Assembly: GCA_017993505.1 (NCBI GenBank) | Contig: JAGOMP010000003.1 | Coordinates: 1-64,000 of the forward strand | Length of the DNA: 64,000 bases | Direction of reading: 5' to 3' | DNA from: Planctomycetota bacterium | GTDB lineage: Bacteria; Planctomycetota; Uabimicrobiia; Uabimicrobiales; JABWCH01 | Shown here: piece after piece, positions 1 to 64,000 of the stretch | Numbering within the stretch: position 1 is the first letter of the stretch | Layout of the letters: every line of letters starts with the position of its first letter | Position numbers and translations under genes: made by a program | Notes under the pieces: model-generated | What the model was told of the DNA's origin: nothing | The model's input: the letters and a program-made list of their open reading frames with translations, nothing else | The model's database searches: none

Positions 1-60
1 TTTAAATAGATAGATTATTAAATTTTACATATAGTAATTTTATTTTGAAAAGGTATGTAT

Positions 61-3000
61 ATGAGTGAATTTATACCTCTTTCTTTTTTTAAATTGATCC
101 AAAGAATAGAAAAAGAATATGAAACTTGCAAATCTGTTTTTCAGATTCCAGAAAAATATTTTTTTCGCCCTTCGGAACATAAAGATTATACTAGTAAATT
201 CCATAATAAATTGGCAACAACTCCTCTTGGATCAGCTGCAGGGCCTCATACGCAAATGACTCAAAATATTTTGTCTTCCTGGCTTGTAGGGGGCAGAATT
301 ATGGAATTGAAAACTATCCAAATTATGGATGATTTAAAGATTGATCGTCCTTGCATAGATGTAAGTAATGTTTGTTTTAATGTAGAATGGTCGCAAGAAC
401 TTTCTATTCCTCAATCTTTGCGAGAATATGTTAAGGCTTGGTACATCATTGAAATGTTGCGTACAACGAATTTTGCTGGCATTCATGATGTACATCGTCC
501 TATTTTTGATCTTTCTGTTGGTTATGACTTAAAAGGCATTCAAAGCGATAAAGTGATGTATTTTTTGAATTCTATGAAAGATGCATCGACTTTAATTGAA
601 GAATTGCGAGAGGAATTGCCCCCAGAGATGGAAACATGGAAAACATTAGAAGTACCATCCAATATTTCTTCTAGTGTGACTCTTTCTACGTTCCATGGCT
701 GTCCACCAGAAGAAATTGAAAAGATTGCAACATATTTGATGCAAAATGTGGGTTTAGATACAGTTATTAAGTTAAATCCAGCGTTGCTTGGCTATGAGCA
801 AGTGAATAAAATTTTACGTGATCAACTTGGCTATCATGAATTGAGTATTCCTGAAGAAGCATTCCAAAATGATTTGCAATTTGACCGTGCTGTTCAAATT
901 ATTACAAAACTGATTAAAATTGCAAAACAAGAAGGACGCAGTTTAGGGGTTAAATTTAATAACACGCTTGTTTCCATCAATCAAGGCAAACGATTTACAA
1001 ATAGTAAATATATGTATATGTCTGGTCGTCCTTTGCATATTATTGCTATGAATCTTGTCAATAAGTTTCGCAATATTTTTGGCGATGATTTGTTAATTTC
1101 TTTTTCTGCTGGGATTGATTCAAATAATTTTTATAAGGCTGTGGCGTCTAATTTAACTCCTATTACAGTCTGTACAGATATGTTACGTTCAGGTGGATAT
1201 ACTCGAGTAGCACGTTACTGGGAACGTTTAGATAAGGAAATGGAACAAGTCCAAGCGAATAATCGTGCTGAATATATCATTCATAAGTATCCTGAATATG
1301 GAAAACATGCTATAGAAATTGTATTGGAAAAAGAAGAAGAACGGACTCCAGAGAATATTGCGAAATTTCAAGAGAAAATTGTGAATTTTGTTGGAAGACT
1401 GAATGCACAAGCTCATTTAAAAGAAGAAATGAGCAACCCTCGTTACACTGCGTTTGAAAATGAACGCATTCATTCTAAGGTAGGCGGAGTGCCAGTACAA
1501 CGTTTTGATTGTTGTCAAAATGCACCTTGTATTCAAGCATGTCCGCTCCATGTTCATATTCCAAAATATGTAGATTTAATCCAACAAGGAAAAATGCAGG
1601 AAGCGTTTGATACTATTGTACAGGATAATCCGCTTCCTAGTATTTGTGGACGCGTGTGCGATCATCCCTGTGAAAAAGCATGTAAGCAAAGCCAACATGA
1701 TGCTCCTGTTAGTATTCGTGTTTTAAAACGTGTTGCTGCAGATTATGCTATGCAAAATAAGACAGATGCTTTGCCAGAATCAAATGTTGAAAAACAACAA
1801 GATAAAGTTGCTATTATAGGAAGTGGTCCTGCAGGACTTACAGCAGCACATTATCTTTCTTTACAAGGTTATCCTTGCACTATTTTTGAATCTGAATCAG
1901 AACCTGGTGGACTTTTACGATATGCAATTCCTGCTTTTCGTCTTCCTAAAGATATTGTGAACCATGAAATTGAACGAATTCAACAACAAGGTGTAGAAAT
2001 TGTTTGTAATACGTTAATTGGAAAAGAAAATAAAACTTTGGAAAGTTTGCAAGAAGAAGGATTTAAGGCGATTTTTATTGCAACAGGAGCATACCAAAGT
2101 CGAAAAATGAATATTCCTGGTGAAGATGCTAAAGAGTGTTTTGATTGTTTAACATATTTACATGCTGTAGCAAATAATGAAGAAGTTGCACTTGGAAATA
2201 ATGTAGCAATTATTGGTGGAGGCAGTGCTGCTGTCGATGCTGCTCGTGTTGCCAAACGTCAAGCAAAAGGTGAAGTTTATTTAATATATCGTCGTTCTAA
2301 AGAGCAAATGCCAGCGAACCGAGAAGAAATTTTAGAATTGGAATTGGAAGGCATTAAAATTTATGAATTGACAATGCCTTTACAAGTGATTGTTCAAGAT
2401 GATCATGTCCAAGCGATTGAATGTCAAAGAACTCGCCTAGATAAATTAGGTGCTGATGGTCGTCCCATGCCTATTCCAGTTCCTAATTCTCAATTTCAAT
2501 TGCCCATTGACAGTGTAATTGTGGCCATTAGTCAAGATCCTAATGTGCAAAATTTGAGTGATCTAAGTATGGAAACAAGCCAAAATGGAAATCTTATTGT
2601 ACAAACCAACCAACAAACAAATCAGGAAAATATTTTTGCAGGTGGTGATGTAGTTCGAGGTGCAAGTACGATTGTGGAAGCTATGGCAGATGGAAAAAAA
2701 GCTGCACGCACGATTGTGGCGTATTTGCAAGAGAAACAAATCGTTGATGTACAACATGCTCCTTATGAACGAGATTATGAAGCACGAACACCTTGGCAGT
2801 ATTCTGTACAACATCCAGAACAATTGCCTGCAGACCAAAGAAACAATTTCCATGAAATTGAATCAGTTTTGTCTCAGGAACAAGCTATGCAAGAAGCCCA
2901 TCGTTGCTTGCAATGCGATTTACAATGCAATAATTGTGTAGAGGTTTGTCCCAATAGAGCATATTTTACTATTGAAGTTCCTACAGAAGAAACACCTTAT

Positions 3001-3468
3001 AACGTATTGGGATATAAACAAGGCAATATTATTCCTATTGAGAATGCAATATATCAAATTAAAAATTGCCATCAAATTATCAATCTTGCTGAAATTTGTA
3101 ATGAATGTGGCAATTGTGAGAATTTTTGTCCAGAAATAGGTAGTCCTTATAAAGTAAAGACAGCGTTGTTTACCTCTCTTGAAAATTTACAAAATGACAC
3201 GCGAGATGGTTTTTATATTCAACATATGGACGTGCAAACAAATGTTTGGGCACGATACAAAAATCTTATGCATCGTATGACAATTTCTCACGAACAAGAT
3301 GAAGCTACTTTAGAAAATGCTATGATTCGCATTAAAATTCGTTATTCTGATGCTACTATTCTTGAAACACAAGCAATTATTCCTCAGGATAATTCCGTAT
3401 TAAATTTAGAAGTGTTTCATATTGTTCGTACTTTATTAAAAGGCCTTTCTTCTGTTTCATGGCTATAG
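61..3468 (+). CDS. ygfK: YgfK-like Fe-S flavoprotein oxidoreductase (putative selenate reductase / purine-pathway subunit)
   Basis: Large cytoplasmic iron-sulfur flavoprotein of about 1135 aa. The N-terminal ~470 residues look like the dihydroorotate-dehydrogenase-type barrel of YgfK. A cysteine-rich GltD-type segment follows from about residue 482 (CCQNAPCIQACP, then CGRVCDHPCEKAC). Next come an FAD dinucleotide fold at ~583 (GSGPAGL) and an NAD(P)H fold (GGGSAAVDAAR). Two C-terminal cysteine clusters lie near 949 (CLQCDLQCNNCVEVCP) and 1013 (CNECGNCENFCP). The family is linked in E. coli to selenate reduction and in gut anaerobes to purine/urate catabolism; which role applies here is inference. 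E. coli YgfK is about 1030 aa. ATG at 61 is preferred over ATG at 55 because AAAAGG ends at 53, giving 7 nt spacing. An XdhB-like FAD subunit lies 7.7 kb downstream on the same strand. The promoter is probably outside the window. Confidence 0.85.
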   Translation: MSEFIPLSFFKLIQRIEKEYETCKSVFQIPEKYFFRPSEHKDYTSKFHNKLATTPLGSAAGPHTQMTQNILSSWLVGGRIMELKTIQIMDDLKIDRPCIDVSNVCFNVEWSQELSIPQSLREYVKAWYIIEMLRTTNFAGIHDVHRPIFDLSVGYDLKGIQSDKVMYFLNSMKDASTLIEELREELPPEMETWKTLEVPSNISSSVTLSTFHGCPPEEIEKIATYLMQNVGLDTVIKLNPALLGYEQVNKILRDQLGYHELSIPEEAFQNDLQFDRAVQIITKLIKIAKQEGRSLGVKFNNTLVSINQGKRFTNSKYMYMSGRPLHIIAMNLVNKFRNIFGDDLLISFSAGIDSNNFYKAVASNLTPITVCTDMLRSGGYTRVARYWERLDKEMEQVQANNRAEYIIHKYPEYGKHAIEIVLEKEEERTPENIAKFQEKIVNFVGRLNAQAHLKEEMSNPRYTAFENERIHSKVGGVPVQRFDCCQNAPCIQACPLHVHIPKYVDLIQQGKMQEAFDTIVQDNPLPSICGRVCDHPCEKACKQSQHDAPVSIRVLKRVAADYAMQNKTDALPESNVEKQQDKVAIIGSGPAGLTAAHYLSLQGYPCTIFESESEPGGLLRYAIPAFRLPKDIVNHEIERIQQQGVEIVCNTLIGKENKTLESLQEEGFKAIFIATGAYQSRKMNIPGEDAKECFDCLTYLHAVANNEEVALGNNVAIIGGGSAAVDAARVAKRQAKGEVYLIYRRSKEQMPANREEILELELEGIKIYELTMPLQVIVQDDHVQAIECQRTRLDKLGADGRPMPIPVPNSQFQLPIDSVIVAISQDPNVQNLSDLSMETSQNGNLIVQTNQQTNQENIFAGGDVVRGASTIVEAMADGKKAARTIVAYLQEKQIVDVQHAPYERDYEARTPWQYSVQHPEQLPADQRNNFHEIESVLSQEQAMQEAHRCLQCDLQCNNCVEVCPNRAYFTIEVPTEETPYNVLGYKQGNIIPIENAIYQIKNCHQIINLAEICNECGNCENFCPEIGSPYKVKTALFTSLENLQNDTRDGFYIQHMDVQTNVWARYKNLMHRMTISHEQDEATLENAMIRIKIRYSDATILETQAIIPQDNSVLNLEVFHIVRTLLKGLSSVSWL

Positions 3469-3469
3469 C

Positions 3470-3503
3470 CTTTAAAGAACGAGAATTTTCTCGTTCTTTA
3501 AAG
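3470..3503 (+). terminator. Perfect 16-bp hairpin after ygfK
   Basis: Arms 3470-3485 and 3488-3503 are exact reverse complements around a TT loop, starting 2 nt after the ygfK stop. No T-run follows, so it may be a 3'-end stabiliser or weak terminator. The next gene's RBS (AGGAAAGGA) starts right after it. Confidence 0.6.
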
Positions 3504-3517
3504 TAGGAAAGGATATA

Positions 3518-4853
3518 ATGATGAAAAAAATAATAATTTTTTTATTAATGTTTTTTTTATGCATACCATTATTTACGCAGACGCCTAAAAATGTCATCTT
3601 ATTTATTGGTGATGGCATGGGACTTTCTTTGATTGATTTAGCAAGAATTGTTTTAAAAGGAAACGACAAATATTTAAACTTTGAAAAAGCTCCTACAGTA
3701 GGATTGACTAAAACATACTGTGCAGATAATTTGATTACAGATTCAGCAGCAGCTGGAACAGCAATTGCTTGTGGTCATAAGACAAAACAATATTGGTTGG
3801 GTGTAGATCGAAATAATAAGCATGTATTGAATTTAGTAGAGATAGCTCATGCTATGAATAAAAAAACTGGTGTGATTACGAATGTGACGGTAACACACGC
3901 TACCCCAGCAGCTTTTTTGTTTCATGGTACCAATCGAAGAAATGAATGTGAGATTGCAGAACAATATTTAGAAAATAATAACATTGATTTAATTTTAGGA
4001 GGTGGAAAAGCTTATTTTCTTCCTTCCACAGATCCAGAGAGTCAACGTTATGATAAACGAAATCTTTTACAGGAATTTCAAGAAAAAAATTTTAATGTTG
4101 TGTTAGATAAGCATCAATTGGCTGCAAGTGTTTTACAAACAAAAAAAATTTTAGGTGTTTTTTATAAAAATGATTTACCATATGCCATAGATTATCCATA
4201 TGAATCACAGTTAATCCCTACTCTGTCTGAAATGACTTCCCATGCTATACAATATTTAAGTAAACATCAAAATGGTTTTTTTTTTAATGGTGGAATCAGG
4301 GAAAATTGATTGGGCAATGCATGCCCATGATGCTGGGAGTGCGATTCAAGAAATTGCTCAATTAGAAAAAGCATATCAAGTTGCTTTAGATTTTTTAGAA
4401 ACACATCCAGATACATTGATTCTTGTTACTGCAGATCATGAGACGTCTGGCATGGGCTTAGGAACAGGACGAAATCTATATCCCCAAGTGTTTTCCAATC
4501 AAAAAATGTCTGTGTATTCTTTTGCAAATATGTATTTAAAAGACAATATGTCTTTTCGAGATGTACGCCAACTTTTTCAACAACATTTTCAAATAGATCA
4601 AATTGAAAATAAAGATTTAGAAACTATATTTGAAGTAGATAGTAAAGAGTGGTATATGCGAAAACGTATGCGAGGAGTGGCTGAGATTATTGCTAAACAA
4701 GTATGTATAGGTTTTACAACAAGTGGGCATACTGGACAGAGCGTTCCTGTTTATGCTATTGGTGCAGGTCATGAAAGTTTTAGTGGTGTGTATGAAAATA
4801 TTGCTATTTTTCAAAAAATACAGAATTTTTTACAAATAGAAAAAAAAGAATAA
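3518..4853 (+). pseudogene. phoA: Secreted alkaline phosphatase, reading frame broken at a T10 tract
   Basis: Alkaline phosphatase family: periplasmic metal-dependent phosphomonoesterase. The N-terminal frame (3518-4309) has a signal peptide, the metal-ligand motif FIGDGMG (Asp32) and the nucleophile motif TDSAAAGTA (Ser76). The C-terminal frame (4272-4853) carries LMVESGKIDWAMHAHDA, TADHETSGM and SGHTGQSVPVYA, which are the remaining metal ligands. The frames overlap at ten T residues (4276-4285). Nine T would join them as GFFLMVESGKID, the expected family sequence. All catalytic motifs survive, so this may be a very recent mutation, a sequencing error in a homopolymer, or a gene rescued by transcriptional slippage. 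The start has a good RBS. phoA is used in the family sense only. Confidence 0.8.
4276..4285 (+). other. T10 homopolymer at the phosphatase frameshift
   Basis: Ten consecutive T bridge the two alkaline phosphatase frames; removing one T restores an uninterrupted family-like protein. Poly-T/poly-A tracts of this length are known sites of RNA polymerase slippage in AT-rich genomes and of base-count errors in sequencing. Confidence 0.85.
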
Positions 4854-5204
4854 AATATATATAAAAGTATAATATTTAAAGAAAAAAATAAGAATGTGAA
4901 ATTTTTGAAGTAAAATATAAAGCAAAAATAAAAATATAGAGAAGAAAATGTATCTTACATATTATCATATAAAAGGAAGTAGTTAAAAAACATAAAGTTT
5001 CTATTCAAAAATAAAATTAAATAGAATAAATTTTTATATTAAAAGTTTATTGATATTATAAATATTGAGTTTAATTTTAAGATTTTAAAAATAAAATAAT
5101 ATACAATATATATTTTATTTAAAAGTATTACATACATAATATAATAAAAATAAAAAGTACATGAGCTATAGCAAGAATAATTTTTATAAAATAAAAAATG
5201 TGCG
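4854..5204. other. AT-rich intergenic stretch without recognisable gene
   Basis: About 350 bases between the phosphatase and the regulatory region of the HTH gene. I see no supported ORF, RNA gene or clear hairpin; a short minus-strand reading frame over 5039-5239 is low complexity and has no recognisable protein features. Confidence 0.6.
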
Positions 5205-5280
5205 ATATTGCAACATATAAGTATGTAAAATACTAACAATATATGTTGTAATATGGTATAATATATTGTTGCAATATATT
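5205..5280. promoter_or_regulatory. Cluster of three related dyad boxes upstream of the HTH gene
   Basis: Three related sites resemble ATATGTTGCAATAT: 5205-5218 (exact, reverse orientation), 5241-5254 (one mismatch) and about 5263-5277 (one extra base). The last lies in a perfect inverted repeat with 9-bp arms, 5260-5268 and 5272-5280. Their position just before a small HTH gene suggests operators, possibly autoregulatory; this is inference. Confidence 0.4.
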
Positions 5281-5293
5281 ACTTATCAATATG

Positions 5294-5322
5294 TTATTTC
5301 ATATAATGTTATGGCATATAAT
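5294..5322 (+). promoter_or_regulatory. Possible sigma70-type promoter of the HTH gene
   Basis: TTATTT, 17 nt, TATAAT. The -35 is poor and the -10 perfect. A start site near 5329 would place the anti-RBS arm (5331-5343) at the very 5' end of the mRNA. In such AT-rich DNA chance matches are common. Confidence 0.3.
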
Positions 5323-5330
5323 TTGCGTTA

Positions 5331-5388
5331 TTCTCCTTTTATATTATTTATAAAAAATATCCTAAAAAAATATCCTATAAAAGGAGAA
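5331..5388 (+). promoter_or_regulatory. Hairpin that would mask the RBS of the HTH gene
   Basis: TTCTCCTTTTATA (5331-5343) is the exact reverse complement of TATAAAAGGAGAA (5376-5388). The second arm contains the AGGAGA ribosome-binding site, only 4 nt before the start codon at 5393. The loop carries two direct copies of AAAAATATCCTA. When folded, initiation should be blocked, suggesting control by RNA folding, temperature or a binding factor. Confidence 0.5.
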
Positions 5389-5392
5389 GGCT

Positions 5393-5638
5393 ATGGGTGC
5401 TACATACTATCAAATAGAAGAAAGATTTAGTCGATTATTTGGAATTATAGCAAATATATCGCCTCACTCTCAGATCAATATTCGAGATTTAGCAAAGGAA
5501 TTTGGAGTATCAGAACGAACTATAAAGCGAGATCTTCTAATTTTGCAACAGGCCAAATTAGGAATATATTTTGAGGGTAGGTTCATTAGAATAACAAGAA
5601 TAGGTTATAAAAAAATTAGAAGTTGGCTTATTAGCTAA
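5393..5638 (+). CDS. Small HTH (DeoR/HTH_11-type) DNA-binding protein
   Basis: 81-residue protein that is almost entirely one winged helix-turn-helix. Residues ~28-60 (INIRDLAKEFGVSERTIKRD) match the N-terminal DNA-binding segment of DeoR/WYL-type regulators. No effector domain follows, so it is either a stand-alone DNA binder or one needing a partner. The start is fixed by AGGAGA at 5382-5387. Upstream are three related dyad boxes and an RBS-masking hairpin, suggesting tight, possibly autoregulated expression. The STAS protein gene begins 27 nt after the stop and may be cotranscribed. Target genes are unknown. Confidence 0.7.
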   Translation: MGATYYQIEERFSRLFGIIANISPHSQINIRDLAKEFGVSERTIKRDLLILQQAKLGIYFEGRFIRITRIGYKKIRSWLIS

Positions 5639-5665
5639 CTTTATCATTATATAATAAGGGATAAT

Positions 5666-6214
5666 ATGACATCTGCTAGTATTAAACTCATAATTCAATC
5701 TATACGAAAAAATCCCACTAATTCTGAACTATGGGAGGAATTGATTCAGCAAGCCACGAAGGAAAAAAAAGATAAAATAGCCTTATGGGCAGCATATTCA
5801 GTAAAATTGCTACAATCGAAAAAAGATTATTCAGAAATTTATCAAAATTTTATACAAAATCGAGAAGATACTAGTAATTTTTCAATTGAAGTGTTCAAAT
5901 TACCTAGAAACGTTGTTATTATTTTACTATTTGGCATTATGAATATGGATATTGATGAATTAGAAACACAAATTAGCTCTTTAGTCAAAGAAAAGTATAG
6001 ATATTTTATTTTTGATATGAAAAATTTACATATACTGAGTGGTCTAGGACCTTCTTTTTTTAAACGAGCCATAGAATATATCCGTGCTTATAAAAGTAAA
6101 GTTTATCTTGGTAGTTGTTCTCAAGAAGTAGAATTCATTATTAAGTTAAAAAAAATTGATTTACAACGCCATAATGATACTTGGAATTTGTTAGAAAATT
6201 TATTTAAAAATTAA
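5666..6214 (+). CDS. STAS-domain protein (anti-sigma-factor-antagonist-like)
   Basis: 182 aa. The C-terminal ~100 residues (from about 80) fit a STAS fold: NVVIILLFGIM as first strand, YRYFIFDMKNLHILSGLGPSFF as the central strand and switch loop, then YIRAYKSKVYLGSCSQEV. Ser125 in LSGLG sits where antagonists of the SpoIIAA/RsbV type are phosphorylated. The N-terminal ~70 residues are helical and unrecognised. Known family members release a sigma factor by binding an RsbW-type kinase; an RsbW-like ATPase is encoded at 17681-18550, a possible partner by inference. RBS AAGGGA precedes ATG 5666. Confidence 0.65.
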   Translation: MTSASIKLIIQSIRKNPTNSELWEELIQQATKEKKDKIALWAAYSVKLLQSKKDYSEIYQNFIQNREDTSNFSIEVFKLPRNVVIILLFGIMNMDIDELETQISSLVKEKYRYFIFDMKNLHILSGLGPSFFKRAIEYIRAYKSKVYLGSCSQEVEFIIKLKKIDLQRHNDTWNLLENLFKN

Positions 6215-6394
6215 CTTCCCCTTATATACAATGCATTGATTATGTACAATGACATTGTTTTTTTCATGAAAACAAATTTTTCTCTTAAGGAATTAAATAT
6301 TATATAATGATATAAACTCTTTTGCAGATATTATGCATACTTTAAAATTTTTTAAATCATCAAGGGATAAAAATATCTTATAAAAAATTTTTAC

Positions 6395-6423
6395 TTGAAA
6401 ATATATGAAATACCTCTTACAAT
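6395..6423 (+). promoter_or_regulatory. Sigma70-like promoter for the C69 dipeptidase
   Basis: TTGAAA, exactly 17 nt, TACAAT, about 78 nt before the start codon. It is one of the better matches in the window. Confidence 0.5.
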
Positions 6424-6500
6424 AGTTTTTATAAATATTAAATGTATTTTTTATTTGTTTTTACAACTAGAAATTAGAGTTTTTAGGAGCTAGAAGCAAC

Positions 6501-8183
6501 ATGAAAAAAGTTTTTACAGTTTTTTGTATATTTTTTTTCATTTTTATGTTTTCTCCCGTGTATGCTTGCACTAATTTTATCGTTACAAAGGGAGCCAGTG
6601 AAGATGGCTCTGTTATGGTAACATATGCTGCGGATTCCCATGTTTTATATGGTGAATTGTACCACTATGAAGCTGCTCAATATCCAGAAGGTGCTATGCG
6701 TAAAGTATATGAATGGGATTCTGGAAAATATATGGGTGAAATTAAAGAAGCTCGTCAAACGTATAATGTAGTAGGTAATATTAATGAATATCAATTAGCA
6801 ATTTCTGAAACAACATATGGTGGACGAGAAGAATTAAGTTCACAGCCAGGTGCTATCATGGACTATGGTAGCTTAATTTATGTTGCTTTACAAAGATGTA
6901 AATCTGCACGTGAAGCTATTAAATTAATCGCTGAACTTATGGATGAATATGGCTATGCCAGTAGTGGTGAATCTTTTTCTATTGTGGATAAAAATGAAGC
7001 TTGGATTATGGAATTGATTGGAAAAGGCGAAGGTCAAAAAGGTGCTGTTTGGGTTGCTCTTTTGATTCCCAATGGCTATGTTTGTGCTCATGCCAATCAT
7101 CCTCGCATTACACAATTCCCACAAGAAGGTGATCAAACTATTACTTCTTTAGAATTAGATAGAATTTTTGATTCTAACGTAACATGTGTATATTCCCATG
7201 ATGTTGTTACTTTTGCACGTAGTAAAGGTTGGTTTGATGGTGATAGCAAAGATTTCAGTTTTTCTGATACATATGGCGTTTTAGATTTTGGAGCTGCTCG
7301 TGCTTGTGAAGTCCGTGTATGGGCAATGTTTCGTCAAATTGCAGATGATATGGAACAATATGCTGACTATGCCAAAGGTCATAATTTAAAAAATAGAATG
7401 CCATTATGGGTTAAACCCAATCGTCAGATCACAGTGCAAGATATGATGCGTTTTATGCGTGATCACTTGGAAGGCACAGAACTTGATATGACAAAAGATT
7501 TTGGTGCTGGTCCTTTTGCATGTCCTTATCGTTGGAGACCTATGTACTGGGAAGTAGATGGCGTACAATACGTAAATGAAAGAGCTACAGCCACTCAACA
7601 AACAGGTTTTTCTTTTGTCACTCAATCTCGTTCTTGGTTACCTGATTCTATAGGTGGTATTATTTGGTTTGGCATTGATGATGCCGATAGTTGCGTCTAT
7701 GCTCCTATGTATTGCTCGATAACATCTATTCCTGAAAGTTATCGCGTAGGAAACGGTGCTATGATGGAATGGAGTAACAATGCTGCATTTTGGGTTTTCA
7801 ATCAAGTTACTAATTTTGCATATACAAAATATAGTTATATTCATCCAGAAATTGCAGCTAAACAAAAAGAATTAGAAGATAAATATATCGCATATACTCC
7901 AGCTATTGATCAAGCTGCATTGACACTGTATGAACACAATCCTTCTTTTGTTGCAAACTTTTTAACAGATTATTCTGTAAATACTGCAAATAGACTTGTC
8001 CAAGATTGGAAAATATTTTATCAATATCTATTCATGAAATATATGGATGGAAATATTAAGACAAAAGTTCCAGGCCAAATGAATCCTAAAGTTTTTCAAC
8101 CAGGATATGGTGAAGATTGGCAAAGACGAGTCGTTGAAGATGCAGGAGAAAAATTAAGAGTTGTTGATCCAACAAATAATTAA
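6501..8183 (+). CDS. Secreted C69-family dipeptidase
   Basis: 560-aa peptidase of the C69 (U34) N-terminal-nucleophile family, which cleaves dipeptides. A signal peptide (residues 1-22, ending VYA) is followed directly by Cys23 in ACTNFIVTKGASEDGS. The nucleophile would be exposed as residue 1 after processing, as in the family. Further family-like segments are SVMVTYAADSH, AISETTYGG and a central ANHPRITQFP. Length agrees with exported C69 proteins of about 540-570 aa. It stands alone, with its own promoter-like sequence at 6395 and a strong terminator at 8198-8238. It probably provides amino acids from extracellular peptides. Confidence 0.88.
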   Translation: MKKVFTVFCIFFFIFMFSPVYACTNFIVTKGASEDGSVMVTYAADSHVLYGELYHYEAAQYPEGAMRKVYEWDSGKYMGEIKEARQTYNVVGNINEYQLAISETTYGGREELSSQPGAIMDYGSLIYVALQRCKSAREAIKLIAELMDEYGYASSGESFSIVDKNEAWIMELIGKGEGQKGAVWVALLIPNGYVCAHANHPRITQFPQEGDQTITSLELDRIFDSNVTCVYSHDVVTFARSKGWFDGDSKDFSFSDTYGVLDFGAARACEVRVWAMFRQIADDMEQYADYAKGHNLKNRMPLWVKPNRQITVQDMMRFMRDHLEGTELDMTKDFGAGPFACPYRWRPMYWEVDGVQYVNERATATQQTGFSFVTQSRSWLPDSIGGIIWFGIDDADSCVYAPMYCSITSIPESYRVGNGAMMEWSNNAAFWVFNQVTNFAYTKYSYIHPEIAAKQKELEDKYIAYTPAIDQAALTLYEHNPSFVANFLTDYSVNTANRLVQDWKIFYQYLFMKYMDGNIKTKVPGQMNPKVFQPGYGEDWQRRVVEDAGEKLRVVDPTNN

Positions 8184-8197
8184 TTTTGAAGGAAGAA

Positions 8198-8238
8198 ATG
8201 AATCCACTACCTTTATAAAGTAGTGGATTCATCTTTTT
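8198..8238 (+). terminator. Rho-independent terminator after the C69 dipeptidase
   Basis: 13-bp perfect stem (8198-8210 with 8220-8232), 9-nt loop, then CTTTTT. It ends 10 nt before the next start codon, so the kinase gene downstream needs read-through or a promoter inside this region. Confidence 0.85.
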
Positions 8239-8248
8239 ATGGTGAGTT

Positions 8249-9889
8249 ATGGAAGAATCAAACATCATTGCTCATTTAGAAATTTTTGTTTCAGAAAATC
8301 TGATTGTGCATTGTGATATTACACCCAATACTGAAATTAGTATAGGACGTGGACAAGAAGCAGATATTGTTTTACCTGTTCAATCTCTATCTAAAAAACA
8401 TTGTATTTTTAGGAGTTTTGATAATTCTGTAGAACTTCAAGATTTAGGGAGTCGCAATGGCACTTCTGTGAATTCTTTGAGAATTTATGACAATGTTTGT
8501 CTACATAACTCAGATGTTGTTAGAATTGGACATGTTATCATTAATGTTATTATTTATTCTCAGGAAAATACAGTACTGAAGAATGATTCTGAAATTAAGA
8601 ATGATTCTGATATTTATATAGACAGTACAGATATATTACGACCTTTATCTGTAAAAGAAAGTTGTCAGCTATATTGTGCTGAGCAGGAGAACAATAAGAT
8701 TCCTGATAGTATTCAAAAAAAAGACTCTTATCAGGAGGATGTTATAAATCTCCATTCCGAGGATATTATCCATACAAATAGTGATTTTGATACTAATTTT
8801 TCTAAAATAGAATATAATCTTGCACAATTTGAAGAAAATTTGAATGCTTCTGCATTATATAGTATATCTTCAGATCATTTTTCTTTACAACATTCAATAT
8901 ACTCTTATTTATTGAATAATTTAAAAGTCTCTGAAGGAGTATGTGATGTTTGTGGTAGAAACTTAACTACAGAAGAGCTTTTTTATCATTTAGGATTTAT
9001 TAAAAGTGGAGTCATTTATTGTTTAGAATGCATTTGTAAAAGAGATATTAAAGATATATCATCCCTTGCTAGTTATAAGATTGTAAAAAAATTAGGGGAA
9101 GGTGGCATGGGAGCAGTATTTGAGGCAGTTCAAGTTTCCATGGAACGACCTGTTGCATTGAAAATTATGCGTAGAACAACAGAATTACCTAGATCTTCCA
9201 TACAACGTTTTTTTCGAGAGGCACGCATTGGGGGAAAAATGCACCATACTAATATTGTCCAGTTTTTAGATTGTGGTCAAGTGGACGATATTTATTTTTT
9301 AGTAATGGAATATGTACTAGGCGTAAATATTCATCAACTTATGCAGGAAATAGGCGTTTTCCATTATTCTATGGCCTTGCCAATCATAGAACAAGTTTTA
9401 CAAGCATTGCATTATGCACATAAAAATTTTCAAATTATCCATCGTGATATTAAACCTGATAATATTTTAATAAATCAAAATGGAATTGTAAAAATTACAG
9501 ATTTTGGATTGGCAAAAGATTACACAGAAGCTGGTTTTTCTGGTATTACAAAATCTCAAACTGGTATAGGCACTCTCTTTTATATGGCTTCTGAACAAAT
9601 TTTCAATGCAAAATTTTCAGATCAAAGAGTTGATATTTATTCTTTAGGTGCAACATTATATGAAATGTTGACTGGTATATTACCTTTTAGTGGAAATCAA
9701 ATCATAGAGGTAATACAAAATATTCAAACAAAGGACTTGACTCCCATTCATATTTTAGATCCATATATTCCTGAAGATATAAGTAATATTATTGTAAAGG
9801 CTATGCAAAAAGATCCTAGCCAACGATTTCAATCTTTTTATGAAATGTTGCGTGATATTCAAAGTTGTTGCCAAAAATATAACGTATAG
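8249..9889 (+). CDS. FHA - zinc-finger - Ser/Thr protein kinase
   Basis: 546-aa soluble Hanks-type kinase. Residues ~20-100 form an FHA phosphothreonine-binding domain (SIGRGQEADIV, SKKHC, DLGSRNGT). A ~110-residue low-complexity linker follows. Then comes a cysteine knuckle, C232-x2-C235 and C258-x2-C261-x-C263, likely to bind zinc. The kinase domain starts near 275: GEGGMGAVFEA loop, VALKIM lysine, catalytic HRDIKPDN with Asp400, DFGLAK, and ASEQ in place of APEQ. All catalytic residues are present and no membrane segment is seen, unlike the other kinases here. N-terminal FHA domains in such kinases usually bind autophosphorylated sites. The gene follows a strong terminator and may need its own promoter. 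Substrates are unknown. Confidence 0.88.
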   Translation: MEESNIIAHLEIFVSENLIVHCDITPNTEISIGRGQEADIVLPVQSLSKKHCIFRSFDNSVELQDLGSRNGTSVNSLRIYDNVCLHNSDVVRIGHVIINVIIYSQENTVLKNDSEIKNDSDIYIDSTDILRPLSVKESCQLYCAEQENNKIPDSIQKKDSYQEDVINLHSEDIIHTNSDFDTNFSKIEYNLAQFEENLNASALYSISSDHFSLQHSIYSYLLNNLKVSEGVCDVCGRNLTTEELFYHLGFIKSGVIYCLECICKRDIKDISSLASYKIVKKLGEGGMGAVFEAVQVSMERPVALKIMRRTTELPRSSIQRFFREARIGGKMHHTNIVQFLDCGQVDDIYFLVMEYVLGVNIHQLMQEIGVFHYSMALPIIEQVLQALHYAHKNFQIIHRDIKPDNILINQNGIVKITDFGLAKDYTEAGFSGITKSQTGIGTLFYMASEQIFNAKFSDQRVDIYSLGATLYEMLTGILPFSGNQIIEVIQNIQTKDLTPIHILDPYIPEDISNIIVKAMQKDPSQRFQSFYEMLRDIQSCCQKYNV

Positions 9890-9948
9890 TGAAGTGATAG
9901 AATATTGAGTATAGAGTACATACAGAATGAAAATACGAGGAATTTGTT

Positions 9949-11034
9949 ATGCAAAAAACTCCACTATATTTAAACTCTTTAATTTGTCAAAATCAGATAG
10001 GAGTTCAAGAACAAAAAATAGGAGAATCATTTAATTCTTTAGATGAATATTTTTTAAAAAGTTCTTCTTATCGAACGCATAATTCGATTGTGGAGTCTTT
10101 AGAGAAAAAGATAGCATTATTAGAACAAACAGAAGATGCTTTAGCAGTAGTAAGTCTCAATATTGCATTGAGTAGTATTGTATATGCATTATTACAAGAT
10201 GGAGATCATATTTTAGTGCATGAAACTGTTTCTGGTGAATTAGAAACATGGTTATATGAATTTCTTCCTTCTGTTCATGTTCATGTAGATCGTGCAAATT
10301 TTTCTAATCTTACTTCTATAGAAGAGAACATCTGTAAACAAACGAAAATGATGCTTATAGAATTTCCTAGTATTCCTTTTCTAGAAGTTTTTGATTTAGA
10401 ATCATGTATTGAATTAGCTCATAAAAAAAATATATTATGTGTAGTGAATCATACTATGTTGAGTCCTGTTTCTATTCAACCTAGTAAATATGGAGCTGAT
10501 ATAGTCATTTCAAGCTTGAAAGAATATTGTGCTTGTGGAAAAAATATAGGAGCCTATTTTGCTAGTAATAAAATGTTATTATTGCAAATTCGACGTATCG
10601 TTCAATTATTAGATGTTTCCTTACCAGAAAAAGAAGCTATATGCATTTTAGACCATCTTCAAACATTGGCTGTACGAATCGAAAAAATTTCAAAAAATGC
10701 TAGTATAGTCGTGAATTTTTTACAATCTCATCCTAGAATCGAAACTATGTATTATATTGATGCTACATATCCAAATGTACAGAAACAGTTAACTTATACA
10801 GGAGGAATATGTTATTGCAAGTTAAAAACAAACCAAGCAGGAACTTTACAATTTTTAAATCGTTTAAAACATTGTAGTATTCAAACTATGTTTGGAGGCT
10901 TGCAAACAACCTTAGAATATCCTACAGCCATGAGTTATTTATTGATTCCAACAAAGAAACAAACAAAACTAGGAATAGAAGATAATCTTGTTCGTATTTC
11001 TGTAGGGTTAGAACAGATAGAAGATATTCTTTGA
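9949..11034 (+). CDS. Degenerate Cys/Met-metabolism PLP enzyme-like protein
   Basis: 361 aa with the fold and order of cystathionine gamma-synthase / methionine gamma-lyase proteins. The Schiff-base lysine is probably Lys191 (SSLKEY in place of SATKY), preceded by YGADIVIS. Several key residues differ. The PLP-ring Asp of the DNT motif is Asn167 (VVNHTM). The YSRxxNPT loop is SYRTHNSI, retaining only Arg and Asn. The catalytic Tyr of the YGG motif appears as Val (ETVSGE). Family lengths are about 380-420 aa, so it is also short. It may be an enzyme with altered chemistry or a non-catalytic paralogue. RBS AGGA precedes ATG 9949. Confidence 0.65.
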   Translation: MQKTPLYLNSLICQNQIGVQEQKIGESFNSLDEYFLKSSSYRTHNSIVESLEKKIALLEQTEDALAVVSLNIALSSIVYALLQDGDHILVHETVSGELETWLYEFLPSVHVHVDRANFSNLTSIEENICKQTKMMLIEFPSIPFLEVFDLESCIELAHKKNILCVVNHTMLSPVSIQPSKYGADIVISSLKEYCACGKNIGAYFASNKMLLLQIRRIVQLLDVSLPEKEAICILDHLQTLAVRIEKISKNASIVVNFLQSHPRIETMYYIDATYPNVQKQLTYTGGICYCKLKTNQAGTLQFLNRLKHCSIQTMFGGLQTTLEYPTAMSYLLIPTKKQTKLGIEDNLVRISVGLEQIEDIL

Positions 11035-11091
11035 GATATTGATCAAGCATTGTTAGGATAAAAGAGACTAGAAAAGGATTTGTTTTTTTTG

Positions 11092-11120
11092 TTGTTTCTT
11101 GTTTTTTTTTACTGTATAAT
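11092..11120 (+). promoter_or_regulatory. Sigma70-like promoter for the xdhB-like gene
   Basis: TTGTTT, 17 nt, TATAAT, 39 nt before ATG 11160. The spacer is T-rich. Confidence 0.5.
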
Positions 11121-11159
11121 AAAATTGATTTTATTGCATCAAAATGTAAAAGGGGAAAA

Positions 11160-12032
11160 ATGAGGAATTATTTAAATGATTATCAAGTGCTGAGTTGCTC
11201 TACTTTAGAAGATGCACTTTGTATCATGCAAGAAAAACCAGATTCGATTCCTTTAGCAGGAGGAACGGATTTAATGGTTTACTTGAAATATAATCGTTTG
11301 GTTGCTGGGAGATATTTAAATTTACATAGTATTCCAGAATTGCAACCTAAAATTGACATTCAAGAAAATCAAATTGTATTTTCCGCTTTGACAACATACC
11401 GAGATGTGAGAATGAATCCTTATTTCAAAGACAATATGAAGTTATTGCCTTTGGTAGCATCTAACATTGGTGCTATGAGCATCCAAAATATCGGAACTTG
11501 GGTTGGAAATATAGGGAATGCTTCTCCCGCAGCAGATGGTGTCCTTGCCTTGATGTTATATGATGCTAAAGTGCATTTAAAATCTCAACAAGGCGAAAGA
11601 GTGATTTTATTAGCAGATTTTTATAAAGGATATAAGCAAATGGATCGTGATTCTCATGAGCTTATCACAGCTATTTCTATTCCTAAATCTGCTAAAAGTG
11701 CCTATGAATATTATCGAAAAGTAGGCGAGAGAAAATTGCAAGCTATTGCTAAAATAGCATATGGAATAAGAATGTATATTAACAAAGACAAAACAGTTCA
11801 AGATTCTCGTATAGTTTTTGGGAGTATGATGCCGTATACATATCGTTGTCGTTCGTTAGAAACATTGCTTCAAGGTAAAAAAATCACTCCAGATGTGATA
11901 CAACAGGGAGTAGAAATCATTCAACAAGAATTACAACCTATTGATGATATTCGTTCTACAGCACGCTATCGTTTACAAGTAGCAAAAAATCTATGGAAAG
12001 AGTCCTTAGAAAGTTTGACTAACCTTTCTTAA
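11160..12032 (+). CDS. xdhB: XdhB/YgfM-like FAD-binding subunit of a molybdenum hydroxylase
   Basis: 290 aa, the usual length of the medium FAD subunit of xanthine dehydrogenase-type enzymes (XdhB, CoxM, HbaB). Motifs: PLAGGTDLMVYLK (residues 31-43) binds FAD pyrophosphate; SIQNIGTWVGNIGNASPAAD is the second FAD loop; the C-terminal CO_deh_flav_C part follows (YEYYRKVGERKLQAIAKI). The partner Mo-pterin and 2Fe-2S subunits are not in this window. Its role with YgfK in purine catabolism is inference from their association in other anaerobes. RBS AGGGG lies 4 nt upstream of the start. Its own promoter-like sequence and the 48-nt gap to efp suggest a short operon. Confidence 0.85.
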   Translation: MRNYLNDYQVLSCSTLEDALCIMQEKPDSIPLAGGTDLMVYLKYNRLVAGRYLNLHSIPELQPKIDIQENQIVFSALTTYRDVRMNPYFKDNMKLLPLVASNIGAMSIQNIGTWVGNIGNASPAADGVLALMLYDAKVHLKSQQGERVILLADFYKGYKQMDRDSHELITAISIPKSAKSAYEYYRKVGERKLQAIAKIAYGIRMYINKDKTVQDSRIVFGSMMPYTYRCRSLETLLQGKKITPDVIQQGVEIIQQELQPIDDIRSTARYRLQVAKNLWKESLESLTNLS

Positions 12033-12080
12033 TTCTTTTTTTATTTTTTATTTTTGTTTTTAAGTCGGAGAAAAATATTT

Positions 12081-12644
12081 ATGATCAGCAGCAATGATCT
12101 AAAAAATGGAATGACAATTATTTTTAATGATGTCATTCATGAAGTAGTGGAATTCCAACATATTAAACCAGGGAAAGGTCATGCTTTCGTACGCACGAAA
12201 CTAAAAAATTTGAAAACAAATGCCATTTTTGAAAATACTTATCGTGCCAAAGAACCTATTGAACAAGCAATTGTGGACAAAAGAAATTTACAATATCTTT
12301 ATCGTGACAGAGATCTATTCTATTTTCAAGATCCTGATACATATGATCAAATCCCGATAGATATTCATATTATAGAACCTCTTCTTGATTATCTTAAAGA
12401 AGAAGATATGGTCTTCTTTCGATTCTATGAAGGGGAAGTTGTGGAAGCTGTATTGCCAGATTTTATTGTTCTTCGAGTCACAGAAGCTTTACCAGGTCTG
12501 AAAGGTGATACAGTACAGGGCGGTACAAAACCTGTTACTCTAGAAACGGGCAAAGTCATTCAAGTTCCCTTATTCATCAATCAAGACGATTTAGTAAAAG
12601 TTGACACTCGTACTGGTCGTTATATTGAACGAGTAAGAGAATAA
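12081..12644 (+). CDS. efp: Translation elongation factor P
   Basis: 187 aa when started at ATG 12081 (GGAG 10 nt upstream), the normal EF-P length; an in-frame earlier start would add nine non-family residues. It rescues ribosomes stalled on polyproline. Three domains are visible: KOW-like N-domain with tip loop KPGKGHAF, whose Lys32 is the usual modification target, then the OB domains ending in VDTRTGRYIERVRE. No EpmA/EpmB-type modification gene is nearby. The last 8 codons and the stop are repeated exactly in a 34-bp tandem duplication. Confidence 0.95.
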   Translation: MISSNDLKNGMTIIFNDVIHEVVEFQHIKPGKGHAFVRTKLKNLKTNAIFENTYRAKEPIEQAIVDKRNLQYLYRDRDLFYFQDPDTYDQIPIDIHIIEPLLDYLKEEDMVFFRFYEGEVVEAVLPDFIVLRVTEALPGLKGDTVQGGTKPVTLETGKVIQVPLFINQDDLVKVDTRTGRYIERVRE

Positions 12645-12688
12645 TTTATTAGTTTATATTGAACGAGTAAGAGAATAATTTATTAGTT
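12621..12688 (+). repeat. Exact 34-bp tandem duplication of the efp 3' end
   Basis: 12621-12654 and 12655-12688 are identical. The unit begins eight codons before the efp stop and includes the stop. The second copy fills nearly the whole gap to the next gene, whose RBS starts at 12698. Confidence 0.97.
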
Positions 12689-12709
12689 GCATTGCTTGGC
12701 AGGTTTAAA

Positions 12710-13552
12710 ATGGACACAACAAATTCTTGCTTACGGGAAGATGTGCTAGAATGTATTGAAGAATTTTATCGAGTATTAGAATTATCAGTTGCAGATGCTT
12801 TGCCTAGTAGTATTTCAGGATACCAAGAATTCAAAATACATATCAATGAAAATCAAATTCCCCTTTGGGAAATTATGGAAAAAGAAATTTCTAGTAAAAT
12901 TTTAAATTGGCCAGAATGGTATGCCATTTTACATCTAGAACAACAAGATCCAAAAAACAATTCTACTGTAGTTCGATATAAAGATAGCCAAGAAATTGTA
13001 GCTTCTATTCCCATAAAATTTCAAGATTTTAATGAACGATTTCAGAACACACTTCTAGAGATCCGTGAAATTGCAGTAGAAAAAATACGCCAAGCAATTA
13101 TTTGTAGTTTAATAAGATTTTCTGAAAATCCAGGATATAAAAAAGCTTGTTTAGATTTTCAATCGTATCTTATTCCTATAGAAGAATTGACTCACAAAGA
13201 AGAATGTTTGCCTTTTTTCGATATTTGGAATCCTCTTCGTATGGGAGAAGAAATTCTTATTCCAGAAATATTAGAACGAATTACAGAAGAAATAAAATCT
13301 GTGGAATCTATCTGTTATCCTTACAATGCAGATAAAACATGTCAATGGAATTTTTCTTTAATCATTCGTTTACAAGTAGAATTAATTCAAACAATTCGTG
13401 ATCGTGTATCTCGTTTAATTGCAGTAGCAGAAAATCATTTTAAAGATTTTTTTATAAATGAAGTATTACGTAGAGAACTTTTACCAATTATTCGTATCCA
13501 TTTAAATGATTCTCAATTTATAACGTCGATTTTAAAAAAAGAATTTAAATAA
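12710..13552 (+). CDS. Conserved-looking hypothetical protein
   Basis: 280 aa from ATG 12710, chosen because GGCAGG ends 6 nt before it; a TTG at 12692 would overlap the RBS. I do not recognise the family. It is soluble, without signal peptide or membrane segment, rich in charged helices with regularly spaced Leu/Ile and a conserved-looking NPLRMGEEILIPEILERI segment. It lies 21 nt after the efp duplication and 185 nt before the giant Hsp70-like gene, so it could be an accessory of the latter. Confidence refers to it being a real gene. Confidence 0.7.
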   Translation: MDTTNSCLREDVLECIEEFYRVLELSVADALPSSISGYQEFKIHINENQIPLWEIMEKEISSKILNWPEWYAILHLEQQDPKNNSTVVRYKDSQEIVASIPIKFQDFNERFQNTLLEIREIAVEKIRQAIICSLIRFSENPGYKKACLDFQSYLIPIEELTHKEECLPFFDIWNPLRMGEEILIPEILERITEEIKSVESICYPYNADKTCQWNFSLIIRLQVELIQTIRDRVSRLIAVAENHFKDFFINEVLRRELLPIIRIHLNDSQFITSILKKEFK

Positions 13553-13737
13553 AATCGTAAATTACTAAGAAAAATAAAAATTTAATTGTTTTAATTATTT
13601 TTTTGTATTTTCTACGAAAAATAAAAAAACGTGTAATTTTAACTAGTAATTGTAGAAAAAATAGATATAATATTTTTTAATCGTTTTATGTTGTTATTTA
13701 AATAGACCCGAATTGCCTTTTGTGAAAGAGGGAAACT

Positions 13738-16700
13738 ATGCCTGATAACCTGAAATTTTATCCTGAACAAAGAAGTGTAACTATAAATCCTTTAGATCGA
13801 CAAGGTGAGTTGCGTTACTTTTTGGAAGGTTTTTCTGGTAAGATATCGCAAAAAGAAATTACACTCAAATATGCCTTTCCAGCAAAATTAGGGACTGCAT
13901 CACAAGCATTAAAAGATAAGATTCGTAGCATTCTAGTAAATATTCTAGATGTAACCCATTTTAGCGTTCTTTCCGGTAGAAACCGTGCAACCATTGTTGT
14001 TCCAATTTGTCAATTACAAGATACTTCTCTATTAGCCCATGAGGGGACTATTAGAGTGCCTATTTTATTAAAATTAATAAAACATGATGAACTCGACCAA
14101 GAACTCAAATGTGCTCAAGAACTTCATCTCATTACAGATTTACAAGAACCAGTTGAAGAAGATCATTTAGCCGATGAAGGTGATGTAGATTTTTCTGATC
14201 AACCAGAAGAAAAGATTGGAAATGAGCAAGATGCACTTGCCTATAATAACGATGATGAATCCTTAGATGATGCTACAGGTGATGGAGATGTATATTCAGA
14301 AGAATCTGAGGATGAAGATGATGATGATGAACATGATGCTAGTAGTTTATATAGTGGTTTGATGGCAATAGATTATGGAACAACCAACTCAGCTATTGTT
14401 GTCCGAGATCCACGTTATGCTGCGGAAGAAGTTCGTGGTCAACTCAGTACAGAACAATGGGATTTTTTATGCGAATGGATTAACAATTGGTTGACAGAAC
14501 ACTTGGCTACTATTGAACCAATGGAAACCGATTTATTCGTAGAAAATTTAACACGCATTGTTCCTAATGCGAATCTACCCACTTGTGGAACGCCTGATGA
14601 TGAAATTAAACGTTCCCTCTTACAATTAGATGATACAATCCGTACACAAATTCTTTCTGAAACTTTATGTAGACTATCCAATTTTTCGCAAGAAGGAACT
14701 ACGTCTCGCATTTTACAAGATATTGCTCCTGAAGTTATGCGAGGGTTTGAAGCTGTTATTGATTCCAAAACATTAGAATCTCAAAGATACTTTGTACTAG
14801 AACTAGATGAAAATGCTGGTCCAGCTCCTATTCCTAGTACATTGCAAGTTGTCTCAGCACCCAGCACAGAAGATTTAAATCGATTGATGGAAGAAACAAA
14901 AATTGATATGGGTGCACGAGTTAGTTTATTACTCCGAAGTGCTGCAAGTGGTGGAGCAGATATTCGTCAATTCGTGATTTCTGTGAAACGATATTTTGGT
15001 CGTGATGAAGTGATTGAAGTATTGCCTTCTGAAAATGATGGCATGCCAATTCAATTTCCAGCAGACACATTATGTCGCTTAGCATATCGAGAATTATTGC
15101 ATCGTGCTATTGCTGATATCCATAGACGAGCAGATGCAGGACAATTTCAAGATGGTGAATGGCCTTGTTCTCTTGTTGCTACATTTCCCACATCTTACCC
15201 TGCTTCTTTACGTCGTAATTTACGAGAAATCTTAACTGATTTGAACATCAAAGAAATCGATACACGTTTTGATGAAGCTACTGCTGCTGCTATTTTTTAT
15301 GTATGGCGTGAAGTTGGTGCTGACCCAGTTTGTGCAATGAATGGTCTCATGGCAAGATGTCGAAAAGATCGACATGGACGTGCTTACCAAAATATTTTAT
15401 TGTACGATTTGGGTGGTGGAACTACAGATATTGCTCTTATTCAGCTTTTATATGAAGAACTTCCTATTTTTGCAGAGGGAGCAGATCGAGGAAATGGTGG
15501 ACGTTATTTTCGTATTACTCCACGATTATTAGGAACTACAGGGCATAGATATATTGGTGGTGATTTAATTACATTATGGTTATTCCGTTTAGTAAAATCT
15601 AAATTAGCAGATTGTTTGCTACGTATCATCACAGAGAAAAACATTGAAGCACCCATGGATAGTCCATTGAGCCAAGTTTTACTCAATCTACCTGAATCAT
15701 TGATTGAAAATGATGGCGATGAAGACGCTACACCAAAATATAGAGTTGGTTCTCTCTTAGAATGGACTGCTCATCCCATGCAACAAATGCGTCAATATAA
15801 CAATCTTAATGAAAATATTATTGATGTGCTTGTTCCTACTCGTTTTGTGAATGATTCCAGCAAGACTTCTAATTTTTTCACAATGTGGGAAATGGTGGAA
15901 GAACTCAAAAAGACTATGGGAACCCCTGTAGAATCTGAGAGAACATCTGGCATTGCGAGAGAATGGCCAGAAGAAGCAGATATTGACAGTGGTCAACTCT
16001 TTAACTTTGTACAAAATGCCCATCCTTGGTTAACAGAAAGTGGAGCAGTACAGCAAGATGATTTGCACATTACTATTCCACAAACAGAACTCACTAAAAT
16101 TGCAAGAGATCCTATTAAGCAATCTCTCAGCCTTGCAGTCAGTTTATCTAAAGCAAGACTACTTACACAAGACCATAGAGATCGAATTGATAGACTTATT
16201 TTATCTGGACAATCATGCAATATGCAGTGTGTTCAAGTCGTTGCTAACGAAGTCTTCCGTGAAAGTGAAGGTGTATTTGATTACGATCCCGCCAATGTAC
16301 GTTTTGATAGAGATTCTGCGAAAACGTCAGTATCTTTAGGAGCATGTGTAGGACGTTATCTTGAATCTGTTCGTATTGATCCTTTCAATGAAAAGACAAA
16401 ACAAATGTTGCGTGACGGCTATGATCAAATTGAACTTGTGATTGAAAACTTGTTCACTTACTTATCTTGTCGTTTAGCATATGATTCTCTAGTTGCTATG
16501 GTTACTATTTTTGATCAAGGTCATGAACTTAATTTACGATCTTATACAGATAGACGTCCTGTAGCTAGAACATCTATTCATAATTTACGCCCTGTTCAAG
16601 AAAAATTCTGGATTTATCGCATTGATTTTGAAGGTGCAGAACCACAATATTTAGGCCTTATCAATGCTGAAGCAGTTGCTTTAGAAAATGGTTTTGATGA

Positions 16701-17586
16701 TTTCAGAAAATTCCGTGAAGAATATTTAGTTGGTTTTGAAGCAGATGCTGAGCTTTTTGTTCGTGCATTTTTCTTACCTCGTGGTCAAAAAACAATTACA
16801 GCAAAAACATATGAAGACCCTGTAGAAGGTGGTCCATTACCAGAACTCATTGCACGAGTTGATGGTTCTGCTATGGCTCCTAGCACAAGCTATACTGATC
16901 ATGAAGATTATGAAGAGCCAGAAGATCACGAAGATTATGAAGAGCCAGAAGATCACGAAGATCATGAAGATGAAGATCATGAAGATCATGAAATCCCAGA
17001 AGATGTAGAAAATGAATTTGATGAAGATGCAGAAAATGAATTTGATGAAGACGCTGAAGAACATGAAGAACCAGGACAAGAACAAGAAGAAGTAGCAAAA
17101 GTAGCTGCACCATCAATGGCAGATCGACAACGAGAGGAAAAGAGAAAATTAGAAGAACAAAGAGCAAAAGATAACAAAGCACCAGAACTTATTATTACTC
17201 ATACGATTACAAGCCAAGAAATTTTCGATAGACGACCCGTTATTTCAGCAAATACACCACTTGAATATATTGTACAATATCCTAATGGTGAAGAATTCAA
17301 ATGTGCTCTCAGTGAACCATTACCTATTCGTGAATCTTATGAATATCATGTGGAATCTCCTGATGAAACCGATTTCTCAGGAACAGTAGATGAAACAGAT
17401 CCATCTAGAGTACTCAAATTCCAAATAGATGAAGAAGAAACAGATGAAGCCACACTTGTATGCGATGAACGTGGAAGAATGGTAATGCTCACTTGTTCAC
17501 CCTATGAAATTAAAATTTGGGCAGATATTGAATATGTGCCACAAAAAATGGACATTCATTATGATCCTTTCTGCGGACACCATTAA
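13738..17586 (+). CDS. Giant Hsp70/actin-fold ATPase with acidic tracts (SrfB-like?)
   Basis: 1282 aa. An N-terminal ~140-residue domain of unknown type is followed by an acidic linker (141-203), then an Hsp70-like nucleotide-binding domain with large insertions. Phosphate-1 motif MAIDYGTTNSAIVV is near 208, phosphate-2 motif LLYDLGGGTTDIAL near 553 and adenosine motif RLILSGQSCNMQ near 818. A second acidic tract (1053-1119) of EDHED-type repeats and a β-rich C-terminus (PYEIKIWADIEYVPQ) follow. The spacing resembles SrfB-type proteins rather than DnaK, but I cannot confirm the family. No membrane segment is seen. RBS GAGGGA precedes ATG 13738 and a hairpin follows the stop. The RsbW-like gene is next, so a link to signalling is possible. 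Confidence 0.75.
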   Translation: MPDNLKFYPEQRSVTINPLDRQGELRYFLEGFSGKISQKEITLKYAFPAKLGTASQALKDKIRSILVNILDVTHFSVLSGRNRATIVVPICQLQDTSLLAHEGTIRVPILLKLIKHDELDQELKCAQELHLITDLQEPVEEDHLADEGDVDFSDQPEEKIGNEQDALAYNNDDESLDDATGDGDVYSEESEDEDDDDEHDASSLYSGLMAIDYGTTNSAIVVRDPRYAAEEVRGQLSTEQWDFLCEWINNWLTEHLATIEPMETDLFVENLTRIVPNANLPTCGTPDDEIKRSLLQLDDTIRTQILSETLCRLSNFSQEGTTSRILQDIAPEVMRGFEAVIDSKTLESQRYFVLELDENAGPAPIPSTLQVVSAPSTEDLNRLMEETKIDMGARVSLLLRSAASGGADIRQFVISVKRYFGRDEVIEVLPSENDGMPIQFPADTLCRLAYRELLHRAIADIHRRADAGQFQDGEWPCSLVATFPTSYPASLRRNLREILTDLNIKEIDTRFDEATAAAIFYVWREVGADPVCAMNGLMARCRKDRHGRAYQNILLYDLGGGTTDIALIQLLYEELPIFAEGADRGNGGRYFRITPRLLGTTGHRYIGGDLITLWLFRLVKSKLADCLLRIITEKNIEAPMDSPLSQVLLNLPESLIENDGDEDATPKYRVGSLLEWTAHPMQQMRQYNNLNENIIDVLVPTRFVNDSSKTSNFFTMWEMVEELKKTMGTPVESERTSGIAREWPEEADIDSGQLFNFVQNAHPWLTESGAVQQDDLHITIPQTELTKIARDPIKQSLSLAVSLSKARLLTQDHRDRIDRLILSGQSCNMQCVQVVANEVFRESEGVFDYDPANVRFDRDSAKTSVSLGACVGRYLESVRIDPFNEKTKQMLRDGYDQIELVIENLFTYLSCRLAYDSLVAMVTIFDQGHELNLRSYTDRRPVARTSIHNLRPVQEKFWIYRIDFEGAEPQYLGLINAEAVALENGFDDFRKFREEYLVGFEADAELFVRAFFLPRGQKTITAKTYEDPVEGGPLPELIARVDGSAMAPSTSYTDHEDYEEPEDHEDYEEPEDHEDHEDEDHEDHEIPEDVENEFDEDAENEFDEDAEEHEEPGQEQEEVAKVAAPSMADRQREEKRKLEEQRAKDNKAPELIITHTITSQEIFDRRPVISANTPLEYIVQYPNGEEFKCALSEPLPIRESYEYHVESPDETDFSGTVDETDPSRVLKFQIDEEETDEATLVCDERGRMVMLTCSPYEIKIWADIEYVPQKMDIHYDPFCGHH

Positions 17587-17612
17587 TCGTCATATTACTC
17601 CATGTCTATATT

Positions 17613-17640
17613 AAGAAGCGTAGTGTAAACTACGCTTCTT
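17613..17640 (+). terminator. Hairpin terminator after the Hsp70-like gene
   Basis: 12-bp perfect GC-containing stem (17613-17624 with 17629-17640) closed by a GTAA loop. The following T-run is interrupted (AATGCTTTTA). It also argues that translation of the next gene starts at 17681, not at the ATG at 17642 that touches the stem. Confidence 0.75.
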
Positions 17641-17680
17641 AATGCTTTTAATAAATAGACTTCTACTTAGAGGAAATTTC

Positions 17681-18550
17681 ATGCACGCATGTAACATTCT
17701 GATATTAGATGAAAACTCCTATTTAAAACAATATTATACAGCACCTGCATTTAACATTACAGAAATTCCCTTTCAATTTACTCTTGTTTCTTCAAAAAGA
17801 GAAGTCTTAGAAAAACTTACTACAGGAACATTTACTATTCTTTTATTATCTCTACAAGAACAAATAGATACTATTTGTCCTTTTATAGAACAGCTTTTCC
17901 CTTGTTCCATTCCTAAGATTCTATTTTGGGACGATTCTGATTATAGTGTTCTATTATATTTCTTAGCACATAATATTTTTGCTACACCAAAGAAAAAAAT
18001 AAATATTGCGGAACTAATAGAATTGATCCGATGTGCCCAAGAAACATATGAAAATACAGAAGAGTTACATCTTTTATCTTGTACAGAACAATGGATAGAA
18101 TGTATTATTCCTAGTAAAAAATATTATTTGCCACGGGTTAGTCAATGGTTTATACGTTTTCTAGATTTTTTAGAACAAAAAGAACTCCATAAAATTATGT
18201 ATGCATTTCGAGAGTTATTGCAAAATGCTATTGAACACGGAAATAAGTATGAGCCTACAAAACGAATTAGGATTCGTTTAAATATGACTCCTAATAGTCT
18301 ATTATTTTATATTCAAGATGAAGGAGAAGGCTTTGATTTGCAAAATCTTCCCCATGCATTGATTGGTAAGAGTAAAAATGAGACTATGGATGTTATGATG
18401 TATCGTCGCCAACAAGGAATGCGATTAGGTGGACTAGGAATTGCTAGTGTTTTTGCTATTGCTGATGAAGTCATTTACAATCAATTAGGAAATAGTGTAT
18501 TGATGATAAAATATCTCCCCATTGATCCAAATGAAAATAAACATATCTAA
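17681..18550 (+). CDS. RsbW-like ATPase with receiver-like N-terminus
   Basis: 289 aa from ATG 17681, with AGAGGA ending 6 nt before. The C-terminal half is a GHKL ATPase of the anti-sigma/serine kinase type: N-box FRELLQNAIEHGN (Glu178, Asn182), G1-box QDEGEGFD (Asp213) and G2-box GGLGIASVFA near 250. The N-terminal ~120 residues (NILILDENSYL, TILLLSL, PKILFWDDSD) resemble a response-regulator receiver fold lacking an obvious phospho-acceptor Asp/Lys arrangement. Known relatives bind sigma factors or phosphorylate STAS antagonists. A STAS protein is encoded at 5666-6214, and no phosphatase or sigma factor is nearby. Confidence 0.72.
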   Translation: MHACNILILDENSYLKQYYTAPAFNITEIPFQFTLVSSKREVLEKLTTGTFTILLLSLQEQIDTICPFIEQLFPCSIPKILFWDDSDYSVLLYFLAHNIFATPKKKINIAELIELIRCAQETYENTEELHLLSCTEQWIECIIPSKKYYLPRVSQWFIRFLDFLEQKELHKIMYAFRELLQNAIEHGNKYEPTKRIRIRLNMTPNSLLFYIQDEGEGFDLQNLPHALIGKSKNETMDVMMYRRQQGMRLGGLGIASVFAIADEVIYNQLGNSVLMIKYLPIDPNENKHI

Positions 18551-18580
18551 AAATTCTGTCTAGTTTAAAAGGTAAAAAAT

Positions 18581-18625
18581 AGGATTTTATCTAACAAATA
18601 TGTATGATAAAATCCTGTTTTTTTT
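18581..18625 (+). terminator. Rho-independent terminator after the RsbW-like gene
   Basis: 11-bp stem (18581-18591 with 18606-18616), then G and eight T. Confidence 0.88.
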
Positions 18626-18672
18626 ATAAAATAAAAAAAACAACTGTTCCTCTTGATTTTTAAAAAGAAAAA

Positions 18673-18700
18673 TAGACAAGAAATATAAAAATGATACAAT
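18673..18700 (+). promoter_or_regulatory. Possible promoter of the phnW-like gene
   Basis: TAGACA, 16 nt, TACAAT, about 61 nt before ATG 18762, between a terminator and the gene. Confidence 0.35.
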
Positions 18701-18761
18701 ATGAATATGATTTAAAATTTATATGTATATATAAATAATTGTTTTTATAGAAAGTATACGA

Positions 18762-19868
18762 ATGGAAATTCAAAGAAATATTTTATTGAATCCTGGACCA
18801 GCCACTACTACAGATTCGGTAAAAATGGCACAAGTTGTTCCTGATATTTGTCCTCGAGAAAAAGAATTCGGTGATTTGATGGCTTATATTTCAGACAATC
18901 TCACTGCGATTGCCCAAGGAGGCAAAGAATATACAACCATACTATTTGCTGGTTCTGGAACAGCTGCAGTAGATGCTATGATAAATTCAGTAGTTCCCCA
19001 CAATACAAAGATTTTAATCATCAATAATGGTGCATATGGGGAAAGAATGGTTAAAATTGCAAAAGCCTACTCTATAGATATCGAAGAAATCTATTATCCA
19101 TGGGGTACTTATCCTAATCTTCACGATGTAGAAAATAAATTAAAAACTGTACCAGAAATCAGTTGTATTGCCATGGTTCATCATGAAACAACAACAGGAA
19201 TGTTAAATCCTGTTGCAGAAATCGGTCAACTTTCTGATAAATATAAAAAAATGTTTATTGTGGACGCTATTTCTAGCTTTGCTGCTATTCCTTTTAGTGT
19301 TCAAGAATATTACATTGATTTTATGGCCTCTACTAGTAATAAATGTATCCAAGGCATGGCTGGTTGTGCCTTTATCATTGCCCATAAACAAGCAATGCAA
19401 AAAATAGCCAATATCAGCCCAAGATCTTTTTATCTTAATCTTTATCAACAGTATCTATATTTTGAAAAAACAAAACAAATGCAGTTCACACCACCTGTTC
19501 AAACTCTTTATGCACTTCGCCAAGCTATTCAAGAATTTTTAGAAGAAGGTGCTGACCAACGCCATCAACGCTATAAAAAAAGTTGGGAAACTTTGATCAA
19601 AGGTATGAAAAGACTTGGGTTTCAAAAGCTTCTTCCAGATGAATATGAAAGTAAAATTTTAACAACGTTTCATTACTTATCTCACCCTAATTTTTCATTT
19701 GAGGAAATTCATGATCAACTTTATCAAAAAGGATTTACTATTTATCCAGGGAAAATTGGTGAAAAAGATACATTTCGTTTAGCTAATATGGGAGCTATTG
19801 ATTGTAAAGATATACAAAATTTTTGTGATGCCTTAGAAATAGTACTACAAAAGATGGAAATTTTATAG
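18762..19868 (+). CDS. phnW: 2-aminoethylphosphonate:pyruvate transaminase-like aminotransferase
   Basis: 368 aa, class V PLP aminotransferase. It matches the PhnW pattern closely: LLNPGPATTT at the N-terminus, FAGSGTAAVDAMINS, NNGAYGERM, HHETTTGMLNP, VDAISSFAAIP (Asp168) and TSNKCIQGMAGCAF with the PLP lysine Lys194. PhnW moves the amino group of 2-aminoethylphosphonate to pyruvate, either degrading it or, in reverse, building it. Related serine/alanine-glyoxylate aminotransferases have the same fold, so substrate is not certain. No phosphonatase (PhnX) or PEP mutase is adjacent. It lies between two hairpins and is probably monocistronic. Confidence 0.78.
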   Translation: MEIQRNILLNPGPATTTDSVKMAQVVPDICPREKEFGDLMAYISDNLTAIAQGGKEYTTILFAGSGTAAVDAMINSVVPHNTKILIINNGAYGERMVKIAKAYSIDIEEIYYPWGTYPNLHDVENKLKTVPEISCIAMVHHETTTGMLNPVAEIGQLSDKYKKMFIVDAISSFAAIPFSVQEYYIDFMASTSNKCIQGMAGCAFIIAHKQAMQKIANISPRSFYLNLYQQYLYFEKTKQMQFTPPVQTLYALRQAIQEFLEEGADQRHQRYKKSWETLIKGMKRLGFQKLLPDEYESKILTTFHYLSHPNFSFEEIHDQLYQKGFTIYPGKIGEKDTFRLANMGAIDCKDIQNFCDALEIVLQKMEIL

Positions 19869-19879
19869 GAAAATAAAAA

Positions 19880-19903
19880 AACGCAGAAAAAAATTTCTGC
19901 GTT
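19880..19903 (+). terminator. Hairpin after the phnW-like gene
   Basis: 10-bp stem AACGCAGAAA with TTTCTGCGTT and an AAAA loop. The T-tail is weak, so dtd 32 nt further on may be partly cotranscribed. Confidence 0.65.
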
Positions 19904-19934
19904 ATCTACTGTATTATATTATATAGGGAAAATT

Positions 19935-20372
19935 ATGAAAATCGTTCTTCAAAGAGTTAAACAAGCATCCGTGGAAGTGAAAGGGCAAACTGTAGGAAAA
20001 ATACAACAAGGTGCTTTAATTTATTTATGCCTTATGACAGGAGATTCTGCAGAAAAAGTAAAATTTGTAGCAAAAAAAATTGCAGAATTTAGAATGTTTC
20101 ATGATGAAGATCAAAAAATGAATCGTTCACTTTTAGATATTCAAGGACAAGCTCTAGTCATAAGTCAATTTACTCTTGTAGCAAATGGTAAAAAAGGAAA
20201 ACGTCCTAGTTTTGATTTGGCATTAGAACCGAAAACAGCGGAGATTCTATATGAACAATTTATACAGGAATTAAAAGAAATGGACATTGATACACAAAAT
20301 GGAATTTTTGGAGAATATATGCAAGTATACTCACAGAACGATGGACCAGTTACTTTTATGTTTGAATTTTAA
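19935..20372 (+). CDS. dtd: D-aminoacyl-tRNA deacylase
   Basis: 145 aa, the standard Dtd length. It removes D-amino acids (and glycine) mis-attached to tRNA. Both family signatures are present: SQFTLVANGKKGKRPSF in the middle and NDGPVTFMFEF at the C-terminus, where the GP dipeptide gates chirality. Begins MKIVLQRVKQASVEV as expected, with RBS AGGGA upstream. Confidence 0.95.
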   Translation: MKIVLQRVKQASVEVKGQTVGKIQQGALIYLCLMTGDSAEKVKFVAKKIAEFRMFHDEDQKMNRSLLDIQGQALVISQFTLVANGKKGKRPSFDLALEPKTAEILYEQFIQELKEMDIDTQNGIFGEYMQVYSQNDGPVTFMFEF

Positions 20373-20406
20373 AGAAGTAATAACTGATTAATCCATAATG
20401 AAAAAT

Positions 20407-21303
20407 TTAAGATTGAGCTAGAAAATCTTGAATATGTTCCAATGCTTGGTTCTCATTATAATAGGTATCTGTATTCATATTTGTATTTGTATTTTGAAAA
20501 TTACAGAGATGGTGTAATGTAGATTGCATTTTTTCCATCATATTTTTCATAGTCTCAATTTGTTTTTCTAAACTATTAACTTTTAACTCTTCTTGAGCTA
20601 CAAACAATGAATTTCCATTGCGAGAATAAGTATCTTGAAATACATTTGTATCATAGTAACCAATAGGACTTTTTGCCTTTTTGTTTTTTATCTTATCTTG
20701 GCTAATGGATAATGAAGAAGACATATTTTCTTTCTCCTCTAAATGATCAAAGTCCATGGACATGAGATTGGGAATAGTAGTACTAGAACTAGAGGAAGTT
20801 TGAGAGTACTTTGAAAATGGTTCTTTATTTTTTAGCTCTTCTTGAAGTTGTAAAATTTTTAATTGTAGTTGTTCACTATATGCATATAAGTTATTAATCA
20901 AGTTATCTTTTTCTCTTAATAGTCTTTGGTAATGTTCTGTTTGCCTTTGATATTGTTCCTCTTTCTTTTTTCCAAGTTGAAGGAGACTTGTATTATTTTC
21001 TATTTCTTTTATACATTCTTGGCGTATCATTTCTAACTTTTTATAAGCTTGATCTACAATCTCAATTTTATTCCGCCAATCTTGCTCTTTAGATATAAGG
21101 TTATTTTTTAAATCTTCAATTTCATATGATTGACGAGCTACTTTCCCTTCTAAATATCGATTGCGTTCTTCTAAAGACATACAACGTTGTTTATATTCCT
21201 GTAATTCATCAGAGCTAACAATATTGCTAGGATAGCCATTCCCCGCGTTTTCATATGATTGAAAATCACGTTGAGTTTGAGCGATTTTTAAAAAATTTTG
21301 CAT
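20407..21303 (-). CDS. Coiled-coil protein of unknown function
   Basis: 298 aa. No signal peptide or membrane segment. Residues ~30-165 are one long heptad-like coiled coil rich in Glu, Lys, Gln and Leu. A Ser/Thr-rich disordered part (~166-215) follows, then a second short coiled coil (SLEKQIETMKNMMEKMQSTLHHL) and an Asn-rich tail. No family recognised. It may be a structural or scaffolding protein. The Ser/Thr-rich middle could be a kinase target in this kinase-rich genome, which is speculation. RBS AGGGAG lies 6 nt before the start. Confidence 0.7.
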   Translation of the reverse strand: MQNFLKIAQTQRDFQSYENAGNGYPSNIVSSDELQEYKQRCMSLEERNRYLEGKVARQSYEIEDLKNNLISKEQDWRNKIEIVDQAYKKLEMIRQECIKEIENNTSLLQLGKKKEEQYQRQTEHYQRLLREKDNLINNLYAYSEQLQLKILQLQEELKNKEPFSKYSQTSSSSSTTIPNLMSMDFDHLEEKENMSSSLSISQDKIKNKKAKSPIGYYDTNVFQDTYSRNGNSLFVAQEELKVNSLEKQIETMKNMMEKMQSTLHHLCNFQNTNTNMNTDTYYNENQALEHIQDFLAQS

Positions 21304-21515
21304 TGTTGCTCCCTATCCTAATAAAATAATATTTCTAGCCAAGTTACAATAAATAGGTTTAATAATAATACGTACATGTATTTTATCAGTTTTAATATAT
21401 ATTTCCATAAAATTTTTTGAAATTTTATAAAAATTTTGAACTGTCTAAAATGAAATGTACGCATAGTTTTTTATCTATCTAAAAATGGATTAAATAGAAA
21501 ATATAATTTTTTTTT

Positions 21516-21566
21516 GTGAATCTGAAAAAGGCTAGTCAGTAATAAAATAGCCTTTTTCAGATTCAC
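21516..21566. repeat. 19-bp inverted repeat downstream of butyrate kinase
   Basis: Arms 21516-21534 and 21548-21566 are exact reverse complements around a 13-nt loop. It lies in the 383-nt gap between two minus-strand genes. Read on the minus strand it is followed by A, not T, so it is not a standard intrinsic terminator. No gene is seen in the gap. Confidence 0.8.
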
Positions 21567-21664
21567 AAATTTTAAAAATTTTAGATTATCTCATCAAATA
21601 TAGTAATAAAATAGCCTTTTTCAGATTCACAAATTTAAAATTTTAGATTATCTCATTAAATGTA
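21539..21664. repeat. Two diverged tandem copies of a 62-64-bp unit
   Basis: 21539-21602 and 21603-21664 share nearly all bases, with small indels in A/T runs and two or three substitutions. The unit includes one arm of the adjacent 19-bp inverted repeat, so the second copy can also pair with the left arm at 21516. Confidence 0.92.
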
Positions 21665-21686
21665 GTAATATACGTATTTACATATA

Positions 21687-22733
21687 TTATTGTTGGAACA
21701 TTCGATATGCGGCTAGAGCCAAAGCTTCTAGTTCATTTTCACCAGCATAGATATAGACAGGTGCTATAAAAGAAACTCGTTCTTTAATCCATTCACAACA
21801 CATTTTAGAATGAGCCATGCCACCTGTGAGAATAATCGCATCCACTTTTCCAAAAAGATTAGTAGCTCGAGCACCAATTTCTTGAGAAACTTGATATGCC
21901 ATAGCTTGGAAGATGAGTTTTGCATATTCAGAACCATTTTCTGTTTCTCGTTCCACATCGATTGCATTGTTTGTATTGCAATAAGATACAAAACCACCTT
22001 TTCCTACGAGCATTTTCCCTATTTCTTCTTTTGTATATTTTCCTGAAAAACAAAGGTCTAGAAAAGGAAATAAAGGAACTTGTCCAGCTCTTTCTGGAGT
22101 AAAAGGCCCTTCAGATAAGGCGTTATTCGCGTTGATAGCTTTTCCTTTGTGAATGGCTGCAACGCTAATACCACCCCCTAAATGAGTAATGATGAGATTT
22201 AAGTTTTCCAGCTGTTTGCCTTGATCTTTGGCAAATTTTCTGGCAATCGCATAGATATTCAGAGCATGGAATGTGGGAGTACGAGGTAATTCTTTTAACC
22301 CAGAAATACGAGCTAGTGGTTCTAAATCGTCTACTACAGGAGGATCTACAATATAGCTGGGAATGTTATATTCTTGGGCGATTGCATATGCCAAAAGGCA
22401 ACCTAAATTGGAAGCATGTTCACCATAAGTGGCATTTCTAGAATCTTCTACCATTTTTTGATCAATAGGGTAGGTGCCACTTGGAATGGGACTTAAAAGT
22501 CCGCCTCGTCCAACTATAGCATTTAATGTTTTTAAATCAAATCCATATTCTTGTAATTCTTTTATAATTTCCTGTTTACGAAATTCAAATTGATCTGCTA
22601 TGTGCGAATATTTTGCAATGACTTCAGAACTATGTCGCAATGTTTTTTCCCAAATGCAATTTTCATTTTCAAACAATCCAATTTTTGTTGATGTAGAGCC
22701 TGGATTTATGCTTAAAATCATAATTTTATCCAT
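21687..22733 (-). CDS. buk: Butyrate kinase
   Basis: 348 aa, acetate/butyrate kinase (ASKHA) family, typical Buk length. It interconverts butyryl phosphate and butyrate with ADP/ATP, the last step of butyrate fermentation, or acts on branched-chain acids. Motifs: SINPGSTSTKIGLF at the N-terminus (phosphate binding), VGRGGLLSPIPSGTY, DPPVVDDL, LGGGISVAAI and TGGMAHSKM. Buk rather than AckA is supported by length and by PERAGQVP. No phosphotransbutyrylase is adjacent; it may be elsewhere. RBS AAAGG lies before ATG 22733. Cytoplasmic. Confidence 0.93.
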   Translation of the reverse strand: MDKIMILSINPGSTSTKIGLFENENCIWEKTLRHSSEVIAKYSHIADQFEFRKQEIIKELQEYGFDLKTLNAIVGRGGLLSPIPSGTYPIDQKMVEDSRNATYGEHASNLGCLLAYAIAQEYNIPSYIVDPPVVDDLEPLARISGLKELPRTPTFHALNIYAIARKFAKDQGKQLENLNLIITHLGGGISVAAIHKGKAINANNALSEGPFTPERAGQVPLFPFLDLCFSGKYTKEEIGKMLVGKGGFVSYCNTNNAIDVERETENGSEYAKLIFQAMAYQVSQEIGARATNLFGKVDAIILTGGMAHSKMCCEWIKERVSFIAPVYIYAGENELEALALAAYRMFQQ

Positions 22734-22865
22734 GCGATTGCCTTTCTTTTATCAAATGTAAAATGTTATGACAAAATACCAATATTTTTATTGGCAAATT
22801 TTTGGGATAATGTTAAAAATTGTACTTAGTTTATAGATTGCTTTTTTATAGATTATTGTATGTTA

Positions 22866-24701
22866 TTATTCATCTATAATTATAGCATAAGGTTCAATCC
22901 ATGTCGGTATTGTAATATTGTATCGCTTAGCTGTTTTTCTATTAATATAAAGTTCGCCTCTAGGTAAATGAAAAATAGGAAATGCGTCTGCTGTTTTTCC
23001 TTTTAAAATTTGTACTCCATAATAACCAGCTATCTCACCCTGTTTCTTTCCTGTTGCCACTACACCAAATAGTGCACCTTGCTTTATATTAAAATCTAAT
23101 AAACCTAAAAAAGGTTTTTCTATATTTCCCAGTATCCATTGTAAAACATCGGCAGAAGAAATATAATTACCTTGTTCATCTTTTAAATTGTGATACATGG
23201 GAATATAAAAAAAATCTACTTGTGATTCATATTGCTTTAAACATTGTTTCCATTCTTCCCAATTTGCAGAACAAAAAGTTTCTAAACAGTACAATGGAAT
23301 TGTCTCTAATTCCTGATGTATATGTTGAAGCATTTCAGAAGCAATAGGAGTATCTTCTATTAAAATGACGTAATTTTTAGCTGTGGGAAGAAAAGTATCT
23401 ATTTTTTGAAATGTTTGTTTTACAAAAACATCTTCACAAATTCCCGTGACATTTTTTTGTGGAAATCCATATTCTTTTATATCATTGTTGACACCGCAAA
23501 ATACAAATTGAATGGAAGAATGGAAAAAATGAGGAGTAATATAACCAGTAGCAAGATCATCGATTGTAATTACAAGATGAGGACGCCAAGATCGTATTAA
23601 ATGGATAGCTTGATGTATTTTCGATTGAATTTTTTCTTCTTCGCTTTCTTTTTTTGCATTGATATAAAAATCTCGTACAACAATTTCTTTATCAGAACGT
23701 AATAAATGATTTTCAAATGTTTCTAAGATCGCTTGTCGAATATGTATATCCCAAAGAATGTCTTTTTCATAGCTGAATACAAGCAAGACTCGTTTGGGAG
23801 ATTCTAAAAAAAATAGCCAAAAACAAAGACCTGCGATTAAAATAATAAATCCAAGGATAAATTTCCATAAGTTACTCAGGTCTATACTAGCTTCACAATT
23901 TTGATTTTGTAAATAATTTTGTAAATCATTGAAAAAACGTGTGGCATTTTGATATCGTACTTTTAAAGACTTTGCCATTGCCTTTCGACAAATGGCATCT
24001 ATTTTTTTATCAATTTCAGGATTGACTTTAATAGGCGATAGTGGCTCTTTTTCCAATACTTGGGCTAATATTTGAACAGAAGTATCAGAACTAAATGGAG
24101 GTTGTGATGTGAGAATTTCATATAGAATAGCTCCTAAAGAATAGACGTCACTTTGAAATTCTACCTTACCTTTCAATTGTTCAGGTGCCATATAAGTTGG
24201 TGTGCCTACTGTTTCTTGGTGTTGAGAAATAGTCATTACCTCTTTTGCCAATCCAAAGTCCATTAATATGGGTTCACCATTGGATTGAATCATAATATTT
24301 GATGGCTTAATATCTCGATGAATAATTCCTTGAGAATGTGCATATGCCACTGCATCTACTATTTTTACTAAAAGACGAATGCCATCTTGAACAGAAATTT
24401 TTTTTTGTGATAATAAACTACTCAAAGATTCGCCTTGAATAATAGGCATTGTAAAATATATTTGATCTTGATCTTCGCCTACATCATATACAGTGATGAT
24501 ATGCGGATGACGCAACCGAGCTATATTTTGTGCTTCTTTCATAAAATGTTCTTTATTTTGAAAGACATTTTTTGGATGCAATAAAATTTTCATGGCAACA
24601 CGGCGACAAAGTACTGGATCATATACATCCAGTACTTTGCCCATGCCGCCATGACCTATTTCATTTAAAATTTTATATCTTCCAATATTTTTTGGAAGCA
24701 T
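22866..24701 (-). CDS. Receptor Ser/Thr kinase with ABC-type substrate-binding ectodomain
   Basis: 611 aa. Cytoplasmic Hanks-type kinase (1-265) with intact residues: GHGGMGKV loop, Lys38, HRDIKPSN Asp130, DFG 148-150 and APEQ. A single membrane helix (~280-300) follows. The exported C-terminal ~305 residues resemble the ABC_sub_bind family of periplasmic binding proteins: KRVLLVFSYEKD, HLVITIDDLAT, IQFVFCGVNND, TGICEDV, GLLDFNIKQGALFGVV, and a final GELYINRKTAKRYNITIP. It probably senses a small extracytoplasmic ligand. It starts 24 nt after the last pseudopilin gene with a good RBS (AAGGA), so it likely belongs to that operon. Confidence 0.88.
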   Translation of the reverse strand: MLPKNIGRYKILNEIGHGGMGKVLDVYDPVLCRRVAMKILLHPKNVFQNKEHFMKEAQNIARLRHPHIITVYDVGEDQDQIYFTMPIIQGESLSSLLSQKKISVQDGIRLLVKIVDAVAYAHSQGIIHRDIKPSNIMIQSNGEPILMDFGLAKEVMTISQHQETVGTPTYMAPEQLKGKVEFQSDVYSLGAILYEILTSQPPFSSDTSVQILAQVLEKEPLSPIKVNPEIDKKIDAICRKAMAKSLKVRYQNATRFFNDLQNYLQNQNCEASIDLSNLWKFILGFIILIAGLCFWLFFLESPKRVLLVFSYEKDILWDIHIRQAILETFENHLLRSDKEIVVRDFYINAKKESEEEKIQSKIHQAIHLIRSWRPHLVITIDDLATGYITPHFFHSSIQFVFCGVNNDIKEYGFPQKNVTGICEDVFVKQTFQKIDTFLPTAKNYVILIEDTPIASEMLQHIHQELETIPLYCLETFCSANWEEWKQCLKQYESQVDFFYIPMYHNLKDEQGNYISSADVLQWILGNIEKPFLGLLDFNIKQGALFGVVATGKKQGEIAGYYGVQILKGKTADAFPIFHLPRGELYINRKTAKRYNITIPTWIEPYAIIIDE

Positions 24702-24725
24702 GGCGAATCCTTTTTTGTATAAGTG

Positions 24726-25334
24726 CTATGAATTATTGAATGTTGGAATCATTAATTGTGTGTAAAACTTTTTAATCAATCGTTTGTTACGACAAATACG
24801 AATCGTAATGTCGTATAAACCGACTGGATTATTAGTAGCAATAGCGGGACGTGCAATTTCTATGTTGTAAGAATATTGTTGTAATTGATTATTATCTGAA
24901 AGACCATAGTAATTGCTAAGATCGAAAGCATTATTGGGAGGGACATTATGGGAAGCTAAGTTTCTAAAATGTGTATCATGATTTTCAGTCACAGTCTTAC
25001 CATAGTTAGATGTGTCTACAATTCCTAGAGGAGCAGGAAATCCCAAACTTTTGCTTCCAGCAAAATTACCTGTTGTAAATGTAGTAGTTGTTCGTGCACA
25101 ACAACCATCAAAGAAAAATGGCATTGTTTTTCCTGGTTGTGTTTTAATAGCACTAGCACGCAAAGCAGCATGTAGAGATTCAGCTATAATCGATACATTT
25201 GTATCTTCAATAGATTTATTCACCGCATTTAAGCCTACTGGGAATAATGCCAAGATTCCTGAAACTCCTAATGCTAAAATTCCCATGGAAATTAATATTT
25301 CAATTAATGTAAAACCTTTTTGTGTTTGTTTCAT
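24726..25334 (-). CDS. Pseudopilin (GspI/PilV-like)
   Basis: 202 aa. Prepilin leader MKQTQKG, then FTLIEILISMGILALGVSGILALFPVGL: the G/F cleavage site, Glu5 and the hydrophobic helix of type IV pilins and T2SS pseudopilins. The globular part has no recognised family. It is fifth in a tightly packed row of five pseudopilin genes and directly precedes the receptor kinase. RBS AGGAG. GspI or PilV-like by order and N-terminus only. Confidence 0.8.
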   Translation of the reverse strand: MKQTQKGFTLIEILISMGILALGVSGILALFPVGLNAVNKSIEDTNVSIIAESLHAALRASAIKTQPGKTMPFFFDGCCARTTTTFTTGNFAGSKSLGFPAPLGIVDTSNYGKTVTENHDTHFRNLASHNVPPNNAFDLSNYYGLSDNNQLQQYSYNIEIARPAIATNNPVGLYDITIRICRNKRLIKKFYTQLMIPTFNNS

Positions 25335-25350
25335 TGTTGGCTCCTATGTT

Positions 25351-26067
25351 TTATTGTCCTCTGGGAATCCATATCACTCGACTTAATGTTCTACGTGCTC
25401 GCATAAATTCGTCTGTCAATGTCATAGTGATGCGTACAGCAGGTGGAAGTGTAGGCAATTTAGTATCCCCAGGTGGATTTGCTGCTCCGTTATTTATACT
25501 CCAATTTGCAGTTTCATTATTATTATGTGTGAAAAACTCTGTTAAAAAAGGAATATTCATAGTAGGTGCAGGATTATCAGTATCTGGTAGAGGATCCATA
25601 TTTATCACATAAGGTGGAACTAAAAATTCAGCAAAAACATCTGTTATTGGATTACTGGGGTTGTCAGCTGGTATTATTGTTCGTTGCAAACTAAAGAGTG
25701 GTTGACTATTAAATGTGCGTGAAGGGATTAATGTATATTGTACCATGGCTGCACCTGTTCGTTGTGTGTTACCATCTATCCAAGAAGTTACTGTGTGAAA
25801 TGTCAGTAATAAACCACCAGCGTTTGGATTATTAATATTCAATACTTCATTAGGAGCCAATGGTGTACCAGTCATATTGGTAATATCTCGTGCCATAAGA
25901 TCAAAGGCCGCACGAGCATTTTGATAGATTCCCATTTTGGCTTCTGCAAGTGCCATCACTTCAGAGGAACTACTAAAAATAGTGACTACAACCCCCATTA
26001 AAAGAACCATTAAGCCAATGGCAACCATTAATTCTACTAGAGTAAAACCTTTATGTATGTATTTCAT
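25351..26067 (-). CDS. Pseudopilin (GspJ/PilW-like)
   Basis: 238 aa. Leader MKYIHKG, then FTLVELMVAIGLMVLLMGVVVTIFSSSSEV with the cleavage Gly/Phe and Glu5. The longer globular part, with ARAAFDLMARDITNM after the helix, is typical of GspJ/PilW-type minor pseudopilins (ALxxLxxDI). Ends 17 nt before the next pseudopilin. No clear RBS, so translation may be coupled to upstream genes. Confidence 0.8.
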   Translation of the reverse strand: MKYIHKGFTLVELMVAIGLMVLLMGVVVTIFSSSSEVMALAEAKMGIYQNARAAFDLMARDITNMTGTPLAPNEVLNINNPNAGGLLLTFHTVTSWIDGNTQRTGAAMVQYTLIPSRTFNSQPLFSLQRTIIPADNPSNPITDVFAEFLVPPYVINMDPLPDTDNPAPTMNIPFLTEFFTHNNNETANWSINNGAANPPGDTKLPTLPPAVRITMTLTDEFMRARRTLSRVIWIPRGQ

Positions 26068-26146
26068 AAAAATGAAGCGTTGTCTTCTATAAGAAAACGC
26101 AACCCTCCAAAATCATTGTTAAAATTATCTTACTTAATTCTATTAA

Positions 26147-26782
26147 TTATTGTCGTGGTTCTCGAATGGCAGTCCTTACTTTACCAGTATTATGATTAAT
26201 ATCAATAAAACATCTCTCTGTAAGGTTATTTTGAACTAGTATAATATCTGTATCATCACAGTGAGGATTATTAAGATCATTAGGATCATTGTTTTGGTTT
26301 GTTATATCTGTAAACATAATCGTTCCATCAGGATTAAAAATCAAATAAAATGCATTCACATCCGGTGTTTGCCATTTTACATGTTCTGAAATTTCAGTAG
26401 GTTGTCCTGCTGGTATAAATGCTGGAGTTGTAGCAGTTTCGTTGGAATCATAGGAACTAATGGTATTTCTTCTTACTTTGGGGGCTGGACTCATAGTTAC
26501 AGTAGAGATTGTTATCTTATTAAGAGTTACCTCATCGTTTATAATATTATCAGAATTATTATTCCTGAAAAGTGCAAAAGCCAATACTTGTCGTTCCCGT
26601 TGTGCAATAGCTCGCGACCGAGTTTCCATACAAGCCATTTGAATGGCAGTGGCAGCACCATTTAAGTGACGTTTGCTCATAACATCACTCAAAGCAGGAG
26701 CAGCCATGGCTGCCATGATTACAATAATGGAAATGACAACAAGTAATTCCACTAATGTAAAACCTTTTTTTGTTTGTTTCAT
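26147..26782 (-). CDS. Pseudopilin (GspH-like)
   Basis: 211 aa. Leader MKQTKKG, then FTLVELLVVISIIVIMAAMAAPALSDVM. GspH/FimT-like features are the short segment RHLNGAATAIQMACMETRSRAIAQRERQ and a later FNPDGTIMFTD, common in GspH (FxPxGxxx). Good RBS AAGG. Middle gene of the five-gene pseudopilin row. Confidence 0.8.
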   Translation of the reverse strand: MKQTKKGFTLVELLVVISIIVIMAAMAAPALSDVMSKRHLNGAATAIQMACMETRSRAIAQRERQVLAFALFRNNNSDNIINDEVTLNKITISTVTMSPAPKVRRNTISSYDSNETATTPAFIPAGQPTEISEHVKWQTPDVNAFYLIFNPDGTIMFTDITNQNNDPNDLNNPHCDDTDIILVQNNLTERCFIDINHNTGKVRTAIREPRQ

Positions 26783-26805
26783 GCTATATACCTTTTTTGA
26801 ATGAG

Positions 26806-27441
26806 TTATTTACCATCTGCATCTTGTTCTTCTACGAGTCTTGTGAGTGGCATCCAACTGGCAATGTCATCATTACCAGCGTTTTTAAAATTATGTTGTG
26901 TAGTTGTTCCCCCTTTTGAAATTTGGAGTATACCATCAGGACCTGAAGAATATATGTCTAAAGGAGTACCCCAACGAAAATCTGGTTTTTTTTCGTTATA
27001 ATTATTAGGACCACGTGGAATATCGTTAGAATGATCACGTCCAGCTTCTACGTACAATGAATTCCCCCAAGCATCGATATACTCTTCATATGTACCTTTC
27101 AGTATTTTAGGCAAATTTTGTGTTAAAACAGGATCTTGTTTTACGATATCCGAGTCACTGCTAGAGGGATCAAATTCTTCTAAAGCATGAACTAATTTTT
27201 GATTATTATTCGTTCTACCTACACATCCGCCTTCTCCAGTTTCTACATTAGGGTAGCGATAATAAATAGCTTTGAATTGTTCACAAGCACTTGTTAATGC
27301 CATAATAGTTCCATACGTAGACTTAATTCTTGCTTTCGCAACCATACCTCTCCCTACAGAAAGAACAATGCCAGCTAAAATACCAATAATAGCTATTACC
27401 ATTAGCAATTCTACTAGAGTAAATCCTTTTTTTAGTTTCAT
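26806..27441 (-). CDS. Pseudopilin (GspG-like)
   Basis: 211 aa. Leader MKLKKG, then FTLVELLMVIAIIGILAGIVLSV. The C-terminal part resembles the major pseudopilin GspG: YIDAWGNSLYVE followed by LDIYSSGPDGILQ, a pattern that binds calcium in GspG. RBS AGGAG. Whether it forms a secretion pseudopilus or a true pilus cannot be decided, since no ATPase, secretin or GspF gene is in the window. Confidence 0.83.
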   Translation of the reverse strand: MKLKKGFTLVELLMVIAIIGILAGIVLSVGRGMVAKARIKSTYGTIMALTSACEQFKAIYYRYPNVETGEGGCVGRTNNNQKLVHALEEFDPSSSDSDIVKQDPVLTQNLPKILKGTYEEYIDAWGNSLYVEAGRDHSNDIPRGPNNYNEKKPDFRWGTPLDIYSSGPDGILQISKGGTTTQHNFKNAGNDDIASWMPLTRLVEEQDADGK

Positions 27442-27460
27442 GGTTTTCTCCTAGTATCCA

Positions 27461-28051
27461 TTAATTTAGATAATTTGTGATCCATTTAAATGTATCCATA
27501 TTTCTCATATTTTCAGGTGCATCCCCATGAGGACCCGATCCTGATCCATCATCTGTATTATTAGGGTAATTTGCTTTACTGAAAATTTGAAAAGAACGAT
27601 AATTATAACGTGCTATTTCAGGTAAATAACTAGTAGTAACTCTGTTTTGTAAATTTAATATATGACAATTTAAATATAAATAAGGAGACATAAAGGGATC
27701 AAAATATGTATTACCAACTACACTTTTTGGTTCAAATTCATAGTAAATAATTCTTGAATTACCAAATCCATCAGCTGTTGTAGTTGTATCGCCATCTAAA
27801 CAAGGAACAAATGTTGTTGCTGAATAATTAAAATGAGCTGGATCTGGAGCAATAGTAGGTGGATACAGTCCATAATCTAATTGATATGCTTTGACTGCTT
27901 GGTTTAATTGACTGATCGTAGCAGAAACTTTAGAACGTATTGCTCTTGTTCTTGCACTTCCTAGAGAAGGCAATAGAATAGCTGCTAGAATGCCGATAAT
28001 GGCAATCACAACTAAGAGTTCTACTAAAGTAAAACCTTTTTGTCGTTTCAT
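27461..28051 (-). CDS. Pseudopilin (GspG/PilE-like), first of the operon
   Basis: 196 aa. Leader MKRQKG, then FTLVELLVVIAIIGILAAILLPSLGSARTRAIRSKV. Globular part with QAVKAYQLDYGLYPP and a C-terminal GFGNSRIIYYEFEPKS, again GspG/H-X9-DG-like. RBS AAGGA. First of the five pseudopilin genes, 69 nt downstream of RNase Y on the same strand; that gap contains a repeat of the rny 3' end. Confidence 0.83.
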   Translation of the reverse strand: MKRQKGFTLVELLVVIAIIGILAAILLPSLGSARTRAIRSKVSATISQLNQAVKAYQLDYGLYPPTIAPDPAHFNYSATTFVPCLDGDTTTTADGFGNSRIIYYEFEPKSVVGNTYFDPFMSPYLYLNCHILNLQNRVTTSYLPEIARYNYRSFQIFSKANYPNNTDDGSGSGPHGDAPENMRNMDTFKWITNYLN

Positions 28052-28071
28052 ATATATTTCCTTTCTTTATA

Positions 28072-28144
28072 TGCATATTCTATAATTTTTACAATTTTCA
28101 TATTCTAGATAATGGAAATTTTAATGTGCATATTCTACAATTTT
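28072..28144 (-). repeat. Partial, decayed duplication of the rny 3' end
   Basis: The start of the block at 28072 (TGCATATTCTATAATTTT) recurs at 28127, where it is the end of the rny coding strand (TGCATATTCTACAATTTT). Offset is 55 bp and the rest is diverged. Confidence 0.6.
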
Positions 28145-29656
28145 CATTTCTCGGACAACTGTAATTTTGATTTTTCCTGGATAGTGTAATTCTTTTTCAA
28201 TTTCTTTTGCAATTTTTTGAGCAACTACACTTGTTTCTTTGTCAGAAATTTCTTCAGGGTTGACTATGACTCGAATTTCGCGTCCTGCGGAAATAGCAAA
28301 GGCATTTTCAATGCCAGGAACGTTGTATGCAATGGATTCTAATTTTTCTAGGCGGTTAATATATTTTTCAAATGTTTCACGACGTGCACCTGGCCTTGAT
28401 GCACTAATGGCATCTGCTGTATTGATCAAAGTAGCATACATAGTCTCTAGTTGTATATCATTGTGATGTCCTACAATTCCTTCGATAATCTCTGGTGCTT
28501 CATTGAATTTGCTTATAATTTCGCCTCCGATTTCTGGATGACCGCCTTCTTTTTCATGGTCTAAAGCTTTACCAATATCGTGCAAAAAACCAGCTCTGCA
28601 TGCTAAGTCTTTATCTAAACCAATTTCAGATGCAATAAGTTTGGCAAGATATGCAACTTCAATAGAATGCCAAAGGACGTTTTGACCAAAACTTGTACGA
28701 AATTTTAATCGTCCTAATAATTGTCGTATATCTTCATGGAAATGAAGTTGAAGTAGTATACAAGCCTGATCCCCGCCTACAATGATAGCATTTTCCATTT
28801 CTTCTTTAGATTGTTCTAAAAGTTCTTGTATACATTGTTCTGGGTTAAGTTTGTAGTCAATGAGTTTTTGAATGATTTGTCTGCAAATTTCTCGACAACA
28901 TCCATCTGGTGATACAATAGATAAAATCTTGTAATTTTCATCATATTCTAGGTAAATATCTTCGCTATCAAGGTTTTCTTGTAATATTTTTGTAATCTTT
29001 TCAGACGTGATTTCTTGTGCAAAAGATTCATCTTCAATAGAAAAAAAACTAGGATATGCTTCGATCCAATGACTAAATTGACAACGTTGGATAATAGCAG
29101 ATAAAATTCGTCTTGCTGTTCGTTCTGCATTAGCATTTAAATAATCTATATGTCTATTGTATTGGACTCTAAATTCTGTTTGCACTACTTTTTCAAAATT
29201 ACAGAGAAATTCTTTTTTTAATTTTTCTTCTGTTTCACCAGAAATTTCCAAAAGAATTTTATGAGAGTTTGCTTGTAATGTTTTATACGTTGTTTCTTTT
29301 GTTTTAATTGTGTTTTGTAGTTGGAGTAGTTCAGCAGTTTTCTTTTGAATATATTCTTCCATTTGTTGTAATCTAGCTTCATGGATTTCTATATCTTTTG
29401 TTTGTATATCTAGCCGTTGTTCTAAATTTTGATTATTCTCACGTGCTTCACTAATCCACTGAAACGAGGTTTTTTTTTGGTATTCCAATTCTCGTTTTAA
29501 CTTTTCGGTCATTTGATGATATAGTTGATTTGCTTTTTCTTCACTTTGTTGAAGAATTACTTTGGCAATGGCTAGAGCTTCTTTTTTTCTTCGATTGTAT
29601 AGCCATGTATATATACAAAACCCAAGTATTATACTAACAACTAACACTGTATTCAA
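28121..29656 (-). CDS. rny: Ribonuclease Y with degenerate KH domain
   Basis: 511 aa. RNase Y is a membrane-anchored endoribonuclease that starts mRNA decay. N-terminal membrane helix (residues 3-18), long coiled coil (~25-150), KH region, and HD domain with intact HDIGKALDHE and ISASRPGARRETFE. The KH domain is unusual: the RNA-binding GxxG loop, normally GREG, reads TSEK. The usual strongly conserved block around it is lost, though flanking parts (AERTARRILSAIIQRC; LIDYKLNP) align. The start is uncertain: TTG 29656 is only 1 nt from GAGGA, and GTG 29647 is better spaced. Confidence 0.9.
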   Translation of the reverse strand: MNTVLVVSIILGFCIYTWLYNRRKKEALAIAKVILQQSEEKANQLYHQMTEKLKRELEYQKKTSFQWISEARENNQNLEQRLDIQTKDIEIHEARLQQMEEYIQKKTAELLQLQNTIKTKETTYKTLQANSHKILLEISGETEEKLKKEFLCNFEKVVQTEFRVQYNRHIDYLNANAERTARRILSAIIQRCQFSHWIEAYPSFFSIEDESFAQEITSEKITKILQENLDSEDIYLEYDENYKILSIVSPDGCCREICRQIIQKLIDYKLNPEQCIQELLEQSKEEMENAIIVGGDQACILLQLHFHEDIRQLLGRLKFRTSFGQNVLWHSIEVAYLAKLIASEIGLDKDLACRAGFLHDIGKALDHEKEGGHPEIGGEIISKFNEAPEIIEGIVGHHNDIQLETMYATLINTADAISASRPGARRETFEKYINRLEKLESIAYNVPGIENAFAISAGREIRVIVNPEEISDKETSVVAQKIAKEIEKELHYPGKIKITVVREMKIVEYAH

Positions 29657-29738
29657 TCCTCATTGCTAAAAGTTCTATTGAAGATATTTCATAACACTAA
29701 ATTATAGCATAAATTAATATATTGCAAAACATTTTATT

Positions 29739-29796
29739 AAAAAAAACCGTTTTCTAAGAATATTTTTTCCATATTTTTAGAAAAACGGTTTTTTTT
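29739..29796 (-). terminator. Bidirectional-looking terminator after rpsA
   Basis: A-rich/T-rich hairpin with AAAAAAACCGTTTT and its complement AAAACGGTTTTTTT flanking a partly paired AT-rich loop. Both strands end in T-runs. It separates rpsA from rny. Confidence 0.8.
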
Positions 29797-29837
29797 AGTG
29801 TGAAATGGAACTTTGTTAACAATAAGCTACCATTTTA

Positions 29838-31649
29838 TTATGCTTTGTCAGGTGTTTCTGTATTTTCATCAGCGGGTGCTTCTGTATTTTCATCAGCGGG
29901 TGCTTCTGTATTTTCATCAGCGGGTGCTTCTGTATTTTCATCAGCGGGTGCTTCTGTATTTTCATCAGCAGGTGCTTTTTCATCTTGGCTTTCTTCTGAT
30001 TCTTCTGTAGAACGTGCTTTGACTAAAGAAAGACCAATTTTTCTTTCTTTTTGGTCTACTCTTAAAATTTTTACTTCTACTGTATCGCCCACTGCAACGA
30101 CTTCATCGGGATTTTTAACTTTTCGATCTGTGAGTTCAGAAATGTGTAGTAAGCCTTCGAGAGAATCTTCTAATTCTACGAAAACTCCGAATTTTGTCAA
30201 TTTAGTAACTTTGCCACTTACAACATCATCAACAAGATATCTTTCTGGAATGACTTTTTCCCAAGGATCTTCCATCAGTTGTTTCATACTGAGACCGATT
30301 CTTTTTTGGTTGGGATCTACTTCCATGACTTTTGCTTCTACCACGTCATTTTTCTTTAACATTTCAGAGGGATGACCAATTTTCTTTGTCCAGCTCATAT
30401 CAGAAATGTGAAGTAGACCATCGATGCCTTCTTCTAATTCAATGAATGCACCGTAGCTAGTCATATTACGGACTTTGCCTTGTACAACAGAACCAACAGG
30501 ATATTTTTCTGTGACTAGTGACCAAGGATTTACATCTACTTGTTTCATACCCAAAGAAATTTCTTGTTTGTCTTTGTTGATTTCAAGAACAACAACTTCA
30601 ACTTCGTCACCAATATTGACCATTTCAGAAGGATGGCTAATTCTTTTTGTCCAAGACATTTCAGAAATATGGACTAATCCTTCGATGCCTTCTTCTAATT
30701 TTACAAAAGCACCATATGTCATTACATTGACAACTTTCCCGCGAATCTTAGAATCTACAGGATAACGCTCTTCGACATTTTTCCATGGGCTTTCTGTTTT
30801 TTGTTTTAGACCAAGTGCAATTCTTTCACGTTTTCTATCCAATTTAAGAATTTTTACTTCGATCTTGTCGTCAATATTGACCATTTCTTGTGGATGGCTG
30901 ATGCGTCCCCAACTCATATCTGTAATGTGTAAGAGACCATCGATTCCACCTAAATCTACGAATACGCCGAAATCTGCAATGTTCTTTACAACGCCTGTTA
31001 CCAATTGACCTTCTTCTAGCTCTTCCAAGAGTCTTTCTTTCATTCTCTTGCGATCTTCTTCGATCAATCTTCTTCGAGACACAACAATATTCATGCGAGC
31101 TTCATCGATCTTAATGATTTGTGCTTTGAGGTCTTGGCCAATATAATCTGAAATATCACCAGTGCGACGAATATCGATTTGAGAGGCTGGTAAGAAAACA
31201 GGAACTCCAACGTCCAATAAGAGTCCACCTTTGATTTTGCGAACCACTTTGCCTTCCACAACATCGCCTTCTTTTTTTGTGGTGATAAGTTGTTCCCATC
31301 CACGGATACGATCGGCTTTTTTCTTGGAAAGGATGATTTCGCCGTGTTCGTCTTCCATTGTTTCCAAAAATACTTCTATCTTTTCACCAGCAACAGGAGG
31401 TACATCAAATTCTGATAAAGGCACTTCGCCTTCAGATTTACATCCAATATCTACAATCACATTATCATTAGCTATGCTGATAACTCTACCAGAAACAATT
31501 TTTTCAGGTTCAAACTCTTTAATGGATTCTTCGTATTGTTCTGCCATTTCAATTTCTGGAAAGTCTGCCAAAGCTAGAGCAACTTGTTCTTCTAATTCAT
31601 CAGGAGAAATCTCATATTGCTTGATGATGTCTTTTTTCTTCAAACTCAT
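29838..31649 (-). CDS. rpsA: Ribosomal protein S1 with six S1 domains and repeat tail
   Basis: 603 aa from ATG 31649 (MSLKKKDIIK; GGAG 11 nt upstream). S1 feeds mRNA to the 30S subunit. Six S1 OB-fold repeats are seen, starting SGRVISIANDNVIV, EGKVVRKIKGGLLL, TGVVKNIADFGVFV, RGKVVNVMTYGAFV, QGKVRNMTSYGAFI and SGKVTKLTKFGVFV. Domains 3-6 are the most conserved (GLLHISDMSW type). The C-terminus carries five copies of an 8-residue unit (ADENTEAP), highly acidic and likely disordered. A hairpin at 31738-31754 (TTGGTTG/CAACCAA) lies in the divergent upstream region and could be part of its leader. Confidence 0.95.
   Translation of the reverse strand: MSLKKKDIIKQYEISPDELEEQVALALADFPEIEMAEQYEESIKEFEPEKIVSGRVISIANDNVIVDIGCKSEGEVPLSEFDVPPVAGEKIEVFLETMEDEHGEIILSKKKADRIRGWEQLITTKKEGDVVEGKVVRKIKGGLLLDVGVPVFLPASQIDIRRTGDISDYIGQDLKAQIIKIDEARMNIVVSRRRLIEEDRKRMKERLLEELEEGQLVTGVVKNIADFGVFVDLGGIDGLLHITDMSWGRISHPQEMVNIDDKIEVKILKLDRKRERIALGLKQKTESPWKNVEERYPVDSKIRGKVVNVMTYGAFVKLEEGIEGLVHISEMSWTKRISHPSEMVNIGDEVEVVVLEINKDKQEISLGMKQVDVNPWSLVTEKYPVGSVVQGKVRNMTSYGAFIELEEGIDGLLHISDMSWTKKIGHPSEMLKKNDVVEAKVMEVDPNQKRIGLSMKQLMEDPWEKVIPERYLVDDVVSGKVTKLTKFGVFVELEDSLEGLLHISELTDRKVKNPDEVVAVGDTVEVKILRVDQKERKIGLSLVKARSTEESEESQDEKAPADENTEAPADENTEAPADENTEAPADENTEAPADENTETPDKA
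29851..29970 (-). repeat. Five tandem 24-bp repeats in the rpsA tail
   Basis: Five near-identical 24-bp units encode the ADENTEAP repeat. Near identity at DNA level suggests recent expansion. Confidence 0.95.
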
Positions 31650-31934
31650 AACAAAAAAAACTCCAAAAGATTTCATGTACAATTAACACTATTCACCGCA
31701 ATATTTTTATTTTTGTATAAATATATTGAAGTGTCATTTGGTTGTTTCAACCAAAACTGAAATGCAAGATTCCAGCATTATAAATTATATAAATATTTAA
31801 AAAAAAGTCAAATAAAATTCTTAAATAATCTTTTTTTTATAAAAAACAGTCTAATGGTTGAAAAAAATTTTAAAAATAGTAAAATATTGGTAGGATTGTT
31901 GAAATTGTATAAAACAAGAAAAGAGGCAAAAAGC

Positions 31935-32969
31935 ATGTATTCAGAGACAACTATGCAAATACAATATTGGGGCGTTCGAGGTAGTCTTCCTTGCCCAATG
32001 ACTATGCAGCATATTCAAGCAAAACACATTGCATTGTTGCAACGCATCATGCAGGAGAAAAAAAAATTTCCTTACTCTATATGTGAAATGCAAAATTACT
32101 TACAAACTTTGCCTCGTTCTATCATGGGTACGTATGGTGGTGATACAACTTGTATTGAAATCCAAGCAAAAAATACTCCATTGATAATACTTGATGCTGG
32201 TACAGGTATTCGACATTTAGGTGATAACATTATACAAAGATTGAACCAACAAAAAAAAATCAATCCTTTTTCTAAAAAAAATGTGCGAGAAATTCACATT
32301 TTTTTCACGCATTATCATTGGGATCACTTGCAAGGTATGCCTTTTTTTGCACCTGCTTATCTTTTAGAACCTAATATATTTACGCTTCATTTTTATGGCA
32401 GGATCAATGAACAAGTTCACGTTCATAAAACATTGCAAACACAACAACAGTCTCCTTATTTTCCTATACCTTGGGAAAATATACCTTGTAAAAAATATTA
32501 CCATGACGTGTCAGAATCATGCCAAATAGGAGAAGTGAAAATTACCAGTGCATCTTTGACACATCCTGATTCTATTTATGCATATCGATTTCAAATCAAG
32601 GACAAGGCTTTTGTATGTGCTACAGATACAGAATATAAGATAGACACAGCAACCTTTCTTCAAAAATTTGCTGAAAATGCAGATATACTATACCATGATG
32701 CCCAATACACACCAGAAGAATACATAGGGGAAAAAAATAAACCTGGGAAATACGGTTGGGGACACAGCACATATGAACATGCAATTCAAAATGCTATACA
32801 AGCCAATGTCAAACATCTTGTCCTAGGTCATCATGATCCTCGAAAAGACGATTTCCAATTGGAACAACTTTATAAAAACTCCTTACAATATAAACAACAA
32901 TTCTCACAAAGTATTGATAAAACATTAGAAATTACATTAGCCTACCAAGGGCTACAACAACAATTATAA
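31935..32969 (+). CDS. Metallo-beta-lactamase-fold hydrolase
   Basis: 344 aa from ATG 31935; family members start near MQIQYWGVRGS, so the in-frame upstream extension to 31854 is not used. AGAGG lies ~10 nt upstream. Binuclear metal motifs: FFTHYHWDHLQG (His126, His128, Asp130, His131), SLTHPD, CATDTE and GHHDP near the C-terminus. YWGVRGSLP and GGDTTCIEI are typical of the PhnP/RNase Z-related cyclic-phosphodiesterase-like group. A ~45-residue insertion separates RGSLP from GGDT. Substrate unknown. It is divergent from rpsA and 24 nt upstream of glnS, so likely cotranscribed with it. Confidence 0.85.
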   Translation: MYSETTMQIQYWGVRGSLPCPMTMQHIQAKHIALLQRIMQEKKKFPYSICEMQNYLQTLPRSIMGTYGGDTTCIEIQAKNTPLIILDAGTGIRHLGDNIIQRLNQQKKINPFSKKNVREIHIFFTHYHWDHLQGMPFFAPAYLLEPNIFTLHFYGRINEQVHVHKTLQTQQQSPYFPIPWENIPCKKYYHDVSESCQIGEVKITSASLTHPDSIYAYRFQIKDKAFVCATDTEYKIDTATFLQKFAENADILYHDAQYTPEEYIGEKNKPGKYGWGHSTYEHAIQNAIQANVKHLVLGHHDPRKDDFQLEQLYKNSLQYKQQFSQSIDKTLEITLAYQGLQQQL

Positions 32970-32993
32970 AAAGTTCAAAACTAAGGAATATGT

Positions 32994-34682
32994 ATGGAAA
33001 AATATGAAGAAGAGTTAAAAGATAGTAAAAAATCGTTAGATTTTATCAGAACGATTATTACTAATGATTTAAAGACAAAAAAACATACAAAAATACACAC
33101 ACGATTCCCACCAGAACCTAATGGATATTTACATATTGGACATGCAAAATCTATTTGCTTAAATTTTGGTATTGCTGAAGAATTTCAAGGCATCTGCAAT
33201 CTTCGAATGGATGATACTAATCCTATTAAAGAAGAAATAGAATATATAGAATCTATTAAAGAAGACATTAGATGGCTTGGATTTGATTGGGAAGATAGAC
33301 TGTATTATGCATCAGATTATTTTGATAAACTCTATGAATATGCTCTTCAACTCATTCGACTTGAAAAAGCATACGTATGCCACTTATGTCCAGAGGAAAT
33401 TAGAGAATATAGAGGTACATTGACAGAACCAGGAAAAGAAAGTCCGTATAGAAATCGTACTGTGGAAGAAAATTTAGCTGAATTTGAAAAAATGCGTTTA
33501 GGGCAATACGAAGAAGGAGAAGCTACACTTCGTGCCAAAATCGACATGGCATCTCCCAATGTCAACATGCGTGACCCTGTTGTGTATCGCATACTTAAAG
33601 TAGATCATCATCGAACAGGAGATAAATGGAAAATATATCCCATGTATGATTTTGCACATGGTTTTTCAGATTCGATTGAAGGCATTACTCATTCTATATG
33701 TACCTTAGAGTTTGAAAACCATCGTCCTTTATATGATTGGTTCATAGAAGCAGTTGACGCGCCATGCCATCCACAACAAATTGAATTTGCACGTTTGAAC
33801 ATTACATACACAGTGATGAGCAAGCGAAAACTTCTTACCCTTGTCAAAGAAAATCACGTTAATGGTTGGGATGATCCAAGAATGCCAACTATCTCAGGGA
33901 TGAGAAGACGAGGCTATCCAGCAGCTGCCATTCGTTCTTTTTGTGAAAAAATTGGGGTAGGAAAAACTGAGGGCATAGTCGACTTTGCATTACTAGAATT
34001 CTGTATTAGAGAAGAACTCAATAAAACTGCACCTCGTACTATGGCTGTTTTAAATCCTGTGAAAGTAATCATTGACAATTATCCTGAGGATAAAGAAGAA
34101 CAACTGGAAGCTATCAATAATCCAGAAGATCCAAGTCAAGGCACACGCCACATTCCTTTTACTCGTGAACTTTATATTGAACAAGAAGACTTTATGGAAG
34201 TGCCAGAAAAAAAATTCTTTCGCTTATCTCCAGGAAAAGAAGTCAGATTGCGTTATGCTTATTTTATCAAATGCACGCATATAGTAAAAGACGAACAAGG
34301 CAATATTAAAGAAATCCATTGTACATATGATCCAGAGACAAAAGGTGGCAATGCTCCAGATAATCGAAAAGTTAAAGCTACACTCCATTGGGTTTCTGCT
34401 AAATACAATAAAAAAGCAGAAATTCGAATATATGACCACCTTTTTACTAAAGAAGACCCAGAAGAAGGCACAGATGACTTTAGAACGAACATCAATCCAG
34501 ATTCTTTAAAAATCATTGAAGGTTATTTAGAACATAATATTGACGTCACACCAAGTAAAACATATCAATTTGAACGACTTGGTTACTTTACTATAGATAA
34601 AGACAGCACATCTGATAACATCATCATTAATCGCACAGCTACTCTCAAAGACACATATGCAAAAGCCATGAAGAAAAATTAA
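32994..34682 (+). CDS. glnS: Glutaminyl-tRNA synthetase
   Basis: 562 aa, class I aminoacyl-tRNA synthetase charging tRNA-Gln. HIGH motif in [20 protein letters not shown]-equivalent in YTVMSKRKL, and the GlnRS signature [16 protein letters not shown]-terminal anticodon-binding β-barrels end [13 protein letters not shown]. Length matches E. coli GlnS (about 555). Presence of GlnRS suggests direct charging rather than only the GatCAB route. RBS AAGGA. Confidence 0.97.
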
Positions 34683-34699
34683 ATTCTTGTTTATGATAT

Positions 34700-34736
34700 A
34701 AAAAAGCGTGATTTTAAAATAAATCACGCTTTTTTT
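34700..34736 (+). terminator. Terminator after glnS, with duplicated arms
   Basis: Stem AAAAGCGTGATTT with AAATCACGCTTTT, then T-run. The arm sequence AATCACGCTTTTTTAT recurs at 34746 and in altered form at 34769, like a decayed tandem copy of the terminator. Confidence 0.85.
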
Positions 34737-34812
34737 ATATAGACTGAATCACGCTTTTTTATTTTAAAATCACACTTTTTTATATTGAATAAAATAAATC
34801 ATTTAGAAAATT

Positions 34813-35724
34813 ATGTATTACAACGATTATAATACGTATTTACGAAATACGTTTCATGCAAAAGTGTATAAAATATCTATAGATGCTGGTTTTACATGTC
34901 CAAATATCGATGGAACTGTAGGAACTGGCGGTTGTATTTATTGCAATAATGAAAGTTTTAGTCCTTCCTATCGTCAAAAACTACAAACTATAGAAGAACA
35001 AATTACACAAGGAATAGCTGTTGCAAAAAAATATAAAGCAACAAAATATATTGCTTATTTTCAACCACATACGAACACACACGCATCTGTAGATACATTA
35101 GAAAAGATATATACTAGAGCACTTCAACAACATAAAGATATTGTTGGAATTGCTATTGGCACTCGACCAGATGCTGTAGATGAAGAAAAAATAGAAATGT
35201 TAGAAAATTTGGCAAAAAGAACATATGTATCTATAGAATATGGATTACAAAGCATATCCAATGCTACGTTACAATGGATTCAACGAAGGCATACTGTAGA
35301 ATCGTATCAAAAAGCTATGCAATTTACAATCAACCGAAATATTCATATTTGTACGCACATTATGTTTGGATTTCCTAATGAAAATAATACAGAACATGTT
35401 ATTCAAACTGCGAAATTATTAAATCAATATGGGACTCATGGTATTAAACTTCATAATTTATTGATTGTTCATAATACACAGTTGGCAAAAATGTTCCAAG
35501 AAAATCCATTCCCTTTACTTTCTTTAGATGAATATGTCTCCCTTGTATGTGATTTTTTAGAATACACTTCTCCTAACATCATTTGCGAACGTCTTTATGC
35601 GACAGCCCCTTCAGAATATTTAATAGCTCCTCTTTGGCGTTGTTCTCCTGCTCAAATCATCCAAGCTTTAGAAAAAAAATTTGAACAAAGAAACACATAC
35701 CAAGGTGCAAAGTATATATCATAA
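34813..35724 (+). CDS. YhcC-type radical SAM protein (TIGR01212-like)
   Basis: 303 aa. Radical SAM enzyme with cluster cysteines Cys29, Cys41 and Cys44 in CPNIDGTVGTGGCIYC, the widely spaced pattern of the YhcC/Elp3-related group. Also YIAYFQPHTNTHA, GIAIGTRPDAV, YVSIEYGLQS and HIMFGFPNE, all typical of this family. Family function is not established; a role in RNA or tRNA modification is often suspected. No clear RBS before ATG 34813. Terminator downstream at 35756-35790. Confidence 0.85.
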   Translation: MYYNDYNTYLRNTFHAKVYKISIDAGFTCPNIDGTVGTGGCIYCNNESFSPSYRQKLQTIEEQITQGIAVAKKYKATKYIAYFQPHTNTHASVDTLEKIYTRALQQHKDIVGIAIGTRPDAVDEEKIEMLENLAKRTYVSIEYGLQSISNATLQWIQRRHTVESYQKAMQFTINRNIHICTHIMFGFPNENNTEHVIQTAKLLNQYGTHGIKLHNLLIVHNTQLAKMFQENPFPLLSLDEYVSLVCDFLEYTSPNIICERLYATAPSEYLIAPLWRCSPAQIIQALEKKFEQRNTYQGAKYIS

Positions 35725-35755
35725 TACTATTTGACACAATATTTTTATATATAAA

Positions 35756-35790
35756 AAAAGCAATTTGTAAAATTTGTAAAAATTGCTTTT
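35756..35790 (+). terminator. Terminator after the radical SAM gene
   Basis: 11-bp stem AAAAGCAATTT with AAATTGCTTTT, 13-nt loop. Confidence 0.75.
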
Positions 35791-35811
35791 CTATAATTTA
35801 TATGTTATAAT
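35783..35811 (+). promoter_or_regulatory. Promoter of the secreted metallopeptidase, overlapping the terminator
   Basis: TTGCTT, 17 nt, TATAAT. The -35 lies inside the second terminator arm, so upstream transcription ends where downstream transcription begins. Confidence 0.5.
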
Positions 35812-35909
35812 TTACAGGAATTTATATTCTAAATGTTGTTTATATGTAAAAAATCTTTTTGGTTATTCCAATAAAGATAATAAAAAACACAATGAAAGGT
35901 GCAATGATT

Positions 35910-37964
35910 ATGAAATTTATGATTTTAGGAGTATGTTTTTTAATGATGGTACCTATATTTGCACAAAGTGTAATCCCTGCTCCTTGTGTAGAAGAAGTCA
36001 TTCAAGATTTAGTCACAACACACGGTGAAGCACAACAATTTCGTATAGAACGAGGTGTTCGTCAATGTGCTTCTTTGTGGCGAGAAGTAGATGGTTCAGA
36101 AGAAGATTTTGTCAAATTTTGCAAAGAACGTTTCTTAAGTGAAGAGGCGGGAGTAGAAAATTTATTTGCAAAATTTTCTCATTATATTGAAATCTTAAAT
36201 GGACTTCGCAATAGAATGAATGTAGACTTACAAAAGTTTGTTCATTTAGATATGGGGCCTATCTCTGAAATTGATCGTCTATTTAGTGAATATGATCCTG
36301 GTGCTCATATACAAGAAGATCTATATCTAAATAAAATTGCCTTTGTCGTTGCTCTGAATTTCCCTCACTATACTTTAAAAGAAAAAACTGAACTTGGGGA
36401 AACATGGACACGAAAAGAATGGGCATATGCTCGTTTAGGTGATAAATTCACTTCACGTGTACCTGCAGACTTGATTCAAAAATGGGGACAAATTCAAATT
36501 CAATCTGATGCCTATTTTGGAGATTACAACGTTCATATTGGACAACTTGTAGATGAAAATCAAAAACCTTATTTTGACGTTGATAAAGCTTTGATTACGC
36601 ATTGGGGATTACGTGATGAATTAAAAGCTTTATATGCTTTAAAAGAAGATGGTTTAGAAAAACAAAGAGCCATTCAAGCTGTTATGCTAAATATTATTTC
36701 GCAAGAAATTCCTGCGGCTATGATTAGTTCTACAGAATATACTTGGAATCCTCATACAAATACTGTTTGGAAAGATGGGCAAGAAGTAGAAGTTGCTCGT
36801 GAAATGGATGCACGTTATCAAGTTATGTTAAACAACTTCCATATTTTAAAAGAAATGGATCCCTACTATCCTACAGAACCAACATATATTTTACGAAATT
36901 CTGAAATTGATATGGAAATTCCAATGGACGACATCGAACAATTGTTCTCAGATTTCCTAAAAGATCCAGTTTCTAAAGACGTTGCAGAAGTCATTCGTCA
37001 TAAAATATCTCGAAAATTAGAAACTTTTGATATTTGGTATGATGGATTTAAACCTCGAAGTGATATTGCTGAAACAGAATTAGACGCTATTGTCAAACAA
37101 GTATATACTGATGTAGAAACTTTTAAAAAATTAATTCCCAATATTTTATTAAAACTTGGTTATTCACAAAAGCAAGCCGATCATTTATCTCAACACATTG
37201 TAGTAGAACCTGCTCGTGGTGCTGGTCATGCTTGGGGACCAGAAATGAAAGGCGAAAAAGCATATTTACGAACTCGCACTCCCAAAGGTGGCATGGATTA
37301 TAAAGGTTTCAATATTGCTATGCACGAACTAGGTCATAATGTAGAACAAATTATGACTCTATATGATATTGACCACTATGCATTGCGAGGTGTTCCTAAC
37401 ACAGCTTTTACAGAAGCTTGGGCATTTATATTTCAAGAACGAGATTTACAAGTTTTAGGTGTAACAAATCAAAATCCTTTAGCAAAACATTGGAGCGTTC
37501 TAGACAATTTTTGGTCAGCACGTGAAATTATGGGCGTTTCTCTTGTTGATATTCGCTTGTGGAAATGGCTCTATCAAAATCCCGATGCAACAGCTGCAGA
37601 TTTACGAGTTGCTGCTATGAAAATTGCAAAAGATGTTTGGAACGAATTTTTCGCAGATACTTTTGAGATTAAAGATTCTACTATATTAGCAATTTATTCT
37701 CATATGATTGCATATCCTCTATATTTATCTGCTTATCCTATTGGCCATTTAATTGAATTTCAACTAGAGAAACAATTAGAAGGTAAAAATATGGGAGAAG
37801 AAATGGAACGTATTTATTGTGCAGGACGCATCATTCCTCAATTATGGATGAAAAATGCAGTAAATACAAAACTTTCTGGTGCTCCTATGTTAGAAGCTGT
37901 TCAAAATGCTTTAGATGCTTTAGTAGAAGTAGAAGATCTAGATAAAAACGTAGAAGATTTCTAA
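35910..37964 (+). CDS. Secreted gluzincin-type zinc metallopeptidase
   Basis: 684 aa from ATG 35910, giving signal peptide MKFMILGVCFLMMVPIFAQS; AAAGG lies 10 nt upstream, and the ATGs at 35892 and 35904 are alternatives. Zinc motif HELGH (His472, Glu473, His476) in NIAMHELGHNVEQ, with Glu502 in TEAWAFIFQ 26 residues later as likely third ligand, the gluzincin arrangement. The mostly helical body resembles the M2/M3/M32 fold, but I cannot assign a MEROPS family. It probably degrades extracellular peptides together with the C69 enzyme. Own promoter and terminator. Confidence 0.75.
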   Translation: MKFMILGVCFLMMVPIFAQSVIPAPCVEEVIQDLVTTHGEAQQFRIERGVRQCASLWREVDGSEEDFVKFCKERFLSEEAGVENLFAKFSHYIEILNGLRNRMNVDLQKFVHLDMGPISEIDRLFSEYDPGAHIQEDLYLNKIAFVVALNFPHYTLKEKTELGETWTRKEWAYARLGDKFTSRVPADLIQKWGQIQIQSDAYFGDYNVHIGQLVDENQKPYFDVDKALITHWGLRDELKALYALKEDGLEKQRAIQAVMLNIISQEIPAAMISSTEYTWNPHTNTVWKDGQEVEVAREMDARYQVMLNNFHILKEMDPYYPTEPTYILRNSEIDMEIPMDDIEQLFSDFLKDPVSKDVAEVIRHKISRKLETFDIWYDGFKPRSDIAETELDAIVKQVYTDVETFKKLIPNILLKLGYSQKQADHLSQHIVVEPARGAGHAWGPEMKGEKAYLRTRTPKGGMDYKGFNIAMHELGHNVEQIMTLYDIDHYALRGVPNTAFTEAWAFIFQERDLQVLGVTNQNPLAKHWSVLDNFWSAREIMGVSLVDIRLWKWLYQNPDATAADLRVAAMKIAKDVWNEFFADTFEIKDSTILAIYSHMIAYPLYLSAYPIGHLIEFQLEKQLEGKNMGEEMERIYCAGRIIPQLWMKNAVNTKLSGAPMLEAVQNALDALVEVEDLDKNVEDF

Positions 37965-37978
37965 AATTTTTATACAAT

Positions 37979-38008
37979 AAACAGGCTAATTTTTAGCCTG
38001 TTTATTTT
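37979..38008 (+). terminator. Terminator after the metallopeptidase
   Basis: 11-bp stem AAACAGGCTAA with TTAGCCTGTTT, TTT loop, then ATTTTT. Confidence 0.88.
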
Positions 38009-38063
38009 TGTATAGTCTCCTATATTTATTTTTTGAAGTCCCCTATAAATAATAGAGGTTTTT

Positions 38064-38705
38064 ATGAATTGTAAAGCCATATTTTTTGATTTAGATGGAA
38101 CATTAGTAGATTCTGGAACAGACATTGCAAATTGCATCAACTTTACACGAACTCATTATGGATTGCAAGAATTGACGCAAGAGCATATTATTTCATCTGT
38201 TGGAGATGGAATGAAAGTTTTAGTACAACGAGTATTTCCAGAATTTCAAATTACAGAATTGCACGATGTAGGAAAAGTTTTCTATGATTTTTATTTAACA
38301 CATCTATTAGACAATACAAAACCATATGAAGGCGTTCTAGAAACATTGGAACACTTTAAAGACAAGAAAAAAGCAGTCATTACCAATAAACATTATGAGC
38401 CTTCTGTAATGATTTTAGAAGGATTAGGTTTAGCAAAATATTTTGAAATTGTTCTGGGTGGAGATTCAACTAAACTCATTAAACCAGATCCCTTTCCTCT
38501 ACAAAAAGTGATGGAACAATTTCAAGTTTTACCTACAGAAACAGTAATGGTAGGTGATGGACCAACAGATATACTTGCTGCAAAAGCTGCTAATGTGTGT
38601 GTATGTGCCATAGGATATGGTCAAAAACCAGTAGAACATCTCATCTCGTTAGAACCAGATCATGTGGTTCATCATTTTTCAGAATTACAACAAATCATTT
38701 TTTAA
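38064..38705 (+). CDS. gph: HAD-family phosphatase (phosphoglycolate phosphatase-like)
   Basis: 213 aa. HAD motif I FFDLDGTLVDS, cap domain, motif II VITNK, motif III Lys in KLIKPDPFP, motif IV GDGPTDILAAKAA. Order and length fit Gph/PGP-type enzymes that clear 2-phosphoglycolate. Phosphonoacetaldehyde hydrolase is unlikely because its conserved cap lysine context is not seen. RBS AGAGG. Confidence 0.8.
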   Translation: MNCKAIFFDLDGTLVDSGTDIANCINFTRTHYGLQELTQEHIISSVGDGMKVLVQRVFPEFQITELHDVGKVFYDFYLTHLLDNTKPYEGVLETLEHFKDKKKAVITNKHYEPSVMILEGLGLAKYFEIVLGGDSTKLIKPDPFPLQKVMEQFQVLPTETVMVGDGPTDILAAKAANVCVCAIGYGQKPVEHLISLEPDHVVHHFSELQQIIF

Positions 38706-38748
38706 CAATAGCCAACAAAGACACATTTTGTAATAGGATTGAATATTT

Positions 38749-39744
38749 GTGCGTATTTTTACATTTATTTTCATTTTATTAATACTAAGTCTCTTAGGTT
38801 GCTACTTTCATCTTATCACAGGAAGTTGGGAAATTTCCTTACAAGATATATGTCAAGAATGTTGGAATGGATTATGGGGACAAAACAAAAGTAATGTTTT
38901 TTTAGTTGTTTGGGGAAGTCGATTACCACGTTTCTTAGTTGGATTTTTTGTGGGTGCCTCTTTAAGTGTGGCAGGTTGCATTATGCAAGCAATTTTTCAA
39001 AATCCAATGGCATCTCCTGGTGTAATGGGGGCTTCTTCTGCAGGTATTTTTGGTGCTGTACTTTGTTTGAGCATTGGTTTAGTCCAATGGCTACCTTTAT
39101 TTGCTATTTTGGCCTCCTTACTTTCCTTATTATTTGTCTATATGTTGGCTTTAAGTATGGGGCGATTGTCTGTTGTTTCCTTGCTATTAATTGGCATGGC
39201 TATTTCTCTATTTTTTTCGAGTGTTGTCACATTCATCATTACTATTTCTCTTCATGATTGGGAAGTAGGGCGAAATATTCTTTCATGGACACTGGGTGAA
39301 CTCACAGATAGAAGATGGGAACATGTATATATTATTTTGCCTTGTTTTTTTATTGGCCTTGCTATTATTATTTATTTTTTACGAGATTTAGACCTTTTAG
39401 TCCATGGTGAAGAAATGGCCATGAATTTAGGAGTGTCTGTGAGTACATCAAGATTTTATTTACTCTTAGCAAGTTCCATTTTAACAGGTGGAGCAGTGGG
39501 AGTAGCTGGTATGATCGGCTTTGTTGGACTTATCATTCCTCATTTAGCACGCTATTTTGTAGGAAATGGACATCATAGACTTGTCTTTGCTTCTGCATTG
39601 TTGGGAGGTAGCTTTTTAGTATATTGTGATTTATTTGTACGAATTTTTTCTCAATGGGACTTACGAATGGGAACTGTAACTGGAATGTTGGGTGCACCAT
39701 ATTTTATCTTTCTTATTCTAAAAAATCAGCAAAATCAGACATAG
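38749..39744 (+). CDS. FecCD/BtuC-type ABC transporter permease
   Basis: 331 aa from GTG 38749 with AGGA 11 nt upstream. About ten membrane helices. Family motifs: RLPRFLVGFFVGASLSVAGC, IFQNPMASPGVMGAS, WTLGELTDRRW, LGVSVSTSRF and GMIGFVGLIIPHLARYFVG (the coupling region to the ATPase). It imports siderophore-iron, haem or cobalamin in known systems. No substrate-binding protein or ATPase gene is adjacent, so it must work with subunits encoded elsewhere or be a remnant. Confidence 0.9.
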   Translation: MRIFTFIFILLILSLLGCYFHLITGSWEISLQDICQECWNGLWGQNKSNVFLVVWGSRLPRFLVGFFVGASLSVAGCIMQAIFQNPMASPGVMGASSAGIFGAVLCLSIGLVQWLPLFAILASLLSLLFVYMLALSMGRLSVVSLLLIGMAISLFFSSVVTFIITISLHDWEVGRNILSWTLGELTDRRWEHVYIILPCFFIGLAIIIYFLRDLDLLVHGEEMAMNLGVSVSTSRFYLLLASSILTGGAVGVAGMIGFVGLIIPHLARYFVGNGHHRLVFASALLGGSFLVYCDLFVRIFSQWDLRMGTVTGMLGAPYFIFLILKNQQNQT

Positions 39745-39785
39745 AAATGTGCAAACCATGAACCATACATATAAAAATTTTAATA

Positions 39786-39956
39786 TATAAGATGTTATAA
39801 TCACTTTTATAGTGCGTTTATTTATTCCATTAAGAAAATTTTATATAAGATATTATAATCACTTTTATAGTGCGTTTATTTATTCCATTAAGAAAATTTT
39901 ATATAAGATATTATAATCACTTTTATAGTGCGTTTATTTATTCCATTAAGAAAATT
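39786..39956. repeat. Three tandem copies of a 58-bp intergenic unit
   Basis: Copies start at 39786, 39844 and 39902, nearly identical (one G/A difference near the start, shortened end of the third). They fill the gap before the ADP-dependent kinase gene and end at its RBS. Each copy contains TTATAATCAC, so any promoter or regulator site in the unit is triplicated. Confidence 0.95.
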
Positions 39957-39969
39957 ATAAGGAAAACAA

Positions 39970-41379
39970 ATGAAAAAAAATTGGCAAACATGGTATAAAA
40001 TTGCAAAAGAAAAAATAGAAAATTTTCCCAATATTGGTGGGATTATTAGTGCATGGAATACAAATATTGACGCTGTAGTTAAATTATCTGGTAGTCAAAT
40101 TAAAACATTGTTGCAGAACTACACAACTTTAGATAATCAGGAAGAAAAAATTATCCATTCGCCCCAAGATGTATTGCGAGGTCTTATACAATGTTTTGAA
40201 AATGGGATTGCAGAAGAGTGGATCGTAAGCAATGAAGAAACATTTGAATGGATGAAAAAAAATATTGGTTATCAAAAACTACAAATGGGAGGACAAGGAG
40301 GAATTATTGCAAATACAGCTGCTGTCTGTGGCATTCATCCTGTGTTTGTCCATTGTGCTTCCCTTCCTAAAATGCAAGCAGATTTATTCCTAGATTTAGA
40401 TAATTTACTTTCTTTTAATCAAAATAACGAGCCTCAAAAAGCTTGTCAAATCGATCGTTCTCAAGATATACCTCTTATCCATTGGATTTTAGAATTTGAT
40501 GGAAATGATTCCTTCACATTCCAAGATAAAACCATCACATGCCCTAAATCAAATAGATTTATTGCTACATATGATCCTTTGAATTTATTATTGCATATAG
40601 ATCCAGCATTTCAACAAGGAATTCAAAAAACAGAACAAAAGATTAACTTTATTTTTCTAGCTGGCTACCATCTTTTACAAGAAATATTATATAATGGACA
40701 AAAAGGTGAAGACAAAATCAAAAATTCCATGGACATACTTCAACAATGGAAAATAAAACATAAAGACAGCATTGTTCACTTTGAATTTGCATCTACCCAA
40801 GACATATCTATGAGAGAAACTATGCTAAACAAAATTGCAACACAAGTAGACAGTTTAGGATGCAATGAACGAGAATTGATCGATATTTTAGAAATTTTAA
40901 ATTTGCCAGACTTACAAAAAAAATGCAATGAAACAACAAATAGCATCCATTTATTTCAAGGTCTTTTACATCTATTCCAATACTTGCAAATTCCAAGAAT
41001 ACAACTTCATATGTTTGGTCTATATATTACAATAAGTCAAAAAACAGCAAATATTTCTCCTACGCAAAATCGTGATGGAATGATCACTGCTGCTACCATT
41101 GCAGCTACAAAAGCAGGAACAGGAACAGTCTATGATAAAGACAACTTACTCTGGGGATATGGAAAAGAAATTCATGATGTTTCTGTCCAAGAATTGCAAA
41201 ATTTACACCAATATCTCACCGAACAGTTTGGGTCTAACGATTTAGATAAAACAGGAATCGCACAATTCCCAGAATTTGATATTATTGCAGTTCCTACCAT
41301 TGTCATTGATAAGCCAATCACACTTGTAGGAATGGGAGATACTATTTCGTCTATTTCCTTACTGGCTGCCAAAGCATAA
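39970..41379 (+). CDS. ADP-dependent phosphofructokinase/glucokinase family sugar kinase
   Basis: 469 aa, length and layout of the ADP-PFK/GK family (ribokinase-like fold). WNTNIDAVV at the N-terminus, QMGGQGGIIANTAAV (sugar/nucleotide site), FEFASTQD, CNERE, and C-terminal LVGMGDTISS, whose Asp457 in the GxGD motif is the catalytic base. Such kinases use ADP as donor and are mostly archaeal, with scattered bacterial and animal members. Whether the substrate is glucose or fructose-6-phosphate cannot be told. RBS AAGGA. Upstream lie three 58-bp repeats; downstream a bidirectional terminator. Confidence 0.85.
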   Translation: MKKNWQTWYKIAKEKIENFPNIGGIISAWNTNIDAVVKLSGSQIKTLLQNYTTLDNQEEKIIHSPQDVLRGLIQCFENGIAEEWIVSNEETFEWMKKNIGYQKLQMGGQGGIIANTAAVCGIHPVFVHCASLPKMQADLFLDLDNLLSFNQNNEPQKACQIDRSQDIPLIHWILEFDGNDSFTFQDKTITCPKSNRFIATYDPLNLLLHIDPAFQQGIQKTEQKINFIFLAGYHLLQEILYNGQKGEDKIKNSMDILQQWKIKHKDSIVHFEFASTQDISMRETMLNKIATQVDSLGCNERELIDILEILNLPDLQKKCNETTNSIHLFQGLLHLFQYLQIPRIQLHMFGLYITISQKTANISPTQNRDGMITAATIAATKAGTGTVYDKDNLLWGYGKEIHDVSVQELQNLHQYLTEQFGSNDLDKTGIAQFPEFDIIAVPTIVIDKPITLVGMGDTISSISLLAAKA

Positions 41380-41411
41380 AAGTGTGTATTCAAAAAATCA
41401 TTAAACATATA

Positions 41412-41463
41412 AAAAAAGACAGGGATAGAATAGCTAAAAAATTATTTCTTCCCTGTCTTTTTT
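41412..41463. terminator. Bidirectional terminator between convergent genes
   Basis: 14-bp stem AAAAAAGACAGGGA (41412-41425) with TCCCTGTCTTTTTT (41450-41463). Serves the sugar kinase on plus and the PIN gene on minus; the PIN stop codon lies inside the loop. Confidence 0.9.
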
Positions 41464-41940
41464 TATTTTCTCAAAATCCATTTCTTGTGCATGCACAACC
41501 CAAGGAGCATATCGACCTATATGAATTAAATAATGGATATGCTCTTCAGCCTTTGCAATAGAGAGAATATTTTGTCGCACAAATTGAGTAATTAAAGATA
41601 AGCAACAATAATGAACAATAGAATTTGCATTACAATATTGTAAAATACCACCATCTTCTGTTAAAATACCATGAACATGTTCATTTTCATAATATAATTG
41701 TAAAAGTTTTTTATCTGTTTCAGAAAGTTTCTTTGAAAAAGAGCGTTGTTTTGTATTTTTAACAGTTACAATTTCTAATATTTGATAATATACTTTTTGT
41801 TCATTTTTTGTTGCTTTGACTGATAATTCTTGCAATACTTCTGGAATCGTAATGAGTTGATACATTCTTTCTATATATCTTAAAAGGTCAGCATGATATA
41901 AATAAATTAAGGCACAAGTATCAGTAATCAATGTTTGCAT
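41434..41940 (-). CDS. PIN-domain-like protein
   Basis: 168 aa from ATG 41940. PIN nuclease-like pattern: LITDTCALIYLYHADLL with the first Asp, ITIPEVLQEL with the second acid, LSETDKKLLQLYYE, and GILTEDGGILQYCNANSI with the C-terminal Asp. Chains of this kind are single-stranded RNases, often toxins. No small antitoxin gene is next to it, so a toxin role is unproven. The start codon directly abuts the outermost copy of a repeated gene end (41941). Confidence 0.65.
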   Translation of the reverse strand: MQTLITDTCALIYLYHADLLRYIERMYQLITIPEVLQELSVKATKNEQKVYYQILEIVTVKNTKQRSFSKKLSETDKKLLQLYYENEHVHGILTEDGGILQYCNANSIVHYCCLSLITQFVRQNILSIAKAEEHIHYLIHIGRYAPWVVHAQEMDFEKIKKDREEIIF

Positions 41941-42085
41941 TTTATATTTTAGCAACGAAAATCATTTTAAAATTGTCTATTTTTAATAAATTTATATTTT
42001 ATTTTTAATAAATTTATATTTTAGTAACGATAATCATTATAAATTGTGTATTTTTAATAAATTTATATTTTAGCAACAATAATCA
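41941..42085 (-). repeat. Two-and-a-half decayed copies of the RlmI-like gene's 3' end
   Basis: Copies at 41941-41990 and 42013-42061, plus a 22-bp partial copy (41991-42012), repeat the true gene end at 42062 onward. On the minus strand they would still read MIFVAKI-stop and MIIVTKI-stop, against MIIVAKI-stop in the gene. Confidence 0.93.
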
Positions 42086-43280
42086 TTTTTAAAGGGGTTT
42101 GTTCCCAACAAATGGGAAGCAAGGGATAATCTGGGCCTGCAGTAGATGTTTCTATAATGCGAAATGTGCTATCTGTTGCTTGCATAGCTTGATTAAATGT
42201 AATGAGAAAATCATTCCAATTGAGCATATTAGAACGTTCTGTGATAGCAAGGATGCCATTTTTTGTTAGAAGATTTGCCATGTTTGTATACAGTTGTTTG
42301 AGTTCTTGTTTCCCTTGCTCTACAGATGCTTGATCTTGCAGGAGACGTGGTGTATCTAAAATAATCATATCGTATTGCATGTCTGTGGGAAGTTGTGTCT
42401 TGTATAGATCAAGTTGTTGGAATGTAGCATTTTGTACTTTATTGAGTTGAGCATTATTTTTAGCTTGTTCCAATACATAGTTAGAATTATCTATGAATGT
42501 AACATGTTTTGCTTTTCCTTTTACTGCCATATATATTCCAAATGCACCTGTATAACAAAATGCATCTAAAACATTTTTATTGTTTGCATATTTTGAAAGT
42601 CTAAGTCTATTTTCTCTTTGATCTAGATAAAATCCTGTGTTTTGTCCTCGTTGCCAATCTACTTCAAATGGCAAATCATATTCTTTAATAGGAATAACTG
42701 TAGGAGGCGTTGCATTATCGTGGATTTGATATTCGATTTCTGGAAGACCTTCTTTTGTTCTATATCCTGAAGAATATCGTTCCATAATGGCTTCTGCTCT
42801 TGTTTCTTCTTTTAATATTTTTAAGAACATGTCTTTTCGACGTTCTATTCCAGGTGTTAAGAATTGTGCCACTAAAAAATCATTGTACTTATCTACAATA
42901 AGTCCTGGTATTCCATCAGATTCGCCATGAATTAAGCGAAATGCACTAGATTTAGTTCGCAGTAATAATGTATTATTGCGATAGTATAAAGCTTCTTTGA
43001 TTTTATCACGATAAAAGTTTTTATCAATTTTATGATGCAACTGCCAAGTGATTAGACGCACTCGAATCGATGAATTTAAACTTACATAACCTTTTGCTAT
43101 GAAGTTTAATTTATCGTCTAATACTTCTACTAGATCCCCATCTTCTGGTTGACCGCCTCGTATCTCTTGAATCGCTCCAGAAAAGACCCAAGGATTTTGA
43201 TTCCAAAATGGCTTTGCTTTTCCTTTTTTTAGTACTATTCTTGGTTTTTTAGGGTTGTAAAATTTTTTATTTTCGTTCAT
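42063..43280 (-). CDS. RlmI/RlmK-like SAM-dependent methyltransferase lacking the catalytic cysteine
   Basis: 405 aa from ATG 43280 (AAGGA 6 nt upstream); an upstream in-frame ATG at 43331 overlaps the FHA gene and lacks an RBS. PUA domain (residues 13-85), then a middle domain with SSGYRTKEGLP and QRGQNTGFYLDQRENR, and a Rossmann fold with VLDAFCYTGAFGIY and FIDNS. All this is RlmI-like (23S rRNA m5C). However, the motif IV DPPKF is DTPRL (309-313), and the motif VI Ser-Cys-Ser that carries the catalytic cysteine reads ERS (348-350). It may therefore have a different target atom. Confidence 0.85.
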   Translation of the reverse strand: MNENKKFYNPKKPRIVLKKGKAKPFWNQNPWVFSGAIQEIRGGQPEDGDLVEVLDDKLNFIAKGYVSLNSSIRVRLITWQLHHKIDKNFYRDKIKEALYYRNNTLLLRTKSSAFRLIHGESDGIPGLIVDKYNDFLVAQFLTPGIERRKDMFLKILKEETRAEAIMERYSSGYRTKEGLPEIEYQIHDNATPPTVIPIKEYDLPFEVDWQRGQNTGFYLDQRENRLRLSKYANNKNVLDAFCYTGAFGIYMAVKGKAKHVTFIDNSNYVLEQAKNNAQLNKVQNATFQQLDLYKTQLPTDMQYDMIILDTPRLLQDQASVEQGKQELKQLYTNMANLLTKNGILAITERSNMLNWNDFLITFNQAMQATDSTFRIIETSTAGPDYPLLPICWEQTPLKMIIVAKI

Positions 43281-43320
43281 GTTTTTCCTTGTTTTGATTT
43301 TCCATGTGTCGTTGCTTTGT

Positions 43321-44976
43321 TTATTCATCATTGTCTGGCGAATATGTCGTCATGAAAATACATTGAAATGTACCAATATCCAAGCGGTCTCCATTTTTTA
43401 AAGGACTCATGTACACTGCTTTCCCGTTTACTTTAGGGGGTCTGAATGCACCGATGTGATAAAGGTAAAAGCCTTTTTTCTCATGAATGATCACAGCATG
43501 TCGAGCACTTACAAGAAATCCGCCAGTAACTATTTCATTGTTGGAAGATTTTCCAAAAAAAACTCCTCGCTTTGTAATGGGAATTTTTTTCATAGTTCCA
43601 ACAACCATAAGATATGCAGGTGCTACGTCTCTTTGTTGGGCAAGACCACTAACATCAATGGCCATAGTTGTTGCCATAGCTTTAAAAGATTTTGTAGCTT
43701 TTTTATTTTTAATATTTTTTTTCTCTGATTTAGTAGCAAGTTTAGAGAGTTTGCTACTCATTTTTTGAAAATACAAAGTATGTTTGGCAAGAAAAATTTC
43801 ATCACCAGAATTCAGAACATGTTCGTAAATTCTCTGCCCTTTGATGAATGTTCCAGTCTTGCTTTGTTTATCTCGTAAGAAAAAGAGTTTTCCAATACGT
43901 TCAATTTCAGCATGAACGCGAGAAGTTCCTAAATTATTAATCACAATATCGCATTCTGCATCTCTACCAATGGTAACTAAATTTTTATCAAATACAAGAG
44001 TATCTATAATCTGACCAGAAAGTACAACTTTAATTTGAAAGGGCATTGTTTCCCCAATTTGTTGTTTGAGTTCTAATAATTTTTCATATTCTTCTTCCTC
44101 TTCTGGAGTTAGAACTCTTCCACTGGTTATTGCCTCTTCATTATTATAGTAATCTATGATTTCTTGGAATGGTGACTTAGCAGTTGTTTCAGGAATCACA
44201 GTATTTATTTGTTCATATTGATTAGGTGTTGTATCTTGAGCTACATTATTTGCTTGTACAGATTTTTTAGGTGTTGTATCTTGAGCTACATTATTTGCTT
44301 GTACAGATTTTTTAGGTATTGTATCTTGAGCTATAGTATTTGCTTGTACAGGTTTTTTAGGTGTTGTATCTTGAGCTATAGTATTTGCTTGTACAGGTTT
44401 TTTAGGTGTTGTATCTTGAGCCATAGTATTTGCTTGTACAGATTTTTTAGGTGTTGTATCTTGAGCCATAGTATTTGCTTGTACAGGTTTTTTAGGTGTT
44501 GTATCTTGAGCCATAGTATTTGCTTGTACAGGTTTTTTAGGTGTTGTATCTTGAGCCATAGTATTTACTTGTGTAGGTTGCTTAGCTGTTGTATTAGGAA
44601 CCATAGTATTCTCTTGATTAAATTTTTTTGTAATGAGATCATCATTAATCATGAAATCATCATTTTTCAAGAGGTCTTCATATGAGGGAATATTTAAATT
44701 GAAGTCTGCTGAATCCATTTCTTGCGTACTGACTCGGATAGCATTCATGGTTTCATCTTGAAATGTAGAAACATTATCTGTATTTGTGGAATTTTCTTCT
44801 GTACTAGCAAGTTTTTTGTCATCTAAAAAATTATATTCTTCTATTTCTTCTATTTCTGATTCAATGAGTTCACCGTAAACTATATCTTCCCCATATGTTT
44901 CATCGGAGAGATTCTCTTCTATTTTATTTTGACATTCTAATTGGCAATTGTATTTGCGAATTTTATTGGAATCCAT
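43321..44976 (-). CDS. Double-FHA protein with 15-residue repeats
   Basis: 551 aa, soluble. An acidic N-terminal ~100 residues are followed by about eight copies of a 15-residue unit (AQDTTPKKPVQANTM type), Thr-rich and likely disordered and phosphorylatable. Two C-terminal FHA domains follow: VTIGRDAECDIVINN, TSRVHAEIE, KTGTFIKGQ; and FFGKSSNNEIV, SARHAVII. The second is less canonical, lacking the R of GR. FHA domains bind phosphothreonine, so this could be a reader or scaffold for the many kinases here. RBS AAGG. Upstream on the minus strand is a possible structured RNA (45010-45067). Confidence 0.85.
   Translation of the reverse strand: MDSNKIRKYNCQLECQNKIEENLSDETYGEDIVYGELIESEIEEIEEYNFLDDKKLASTEENSTNTDNVSTFQDETMNAIRVSTQEMDSADFNLNIPSYEDLLKNDDFMINDDLITKKFNQENTMVPNTTAKQPTQVNTMAQDTTPKKPVQANTMAQDTTPKKPVQANTMAQDTTPKKSVQANTMAQDTTPKKPVQANTIAQDTTPKKPVQANTIAQDTIPKKSVQANNVAQDTTPKKSVQANNVAQDTTPNQYEQINTVIPETTAKSPFQEIIDYYNNEEAITSGRVLTPEEEEEYEKLLELKQQIGETMPFQIKVVLSGQIIDTLVFDKNLVTIGRDAECDIVINNLGTSRVHAEIERIGKLFFLRDKQSKTGTFIKGQRIYEHVLNSGDEIFLAKHTLYFQKMSSKLSKLATKSEKKNIKNKKATKSFKAMATTMAIDVSGLAQQRDVAPAYLMVVGTMKKIPITKRGVFFGKSSNNEIVTGGFLVSARHAVIIHEKKGFYLYHIGAFRPPKVNGKAVYMSPLKNGDRLDIGTFQCIFMTTYSPDNDE
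44222..44600 (-). repeat. About eight 45-bp tandem repeats inside the FHA gene
   Basis: In-frame 45-bp units differing by few bases encode the 15-residue repeat. The outermost copies are more diverged, suggesting expansion from the centre. Number of copies is likely variable between strains. Confidence 0.95.
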
Positions 44977-45009
44977 TTTTTTAACCTTTTAATTTATACT
45001 CAAGGATAA

Positions 45010-45067
45010 AAGCATTTTCCTCCCACATATGGAAGGCTCTGATGAAACAAGGTCAGAGATAATGCTT
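45010..45067. other. Possible three-way-junction RNA element
   Basis: Three perfect helices nest in 58 nt: P1 45010-45016 with 45061-45067 (7 bp), P2 45017-45020 with 45031-45034 (4 bp) and P3 45037-45042 with 45053-45058 (6 bp). Junctions are 0, 2 and 2 nt. It lies between thrS and the FHA gene, in the FHA gene's 5' region on the minus strand. No known riboswitch class recognised. Confidence 0.3.
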
Positions 45068-45074
45068 GCCTTTA

Positions 45075-45102
45075 GAATTGCTAGTTTTATAACTAGCAAT
45101 TC
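45075..45102 (-). terminator. Hairpin after thrS
   Basis: 12-bp perfect stem GAATTGCTAGTT with AACTAGCAATTC and a 4-nt loop, 21 nt after the thrS stop on the minus strand. No clear T-run. Confidence 0.65.
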
Positions 45103-45122
45103 ATTTGGGATGGTCATTTATT

Positions 45123-47057
45123 TTAGACTGTTTTAAAACAGCTATCCGCACTTTTTGTTGCAATTTCTTTAAGAATTGTGTCTACAAATTTATCAAATGG
45201 CATGGATTGTAAATCACCAAGACGATAGGAGCGCACAGAAACTTCATTATTTTCTTGTTCGCGATTGCCAATGACGAGCATATAAGGAATTTTACTCGTT
45301 TCTGCTTCACGAATTTCATAGTTGAGTCGTTGTCCTCTATCTTGCACAACAGCACGTATATCGAGTTCTTGTAGTTTTTTGCAAACTTCTTGTGCATACT
45401 GTAGGTGCTTTTTTGCACTAATAGGAATAATGCGAACTTGTTCTGGAGCCATCCATGTAGGAAATGCACCTGCATATTGTTCAATTAAAATGCTAACGAA
45501 TCGTTCTACTGATCCGAGTAAAGCTCTATGAACCATGACAGGACGGTGAGGTTGCCCATCTTGTCCAATGTAAGAAAGATCAAAACGTTCTGGCATTGCC
45601 ATATCTACTTGGATAGTACCACATTGCCAATCTCTGCCAATGCAATCTTTAATATGGTAATCAATTTTTGGACCGTAAAAAGCACCATCACCAGGATTGA
45701 GTTGGTACTTCATATTTCGAGAATCAAGGGCATTTTTCAAGGCTTTTTCAGCTATTTCCCACATTTCATCTGTGCCAATAGAATCAGCAGGGCGTGTGGA
45801 AAGTTCCATTCGATATGTAAATCCAAATTTTGTGTAAATTTCATGGATCATGTCCATGATAGCTTTGATCTCGTCTTCTAGTTGCTCTGGTAAACAGAAA
45901 ACATGGGCATCATCCTGCGTGAAAGCTCGGACTCTTTGTAAGCCTGAAAGTACGCCACGCTTTTCATGACGATGTACTTTTCCCCATTCTGCGAGTCGAA
46001 CAGGAAGATCTCGGAAAGAATGTAAATCATTTTTAAAAACAAGGCAACAACCAGGGCAATTCATAGGTTTAATAGCATAATTTTGTTCATCGATCTGAAC
46101 AAAATACATATTGCTTTGATAGTGATCCCAATGCCCACTTTTATGCCAAAGTTCTTCATTTAAAATCATAGGTGTCATAATTTCGCTATATTTATAGCGG
46201 ATGAGAATTTTTTCTACGTAGCGTATTACTTCTTTGATAAGAATCGTTCCCCTAGGATGCCAAAATGGAAATCCAGGTCCTTCTTCTTGAAAACTAAATA
46301 AATCAAGTTCTCGACCGAGTTTTCTATGGTCTCGTTTTTTTGCTTCTTCTCGTGCTTGTACAAATTCATCTACTTCATTTTGATGAAAAAATGCTGTAGC
46401 ATAAAGGCGTTGCAACATTTCTCTTCGTTCGTCGCCTCGCCAATACGCACCTGCTACACTCATAATTTTGAAGTATTTTAACTTTCCAGTTCTGTCTACG
46501 TGCGGTCCACGGCAGAGGTCCATGAAATCGCCTTGTGTATAAAAACTAAAAGTTTCATTGTCTGGCAAATCTTGTATAAGTTCCTTTTTAAACTTAGCAC
46601 GTTGATTTTTTAATGCTTTCAAAGCTTCTTCTTTTGTCTGGAATTCAATTCGTCGAATGGGGAGATTTTCTTCAATGATTTTTTTCATTTCTGCTTCGAT
46701 TTTTTCAAAATCTTCTGGTGAAAATTTATGCTCTAAATCAAAGTCATAATAAAAACCATCCTCAATCACAGGTCCAATAGCAAATTCTACATCTTTGTAA
46801 ATACGCAAAACAGCATGTGCCATTAAATGTGCCATAGAATGTCTCATGATTTCTAAGCCTTCTGGAGTTTCTACTTTTATAAAATCTAATTTTCCAGATT
46901 TCATTAACGGCGTATAAAGATCAATGCAATGGTCATTCCATTTTGCTGCTAAAACCTCTTCATCTTTAATATTACATTCTGCTAGCAAATCGAAAGGAGT
47001 GATGCCTTGCTCTTTATTTATTAATTTACCACAAACTTCTAAATTAATTGGATTCAT
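45123..47057 (-). CDS. thrS: Threonyl-tRNA synthetase
   Basis: 644 aa, full-length bacterial ThrRS: TGS domain (1-60), editing domain with HSMAHLMAHAVLRIY (zinc HxxxH type), class II core with motif 2 RVRAFTQDDAHVF, zinc ligand region MNCPGCC and motif 3 LLGSVERFVSILIE. The C-terminal anticodon domain begins WMAPEQVRIIPIS. RBS AAAGGGAAG. No T-box-like leader seen in the 240-nt upstream region. Confidence 0.97.
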   Translation of the reverse strand: MNPINLEVCGKLINKEQGITPFDLLAECNIKDEEVLAAKWNDHCIDLYTPLMKSGKLDFIKVETPEGLEIMRHSMAHLMAHAVLRIYKDVEFAIGPVIEDGFYYDFDLEHKFSPEDFEKIEAEMKKIIEENLPIRRIEFQTKEEALKALKNQRAKFKKELIQDLPDNETFSFYTQGDFMDLCRGPHVDRTGKLKYFKIMSVAGAYWRGDERREMLQRLYATAFFHQNEVDEFVQAREEAKKRDHRKLGRELDLFSFQEEGPGFPFWHPRGTILIKEVIRYVEKILIRYKYSEIMTPMILNEELWHKSGHWDHYQSNMYFVQIDEQNYAIKPMNCPGCCLVFKNDLHSFRDLPVRLAEWGKVHRHEKRGVLSGLQRVRAFTQDDAHVFCLPEQLEDEIKAIMDMIHEIYTKFGFTYRMELSTRPADSIGTDEMWEIAEKALKNALDSRNMKYQLNPGDGAFYGPKIDYHIKDCIGRDWQCGTIQVDMAMPERFDLSYIGQDGQPHRPVMVHRALLGSVERFVSILIEQYAGAFPTWMAPEQVRIIPISAKKHLQYAQEVCKKLQELDIRAVVQDRGQRLNYEIREAETSKIPYMLVIGNREQENNEVSVRSYRLGDLQSMPFDKFVDTILKEIATKSADSCFKTV

Positions 47058-47312
47058 TTAGAATCTTCCCTTTCAAAAATGGTAAAATAAGATATAATTT
47101 CTAAATATCTCTTAAACATGCAATCAAGCAAGTTTTTTCCCCATATTATGGTTTATTTTAAAAATATATTGTATGAATGAAAATTTAAATGTAAAATTTC
47201 TTTAATAATCAAAATTACTATTAAGATATTATAAATATATATTATACAATTTACCAGAAAAATTTATTCAAATTTTTGCTATGAAAAATGACCAACGTTG
47301 GAAGGGGAAAAT

Positions 47313-47930
47313 ATGAAAGAAGTAAAACAAGAACAATTAACTTCTATTACTATTCCAGATATTTATTCTCTCCTGAAACCTAGAGAGACGTATATGGATA
47401 TTCTTTTATTTGATGAACAATCTGTAAAGGATATAGTTAAAAATTCTAAGCCCATTGCTAGAGTATATTTTAGTCGATTAGATCCGAACTATATATATTT
47501 TTCAGATAAAGAACGTCGAAATCCGATTTTATTTTCCCACCAATACTCGGAAGTTATGTTAAAAGAACATGAACTATTTGATTTAAGTAGCATTGGACGT
47601 GCGATGTGCTTAGCAGTAGGTCGATATCCCCATAATCATCTTCGCCCTTTTATGTTGAATTCAGAAGAAAATTTAGATCCTTTTGTTTCACGAGAACATG
47701 GCTTAATTTTTTTGAATGAAAATCTTCAAGTTTGCTACCACGATATTGGAACATTTAAAAAAGGTAGTACCAATGGCACGAAACAAAATGATCTTTCTTT
47801 AGTGAAAAATAATATTATTTATTGGTCTCCTAAAGATTATTTTGGTCTAGGCCGTAGTATGAATATCATTCGTGGTTATGATCGAGTGATTGAATCTAAA
47901 TATAAGTTGCGTTTTGAATATCTAAAATAA
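47313..47930 (+). CDS. Small FHA-domain protein
   Basis: 205 aa from ATG 47313 with AAGGGG 5-6 nt upstream; the in-frame TTG at 47298 is upstream of the RBS. FHA-like core: LAVGRYPHNHLR (GR), DPFVSREHGLIF (SxxH), KKGSTNGTKQND (NG). A ~110-residue N-terminal part is unrecognised. No membrane segment. Divergent from thrS. Its last 27 codons are part of a 106-bp tandem duplication that continues into aroC. Confidence 0.8.
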   Translation: MKEVKQEQLTSITIPDIYSLLKPRETYMDILLFDEQSVKDIVKNSKPIARVYFSRLDPNYIYFSDKERRNPILFSHQYSEVMLKEHELFDLSSIGRAMCLAVGRYPHNHLRPFMLNSEENLDPFVSREHGLIFLNENLQVCYHDIGTFKKGSTNGTKQNDLSLVKNNIIYWSPKDYFGLGRSMNIIRGYDRVIESKYKLRFEYLK

Positions 47931-48062
47931 AAGAATGTGGGATTGTATGATTCTTTGCCGTAGTATGAATATCATTTGTGGTTATGATCGAGTGATTAAA
48001 TCTAAATATAAGTTGCGTTTTGAATATCTAAAATAAAAGAATGTGGGATTGTATGATTCGTT
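47851..48062 (+). repeat. 106-bp tandem duplication across the FHA/aroC junction
   Basis: 47851-47956 and 47957-48062 differ at only a few bases. The first copy holds the last 27 FHA codons, the stop and a copy of the aroC start region (ATGATTC at 47947). The second leads into the real aroC ORF at 48053. Between the genes this leaves a decoy FHA end and a decoy aroC start. Confidence 0.96.
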
Positions 48063-49132
48063 TTTTAACTGCTGGCGAAAGCCATGGCATGTCTCTCACC
48101 GCGATTTTAGAAGGAATGCCTGCGGGATTGCCCATTTCTATAGATAAAGTGAACTATGAATTATCACGGCGTCAAAAAGGTTTTGGTTCTAGTCAACGAA
48201 TGAAAATAGAACAAGATACTGTTCAAATTACTTCGGGAATATTTCAAGGGAAAACAACAGGTGCTCCTATTGCCTTGCATATTTGTAACAAAGACTATCG
48301 ATCAAACTCCATAGAACCGTTGTTGACTATCCCACGACCAGGACATGCAGATTTTGTGGCTGCAAAAAAATATAATTATAAAAATTTACGCCTTGCTTTA
48401 GAACGTGCCAGTGCTAGAGAAACAGCTATTCGTACAGCTGTAGGAGCAATCTGTCGCCAATATATAGAACATTTTCATATAGTCTTGGGAGGCTATGTTC
48501 GACAAATTGGGGATGTAGTCCTTCCTATACATAAAGAGCTACATCATAATGAATACTTACAATTATTTCAACAAGCAGAACAAAATGAATTTCGCTGTCC
48601 TGAGGAACAAACTGCGATTCAAATGAAACAAGCCATTGAACATGCTCAACAAAAAGGTGAATCACTAGGTGGGGTGATTACTATTTTTGCTTTGAATGTT
48701 CCGATTGGATTGGGAAGCCATGTTCATTATGATCGAAAAATAGATGGACAAATAGGACAAGCAATGTTCAGCATTCCTAGTGTCAAGGGAATAGAAATTG
48801 GTTCTGCTTTTCAAAATACTTTACAATATGGTAGCCAAGTCCATGATGCTTTTTTTTATGATGAACAAAAACAAATACAACGTGCAAGTAACCATGCAGG
48901 GGGAATAGAAGGCGGAATTACAAATGGGCAACCTATTGTGATACATCTTGCTATCAAGCCAATCCCTACATTACTGCAAGGAATGGACTCCGTTGACCTT
49001 GCAACAGAAACAAATGCACGAACTATGTATGAACGTAGCGATATTTGTGCAGTTCCTCGTGTAGTTCCGATTGCAGAATCTATGTTAGCTATTGTTTTAG
49101 CTCAAAATTTTTCTACCAACGATATTATATAA
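48053..49132 (+). CDS. aroC: Chorismate synthase
   Basis: 359 aa. Makes chorismate from EPSP with reduced FMN, the last shikimate step. MIRFLTAGESHGMSL at the N-terminus, KDYRSNS, RPGHADFVAAKKYN, LERASARETAIRTAVGA, HAGGIEGGITNGQPI and DICAVPRVVPIAE are all family signatures. Start 48053 fits the family; a 4-residue longer frame from 48041 is unlikely. The RBS is weak (GGGA). A second potential start region lies in the upstream repeat at 47947. Confidence 0.96.
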   Translation: MIRFLTAGESHGMSLTAILEGMPAGLPISIDKVNYELSRRQKGFGSSQRMKIEQDTVQITSGIFQGKTTGAPIALHICNKDYRSNSIEPLLTIPRPGHADFVAAKKYNYKNLRLALERASARETAIRTAVGAICRQYIEHFHIVLGGYVRQIGDVVLPIHKELHHNEYLQLFQQAEQNEFRCPEEQTAIQMKQAIEHAQQKGESLGGVITIFALNVPIGLGSHVHYDRKIDGQIGQAMFSIPSVKGIEIGSAFQNTLQYGSQVHDAFFYDEQKQIQRASNHAGGIEGGITNGQPIVIHLAIKPIPTLLQGMDSVDLATETNARTMYERSDICAVPRVVPIAESMLAIVLAQNFSTNDII

Positions 49133-49638
49133 AAATCGTATATATATAATATGTACTATGTGTTTTAAAATGTACATATGTGTCTCAATAATTTTTGTTT
49201 GTAACTTTTTGTTACAATAAACAATGAAGGAGACACATGGATACATGTTTATACATTAATACCAAGAAAAATTGGTATTTTATAAAATGCCTATATGTTT
49301 TATTGTTTTTTTATTGGTACTTTTTATAGAAATAAAAAATAAAAAATTATTGTAACATATTGATAAATCGTATAGTAAAAAAAATTAGGTATTTTATAAA
49401 ATACCTAGATGTTTGATTGTTTTTTTTGGTATTTTTTGTTGCAATAAAGAATAAAAAATTATGGGAATATGTGGAAAAATACTATATAAAGAAAAATTGG
49501 TATTATTTTTGCATAGTTGTTAATCTAGATTATATTTTACAAATTTTTTGTTCAAAAAAATGTAATCTACAAACTTTTTATTCATTAAACAATGTATTCT
49601 ACAAACTTTTTATTTACAAATTTTAAAAGGTAAGAACT
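49133..49638. other. 506-nt intergenic region with diverged repeats
   Basis: No supported gene; a 69-codon plus-strand frame at 49417-49626 is repeat-derived low complexity. Two diverged copies (about 49269-49364 and 49383-49463) share GGTATTTTATAAAAT, a T-run, GGTA-TTTTT and AATAAAAAATTAT. The second contains the palindrome AGGTATTTTATAAAATACCT. Later, CTACAAACTTTTTATT occurs twice (49567 and 49599). Confidence 0.7.
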
Positions 49639-50853
49639 ATGAGAAAATTACTTCTATTTGTTTTAGCACTTTCTTTCGTTGTATGTGCTAATGCTCAATT
49701 AATTTGCGTAGATCCTGGCCATGGTGGCTCTGATCCAGGTGCTTGTGGATGTGGATTACAAGAAGCAGCCATAAACCTTGATACATGTGCACGTTTAACA
49801 ACAGCTTTGAAAAACAGAGGTTTTTCTGTTTGCAACACAAGAACAACAAACACAACAGTTAGTTTGTCTGGCAGAACTTCCTATGCAAATAGCAAAGGTG
49901 CCGCACGTTTTGTAAGCGTTCATTGCAATGCTTTCAATGGTAGTGCTCACGGAACAGAAACATTTTGCTATGGTGGTGGAAGTAGCACATCTTTTTCTAT
50001 GAGAAATGCAGTGAATCCCAAAGTTGTTGCAGCTCTTGGTACAAGAGACCGTGGATGCAAAACTGCTGATTTTTACGTTGTAAAATATACCAACATGCCA
50101 GCCATTCTTGTAGAATTAGCATTCATTGACAATCCCAGCGATTCCGCTAAATTAGGAAATGCTAATTATCGTCAAGCTGCTGCCAATGCAATTGCTAATG
50201 GTGTTGATGTTGTTACCTTAGCTATGGATGAAGAATTTGCTGAATCTAATGAATACATGGCACCAACATGGTCTTCCAATGGTACAAGTTTATTTGTTCG
50301 TCAAATTGGATCTAATAACATTCGAGAAGTTGTCCTTGAAAGTGAAGTTAGCTATGCAGTCAACAGTCGCGAAACAGTAGAAACAGACGTAAAAGTTTGG
50401 GAAGAAAATGATGTTATCTATGTTTCAGATACTCAAGGAAAACGAGTACTTGTAGACAAAGGAGTTGTTTTTAATCCTATTCTTTCTCCAGATGAAACAA
50501 AAGTTATTTATAGTGAACTAGGATTTGGACTCCATGTTTGTGATCTTCAAGGCAATATCCTTGCAAGTATTGAAAGAGCTACCAATGCAAGTTGGAGTGC
50601 CGATAATATGACAATCGTATATGATATTACAGAAGACGATGGTCATGATTTTACAGCCAGCGACATTTACAGCTATAGCTTAGAAAGTAAAACATCTTAC
50701 AATATCACAAATAATAGTGAATTCTTAGCACAACGTCCATCTTTATCTCCTGATGGCAAATATATTGCTTTTGACGCACAAGGTAAAATTTATGTTGCAG
50801 AAATGGGAACTCGTTCCATTCTTCGTTGCAAAGAAGTAAAAATTGTAAAATAA
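49639..50853 (+). CDS. Secreted N-acetylmuramoyl-L-alanine amidase fused to a TolB-like propeller
   Basis: 404 aa. Signal peptide MRKLLLFVLALSFVVCANA. Amidase_3 domain (20-195) with all zinc/catalytic residues: VDPGHGG His28, LQEAAIN Glu42, SVHCNAF His95, ILVELAFIDN Glu159. The C-terminal half (~200-404) has WD40/PD40-type β-propeller repeats: MAPTWSSNGTSLFV, NPILSPDETKVIYS, ASWSADNMTIVYD, RPSLSPDGKYIAFD. Known amidases of this type cut the peptide stem from peptidoglycan. The TolB-like part may locate it at the envelope. RBS AAAGG. The stop codon lies in the first of five 26-bp tandem repeats. Confidence 0.9.
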   Translation: MRKLLLFVLALSFVVCANAQLICVDPGHGGSDPGACGCGLQEAAINLDTCARLTTALKNRGFSVCNTRTTNTTVSLSGRTSYANSKGAARFVSVHCNAFNGSAHGTETFCYGGGSSTSFSMRNAVNPKVVAALGTRDRGCKTADFYVVKYTNMPAILVELAFIDNPSDSAKLGNANYRQAAANAIANGVDVVTLAMDEEFAESNEYMAPTWSSNGTSLFVRQIGSNNIREVVLESEVSYAVNSRETVETDVKVWEENDVIYVSDTQGKRVLVDKGVVFNPILSPDETKVIYSELGFGLHVCDLQGNILASIERATNASWSADNMTIVYDITEDDGHDFTASDIYSYSLESKTSYNITNNSEFLAQRPSLSPDGKYIAFDAQGKIYVAEMGTRSILRCKEVKIVK

Positions 50854-50976
50854 AACTTTTATATAAGATTATAAAATAAAACTTTTATATAAGATTATAA
50901 AATAAAACTTTTATATAAGATTATAAAATAAAACTTTTATATAAGATTATAAAATAAAACTTTTATATAAGATTAT
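50847..50976 (+). repeat. Five exact 26-bp tandem repeats over the amidase stop codon
   Basis: Units at 50847, 50873, 50899, 50925 and 50951 appear identical. The first contains the last codons and TAA stop of the amidase gene. A terminator starts right after the fifth. Confidence 0.97.
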
Positions 50977-50978
50977 AA

Positions 50979-51016
50979 AAAATACCTACAATCCTAAAAT
51001 TGTAGGTATTTTTTTT
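50979..51016 (+). terminator. Terminator after the amidase
   Basis: AAAATACCTACAAT pairs with ATTGTAGGTATTTT around CCTAAA, followed by more T. Confidence 0.88.
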
Positions 51017-51128
51017 AATGAGGTTGTGATCTATTAAACACAATTTTGATATGTATTTTTTTTAATGAGGTTGTGATCTATTAAATAAAATTTTGATATG
51101 TATTTTTTTAATGAGGTTGTGATAGATT
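51017..51128 (-). repeat. Two extra copies of the rnc 3' end
   Basis: AATGAGGTTGTGAT starts at 51017, 51064 and 51110. The third is the real end of the rnc gene (NLSQPH-stop). Periods are 47 and 46 bp; copies one and two differ mildly from the gene. Confidence 0.93.
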
Positions 51129-52208
51129 AAACAAAATAGGAAAAGGAAAACTTTCTTGTGATTGGGAGAGTTGATTGATTTGCAAAGGACTGAAAGTTGC
51201 CGCATCTTCAATTCGTTCTTCTGATAAAATTTCTAATGTGGTGCGAGCAGCTTGTTTCTCAGATTCTTTATACCTAGAAGCTTGAACTTCTGGAAAGGAA
51301 CGGCCTCCTATAGAAATATGAGTATGATATAATATGTTATCTTCATCATCAATTGTTTTTGTATGATGGTAGATTGGTTCTGGTAAATTTAGTTTTTCAG
51401 AAATATGTTGTAAAAGTGTTTGAGAATCTCGAAGCAAACTTGGATTTTGAATGAGTTGATTTTTATTAGGATCTGTATAAAGTTGTAATAAATTAGATAA
51501 TTTTGCAGAAATAACAGGATCCTCTAAGGAGAGAATTTGCAGTGCAGCATGTGCTGCTTCTTGTTCTGCTTCTTTTTTATTTTTTCCAATGCCTGCTAAA
51601 AATTTTCGTTTTCCTATGACAACACAAGATGTAAATTGAGGAACTCCTAAAGTACTCTCTTTACTAGGTAAACTTTGGTAGGAGGGCGTTGTTCCTAAAT
51701 ATTTTTGTGATATAAATTGCAAAAGACTTTTATAATTTTTTTGATAAGGATCTTTAATCACTGTTTCAATTTCATCTTTTAAATTCGATAGTATAAATTG
51801 TTTAGCTGGTTCCATGCCACCATCAAGATAAATCGCTCCCACAATGGCTTCATATTCATTAGCTAAAATTGAAATAGGAAAATTTTGTGTTTTTCCAATA
51901 CCGCCAGCATATGCAAAATAATTTTGTAATTCTAATTTTTGAACTAATTTTGCTAATGTTTCTCTAGATACAACTTCGGATTTAATCAATGTTAAATCAC
52001 CTTCATCAAATTCTTGAAATGTTTGGTAAAGATATTCACATGTGACTAAACCTAAAATCGCATCTCCTAAAAATTCCAATCGTTCATTAGAATACTCATT
52101 TTCTTTTCGTATAGAAGAATGTGTGAGACTCTGTTTTAAAAGTTGTATATTTTTAAAAGTATATCCTATATTTTGTTGGCACTTTTCTAATATTTCCTCT
52201 GTAAACAT
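51108..52208 (-). CDS. rnc: Ribonuclease III with two dsRNA-binding domains
   Basis: 366 aa, against about 220-250 for usual bacterial RNase III. RNase III domain 1-150 with signature NERLEFLGDAILGL (Glu42, Glu45, Asp49) and ANEYEAIVGAIYLDGG. There the position of E. coli Asp114 is Asn117, while the essential Glu is Glu120. First dsRBD 158-227 (NYKSLLQFISQKYLG … AGIGKNKKEAEQEAAHAAL). A ~35-residue linker is followed by a second dsRBD at 261-330 (DSQTLLQHISEKLNL … ASRYKESEKQAARTTL). The tail of ~36 residues is Gln/Ser-rich. It processes rRNA and cleaves dsRNA. RBS AGGA. A terminator upstream separates it from the kinase operon. Confidence 0.93.
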   Translation of the reverse strand: MFTEEILEKCQQNIGYTFKNIQLLKQSLTHSSIRKENEYSNERLEFLGDAILGLVTCEYLYQTFQEFDEGDLTLIKSEVVSRETLAKLVQKLELQNYFAYAGGIGKTQNFPISILANEYEAIVGAIYLDGGMEPAKQFILSNLKDEIETVIKDPYQKNYKSLLQFISQKYLGTTPSYQSLPSKESTLGVPQFTSCVVIGKRKFLAGIGKNKKEAEQEAAHAALQILSLEDPVISAKLSNLLQLYTDPNKNQLIQNPSLLRDSQTLLQHISEKLNLPEPIYHHTKTIDDEDNILYHTHISIGGRSFPEVQASRYKESEKQAARTTLEILSEERIEDAATFSPLQINQLSQSQESFPFPILFNLSQPH

Positions 52209-52226
52209 AGTAGTATCCTAGATAGG

Positions 52227-52260
52227 AAAAAAGCAATTAGATTACCACTAATTGCTTTTT
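52227..52260 (-). terminator. Terminator between the PDZ gene and rnc
   Basis: 13-bp stem AAAAAGCAATTAG with CTAATTGCTTTTT, 7-nt loop, T-run on both strands. It ends the kinase/pseudokinase/PDZ operon. Confidence 0.87.
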
Positions 52261-52306
52261 ATGATTTGTGCATTTTTTTTAATTATTTTATTCAATTATA
52301 TGGCTT

Positions 52307-53155
52307 TTATTTATTACGGATAGGAAATGTGAGTGTCATTTTTTCATTCCCACGTAAAATTTCTACTTGAATGACTCCATCCCTACGATGTTTTTCGACC
52401 AGTTCTCTAAGACTCCGCATACTAATAGAAGTGACTTTGCTACCATTCACAGATTGAACTATATCATTTTCTTGAAAACCAAATTGTTGTGCTTCTGAAT
52501 TATCATGAATTCTGCGTAAAAGAATTCCATCCTCTACAACTTCAGGAGATAATTCCTCTATATATTTATCCATATTATTAATAATATGGCGTCCTTCTTG
52601 AGGAGTTACAATTCTTGTATAGAGTTCAGTATCTTCTGTTGTACTCGTTTGCATTGCACTTTCTTCTTGGTATTCAAGCCAAATTTCTTTATCATTATAT
52701 AAAAATTTAATTCCTTTTGTAGGAAGAATTTCTAATGCAATGATTTTATGTCCGCTAATGTTTATTTCCCAAGGACGTGATCGTTCGTAAAGATTTCTTG
52801 GTGTTTGTTCTTCTAACATGATTCGTACACCATTGACTTTTACCACTGCATAACCTTTAGAAATAATACGCTCTATTGTTACATTCTTCACAATAAGCTG
52901 TTTATAAAAATCTATGGTAGAAACAGGTGCTGTTTGAACAACTGGTGCTTTTGCTATAATCTGGCTTTTCCATATATCTTCATATGTATTTAAAGAGGGT
53001 TGTTGTACTACTTTTTTTTCACCCCTGGGCGTTATGTCTATCGGTTCATAGGGAGTCGGAGTTATGTTAAAAATGATGAATAATATAAAAATAATTAAAA
53101 ATATAAGACATATAGTTCCTGTCCAACATAGTTTTATTGTTAGTTTAATAGACAT
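52307..53155 (-). CDS. GspC-like membrane protein with C-terminal PDZ domain
   Basis: 282 aa. One N-terminal membrane helix (~10-30). A periplasmic middle part follows with two GspC-like β units (TIERIISKGYAVVKVNGVRIMLEE; ISGHKIIALEILPTKGIKFLYNDKEIWLEY). The C-terminal PDZ domain spans ~195-280 (GILLRRIHDNSEAQQFGFQENDIVQSVNGSKV … VEILRGNEKMTLTF). This is the layout of the T2SS inner-membrane component GspC, which connects to the secretin. Its gene follows the FHA-pseudokinase by 16 nt, an unusual context. RBS AGGGG. Confidence 0.75.
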   Translation of the reverse strand: MSIKLTIKLCWTGTICLIFLIIFILFIIFNITPTPYEPIDITPRGEKKVVQQPSLNTYEDIWKSQIIAKAPVVQTAPVSTIDFYKQLIVKNVTIERIISKGYAVVKVNGVRIMLEEQTPRNLYERSRPWEINISGHKIIALEILPTKGIKFLYNDKEIWLEYQEESAMQTSTTEDTELYTRIVTPQEGRHIINNMDKYIEELSPEVVEDGILLRRIHDNSEAQQFGFQENDIVQSVNGSKVTSISMRSLRELVEKHRRDGVIQVEILRGNEKMTLTFPIRNK

Positions 53156-53171
53156 ATATTCCCCTATTTTA

Positions 53172-54506
53172 TTAGCGTGGTAAAGATAGTATCATAATAG
53201 ATAATATTAACGTAATAAACATTAAAAGACACCAAATAATCCAAGGAGTTTGATACCATGTGATAATTTTATAAAGTAAAGGTGAAGAATACACATTCCC
53301 CTCCTCTTGAAATTTGATGACTTTTTCTCGATACAGCACATCTTCTAATTTATCAGCAATTTCTTGGCACGTTCGTGGGCGTTGTTCTGATTCTTTTTCT
53401 AAACAATTATAAATAATAGCTTCAATGCTTGCTGGTATCCCAGAATTATATGTTGTGATAGCTTTAGGCGTATCATTCAGAATACTTTCCACTATAGAAT
53501 CTATATTTTTTTCTACAGAAGAATGATGACCAGTAGAGGTTTTAGAGGGATTGGGGCCTTTCCCAGAAAATGGATTGATTCCTGTTACCATTTCGTACAA
53601 TATCACACCTAAAGCATATATATCGGTTCTTTCATCTACTTTATCATGTAAAATTTGTTCAGGAGCTAAGTATGGCAAATTATCTACAAGCCCTGTATAA
53701 TTTTCTCGTATATCCCCTAGTACGTTTGCAAGTCCTACTCCATTGATGAGAATTCGATTGTCATGTAAAAAAATGCTATCAGGCGTTAAATTTTGGTGCA
53801 ACAATCTATTGCTATGAGCATGAGCTAAACCTCGTGCAACTCCCAATGCAATTTCTAAAGATCGTTCTAAAGAAAGTTTTTGATTGGAAGCAAGCAAAGT
53901 GGATAGTGTTTCTCCCTCTAAATATTCTGTAGTGTAATATAAATAATTTTCTTTAGCTTCAAAGTCCAAAAGAAGAGGAATATTAGGTTGATTGAGTTTC
54001 CCTAAATTTCGAACGTGTTGTTGGAATCTTTCTTGAATATAAGGATTATTTCGTATAAAGTGAGGCGGCAATAAAGTTAAAGTAACTATTCGTTTGAGAC
54101 GAACTTGCATTACTTTAAAAGTTCTGCCAATAATGCCAGTTTGTTGAAGTTCTTGTAAAAATTCGTATTCTTTCACTTCCTCATTAATTTTTTTAATCTC
54201 TATCTCATTTCCAAAAGAAAGCCAAGTGTCACCAATACGAATATAATCACCAGCTTGTAATTCCTTTTTTGAAGTAACAGATAACCCATTCAGATATGTA
54301 CCATTACTACTTTGTAAATCTTCAATATAAAAATTATCATTGATTTTTATAATACGTGCATGTTTTCGTGATGCTTTTTGATCATGGATAAAAATATCTG
54401 CTGTTTTATCTTGTCCTTCTTCTGCTTCACGTCCTAAAATGACTGTTGTACCAATAAAGTACTCGGTTCCTGCATCAAATCCTTTTTCTATTTTTAATAT
54501 TGCCAT
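53172..54506 (-). CDS. FHA-domain pseudokinase with C-terminal membrane anchor
   Basis: 444 aa from ATG 54506; GAGG lies 10 nt upstream and would be inside the ORF if the ATG at 54521 were used. FHA domain 1-100 (VILGREAEE, SRKHARI, SSNGTYLNG). A kinase-like fold spans ~115-395 with every catalytic element changed. The VAIK lysine is Thr144 (VTLTLL), HRDxKxxN is HQNLTPDS (237-244), and DFG is GVG (256-258). APEQ and DIYALGVILYEM remain. One membrane helix ends the protein (~420-440). Probably a non-catalytic scaffold or allosteric partner for the active kinase encoded just upstream. Confidence 0.88.
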   Translation of the reverse strand: MAILKIEKGFDAGTEYFIGTTVILGREAEEGQDKTADIFIHDQKASRKHARIIKINDNFYIEDLQSSNGTYLNGLSVTSKKELQAGDYIRIGDTWLSFGNEIEIKKINEEVKEYEFLQELQQTGIIGRTFKVMQVRLKRIVTLTLLPPHFIRNNPYIQERFQQHVRNLGKLNQPNIPLLLDFEAKENYLYYTTEYLEGETLSTLLASNQKLSLERSLEIALGVARGLAHAHSNRLLHQNLTPDSIFLHDNRILINGVGLANVLGDIRENYTGLVDNLPYLAPEQILHDKVDERTDIYALGVILYEMVTGINPFSGKGPNPSKTSTGHHSSVEKNIDSIVESILNDTPKAITTYNSGIPASIEAIIYNCLEKESEQRPRTCQEIADKLEDVLYREKVIKFQEEGNVYSSPLLYKIITWYQTPWIIWCLLMFITLILSIMILSLPR

Positions 54507-54553
54507 TTTATTTCGCCTCATTATGAATTTTCATGTTCATGTCTATGTTCATA

Positions 54554-55552
54554 CTATACGAGATACTTTGCAATAACTATCAATAGCAAAATAAACAATG
54601 AAACAAGCGTTGCAAGAATCATGTGATTGAGTTTTTGATCGTTTCTATAATGATAAAAAAGTTTAGGCACATCTTTTGTATATTTTTGATTGGCTAAAAC
54701 AAGAAGTTTGCATCGTTGTATATCATGTAATAATTCTTCAGCATCTTGATAGCGTCTTTGTATATCACCTTCTAAACATTTGTGTACAATATATTCTAAA
54801 TATTCAGGAATTTCTGGTTTTATCTCTCTTATAGGCATGGGACGAGATTTTTTAGGGAGTTTATCTAACATTTGACGGTCTAAAATCATATCTCTTTTAT
54901 TTTCTGCATTAAAAGCACGCATTCCAGTGAAGGCTTCGTACATAACTGCCCCTAATGAAAAAATATCGCTTTGCCCATCTACTTGTGTACCACGTGCTTG
55001 TTCTGGTGACATGTAAGGTGCACTTCCAATAACATAACCTTCTCTAGTTAAATCTGGAGATTCACGTTGTATTTTTGCAATTCCAAAATCTAATAAAATG
55101 GATTTACCAAAATGATCGACCATAATATTGGATGGTTTGATATCTCGATGCACAATTCCGTTTTTATGAGCTAACTTTAAAGCACTTGCCATTTCTTCAA
55201 AAATAGTGAGAGATTGCATAAAAGAAAGTCTTTTTTCATCAATCAAAGTAGATAAAGATTCACCTTCAAAATATTGCATAACAAAATAATTAATTTTTTC
55301 TCTATCAACTTCTAAGATACCTACTTCAAAAATAGGTATAATATTGGGATGAAATAAACGTGCAGCAGACTTTGCCTCATAATCAAAACGTTTAATTTTT
55401 CGTTCATCTTCTTTAGCAAATTCTAAGGGCAGTACTTTAATGGCAACGATTCTGCCAATTATATCTTGCTCTGCTTTGAAAACAGTGCCCATAGAACCTT
55501 GACCAATGAGGTCTAAAATCTGATATTTACTAAATTTTCTTGGTACTTCCAT
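54554..55552 (-). CDS. Membrane-anchored Ser/Thr protein kinase
   Basis: 332 aa Hanks-type kinase with all catalytic residues: GQGSMGTVFKA, Lys39 in VAIKVL, HRDIKPSN Asp137, LLDFGIAK Asp155, SPEQARG and DIFSLGAVMYEAFTG. The C-terminal ~22 residues (~309-330) form a membrane helix with no ectodomain, so it is a tail-anchored kinase. First gene of a three-gene operon with the FHA-pseudokinase and the GspC-like PDZ protein. RBS GTAGG lies 7 nt before the start and is inside a duplicated 31-32-bp block. Confidence 0.92.
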   Translation of the reverse strand: MEVPRKFSKYQILDLIGQGSMGTVFKAEQDIIGRIVAIKVLPLEFAKEDERKIKRFDYEAKSAARLFHPNIIPIFEVGILEVDREKINYFVMQYFEGESLSTLIDEKRLSFMQSLTIFEEMASALKLAHKNGIVHRDIKPSNIMVDHFGKSILLDFGIAKIQRESPDLTREGYVIGSAPYMSPEQARGTQVDGQSDIFSLGAVMYEAFTGMRAFNAENKRDMILDRQMLDKLPKKSRPMPIREIKPEIPEYLEYIVHKCLEGDIQRRYQDAEELLHDIQRCKLLVLANQKYTKDVPKLFYHYRNDQKLNHMILATLVSLFILLLIVIAKYLV

Positions 55553-55614
55553 TGTATACCTACCCTGCGTTTTTATTTTTTGATTGTATACCTACCTGCA
55601 TTTTTATTTTTTGA
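55552..55614 (-). repeat. Tandem duplication of the kinase gene's RBS region
   Basis: 55552-55583 and 55584-55614 differ by one deletion and one substitution. The unit starts at the kinase start codon and contains its Shine-Dalgarno, so an extra RBS lies 32 nt upstream. Confidence 0.93.
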
Positions 55615-55676
55615 AAGTTTTGAATATGATGTGCTTTTTATCATATCAAAAGGGAAATAATAAGTCAATGAATTTG

Positions 55677-55770
55677 AAATTTTTATAAACTTACCTAGGA
55701 GCATAGAATCATTCTACTATCTGCTAAAAATAAGTGTATAATTCTACATAAGTAAGTTTATAAAAAATTT
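55677..55770. repeat. 94-bp element bounded by 18-bp inverted repeats
   Basis: AAATTTTTATAAACTTAC (55677-55694) and its complement (55752-55770, one extra A) enclose 57 bp that includes the near-palindrome TAGAATCATTCTA. It ends at the glpQ stop codon. Possibly a large 3' hairpin or a small inverted-repeat element. Confidence 0.7.
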
Positions 55771-55771
55771 A

Positions 55772-56656
55772 TTATTCCTTCAGTTTTTCAAGCACTATTG
55801 GATAAATCTCTGTAGGTTTATTTGTAGTCACAGATTGCACACCATTTTTTAATAACATTGCAGCAATGGTGGGGTCATCAATCGTCCAGACATGGAACTC
55901 ATAACCAGCTTCTTTTACCTTTTTTACATATTCTGGTGTTAAATTATACAATCTACCAGCATCAAAACCATCGCATTGATATTCTTTTAATTTTACAATG
56001 ACTTCTTCAGGAGTGAGAAAAACATCACGCATGATTTCTTCTAGTCTACTTTTTGAAATATCCATTTCTGCTTCTTTAGGTTTAGAAACAGTACCAAGAA
56101 GATATTGTTTAAAGCCAGGATAATTTTGACGAAGTGCAAAAAGAGCTTCTCCATGAAAAGAAATAATCGTGATTTGTTCTTGTTGAATATTTGGATATTT
56201 TGACAAAACTTCTTTTAAAAGTTTAGGAAATCGTACATCGTTGACCTTAACTTCTAGGAAAATACGTCCGCCTTCTGGAAGTTCGTCAAAAACTTCAGAT
56301 AAAAGAGGCACTCGTTCATTTTCATATTTTGGGTCTTTAAATTTTCCTACATCACATTTCTTAAGCTCTGCCAATGTCATATCTTTAACATAATCTGTGC
56401 ATGCACCTTGTGTCACTCGAGTTAAATTTTCATCATGGATGCAAACAATATGATCATCTTTTGTAATATGAACATCTAATTCAATGCCGTATGCCACTTT
56501 CCCTTCCCAAGCTACACGAAATGCAGCCATTGTATTTTCAGGTGCAACAGCAGATTCACCTCGATGAGCAATCAATTTAATATTTGCAGGAGGTAAATTT
56601 TCAGCCATCACAGACACTCCTAAAATAATACAAATAACCATAAAAAAATGTTTCAT
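55772..56656 (-). CDS. glpQ: Secreted glycerophosphodiester phosphodiesterase
   Basis: 294 aa. Signal peptide MKHFFMVICIILGVSVMA. GDPD barrel with catalytic LIAHRGESAVAPENT, ELDVHITKDDHIVCIHDENLTR, RIFLEVKV and EFHVWTIDDPTIAAMLLKNGVQSVTTNKP. It hydrolyses deacylated phospholipids to glycerol-3-phosphate and an alcohol, so it may supply phosphate and carbon. RBS AAGGAG. PAP2 gene upstream on the same strand. Confidence 0.93.
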   Translation of the reverse strand: MKHFFMVICIILGVSVMAENLPPANIKLIAHRGESAVAPENTMAAFRVAWEGKVAYGIELDVHITKDDHIVCIHDENLTRVTQGACTDYVKDMTLAELKKCDVGKFKDPKYENERVPLLSEVFDELPEGGRIFLEVKVNDVRFPKLLKEVLSKYPNIQQEQITIISFHGEALFALRQNYPGFKQYLLGTVSKPKEAEMDISKSRLEEIMRDVFLTPEEVIVKLKEYQCDGFDAGRLYNLTPEYVKKVKEAGYEFHVWTIDDPTIAAMLLKNGVQSVTTNKPTEIYPIVLEKLKE

Positions 56657-56692
56657 ATCATCTCCTTAATTATAAATATATTGACATTTTTT

Positions 56693-56935
56693 TAAATACC
56701 AATCTATAAAAATAACGTGAGTCACATACTAGAAACAACGAAAAAAATGTAATGAATACAATAATAACTCTAAAAAAGCAATAAACATTCCTAAAACAAC
56801 TATTCTAAAGTATATTGATTTTTTTTAGGATACAATGCTGTAAAAAACAACGTTATTAACATACTAGAAAACAAAACATCAGAAGTATAATGAGCACCAA
56901 TAACAACTCTAAAAAGGGCAACAAAAATTCCCCAA
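56693..56935 (-). repeat. Decayed duplication of the PAP2 gene's 3' end
   Basis: Non-coding 56693-56800 aligns with the coding end 56828-56935 at an offset of about 135 bp. Shared words include ACATACTAGAAA, AATAACAACTCTAAAA versus AATAATAACTCTAAAA, and AACAAAAATTCC versus AATAAACATTCC. Many substitutions show an older event than at efp. Confidence 0.75.
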
Positions 56936-57642
56936 ATAACTAATATCGCCAGCACAATACTTTTGGTTTGTTTTGATTGATATTGAAACAATAACAAAAT
57001 AATAATACAAACCCAAGCCATACTTGTATGTCCTGATGGAAAAGACCTTCCTTTAGGTGCACATTGTGGATAATACCAAACGTGAAAATCAGAAAAATCT
57101 TCTGATAAATCTCGAAATCGAATTCTTCCCCAAATAGGCTTAATAAAATGAATCATTGTTATAGAAAGAAAACCAATCAAAGAACCAATTTTTGCAAAAG
57201 CTTGATGGCGTTTTACAAATAAACTTGCCTTATATTTTAACAATAACGTAACAACTAAAACAAGAATACCAGCAATAATACAAATAATCAACTTGCGAAT
57301 ATCTTTATCTACTCCTTTAAAAAATGACCAATGCATGCCTTTTACAAAACAACGGTACGTAGTCATACTAATCACACCAGTAGCAAAAACAAAATTAAAA
57401 AGATAGCAACCATAATATAGCCATCTTTTCCAATTTTTCGGTGTCACTAAGAAAGCATTCAACATAATAAATGCAAATCCAATTGCCAAACAACCTGGAT
57501 ACTCACCATATCGATTTACAAATTGAGCCACAGCATTATCTTGGTCGACTAAAGCTTTTGATATTTCTAAATCATAAAATCCTGCAAATACAAGTCCTAG
57601 AACAAAAAACACAAATAAACTATAAAAAACTACCTTATTCAT
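56800..57642 (-). CDS. PAP2-family membrane phosphatase
   Basis: 280 aa with about six membrane helices. PAP2/acid-phosphatase motifs: KPIWGRIRFRD (K-x6-R type), RSFPSGHTS (catalytic His) and FRVVIGAHYTSDV (Arg, His, Asp). Relatives dephosphorylate phosphatidate, undecaprenyl pyrophosphate or lipid A. Which substrate is used here is unknown; GlpQ next door suggests phospholipid-related work. RBS AAGGA. Confidence 0.9.
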   Translation of the reverse strand: MNKVVFYSLFVFFVLGLVFAGFYDLEISKALVDQDNAVAQFVNRYGEYPGCLAIGFAFIMLNAFLVTPKNWKRWLYYGCYLFNFVFATGVISMTTYRCFVKGMHWSFFKGVDKDIRKLIICIIAGILVLVVTLLLKYKASLFVKRHQAFAKIGSLIGFLSITMIHFIKPIWGRIRFRDLSEDFSDFHVWYYPQCAPKGRSFPSGHTSMAWVCIIILLLFQYQSKQTKSIVLAILVIWGIFVALFRVVIGAHYTSDVLFSSMLITLFFTALYPKKNQYTLE

Positions 57643-57749
57643 TATCCATCCTTTATCTCATCTACTTATAAAAACTTTTCAATACAACATACATGCTGGT
57701 AAATACACAGAAATTTTTAAAAAACTCGCATTTATATAACTCATTAAAT

Positions 57750-60700
57750 TTACATAAATAATCGTACTTTAGGCTCAGACCAAGTGCCTGTTATAATAAT
57801 AGATAAAAAGTGTTGTCGAATGCTATCAATCAATGTGTCTACTAAAGGAATTTTGGGCATGATGGTAGATGCAAAATGAGTGAGAAAGCGACAATGTAAA
57901 GAACCATCAAATCCAATGTTACCATGTCCAGAAAGAGAAATCAGAGAGGAATCAAAACGCATAGCATTGATAATAAATTTTTTATCTTGGATAGAAAAAT
58001 TAATTTCTCCATTTCGAAATGCTGGTTTTGCATTTGCAGGCAAAGAAAAAATATCTAATAATGCAAGAAATATAGGAAATTCCCAAATTTGTCCATTATT
58101 TAAATTCAATCTACCATTACCAGTTAATGTTTGTATATCAAATGTATTTCCTTGAAAAGAAACTTCGCCGTGCAACAGTCCTGACATACCCACATCTTCT
58201 CCTTTTGCACGTGCTTCTTCTGTTTGACAAGCTTCAGCAATATTTCGCAATGAAGAATTTCTCACTATAAAATGACCTTTATATGCTCCGAACGTAGTGG
58301 TATCTAGCACAACTTTGCCAGTTAAATTTCCATCATAAAAATTGCCTTCTATAGAGTCAAACAGTAAATAATTCGTAAATAAATTTACTTTACAAGATAA
58401 TTCTTTAGTAGTAAGACCTTTGCAAGTAATATTTGCATTCGATATACTGCCTTTTGTACGTGTATTGTCATTGTAAATATGTCCGTCTAGATGTACATCA
58501 CCACCGAATTTTTCCCAGAACGAATTGTCGATAATCTGAACATCAACCTTGTGCAAATCTAATGTAAATTTCGTAACTGGATCTTTTTCACGAGAAAATA
58601 AAATTATATCATATTTTATTTTCTCTATCATTCCTTTAGGAATAATATCTTCCATAAGATTAGGATATATATGTGCTAATGCTGTATTAAATTTCGACTC
58701 TACTTCTACTTGTTTACCTTGTATAGTAAAATGTATGACTTGCTCATTTGTGGAAAGTGTGTCTATTTTTCCTTGTATAGAAATATAAGCATTTCCATGG
58801 CGTGCTTGTATTTTTTCCACTAAAATACTTTGATCATAAATAAAAATCCCTCCGCCAGATAATACTTGTATTTCTTGCAATTCATAAGGAAACTTTTCAT
58901 ATATTGCAGTACAATTTTTAGGAAGAAGAATAATTTTTTGCTCTTTTACTTCCTCTTTTTGTGAAAGGTCTACTACAATATCAATATTTCCTGATGGTTG
59001 TAATGAATTCCAAATTTCTTGATATTCTACTGACAAAGAATGATATAAATTTTTATCTAAGGCTATATTTTTTGCATGAATCAATACATCTAATTTTTCT
59101 TTATCGTACGTACCATTAATAGATACTGTACCAATAGATTGTTTAGAAAGAAAATCAAAACTTGCTTGATGATTACTATTTAAAGTAAACTTCCCTTGCA
59201 ATTTTTGTAATTGATAAGGAAAATCAATATATTTTCCTATTAGAGAATTAGGCTGAATAGTAGTCTTCCAATAAACAGGATTTTCTCCTTGTTTTGTTAC
59301 ATGTAAATCAAATTGTACATTGCCTTGCAAATCAAATAAATTGTAAATATCTTTCCCGTCTTGGGGCAATGCAGAATATAAATCTTTATCTAAACTTAAA
59401 CTCGTGCTAGAAACTTTGACATCTAAGAAATCAGGTGACCACTTTCCAGAAATACAAATAGGATTATTTCCATGCATGCCACAAACATTATTAAACGTTG
59501 CTTTTTGAGGTGTTATTTGTGCCTTTCCATGCAATGCAGACACTTGGTAAGGAAATTCTACAAAACATAAAGAAACATCTTGAAAATCAACATCAGCTTT
59601 CCAAGAAACTTTTCCTTCACCAATAGGTTTTTCGACTATGACTGTTGTATGTGCTATGCCTTTTGGTGAAAATTGTTCCCAAATTTCATTAAATTCTTCT
59701 CCAATGGCTCGCAATAAACGATCATCTAAAGGCACATTTTTACTATCAATTGTAATTTTTATCCCAGGTTTTAAATTTGATTTTAAATAAATGTCGCCGT
59801 TTATGCAAAATTGAGATTGATCGCTATTTCTCCCTTTCAAGTTTTTTAAAGAAACAACTTCTGGAGTAATATGTACATCACCTGAAATATGATGCACTCG
59901 ATAGCGAAAATCTTCATATTCCACAGAGGCATCTTTGACTTTTAAAGACACATCAAATTTTGGTTTTTTAGGAGTCCCAGGACGACGAAAAATCCTTCCT
60001 TGAGCTTCAATTTTCCCATCTGGCAATGGGGAAAGCAAATCCCAAATATCTTGGATATCTAATAACCAAGATGTAGGATCTTTTGTGTTAGTAAATGCAT
60101 AATATGTATTCTTTTCCAAAGGAACATCCATTACATGAAAATCAATGTCAAAAGCAACCCCATTTCCTGGTTCTAAAGGTAGAATATATCCAGAAGAAAC
60201 TATAGGTGAATGTGAATGAACAGTATATGCCTCCACATTTTGAAAATAAATAAATTTATTTTCAAACAAGAGATCACCAGAAACAACGTGTACAGGAATA
60301 GGTATTTCTTCCAATTGTAATTGCAAATTATATGCCTTAGCTTGAACTACTGGAAGATTTTTTAAAAGACTTCCTTTTAGGATAATCTTTCCATTCAGAT
60401 AACCTTGCGGCAATAAAAATTGTCCAACTTCTAAAATCTCAGGTATTTCTTCTACTAAAATATTAAATGTGTCTAATGTTACATGAAGACGATGAAATGC
60501 AATTACAATTCTATCATCTATAAAAAAACCATCCCATAAAATACGGGCTCCTGGGTTTACTGTAAATGTAGTATTAAATAATCTCCAACTTCCACGTTGA
60601 ATATAAAGGCTCTTATTATTGATTTGAACAGTAAGGTTGAGTTTAGAAATTTGTAAACGCTCATATTCTAGAAAACCATTAGCAATACTAATCTGGGTAT

Positions 60701-61853
60701 TCCAATCCCAACCTGTTTGAGGGGTAAAAGAAAGAAAACCAATACCATGAAGTTCACCTTGTGGATGAAACTTTTCCCATAAACTTAAAAGTTTTGTTTC
60801 TGTAAAATGTTGCAATACTTCTAACATTTCTTTTTTTAAAATACAATTTTCAAATCCACACAATAAAGAAAAATTGCCATCTAAACTCAAAAAAACATTC
60901 ATTAAATAGAATTTAACATCATTCCATATAGCAGAGAGTTTGGCAGAATGGAATTGATTTTGTTGTACAGAAACAGAACCAGAAATCTGAGAAATAAAAA
61001 AAGAATATTCTGGAATATAAATAGATGAACTTGCTTGCTCAATATTACAATTTAAAAATATATCTTCTGATTCTTCGATAAAGCCTTGAATTTGAATGTC
61101 TTGGATAATAGTTTTTCCAGCGACTTTCACTCTATCTTTCAGAGGCAATATTTGGCGTACTATATCATCCCAATAAAGATACAAAGATCTTTTCCCTTGA
61201 ATATATAAACCATCATCTAAATGATACGTACCTTGGAATTCCATAGGCCCCAAAATATTGCAATGATATTGTAAATCTAACTCGTAATTTTTTTGTTGAC
61301 GTTGCATAGAAAAATGTATTTTGTCTACGCTCATGTCATGTTTCATAAAATCAGGTGCATGTAAAGAAACTTTAGAATTCTGTAATGTAAAATAAAATGA
61401 TTTGCTTAAAAATTGTTCACAATGTTTGAAAATTTCTTGGAATTTAAGTTTTTTATCTTGGACAAGGGTGTTTTGTATTGGCTTAAAAACATCAAGATTA
61501 AACGCATTGTCTTCATAAATAAATCTTGCACGCATTCCTTGTATAGAAATACTAGAAATTTTTGGTAAAAAAAATTTTTCTAAAGCCACAGAAATTTTAT
61601 CAATTTCTAGTAAAACTTGATTTTTTTTATCAAATAACAATGCATGTCGTAAAACAACTTTTCGATTCCATAAAGATAACTCTATCCGAGGCACATGGTA
61701 GCGAGTAGAAAACACATTAGAAAATTCTTTATGAAGAAGTCGCTCTATACGAGATTCATTTAAAAAATACAGCCCAGCCACTATCAAAAACAAAAATACA
61801 ACAGCTAAAAAAATTCCTATGCACCGCAAACAAAGTTTTAAACGACGCCTCAT
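57750..61853 (-). CDS. Giant AsmA-like (AsmA/TamB/YhdP-type) envelope protein
   Basis: 1367 aa. One N-terminal membrane helix (~12-30), then a long β-rich periplasmic body. At least four diverged ~150-residue internal repeats (FPYQLQKLQGKFTL, FPYQVSALHGKAQITP, FRYRVHHISGDVHITP, FPYELQEIQVLSGG) are each followed by LDKxLYxxL and W-x-x-x-x-PxG. The C-terminus fits AsmA_2/DUF3971: GLLHGEVSFQGNT, GNGRLNLNNGQIWEFPIFLALLDIFSLP, ISLSGHGNIGFDGSL. Such proteins bridge inner and outer membranes and probably transport phospholipids. Supports a diderm envelope. The RBS is weak. Confidence 0.85.
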   Translation of the reverse strand: MRRRLKLCLRCIGIFLAVVFLFLIVAGLYFLNESRIERLLHKEFSNVFSTRYHVPRIELSLWNRKVVLRHALLFDKKNQVLLEIDKISVALEKFFLPKISSISIQGMRARFIYEDNAFNLDVFKPIQNTLVQDKKLKFQEIFKHCEQFLSKSFYFTLQNSKVSLHAPDFMKHDMSVDKIHFSMQRQQKNYELDLQYHCNILGPMEFQGTYHLDDGLYIQGKRSLYLYWDDIVRQILPLKDRVKVAGKTIIQDIQIQGFIEESEDIFLNCNIEQASSSIYIPEYSFFISQISGSVSVQQNQFHSAKLSAIWNDVKFYLMNVFLSLDGNFSLLCGFENCILKKEMLEVLQHFTETKLLSLWEKFHPQGELHGIGFLSFTPQTGWDWNTQISIANGFLEYERLQISKLNLTVQINNKSLYIQRGSWRLFNTTFTVNPGARILWDGFFIDDRIVIAFHRLHVTLDTFNILVEEIPEILEVGQFLLPQGYLNGKIILKGSLLKNLPVVQAKAYNLQLQLEEIPIPVHVVSGDLLFENKFIYFQNVEAYTVHSHSPIVSSGYILPLEPGNGVAFDIDFHVMDVPLEKNTYYAFTNTKDPTSWLLDIQDIWDLLSPLPDGKIEAQGRIFRRPGTPKKPKFDVSLKVKDASVEYEDFRYRVHHISGDVHITPEVVSLKNLKGRNSDQSQFCINGDIYLKSNLKPGIKITIDSKNVPLDDRLLRAIGEEFNEIWEQFSPKGIAHTTVIVEKPIGEGKVSWKADVDFQDVSLCFVEFPYQVSALHGKAQITPQKATFNNVCGMHGNNPICISGKWSPDFLDVKVSSTSLSLDKDLYSALPQDGKDIYNLFDLQGNVQFDLHVTKQGENPVYWKTTIQPNSLIGKYIDFPYQLQKLQGKFTLNSNHQASFDFLSKQSIGTVSINGTYDKEKLDVLIHAKNIALDKNLYHSLSVEYQEIWNSLQPSGNIDIVVDLSQKEEVKEQKIILLPKNCTAIYEKFPYELQEIQVLSGGGIFIYDQSILVEKIQARHGNAYISIQGKIDTLSTNEQVIHFTIQGKQVEVESKFNTALAHIYPNLMEDIIPKGMIEKIKYDIILFSREKDPVTKFTLDLHKVDVQIIDNSFWEKFGGDVHLDGHIYNDNTRTKGSISNANITCKGLTTKELSCKVNLFTNYLLFDSIEGNFYDGNLTGKVVLDTTTFGAYKGHFIVRNSSLRNIAEACQTEEARAKGEDVGMSGLLHGEVSFQGNTFDIQTLTGNGRLNLNNGQIWEFPIFLALLDIFSLPANAKPAFRNGEINFSIQDKKFIINAMRFDSSLISLSGHGNIGFDGSLHCRFLTHFASTIMPKIPLVDTLIDSIRQHFLSIIITGTWSEPKVRLFM

Positions 61854-61877
61854 ACAACTTACTCACTTACAATAATA

Positions 61878-62966
61878 TTACGATAGTTCTTTAATCATGT
61901 TTTGCAAGGCTGGGTACAAAGGGATACCTTGCTCCATTCGCTTTTGTTTCATCAAATATTCTTTTTCACCAGCAATATAAATATTTTCTTGCCCTGGTGC
62001 ATGTTTTGATTCTTTTAAAGTAGTCATAATATTTGTAACAATTGCCTTACTTACTTCCATAGGTAAAAAATGTGCCATATCAATAGCCATAAAAAAATGA
62101 CCAATTCCTAAAGGGATATTCTTACCATCTTTCACACCACTTGTTTGTCGTAAATAATTTGCATCACATAAAGCAGTGCTCAATATTTCTACCATGGTAG
62201 CAAGCCCATACCCTTTATGACCACTAGTACTTTCTCCTAATCCACCCAGAGGAAGAAGTGCAGCAGTTTTATTTACTAAATCTTGTAAAATTACATTTGA
62301 ATCTTGAGAAGGTGCTTCACCTTTTTGATTAATCACAAGACCTTCTGGAGTAGGTTTATTCAACTTTGCTAAAACTTCAACTCTCCCTCTTTGAATAATC
62401 GATGTTGCCATATCTAGTGAAAAGGGATATTCTAAATTCGAAGGAATAGCACATGAAATAGGATTTGTTCCTAACATAGGTTCAATTCCAAAAGTAGGAG
62501 CTACTGAAGGACGAGCATTTGTCAATGCAATGCCAATCATGTTTTCTTTAGCTGCCATACAACTATAATAACCAGCAATTCCAAAATGATTGCTATTTCG
62601 TACTACAGTTACAGCAGAACCATATTTTCTTGCCTTTTCAATCGTACGATTCATGGCATGGTAAGAAATAACTTGTCCCATACCATTTTGTGCATCTAAA
62701 ACAGTAGCACTCTCTTGATCTTTAACAACTGTATAATTTGTAGTTGGCAATTGCGTTTTATTTTTAATCCTATCAATATACATCTTTAAACGTTGTATTC
62801 CATGCGATTCAATGCCACACAAATCAGCCTCAATCAAAACATTAGCACAAATTTCCGCATCTTCCTCAGGAACATCAACTTTAATAAAAGCCTGTTTCAT
62901 AAAATCTTTGGCTTCTTTCCAAGGCATATACACAATATCACTTACATTTTGAAAATACGTTCCCAT
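61878..62966 (-). CDS. Ldh2/MdhC-type NAD(P)-dependent dehydrogenase
   Basis: 362 aa, Ldh2 family (malate/L-sulfolactate/ureidoglycolate dehydrogenases), not the common Rossmann MDH. Motifs: ADLCGIESHGIQRLKMY with catalytic His, VVRNSNHFGIAGYYS, ALTNARPSVAPTFG, MLGTNPISCAIPS, SLDMATSIIQRGR, and GHKGYGLATMVEILSTAL. Family members reduce 2-oxoacids or oxidise ureidoglycolate. With ygfK and xdhB-like genes in the window the last is tempting, but substrate cannot be told from sequence. Cytoplasmic. The start context has GAAAG only. Confidence 0.88.
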   Translation of the reverse strand: MGTYFQNVSDIVYMPWKEAKDFMKQAFIKVDVPEEDAEICANVLIEADLCGIESHGIQRLKMYIDRIKNKTQLPTTNYTVVKDQESATVLDAQNGMGQVISYHAMNRTIEKARKYGSAVTVVRNSNHFGIAGYYSCMAAKENMIGIALTNARPSVAPTFGIEPMLGTNPISCAIPSNLEYPFSLDMATSIIQRGRVEVLAKLNKPTPEGLVINQKGEAPSQDSNVILQDLVNKTAALLPLGGLGESTSGHKGYGLATMVEILSTALCDANYLRQTSGVKDGKNIPLGIGHFFMAIDMAHFLPMEVSKAIVTNIMTTLKESKHAPGQENIYIAGEKEYLMKQKRMEQGIPLYPALQNMIKELS

Positions 62967-62992
62967 AATCTATCTTTCTCTTGTATATGTAT

Positions 62993-63203
62993 TATTTTGA
63001 AGATATTGCAAGTAACAAATTCCACTAGTCTCAAACTTCTTAAAAATTTTATTTTAATCATTGAAAGTAAAAAATCAAAAAAGTAGTAAGCTTCTTACAA
63101 ACTTTATTTTGTATGTGTTGCAAATAACAAATCAATACGAGTATCAAGCTTCTTACAAACTTTATTTTTCATGTGTTTCAAGTAAAAAGTCAACAAAAGT
63201 AGC
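62993..63203 (-). repeat. Three graded copies of the gmhB 3' end
   Basis: The real gene end starts its unit at 63146. A close copy lies at 63088-63145 (58 bp), a more diverged one at 63033-63087 and a partial one before 63033. Similarity falls with distance from the gene. Confidence 0.88.
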
Positions 63204-63704
63204 AAAATCTTGAAAAATTTTGTCTGGTTTTTCCCAAGTTGAAAAAATTTGCTTTAGTCCATTGCCAGTTTGAACTAAAGCTGTTTTACAATTTACTTTT
63301 TTTCCTGCAAGAATATCAATTTTGCTATCTCCTACCATCCATAAATCTTCTGTAGGAATAGAAAAATCAGAGATAGCTTGTTGCAATAATCCTGCTTTAG
63401 GCTTTCTACAATTGCAAAAATCTTTGTCATGGTGAGGACAATAATACCAAAAAATATTCCCTTGCATATCTAAAAGATTTTCTAAATACACGTGAATTTC
63501 ATCCACTGTTTTTTTTGTATATAAACCTTTAGAAATACCACCTTGGTTACTCACCACACAAAGTTTATAATGAAATTCTTTCAGTCGTTGTATAGCATTT
63601 TGAACGCCATCCAATAGACGAACTTGTTGGATGGCAGTTACATAATAACAATCATTATCAATCAAAACACCATCTCGATCAAGTAATAAAAATCGATTTT
63701 GCAT
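63162..63704 (-). CDS. gmhB: D-glycero-manno-heptose-1,7-bisphosphate 7-phosphatase-like
   Basis: 180 aa HAD phosphatase. Asp9 and Asp11 in LLLDRDGVLID, VVSNQGGISKG, zinc loop Cys89, His91, Cys97, Cys99 in CPHHDKDFCNCRKPKAG, and motif IV MVGDSKIDILAGK. The zinc loop and DRDG motif separate GmhB from Gph; histidinol-phosphatase (HisB N-terminal) is the alternative. GmhB makes ADP-heptose precursors for LPS. It begins directly after the TPR gene's stop, suggesting coupling. Three copies of its 3' end follow downstream. Confidence 0.85.
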   Translation of the reverse strand: MQNRFLLLDRDGVLIDNDCYYVTAIQQVRLLDGVQNAIQRLKEFHYKLCVVSNQGGISKGLYTKKTVDEIHVYLENLLDMQGNIFWYYCPHHDKDFCNCRKPKAGLLQQAISDFSIPTEDLWMVGDSKIDILAGKKVNCKTALVQTGNGLKQIFSTWEKPDKIFQDFATFVDFLLETHEK

Positions 63705-64000
63705 CTATTTCCCTTGGTATTTTAATTTTAAAGAATTTAAAAAATTCTGCGTATCTCTATCACCTTGAAGTTTCATATCAGGATCATGTAACCAAGCATT
63801 TAAAAAAATCTCTTCAGCTTCCTCTTCTCTACCAGCTTTATATAAACAACCAGCTAGACGAATATAACATTGTAGGCGATCTGTATTACTTGCTAAACCA
63901 CGAGAAAGTGCATTTTGATAAGCATCCAAGCCATTTGCAAAATCACCTTTTGCCAAATAAGCTACATTTCCTTTTTGAAAAAAATCAGCACCAGAATTTC
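63705..64000 (-). CDS. TPR-repeat protein, C-terminal part
   Basis: Open reading frame running off the window edge; at least 98 codons. It continues upstream of 63956 without a stop (FFQKGNVAYLAKGDFANGLDAYQNAL), a clear TPR helix pair, followed by RLQCYIRLAGCLYKAGREEEAEEIFLNAWLHDP, a second. TPR proteins mediate protein contacts. Its stop directly abuts the gmhB start codon, so the two are probably translated together. Confidence 0.75.
   Translation of the reverse strand, partial: NSGADFFQKGNVAYLAKGDFANGLDAYQNALSRGLASNTDRLQCYIRLAGCLYKAGREEEAEEIFLNAWLHDPDMKLQGDRDTQNFLNSLKLKYQGK

Follow-up and report, generated by a model that had tools for sequence, protein, structure and literature searches.

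A conserved kinase/FHA-pseudokinase gene pair of Planctomycetota found in Tad operons of several families

Organization of the locus

The window analyzed here is a stretch of 64,000 nucleotides from a 3.08-Mb metagenome-assembled genome of the order Uabimicrobiales, in which some 50 FHA domains and over 100 kinase matches were counted. Three co-directional open reading frames on the minus strand code for a Ser/Thr kinase (54554-55552), a protein that joins an FHA domain to a pseudokinase (53172-54506) and a single-pass PDZ protein (52307-53155). The initial annotation assigned the range 53172-55552 to all three genes; it accommodates the kinase and the FHA-pseudokinase, and the PDZ gene lies outside it. 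The intergenic distances of 47 and 16 nt given there are correct, the first when the pseudokinase starts at ATG 54506 (MAILKIEKG), which agrees with the start of all orthologs. Initiation at an alternative in-frame ATG upstream, at position 54521, would reduce this gap to 32 nt.

Between the PDZ gene and the RNase III gene rnc lies a hairpin of 13 perfectly paired bp with T runs (52228-52260, no strand assigned), a probable terminator. Its earlier description as strong is generous because the hairpin is AT-rich with three G-C pairs, and it is symmetrical so that it could act on either strand. The rnc gene (51108-52208, minus strand, assigned by Pfam) also adjoins the PDZ gene in four relatives (G002, G003, G004 and G005). 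RNase III carries, here and in relatives, a carboxyl-terminal extension of ~140 amino acids past the dsRBD that resembles a second dsRBD, with no Pfam score. On the plus strand of the window, positions 13738-17586 code for a protein of 1282 amino acids that matches SrfB weakly, has an acidic tail of repeats and looks Hsp70/actin-like by eye, and an alkaline-phosphatase-like gene (3518-4853) is found in two overlapping frames (3518-4309 and 4272-4853), due to a frameshift or an assembly error.

The kinase

The first gene codes a PknB-like protein of 332 amino acids with a catalytic domain at residues 10-276 (Pfam Pkinase, 157 bits). Alignment shows intact glycine loop (GQGSMGTV), beta3 lysine (VAIKVL), HRD (HRDIKPSN) and DFG (DFGIAK) motifs, the features of a Hanks-type Ser/Thr kinase, and all catalytic residues are also retained in the other kinases of this family. 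To judge from these residues it is a working kinase. A hydrophobic helix at residues 310-328 (54569-54625, minus strand; Kyte-Doolittle mean 2.78) provides the predicted tail anchor, and a carboxyl-terminal hydrophobicity peak of 2.07-3.04 is found in 14 of 14 related kinases (Kyte-Doolittle). The initial description of a tail-anchored kinase with a complete catalytic apparatus thus stands. The protein stops at the transmembrane helix and has no extracellular domain. No extracellular PASTA domains were found in it, and an assignment to the PASTA kinases PknB/Stk1 was rejected, the model NF033483 scoring 280 bits against a cut-off of 450 and matching the kinase domain only.

The activation loop (LTREGYVIGS) includes Thr169 (55046-55048, minus strand), which is invariant in the alignment of the same 14 kinases. 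It presumably aligns with Thr171 of PknB, an autophosphorylation site. Thr169 is a candidate autophosphorylation site and a candidate ligand for the FHA domain. In another kinase of the window (22866-24701, minus strand) the kinase domain is joined to PF04392, a substrate-binding domain of ABC transporters, which is an uncommon sensor in Ser/Thr kinases.

The FHA-pseudokinase

The 444-amino acid product of the second gene was delineated from its translation, Pfam FHA and Pkinase matches and an AlphaFold model. Its FHA domain (residues 24-92; 54231-54437, minus strand; Pfam FHA, 66.5 bits; 70.2 bits in a second search) aligns with the phosphothreonine-binding core GR, SxxH and NGxxxNG, present as LGRE, SRKH and NGTYLNG (SSNGT..NG kept). 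It therefore has the characteristics of a phosphothreonine-binding FHA domain, and binding is predicted. The kinase fold that follows (residues 124-381; 53364-54137, minus strand; Pfam Pkinase, 102.8 bits) was described initially as having its lysine, HRD aspartate and DFG aspartate all replaced, and alignment bears this out: the beta3 lysine is a threonine (VTLT for VAIK), HRD reads HQN (HQNLTPDS) and the DFG aspartate is a glycine, within INGVGLAN in the window and LGGFGLAS in relatives. The domain is thus a pseudokinase by its motifs. An AlphaFold model based on an alignment of seven sequences has a kinase fold (pLDDT 75). Its best PDB match in a Foldseek search is PknB in complex with GarA (6i2p, E 5e-19), and the FHA-kinase Rad53 was also retrieved.

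A feature absent from the first description is the carboxyl-terminal hydrophobic helix of this protein (residues 423-441 of 444; 53184-53240, minus strand). Since few residues follow the single hydrophobic helix, both kinase-fold proteins of the window are predicted to be tail-anchored and to have no extracellular sensor. The short tail after the helix holds closely in the Uabimicrobiales orthologs of the pair; it reaches up to ~50 residues in some other members and far more in one kinase of the paralogous pair described below. Membership of the GLW or ActPs3 pseudokinase families was rejected for the second gene because of its HQN motif and the absence of a MurJ part. When plasmids were searched with the pseudokinase, the only matches were partial kinase hits of low identity, and none reached 80% coverage of the query. 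A protein encoded elsewhere in the window (43321-44976, minus strand) has two FHA domains and some ten imperfect repeats of 15 residues (PKKPVQANTMAQDTT).

The PDZ protein

The third gene (minus strand) codes for 282 amino acids, with an amino-terminal transmembrane segment and a PDZ domain at residues ~204-277 (52325-52546, minus strand; PF13180, 31.3 bits). The helix spans residues 4-30 in an AlphaFold model made with no alignment, which is not interpretable at a pLDDT of 41; a possibly beta-rich middle part is seen only in this low-confidence model. A single-pass protein of this kind had been likened to GspC of type II secretion systems. The order of the two elements supports the comparison, homology does not: the T2SSC/HR domain (PF11356) has no Pfam match in the PDZ protein, its five orthologs or 18 genomes, hhalign against E. 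coli GspC gives a probability of 4.5%, and a PDB profile search finds nothing of GspC past the PDZ domain. The neighbors of the gene in relatives are PilT and rnc genes rather than gspD. The likeness to GspC thus appears to be architectural only.

Of 40 relatives searched, the other five members of the order are the only ones with a full-length ortholog of the PDZ protein. The gene order PilT-PDZ-rnc is found in G002, G004 and G005; in G003 the PDZ and rnc genes lie at a contig end, and in G001 the PDZ gene is flanked by a HEAT-like gene and rplU. Across the order the matching PilT shows 70-78% identity; in G001 and G003 it is encoded on a different contig from the PDZ gene, and the genome of the window offers no more than a 53% match. 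Through these PilT neighbors the PDZ gene is associated in relatives with a type IV filament motor. It adjoins kinase genes in none of the five order relatives that have an ortholog, and only in the lineage of the window do the kinases occupy the slot upstream of it. A conserved unit of all three genes, as first proposed, was therefore not recovered: the same order is absent from related genomes, an outcome that the initial annotation had itself named as refuting, and the PDZ gene, whose conserved neighbors are PilT and rnc, is best regarded as a local neighbor of the pair.

Conservation and duplication of the gene pair

The genome of the window (G000) was compared with its nearest relatives (G001-G005), three from its own family and two from elsewhere in the order. 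One of these two is G005, Candidatus Uabimicrobium amorphum SRT547, from which the order takes the name used here; the six form the order set. Kinase and FHA-pseudokinase genes are adjacent on the same strand, kinase first, in eight planctomycete genomes of five families (G000, G003, G004, G005, G010, G041, G083 and G252). The gap between them is ~1-50 nt in six of these, 230 nt in G083 and 439 nt in G252. Both genes are present but separated in G001, and only the second is found in G002, a genome 59% complete in which the kinase was not detected. A profile search of 392 planctomycete genomes retrieved ten FHA-pseudokinases at 370-741 bits and everything else at or below 305 bits.

A paralogous pair (dyad B, the one of the window being dyad A), which also combines an active kinase, as judged from its motifs, with an FHA-pseudokinase, occurs in five Uabimicrobiales genomes (G000, G001, G003, G004 and G005). 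Its pseudokinases display VLLW, HLHL or HSHL, and E[FL]G motifs; VLLW suggested membership of the GLW family, which is ruled out by HLH. In three genera dyad B is followed by a gene for a CDP-alcohol phosphatidyltransferase (L089:10175-14146; L091:3664-7095; L092:989-4380).

The FHA-pseudokinases of both dyads form one clade (support 100/99), separate from 24 other FHA-kinases of the phylum, and so do the kinases (100/99). Weaker FHA-kinase hits such as those of G064 and G129 were not retained as members, since they fall in the other clade, and the catalytic motifs of the G129 protein are intact. The split between A and B and the main sub-groups inside A are identical in the trees of the two partners, the A clade itself having lower support (85/79 and 82/79). 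This mirrored topology fits a gene pair duplicated as a unit and shows, as far as trees can, that the two genes were duplicated together in Uabimicrobiales. The membrane signaling unit envisaged in the initial annotation thus holds for the kinase and the FHA-pseudokinase, a conserved pair in eight genomes of five families with matching trees, and does not extend to the PDZ gene.

Lineage differences in degeneracy

One or more catalytic residues are missing from each dyad-A pseudokinase, and the 14 partner kinases keep all of theirs together with the activation-loop threonine. The dyad-A pseudokinases are 33-49% identical to the protein of the window (seven aligned members), which has lost the most catalytic residues among its relatives and has the longest branch (0.64) of the dyad-A members of the order. 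In G010 the DFG aspartate is lost (HFG) and HRD is changed to HQD, the beta3 lysine being kept. The pseudokinases of G083 and G252 (L224:6711-8156 and L225:7868-9322) are the opposite of the rest: DFG is kept, the beta3 lysine is replaced by arginine, and the FHA core is degenerate, its phospho-binding positions reading LGSD, LAPKHA or LAARHA, and NSV. Reading by the FHA domain therefore cannot be the sole conserved function of the family. The HRD aspartate is retained in most dyad-A pseudokinases and the beta3 lysine in G010, so that residual activity is possible in some orthologs.

Tad operons and other genomic contexts

In four genomes of three families outside the order (G010, G041, G083 and G252) the pair lies in a Tad operon, co-directional with the CpaF, TadB and TadC genes, in the order FHA-CpaF, TadB, TadC, DUF192, FHA, FHA, kinase, FHA-pseudokinase. 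It closes the operon in G010, G083 and G252; in G041 the same order is spread across two contigs, with the first FHA gene divided between their ends. FHA-CpaF of G010 combines a T2SSE match of 216 bits with an FHA domain, and its TadB and TadC are two T2SSF proteins. After the pair, G083 and G252 carry an epimerase gene and then PilT. The core FHA-CpaF-TadB-TadC-(DUF192)-FHA occurs widely in the phylum, in most cases with no dyad. Genomes with the dyad hold 11-35 T2SSE genes, so that some proximity between the two is expected by chance. In G028 an FHA-rich Tad operon core precedes genes for a dyad-like kinase and for a protein with two kinase domains (L287:9212-12173), the first partly degenerate (HADLNPKN) and the second apparently intact.

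FHA-CpaF was found in none of the six Uabimicrobiales genomes, from which it follows that the dyad left the Tad context there. In the genome of the window the pair is not part of a Tad operon, and in the other Uabimicrobiales its operon has no pilus gene. The earlier suggestion that the unit controls a secretion-like component thus finds its counterpart in the three other families, where the pair ends FHA-CpaF/TadB/TadC operons, and has no such link in the window itself. The window does encode, at some distance (24726-28051, minus strand), five clustered small proteins whose amino termini resemble those of type IV pilins (KGFTLVE or KGFTLIE), with an RNase Y-like gene alongside (28121-29656). 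The MshEN domain is normally part of pilus ATPases; in Ca. Uabimicrobium amorphum a gene with an MshEN domain and no ATPase domain match (L087:7695-8804) is convergent to the dyad.

Proposed role of the pair

The pair is conserved across families and often found in pilus-motor operons, and thus probably switches pilus-type machines by phosphorylation. It is proposed to be a conserved two-gene phosphothreonine signaling module, most likely a switch for type IV filament motors, a reading given a probability of about 0.5. The kinase would autophosphorylate its invariant activation-loop threonine, Thr169 in the window. The FHA domain of the membrane-bound pseudokinase would then dock on phosphorylated Thr169 or on a different threonine phosphorylated by the kinase, and the pseudokinase would act as an allosteric partner or a scaffold in the plane of the membrane. 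Control would run from the pair to type IV filament machines, the Tad pilus and PilT-class motors, and the CpaF assembly ATPase and the two further FHA proteins of the Tad operons might be readers of the marks made by the kinase. In the lineage of the window the pair would act out of the Tad operon, upstream of a PDZ membrane protein with orthologs in PilT operons, and any filament role in this organism is conjectural. A broader version is put forward tentatively: the pair would be a dedicated phosphothreonine relay controlling the motors of Tad-type and related type IV filaments in some Planctomycetota, FHA-CpaF and accessory FHA proteins being further readers, and in Uabimicrobiales, including the cell-engulfing Ca. 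Uabimicrobium amorphum, it would have been detached, duplicated and re-coupled to other membrane processes.

The dyad might instead be a general membrane signaling pair, for instance in envelope or lipid homeostasis, with no dedicated pilus role and with Tad as one of several lineage-specific couplings. The neighbors found in G003, G004 and G005 (DUF445, the convergent MshEN-domain gene or an RNase Y-like gene) and the phosphatidyltransferase gene after dyad B in three genomes favor this somewhat unlikely explanation, which has to account for the dyad holding an identical position in this Tad operon in three families outside the order. Improbable is the first proposal of a three-gene unit in which the pseudokinase, reading the kinase, would control a GspC-like secretion component, the PDZ protein. 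Its gene order recurs in no other genome searched, the PDZ gene keeps company with PilT and rnc, and no homology to GspC is detected past the PDZ domain, even if the close spacing and the terminator after the PDZ gene make a single transcript likely in the window and relatives link the PDZ protein to PilT.

That the second gene is a decaying kinase hitch-hiking in the operon is very improbable. The long branch and the heavier loss of catalytic residues of the window protein would be in line with decay. However, open frames and tail anchors are kept in ten dyad-A genomes and the FHA core in eight of these ten, to which the paralogous group of five is to be added; such retention in dyads A and B indicates selection on a non-catalytic role. 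The switch for type IV filament motors is retained as the preferred reading. It offers a concrete candidate kinase and pseudokinase partner for FHA-CpaF motors, encoded in the same operon, which makes phospho-control of Tad pili directly testable.

Relation to known systems

No literature was found on the planctomycete pair or on a kinase tied to FHA-CpaF, subscription journals being outside the scope of the search. A survey of Planctomycetota kinases that included those of Uabimicrobium counted as functional only proteins with an intact K-D-D triad (PMC11032199), so that the pseudokinases of the dyad would have been left out. In a 2025 review of bacterial pseudokinases (PMC12599244) FHA comes up solely in connection with FhaA, which partners MviN, and Planctomycetes are absent. 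The dyad adds a family to the bacterial pseudokinases. GLW pseudokinases resemble those of dyad B in a bulky leucine or tryptophan in place of the beta3 lysine and in a carboxyl-terminal transmembrane segment (PMC12599244), but in them GLW replaces HRD, whereas the corresponding motif is HQN/HQD in dyad A and HLH/HSH in dyad B, and both carry an FHA domain.

EssB is not known to contain an FHA domain or to have a gene for a partner kinase. In T7SSb this membrane pseudokinase (EssB/YukC) and the FHA-containing EssC serve a secretion machine (PMC9600267; PMC4925161), which differs from the setting of the dyad in machine and phylum. The threonine phosphorylation pathway of T6SS, PpkA-Fha, uses a kinase and an FHA protein to switch an envelope-spanning machine post-translationally (PMC3953482). 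No pseudokinase part is described there, while the context of the dyad is Tad and type IV filaments, and the neighbors read around it include no T6SS (tss) genes. Class III CpaF is an FHA-bearing Tad ATPase, reported mostly from betaproteobacteria in a paper that names no kinase for it (PMC12019362). The FHA-CpaF that heads the dyad operon in G010, G041, G083 and G252 has the same architecture, but the planctomycete operon is closed by the kinase/FHA-pseudokinase pair; the genome of the window has no FHA-CpaF.

The mycobacterial system of PknB with GarA or FhaA and MviN shares with the dyad a PknB-like membrane kinase, an FHA reader and a pseudokinase domain used as scaffold; in MviN the phosphorylated tail recruits the FHA domain of FhaA (PMC12599244). 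The dyad differs in fusing FHA and pseudokinase in one tail-anchored protein encoded beside its kinase, with no PASTA domains, other extracellular sensor or MurJ part. Switching of an envelope machine by a kinase, or a pseudokinase, together with an FHA protein is a known theme, of which the dyad would be a variation.
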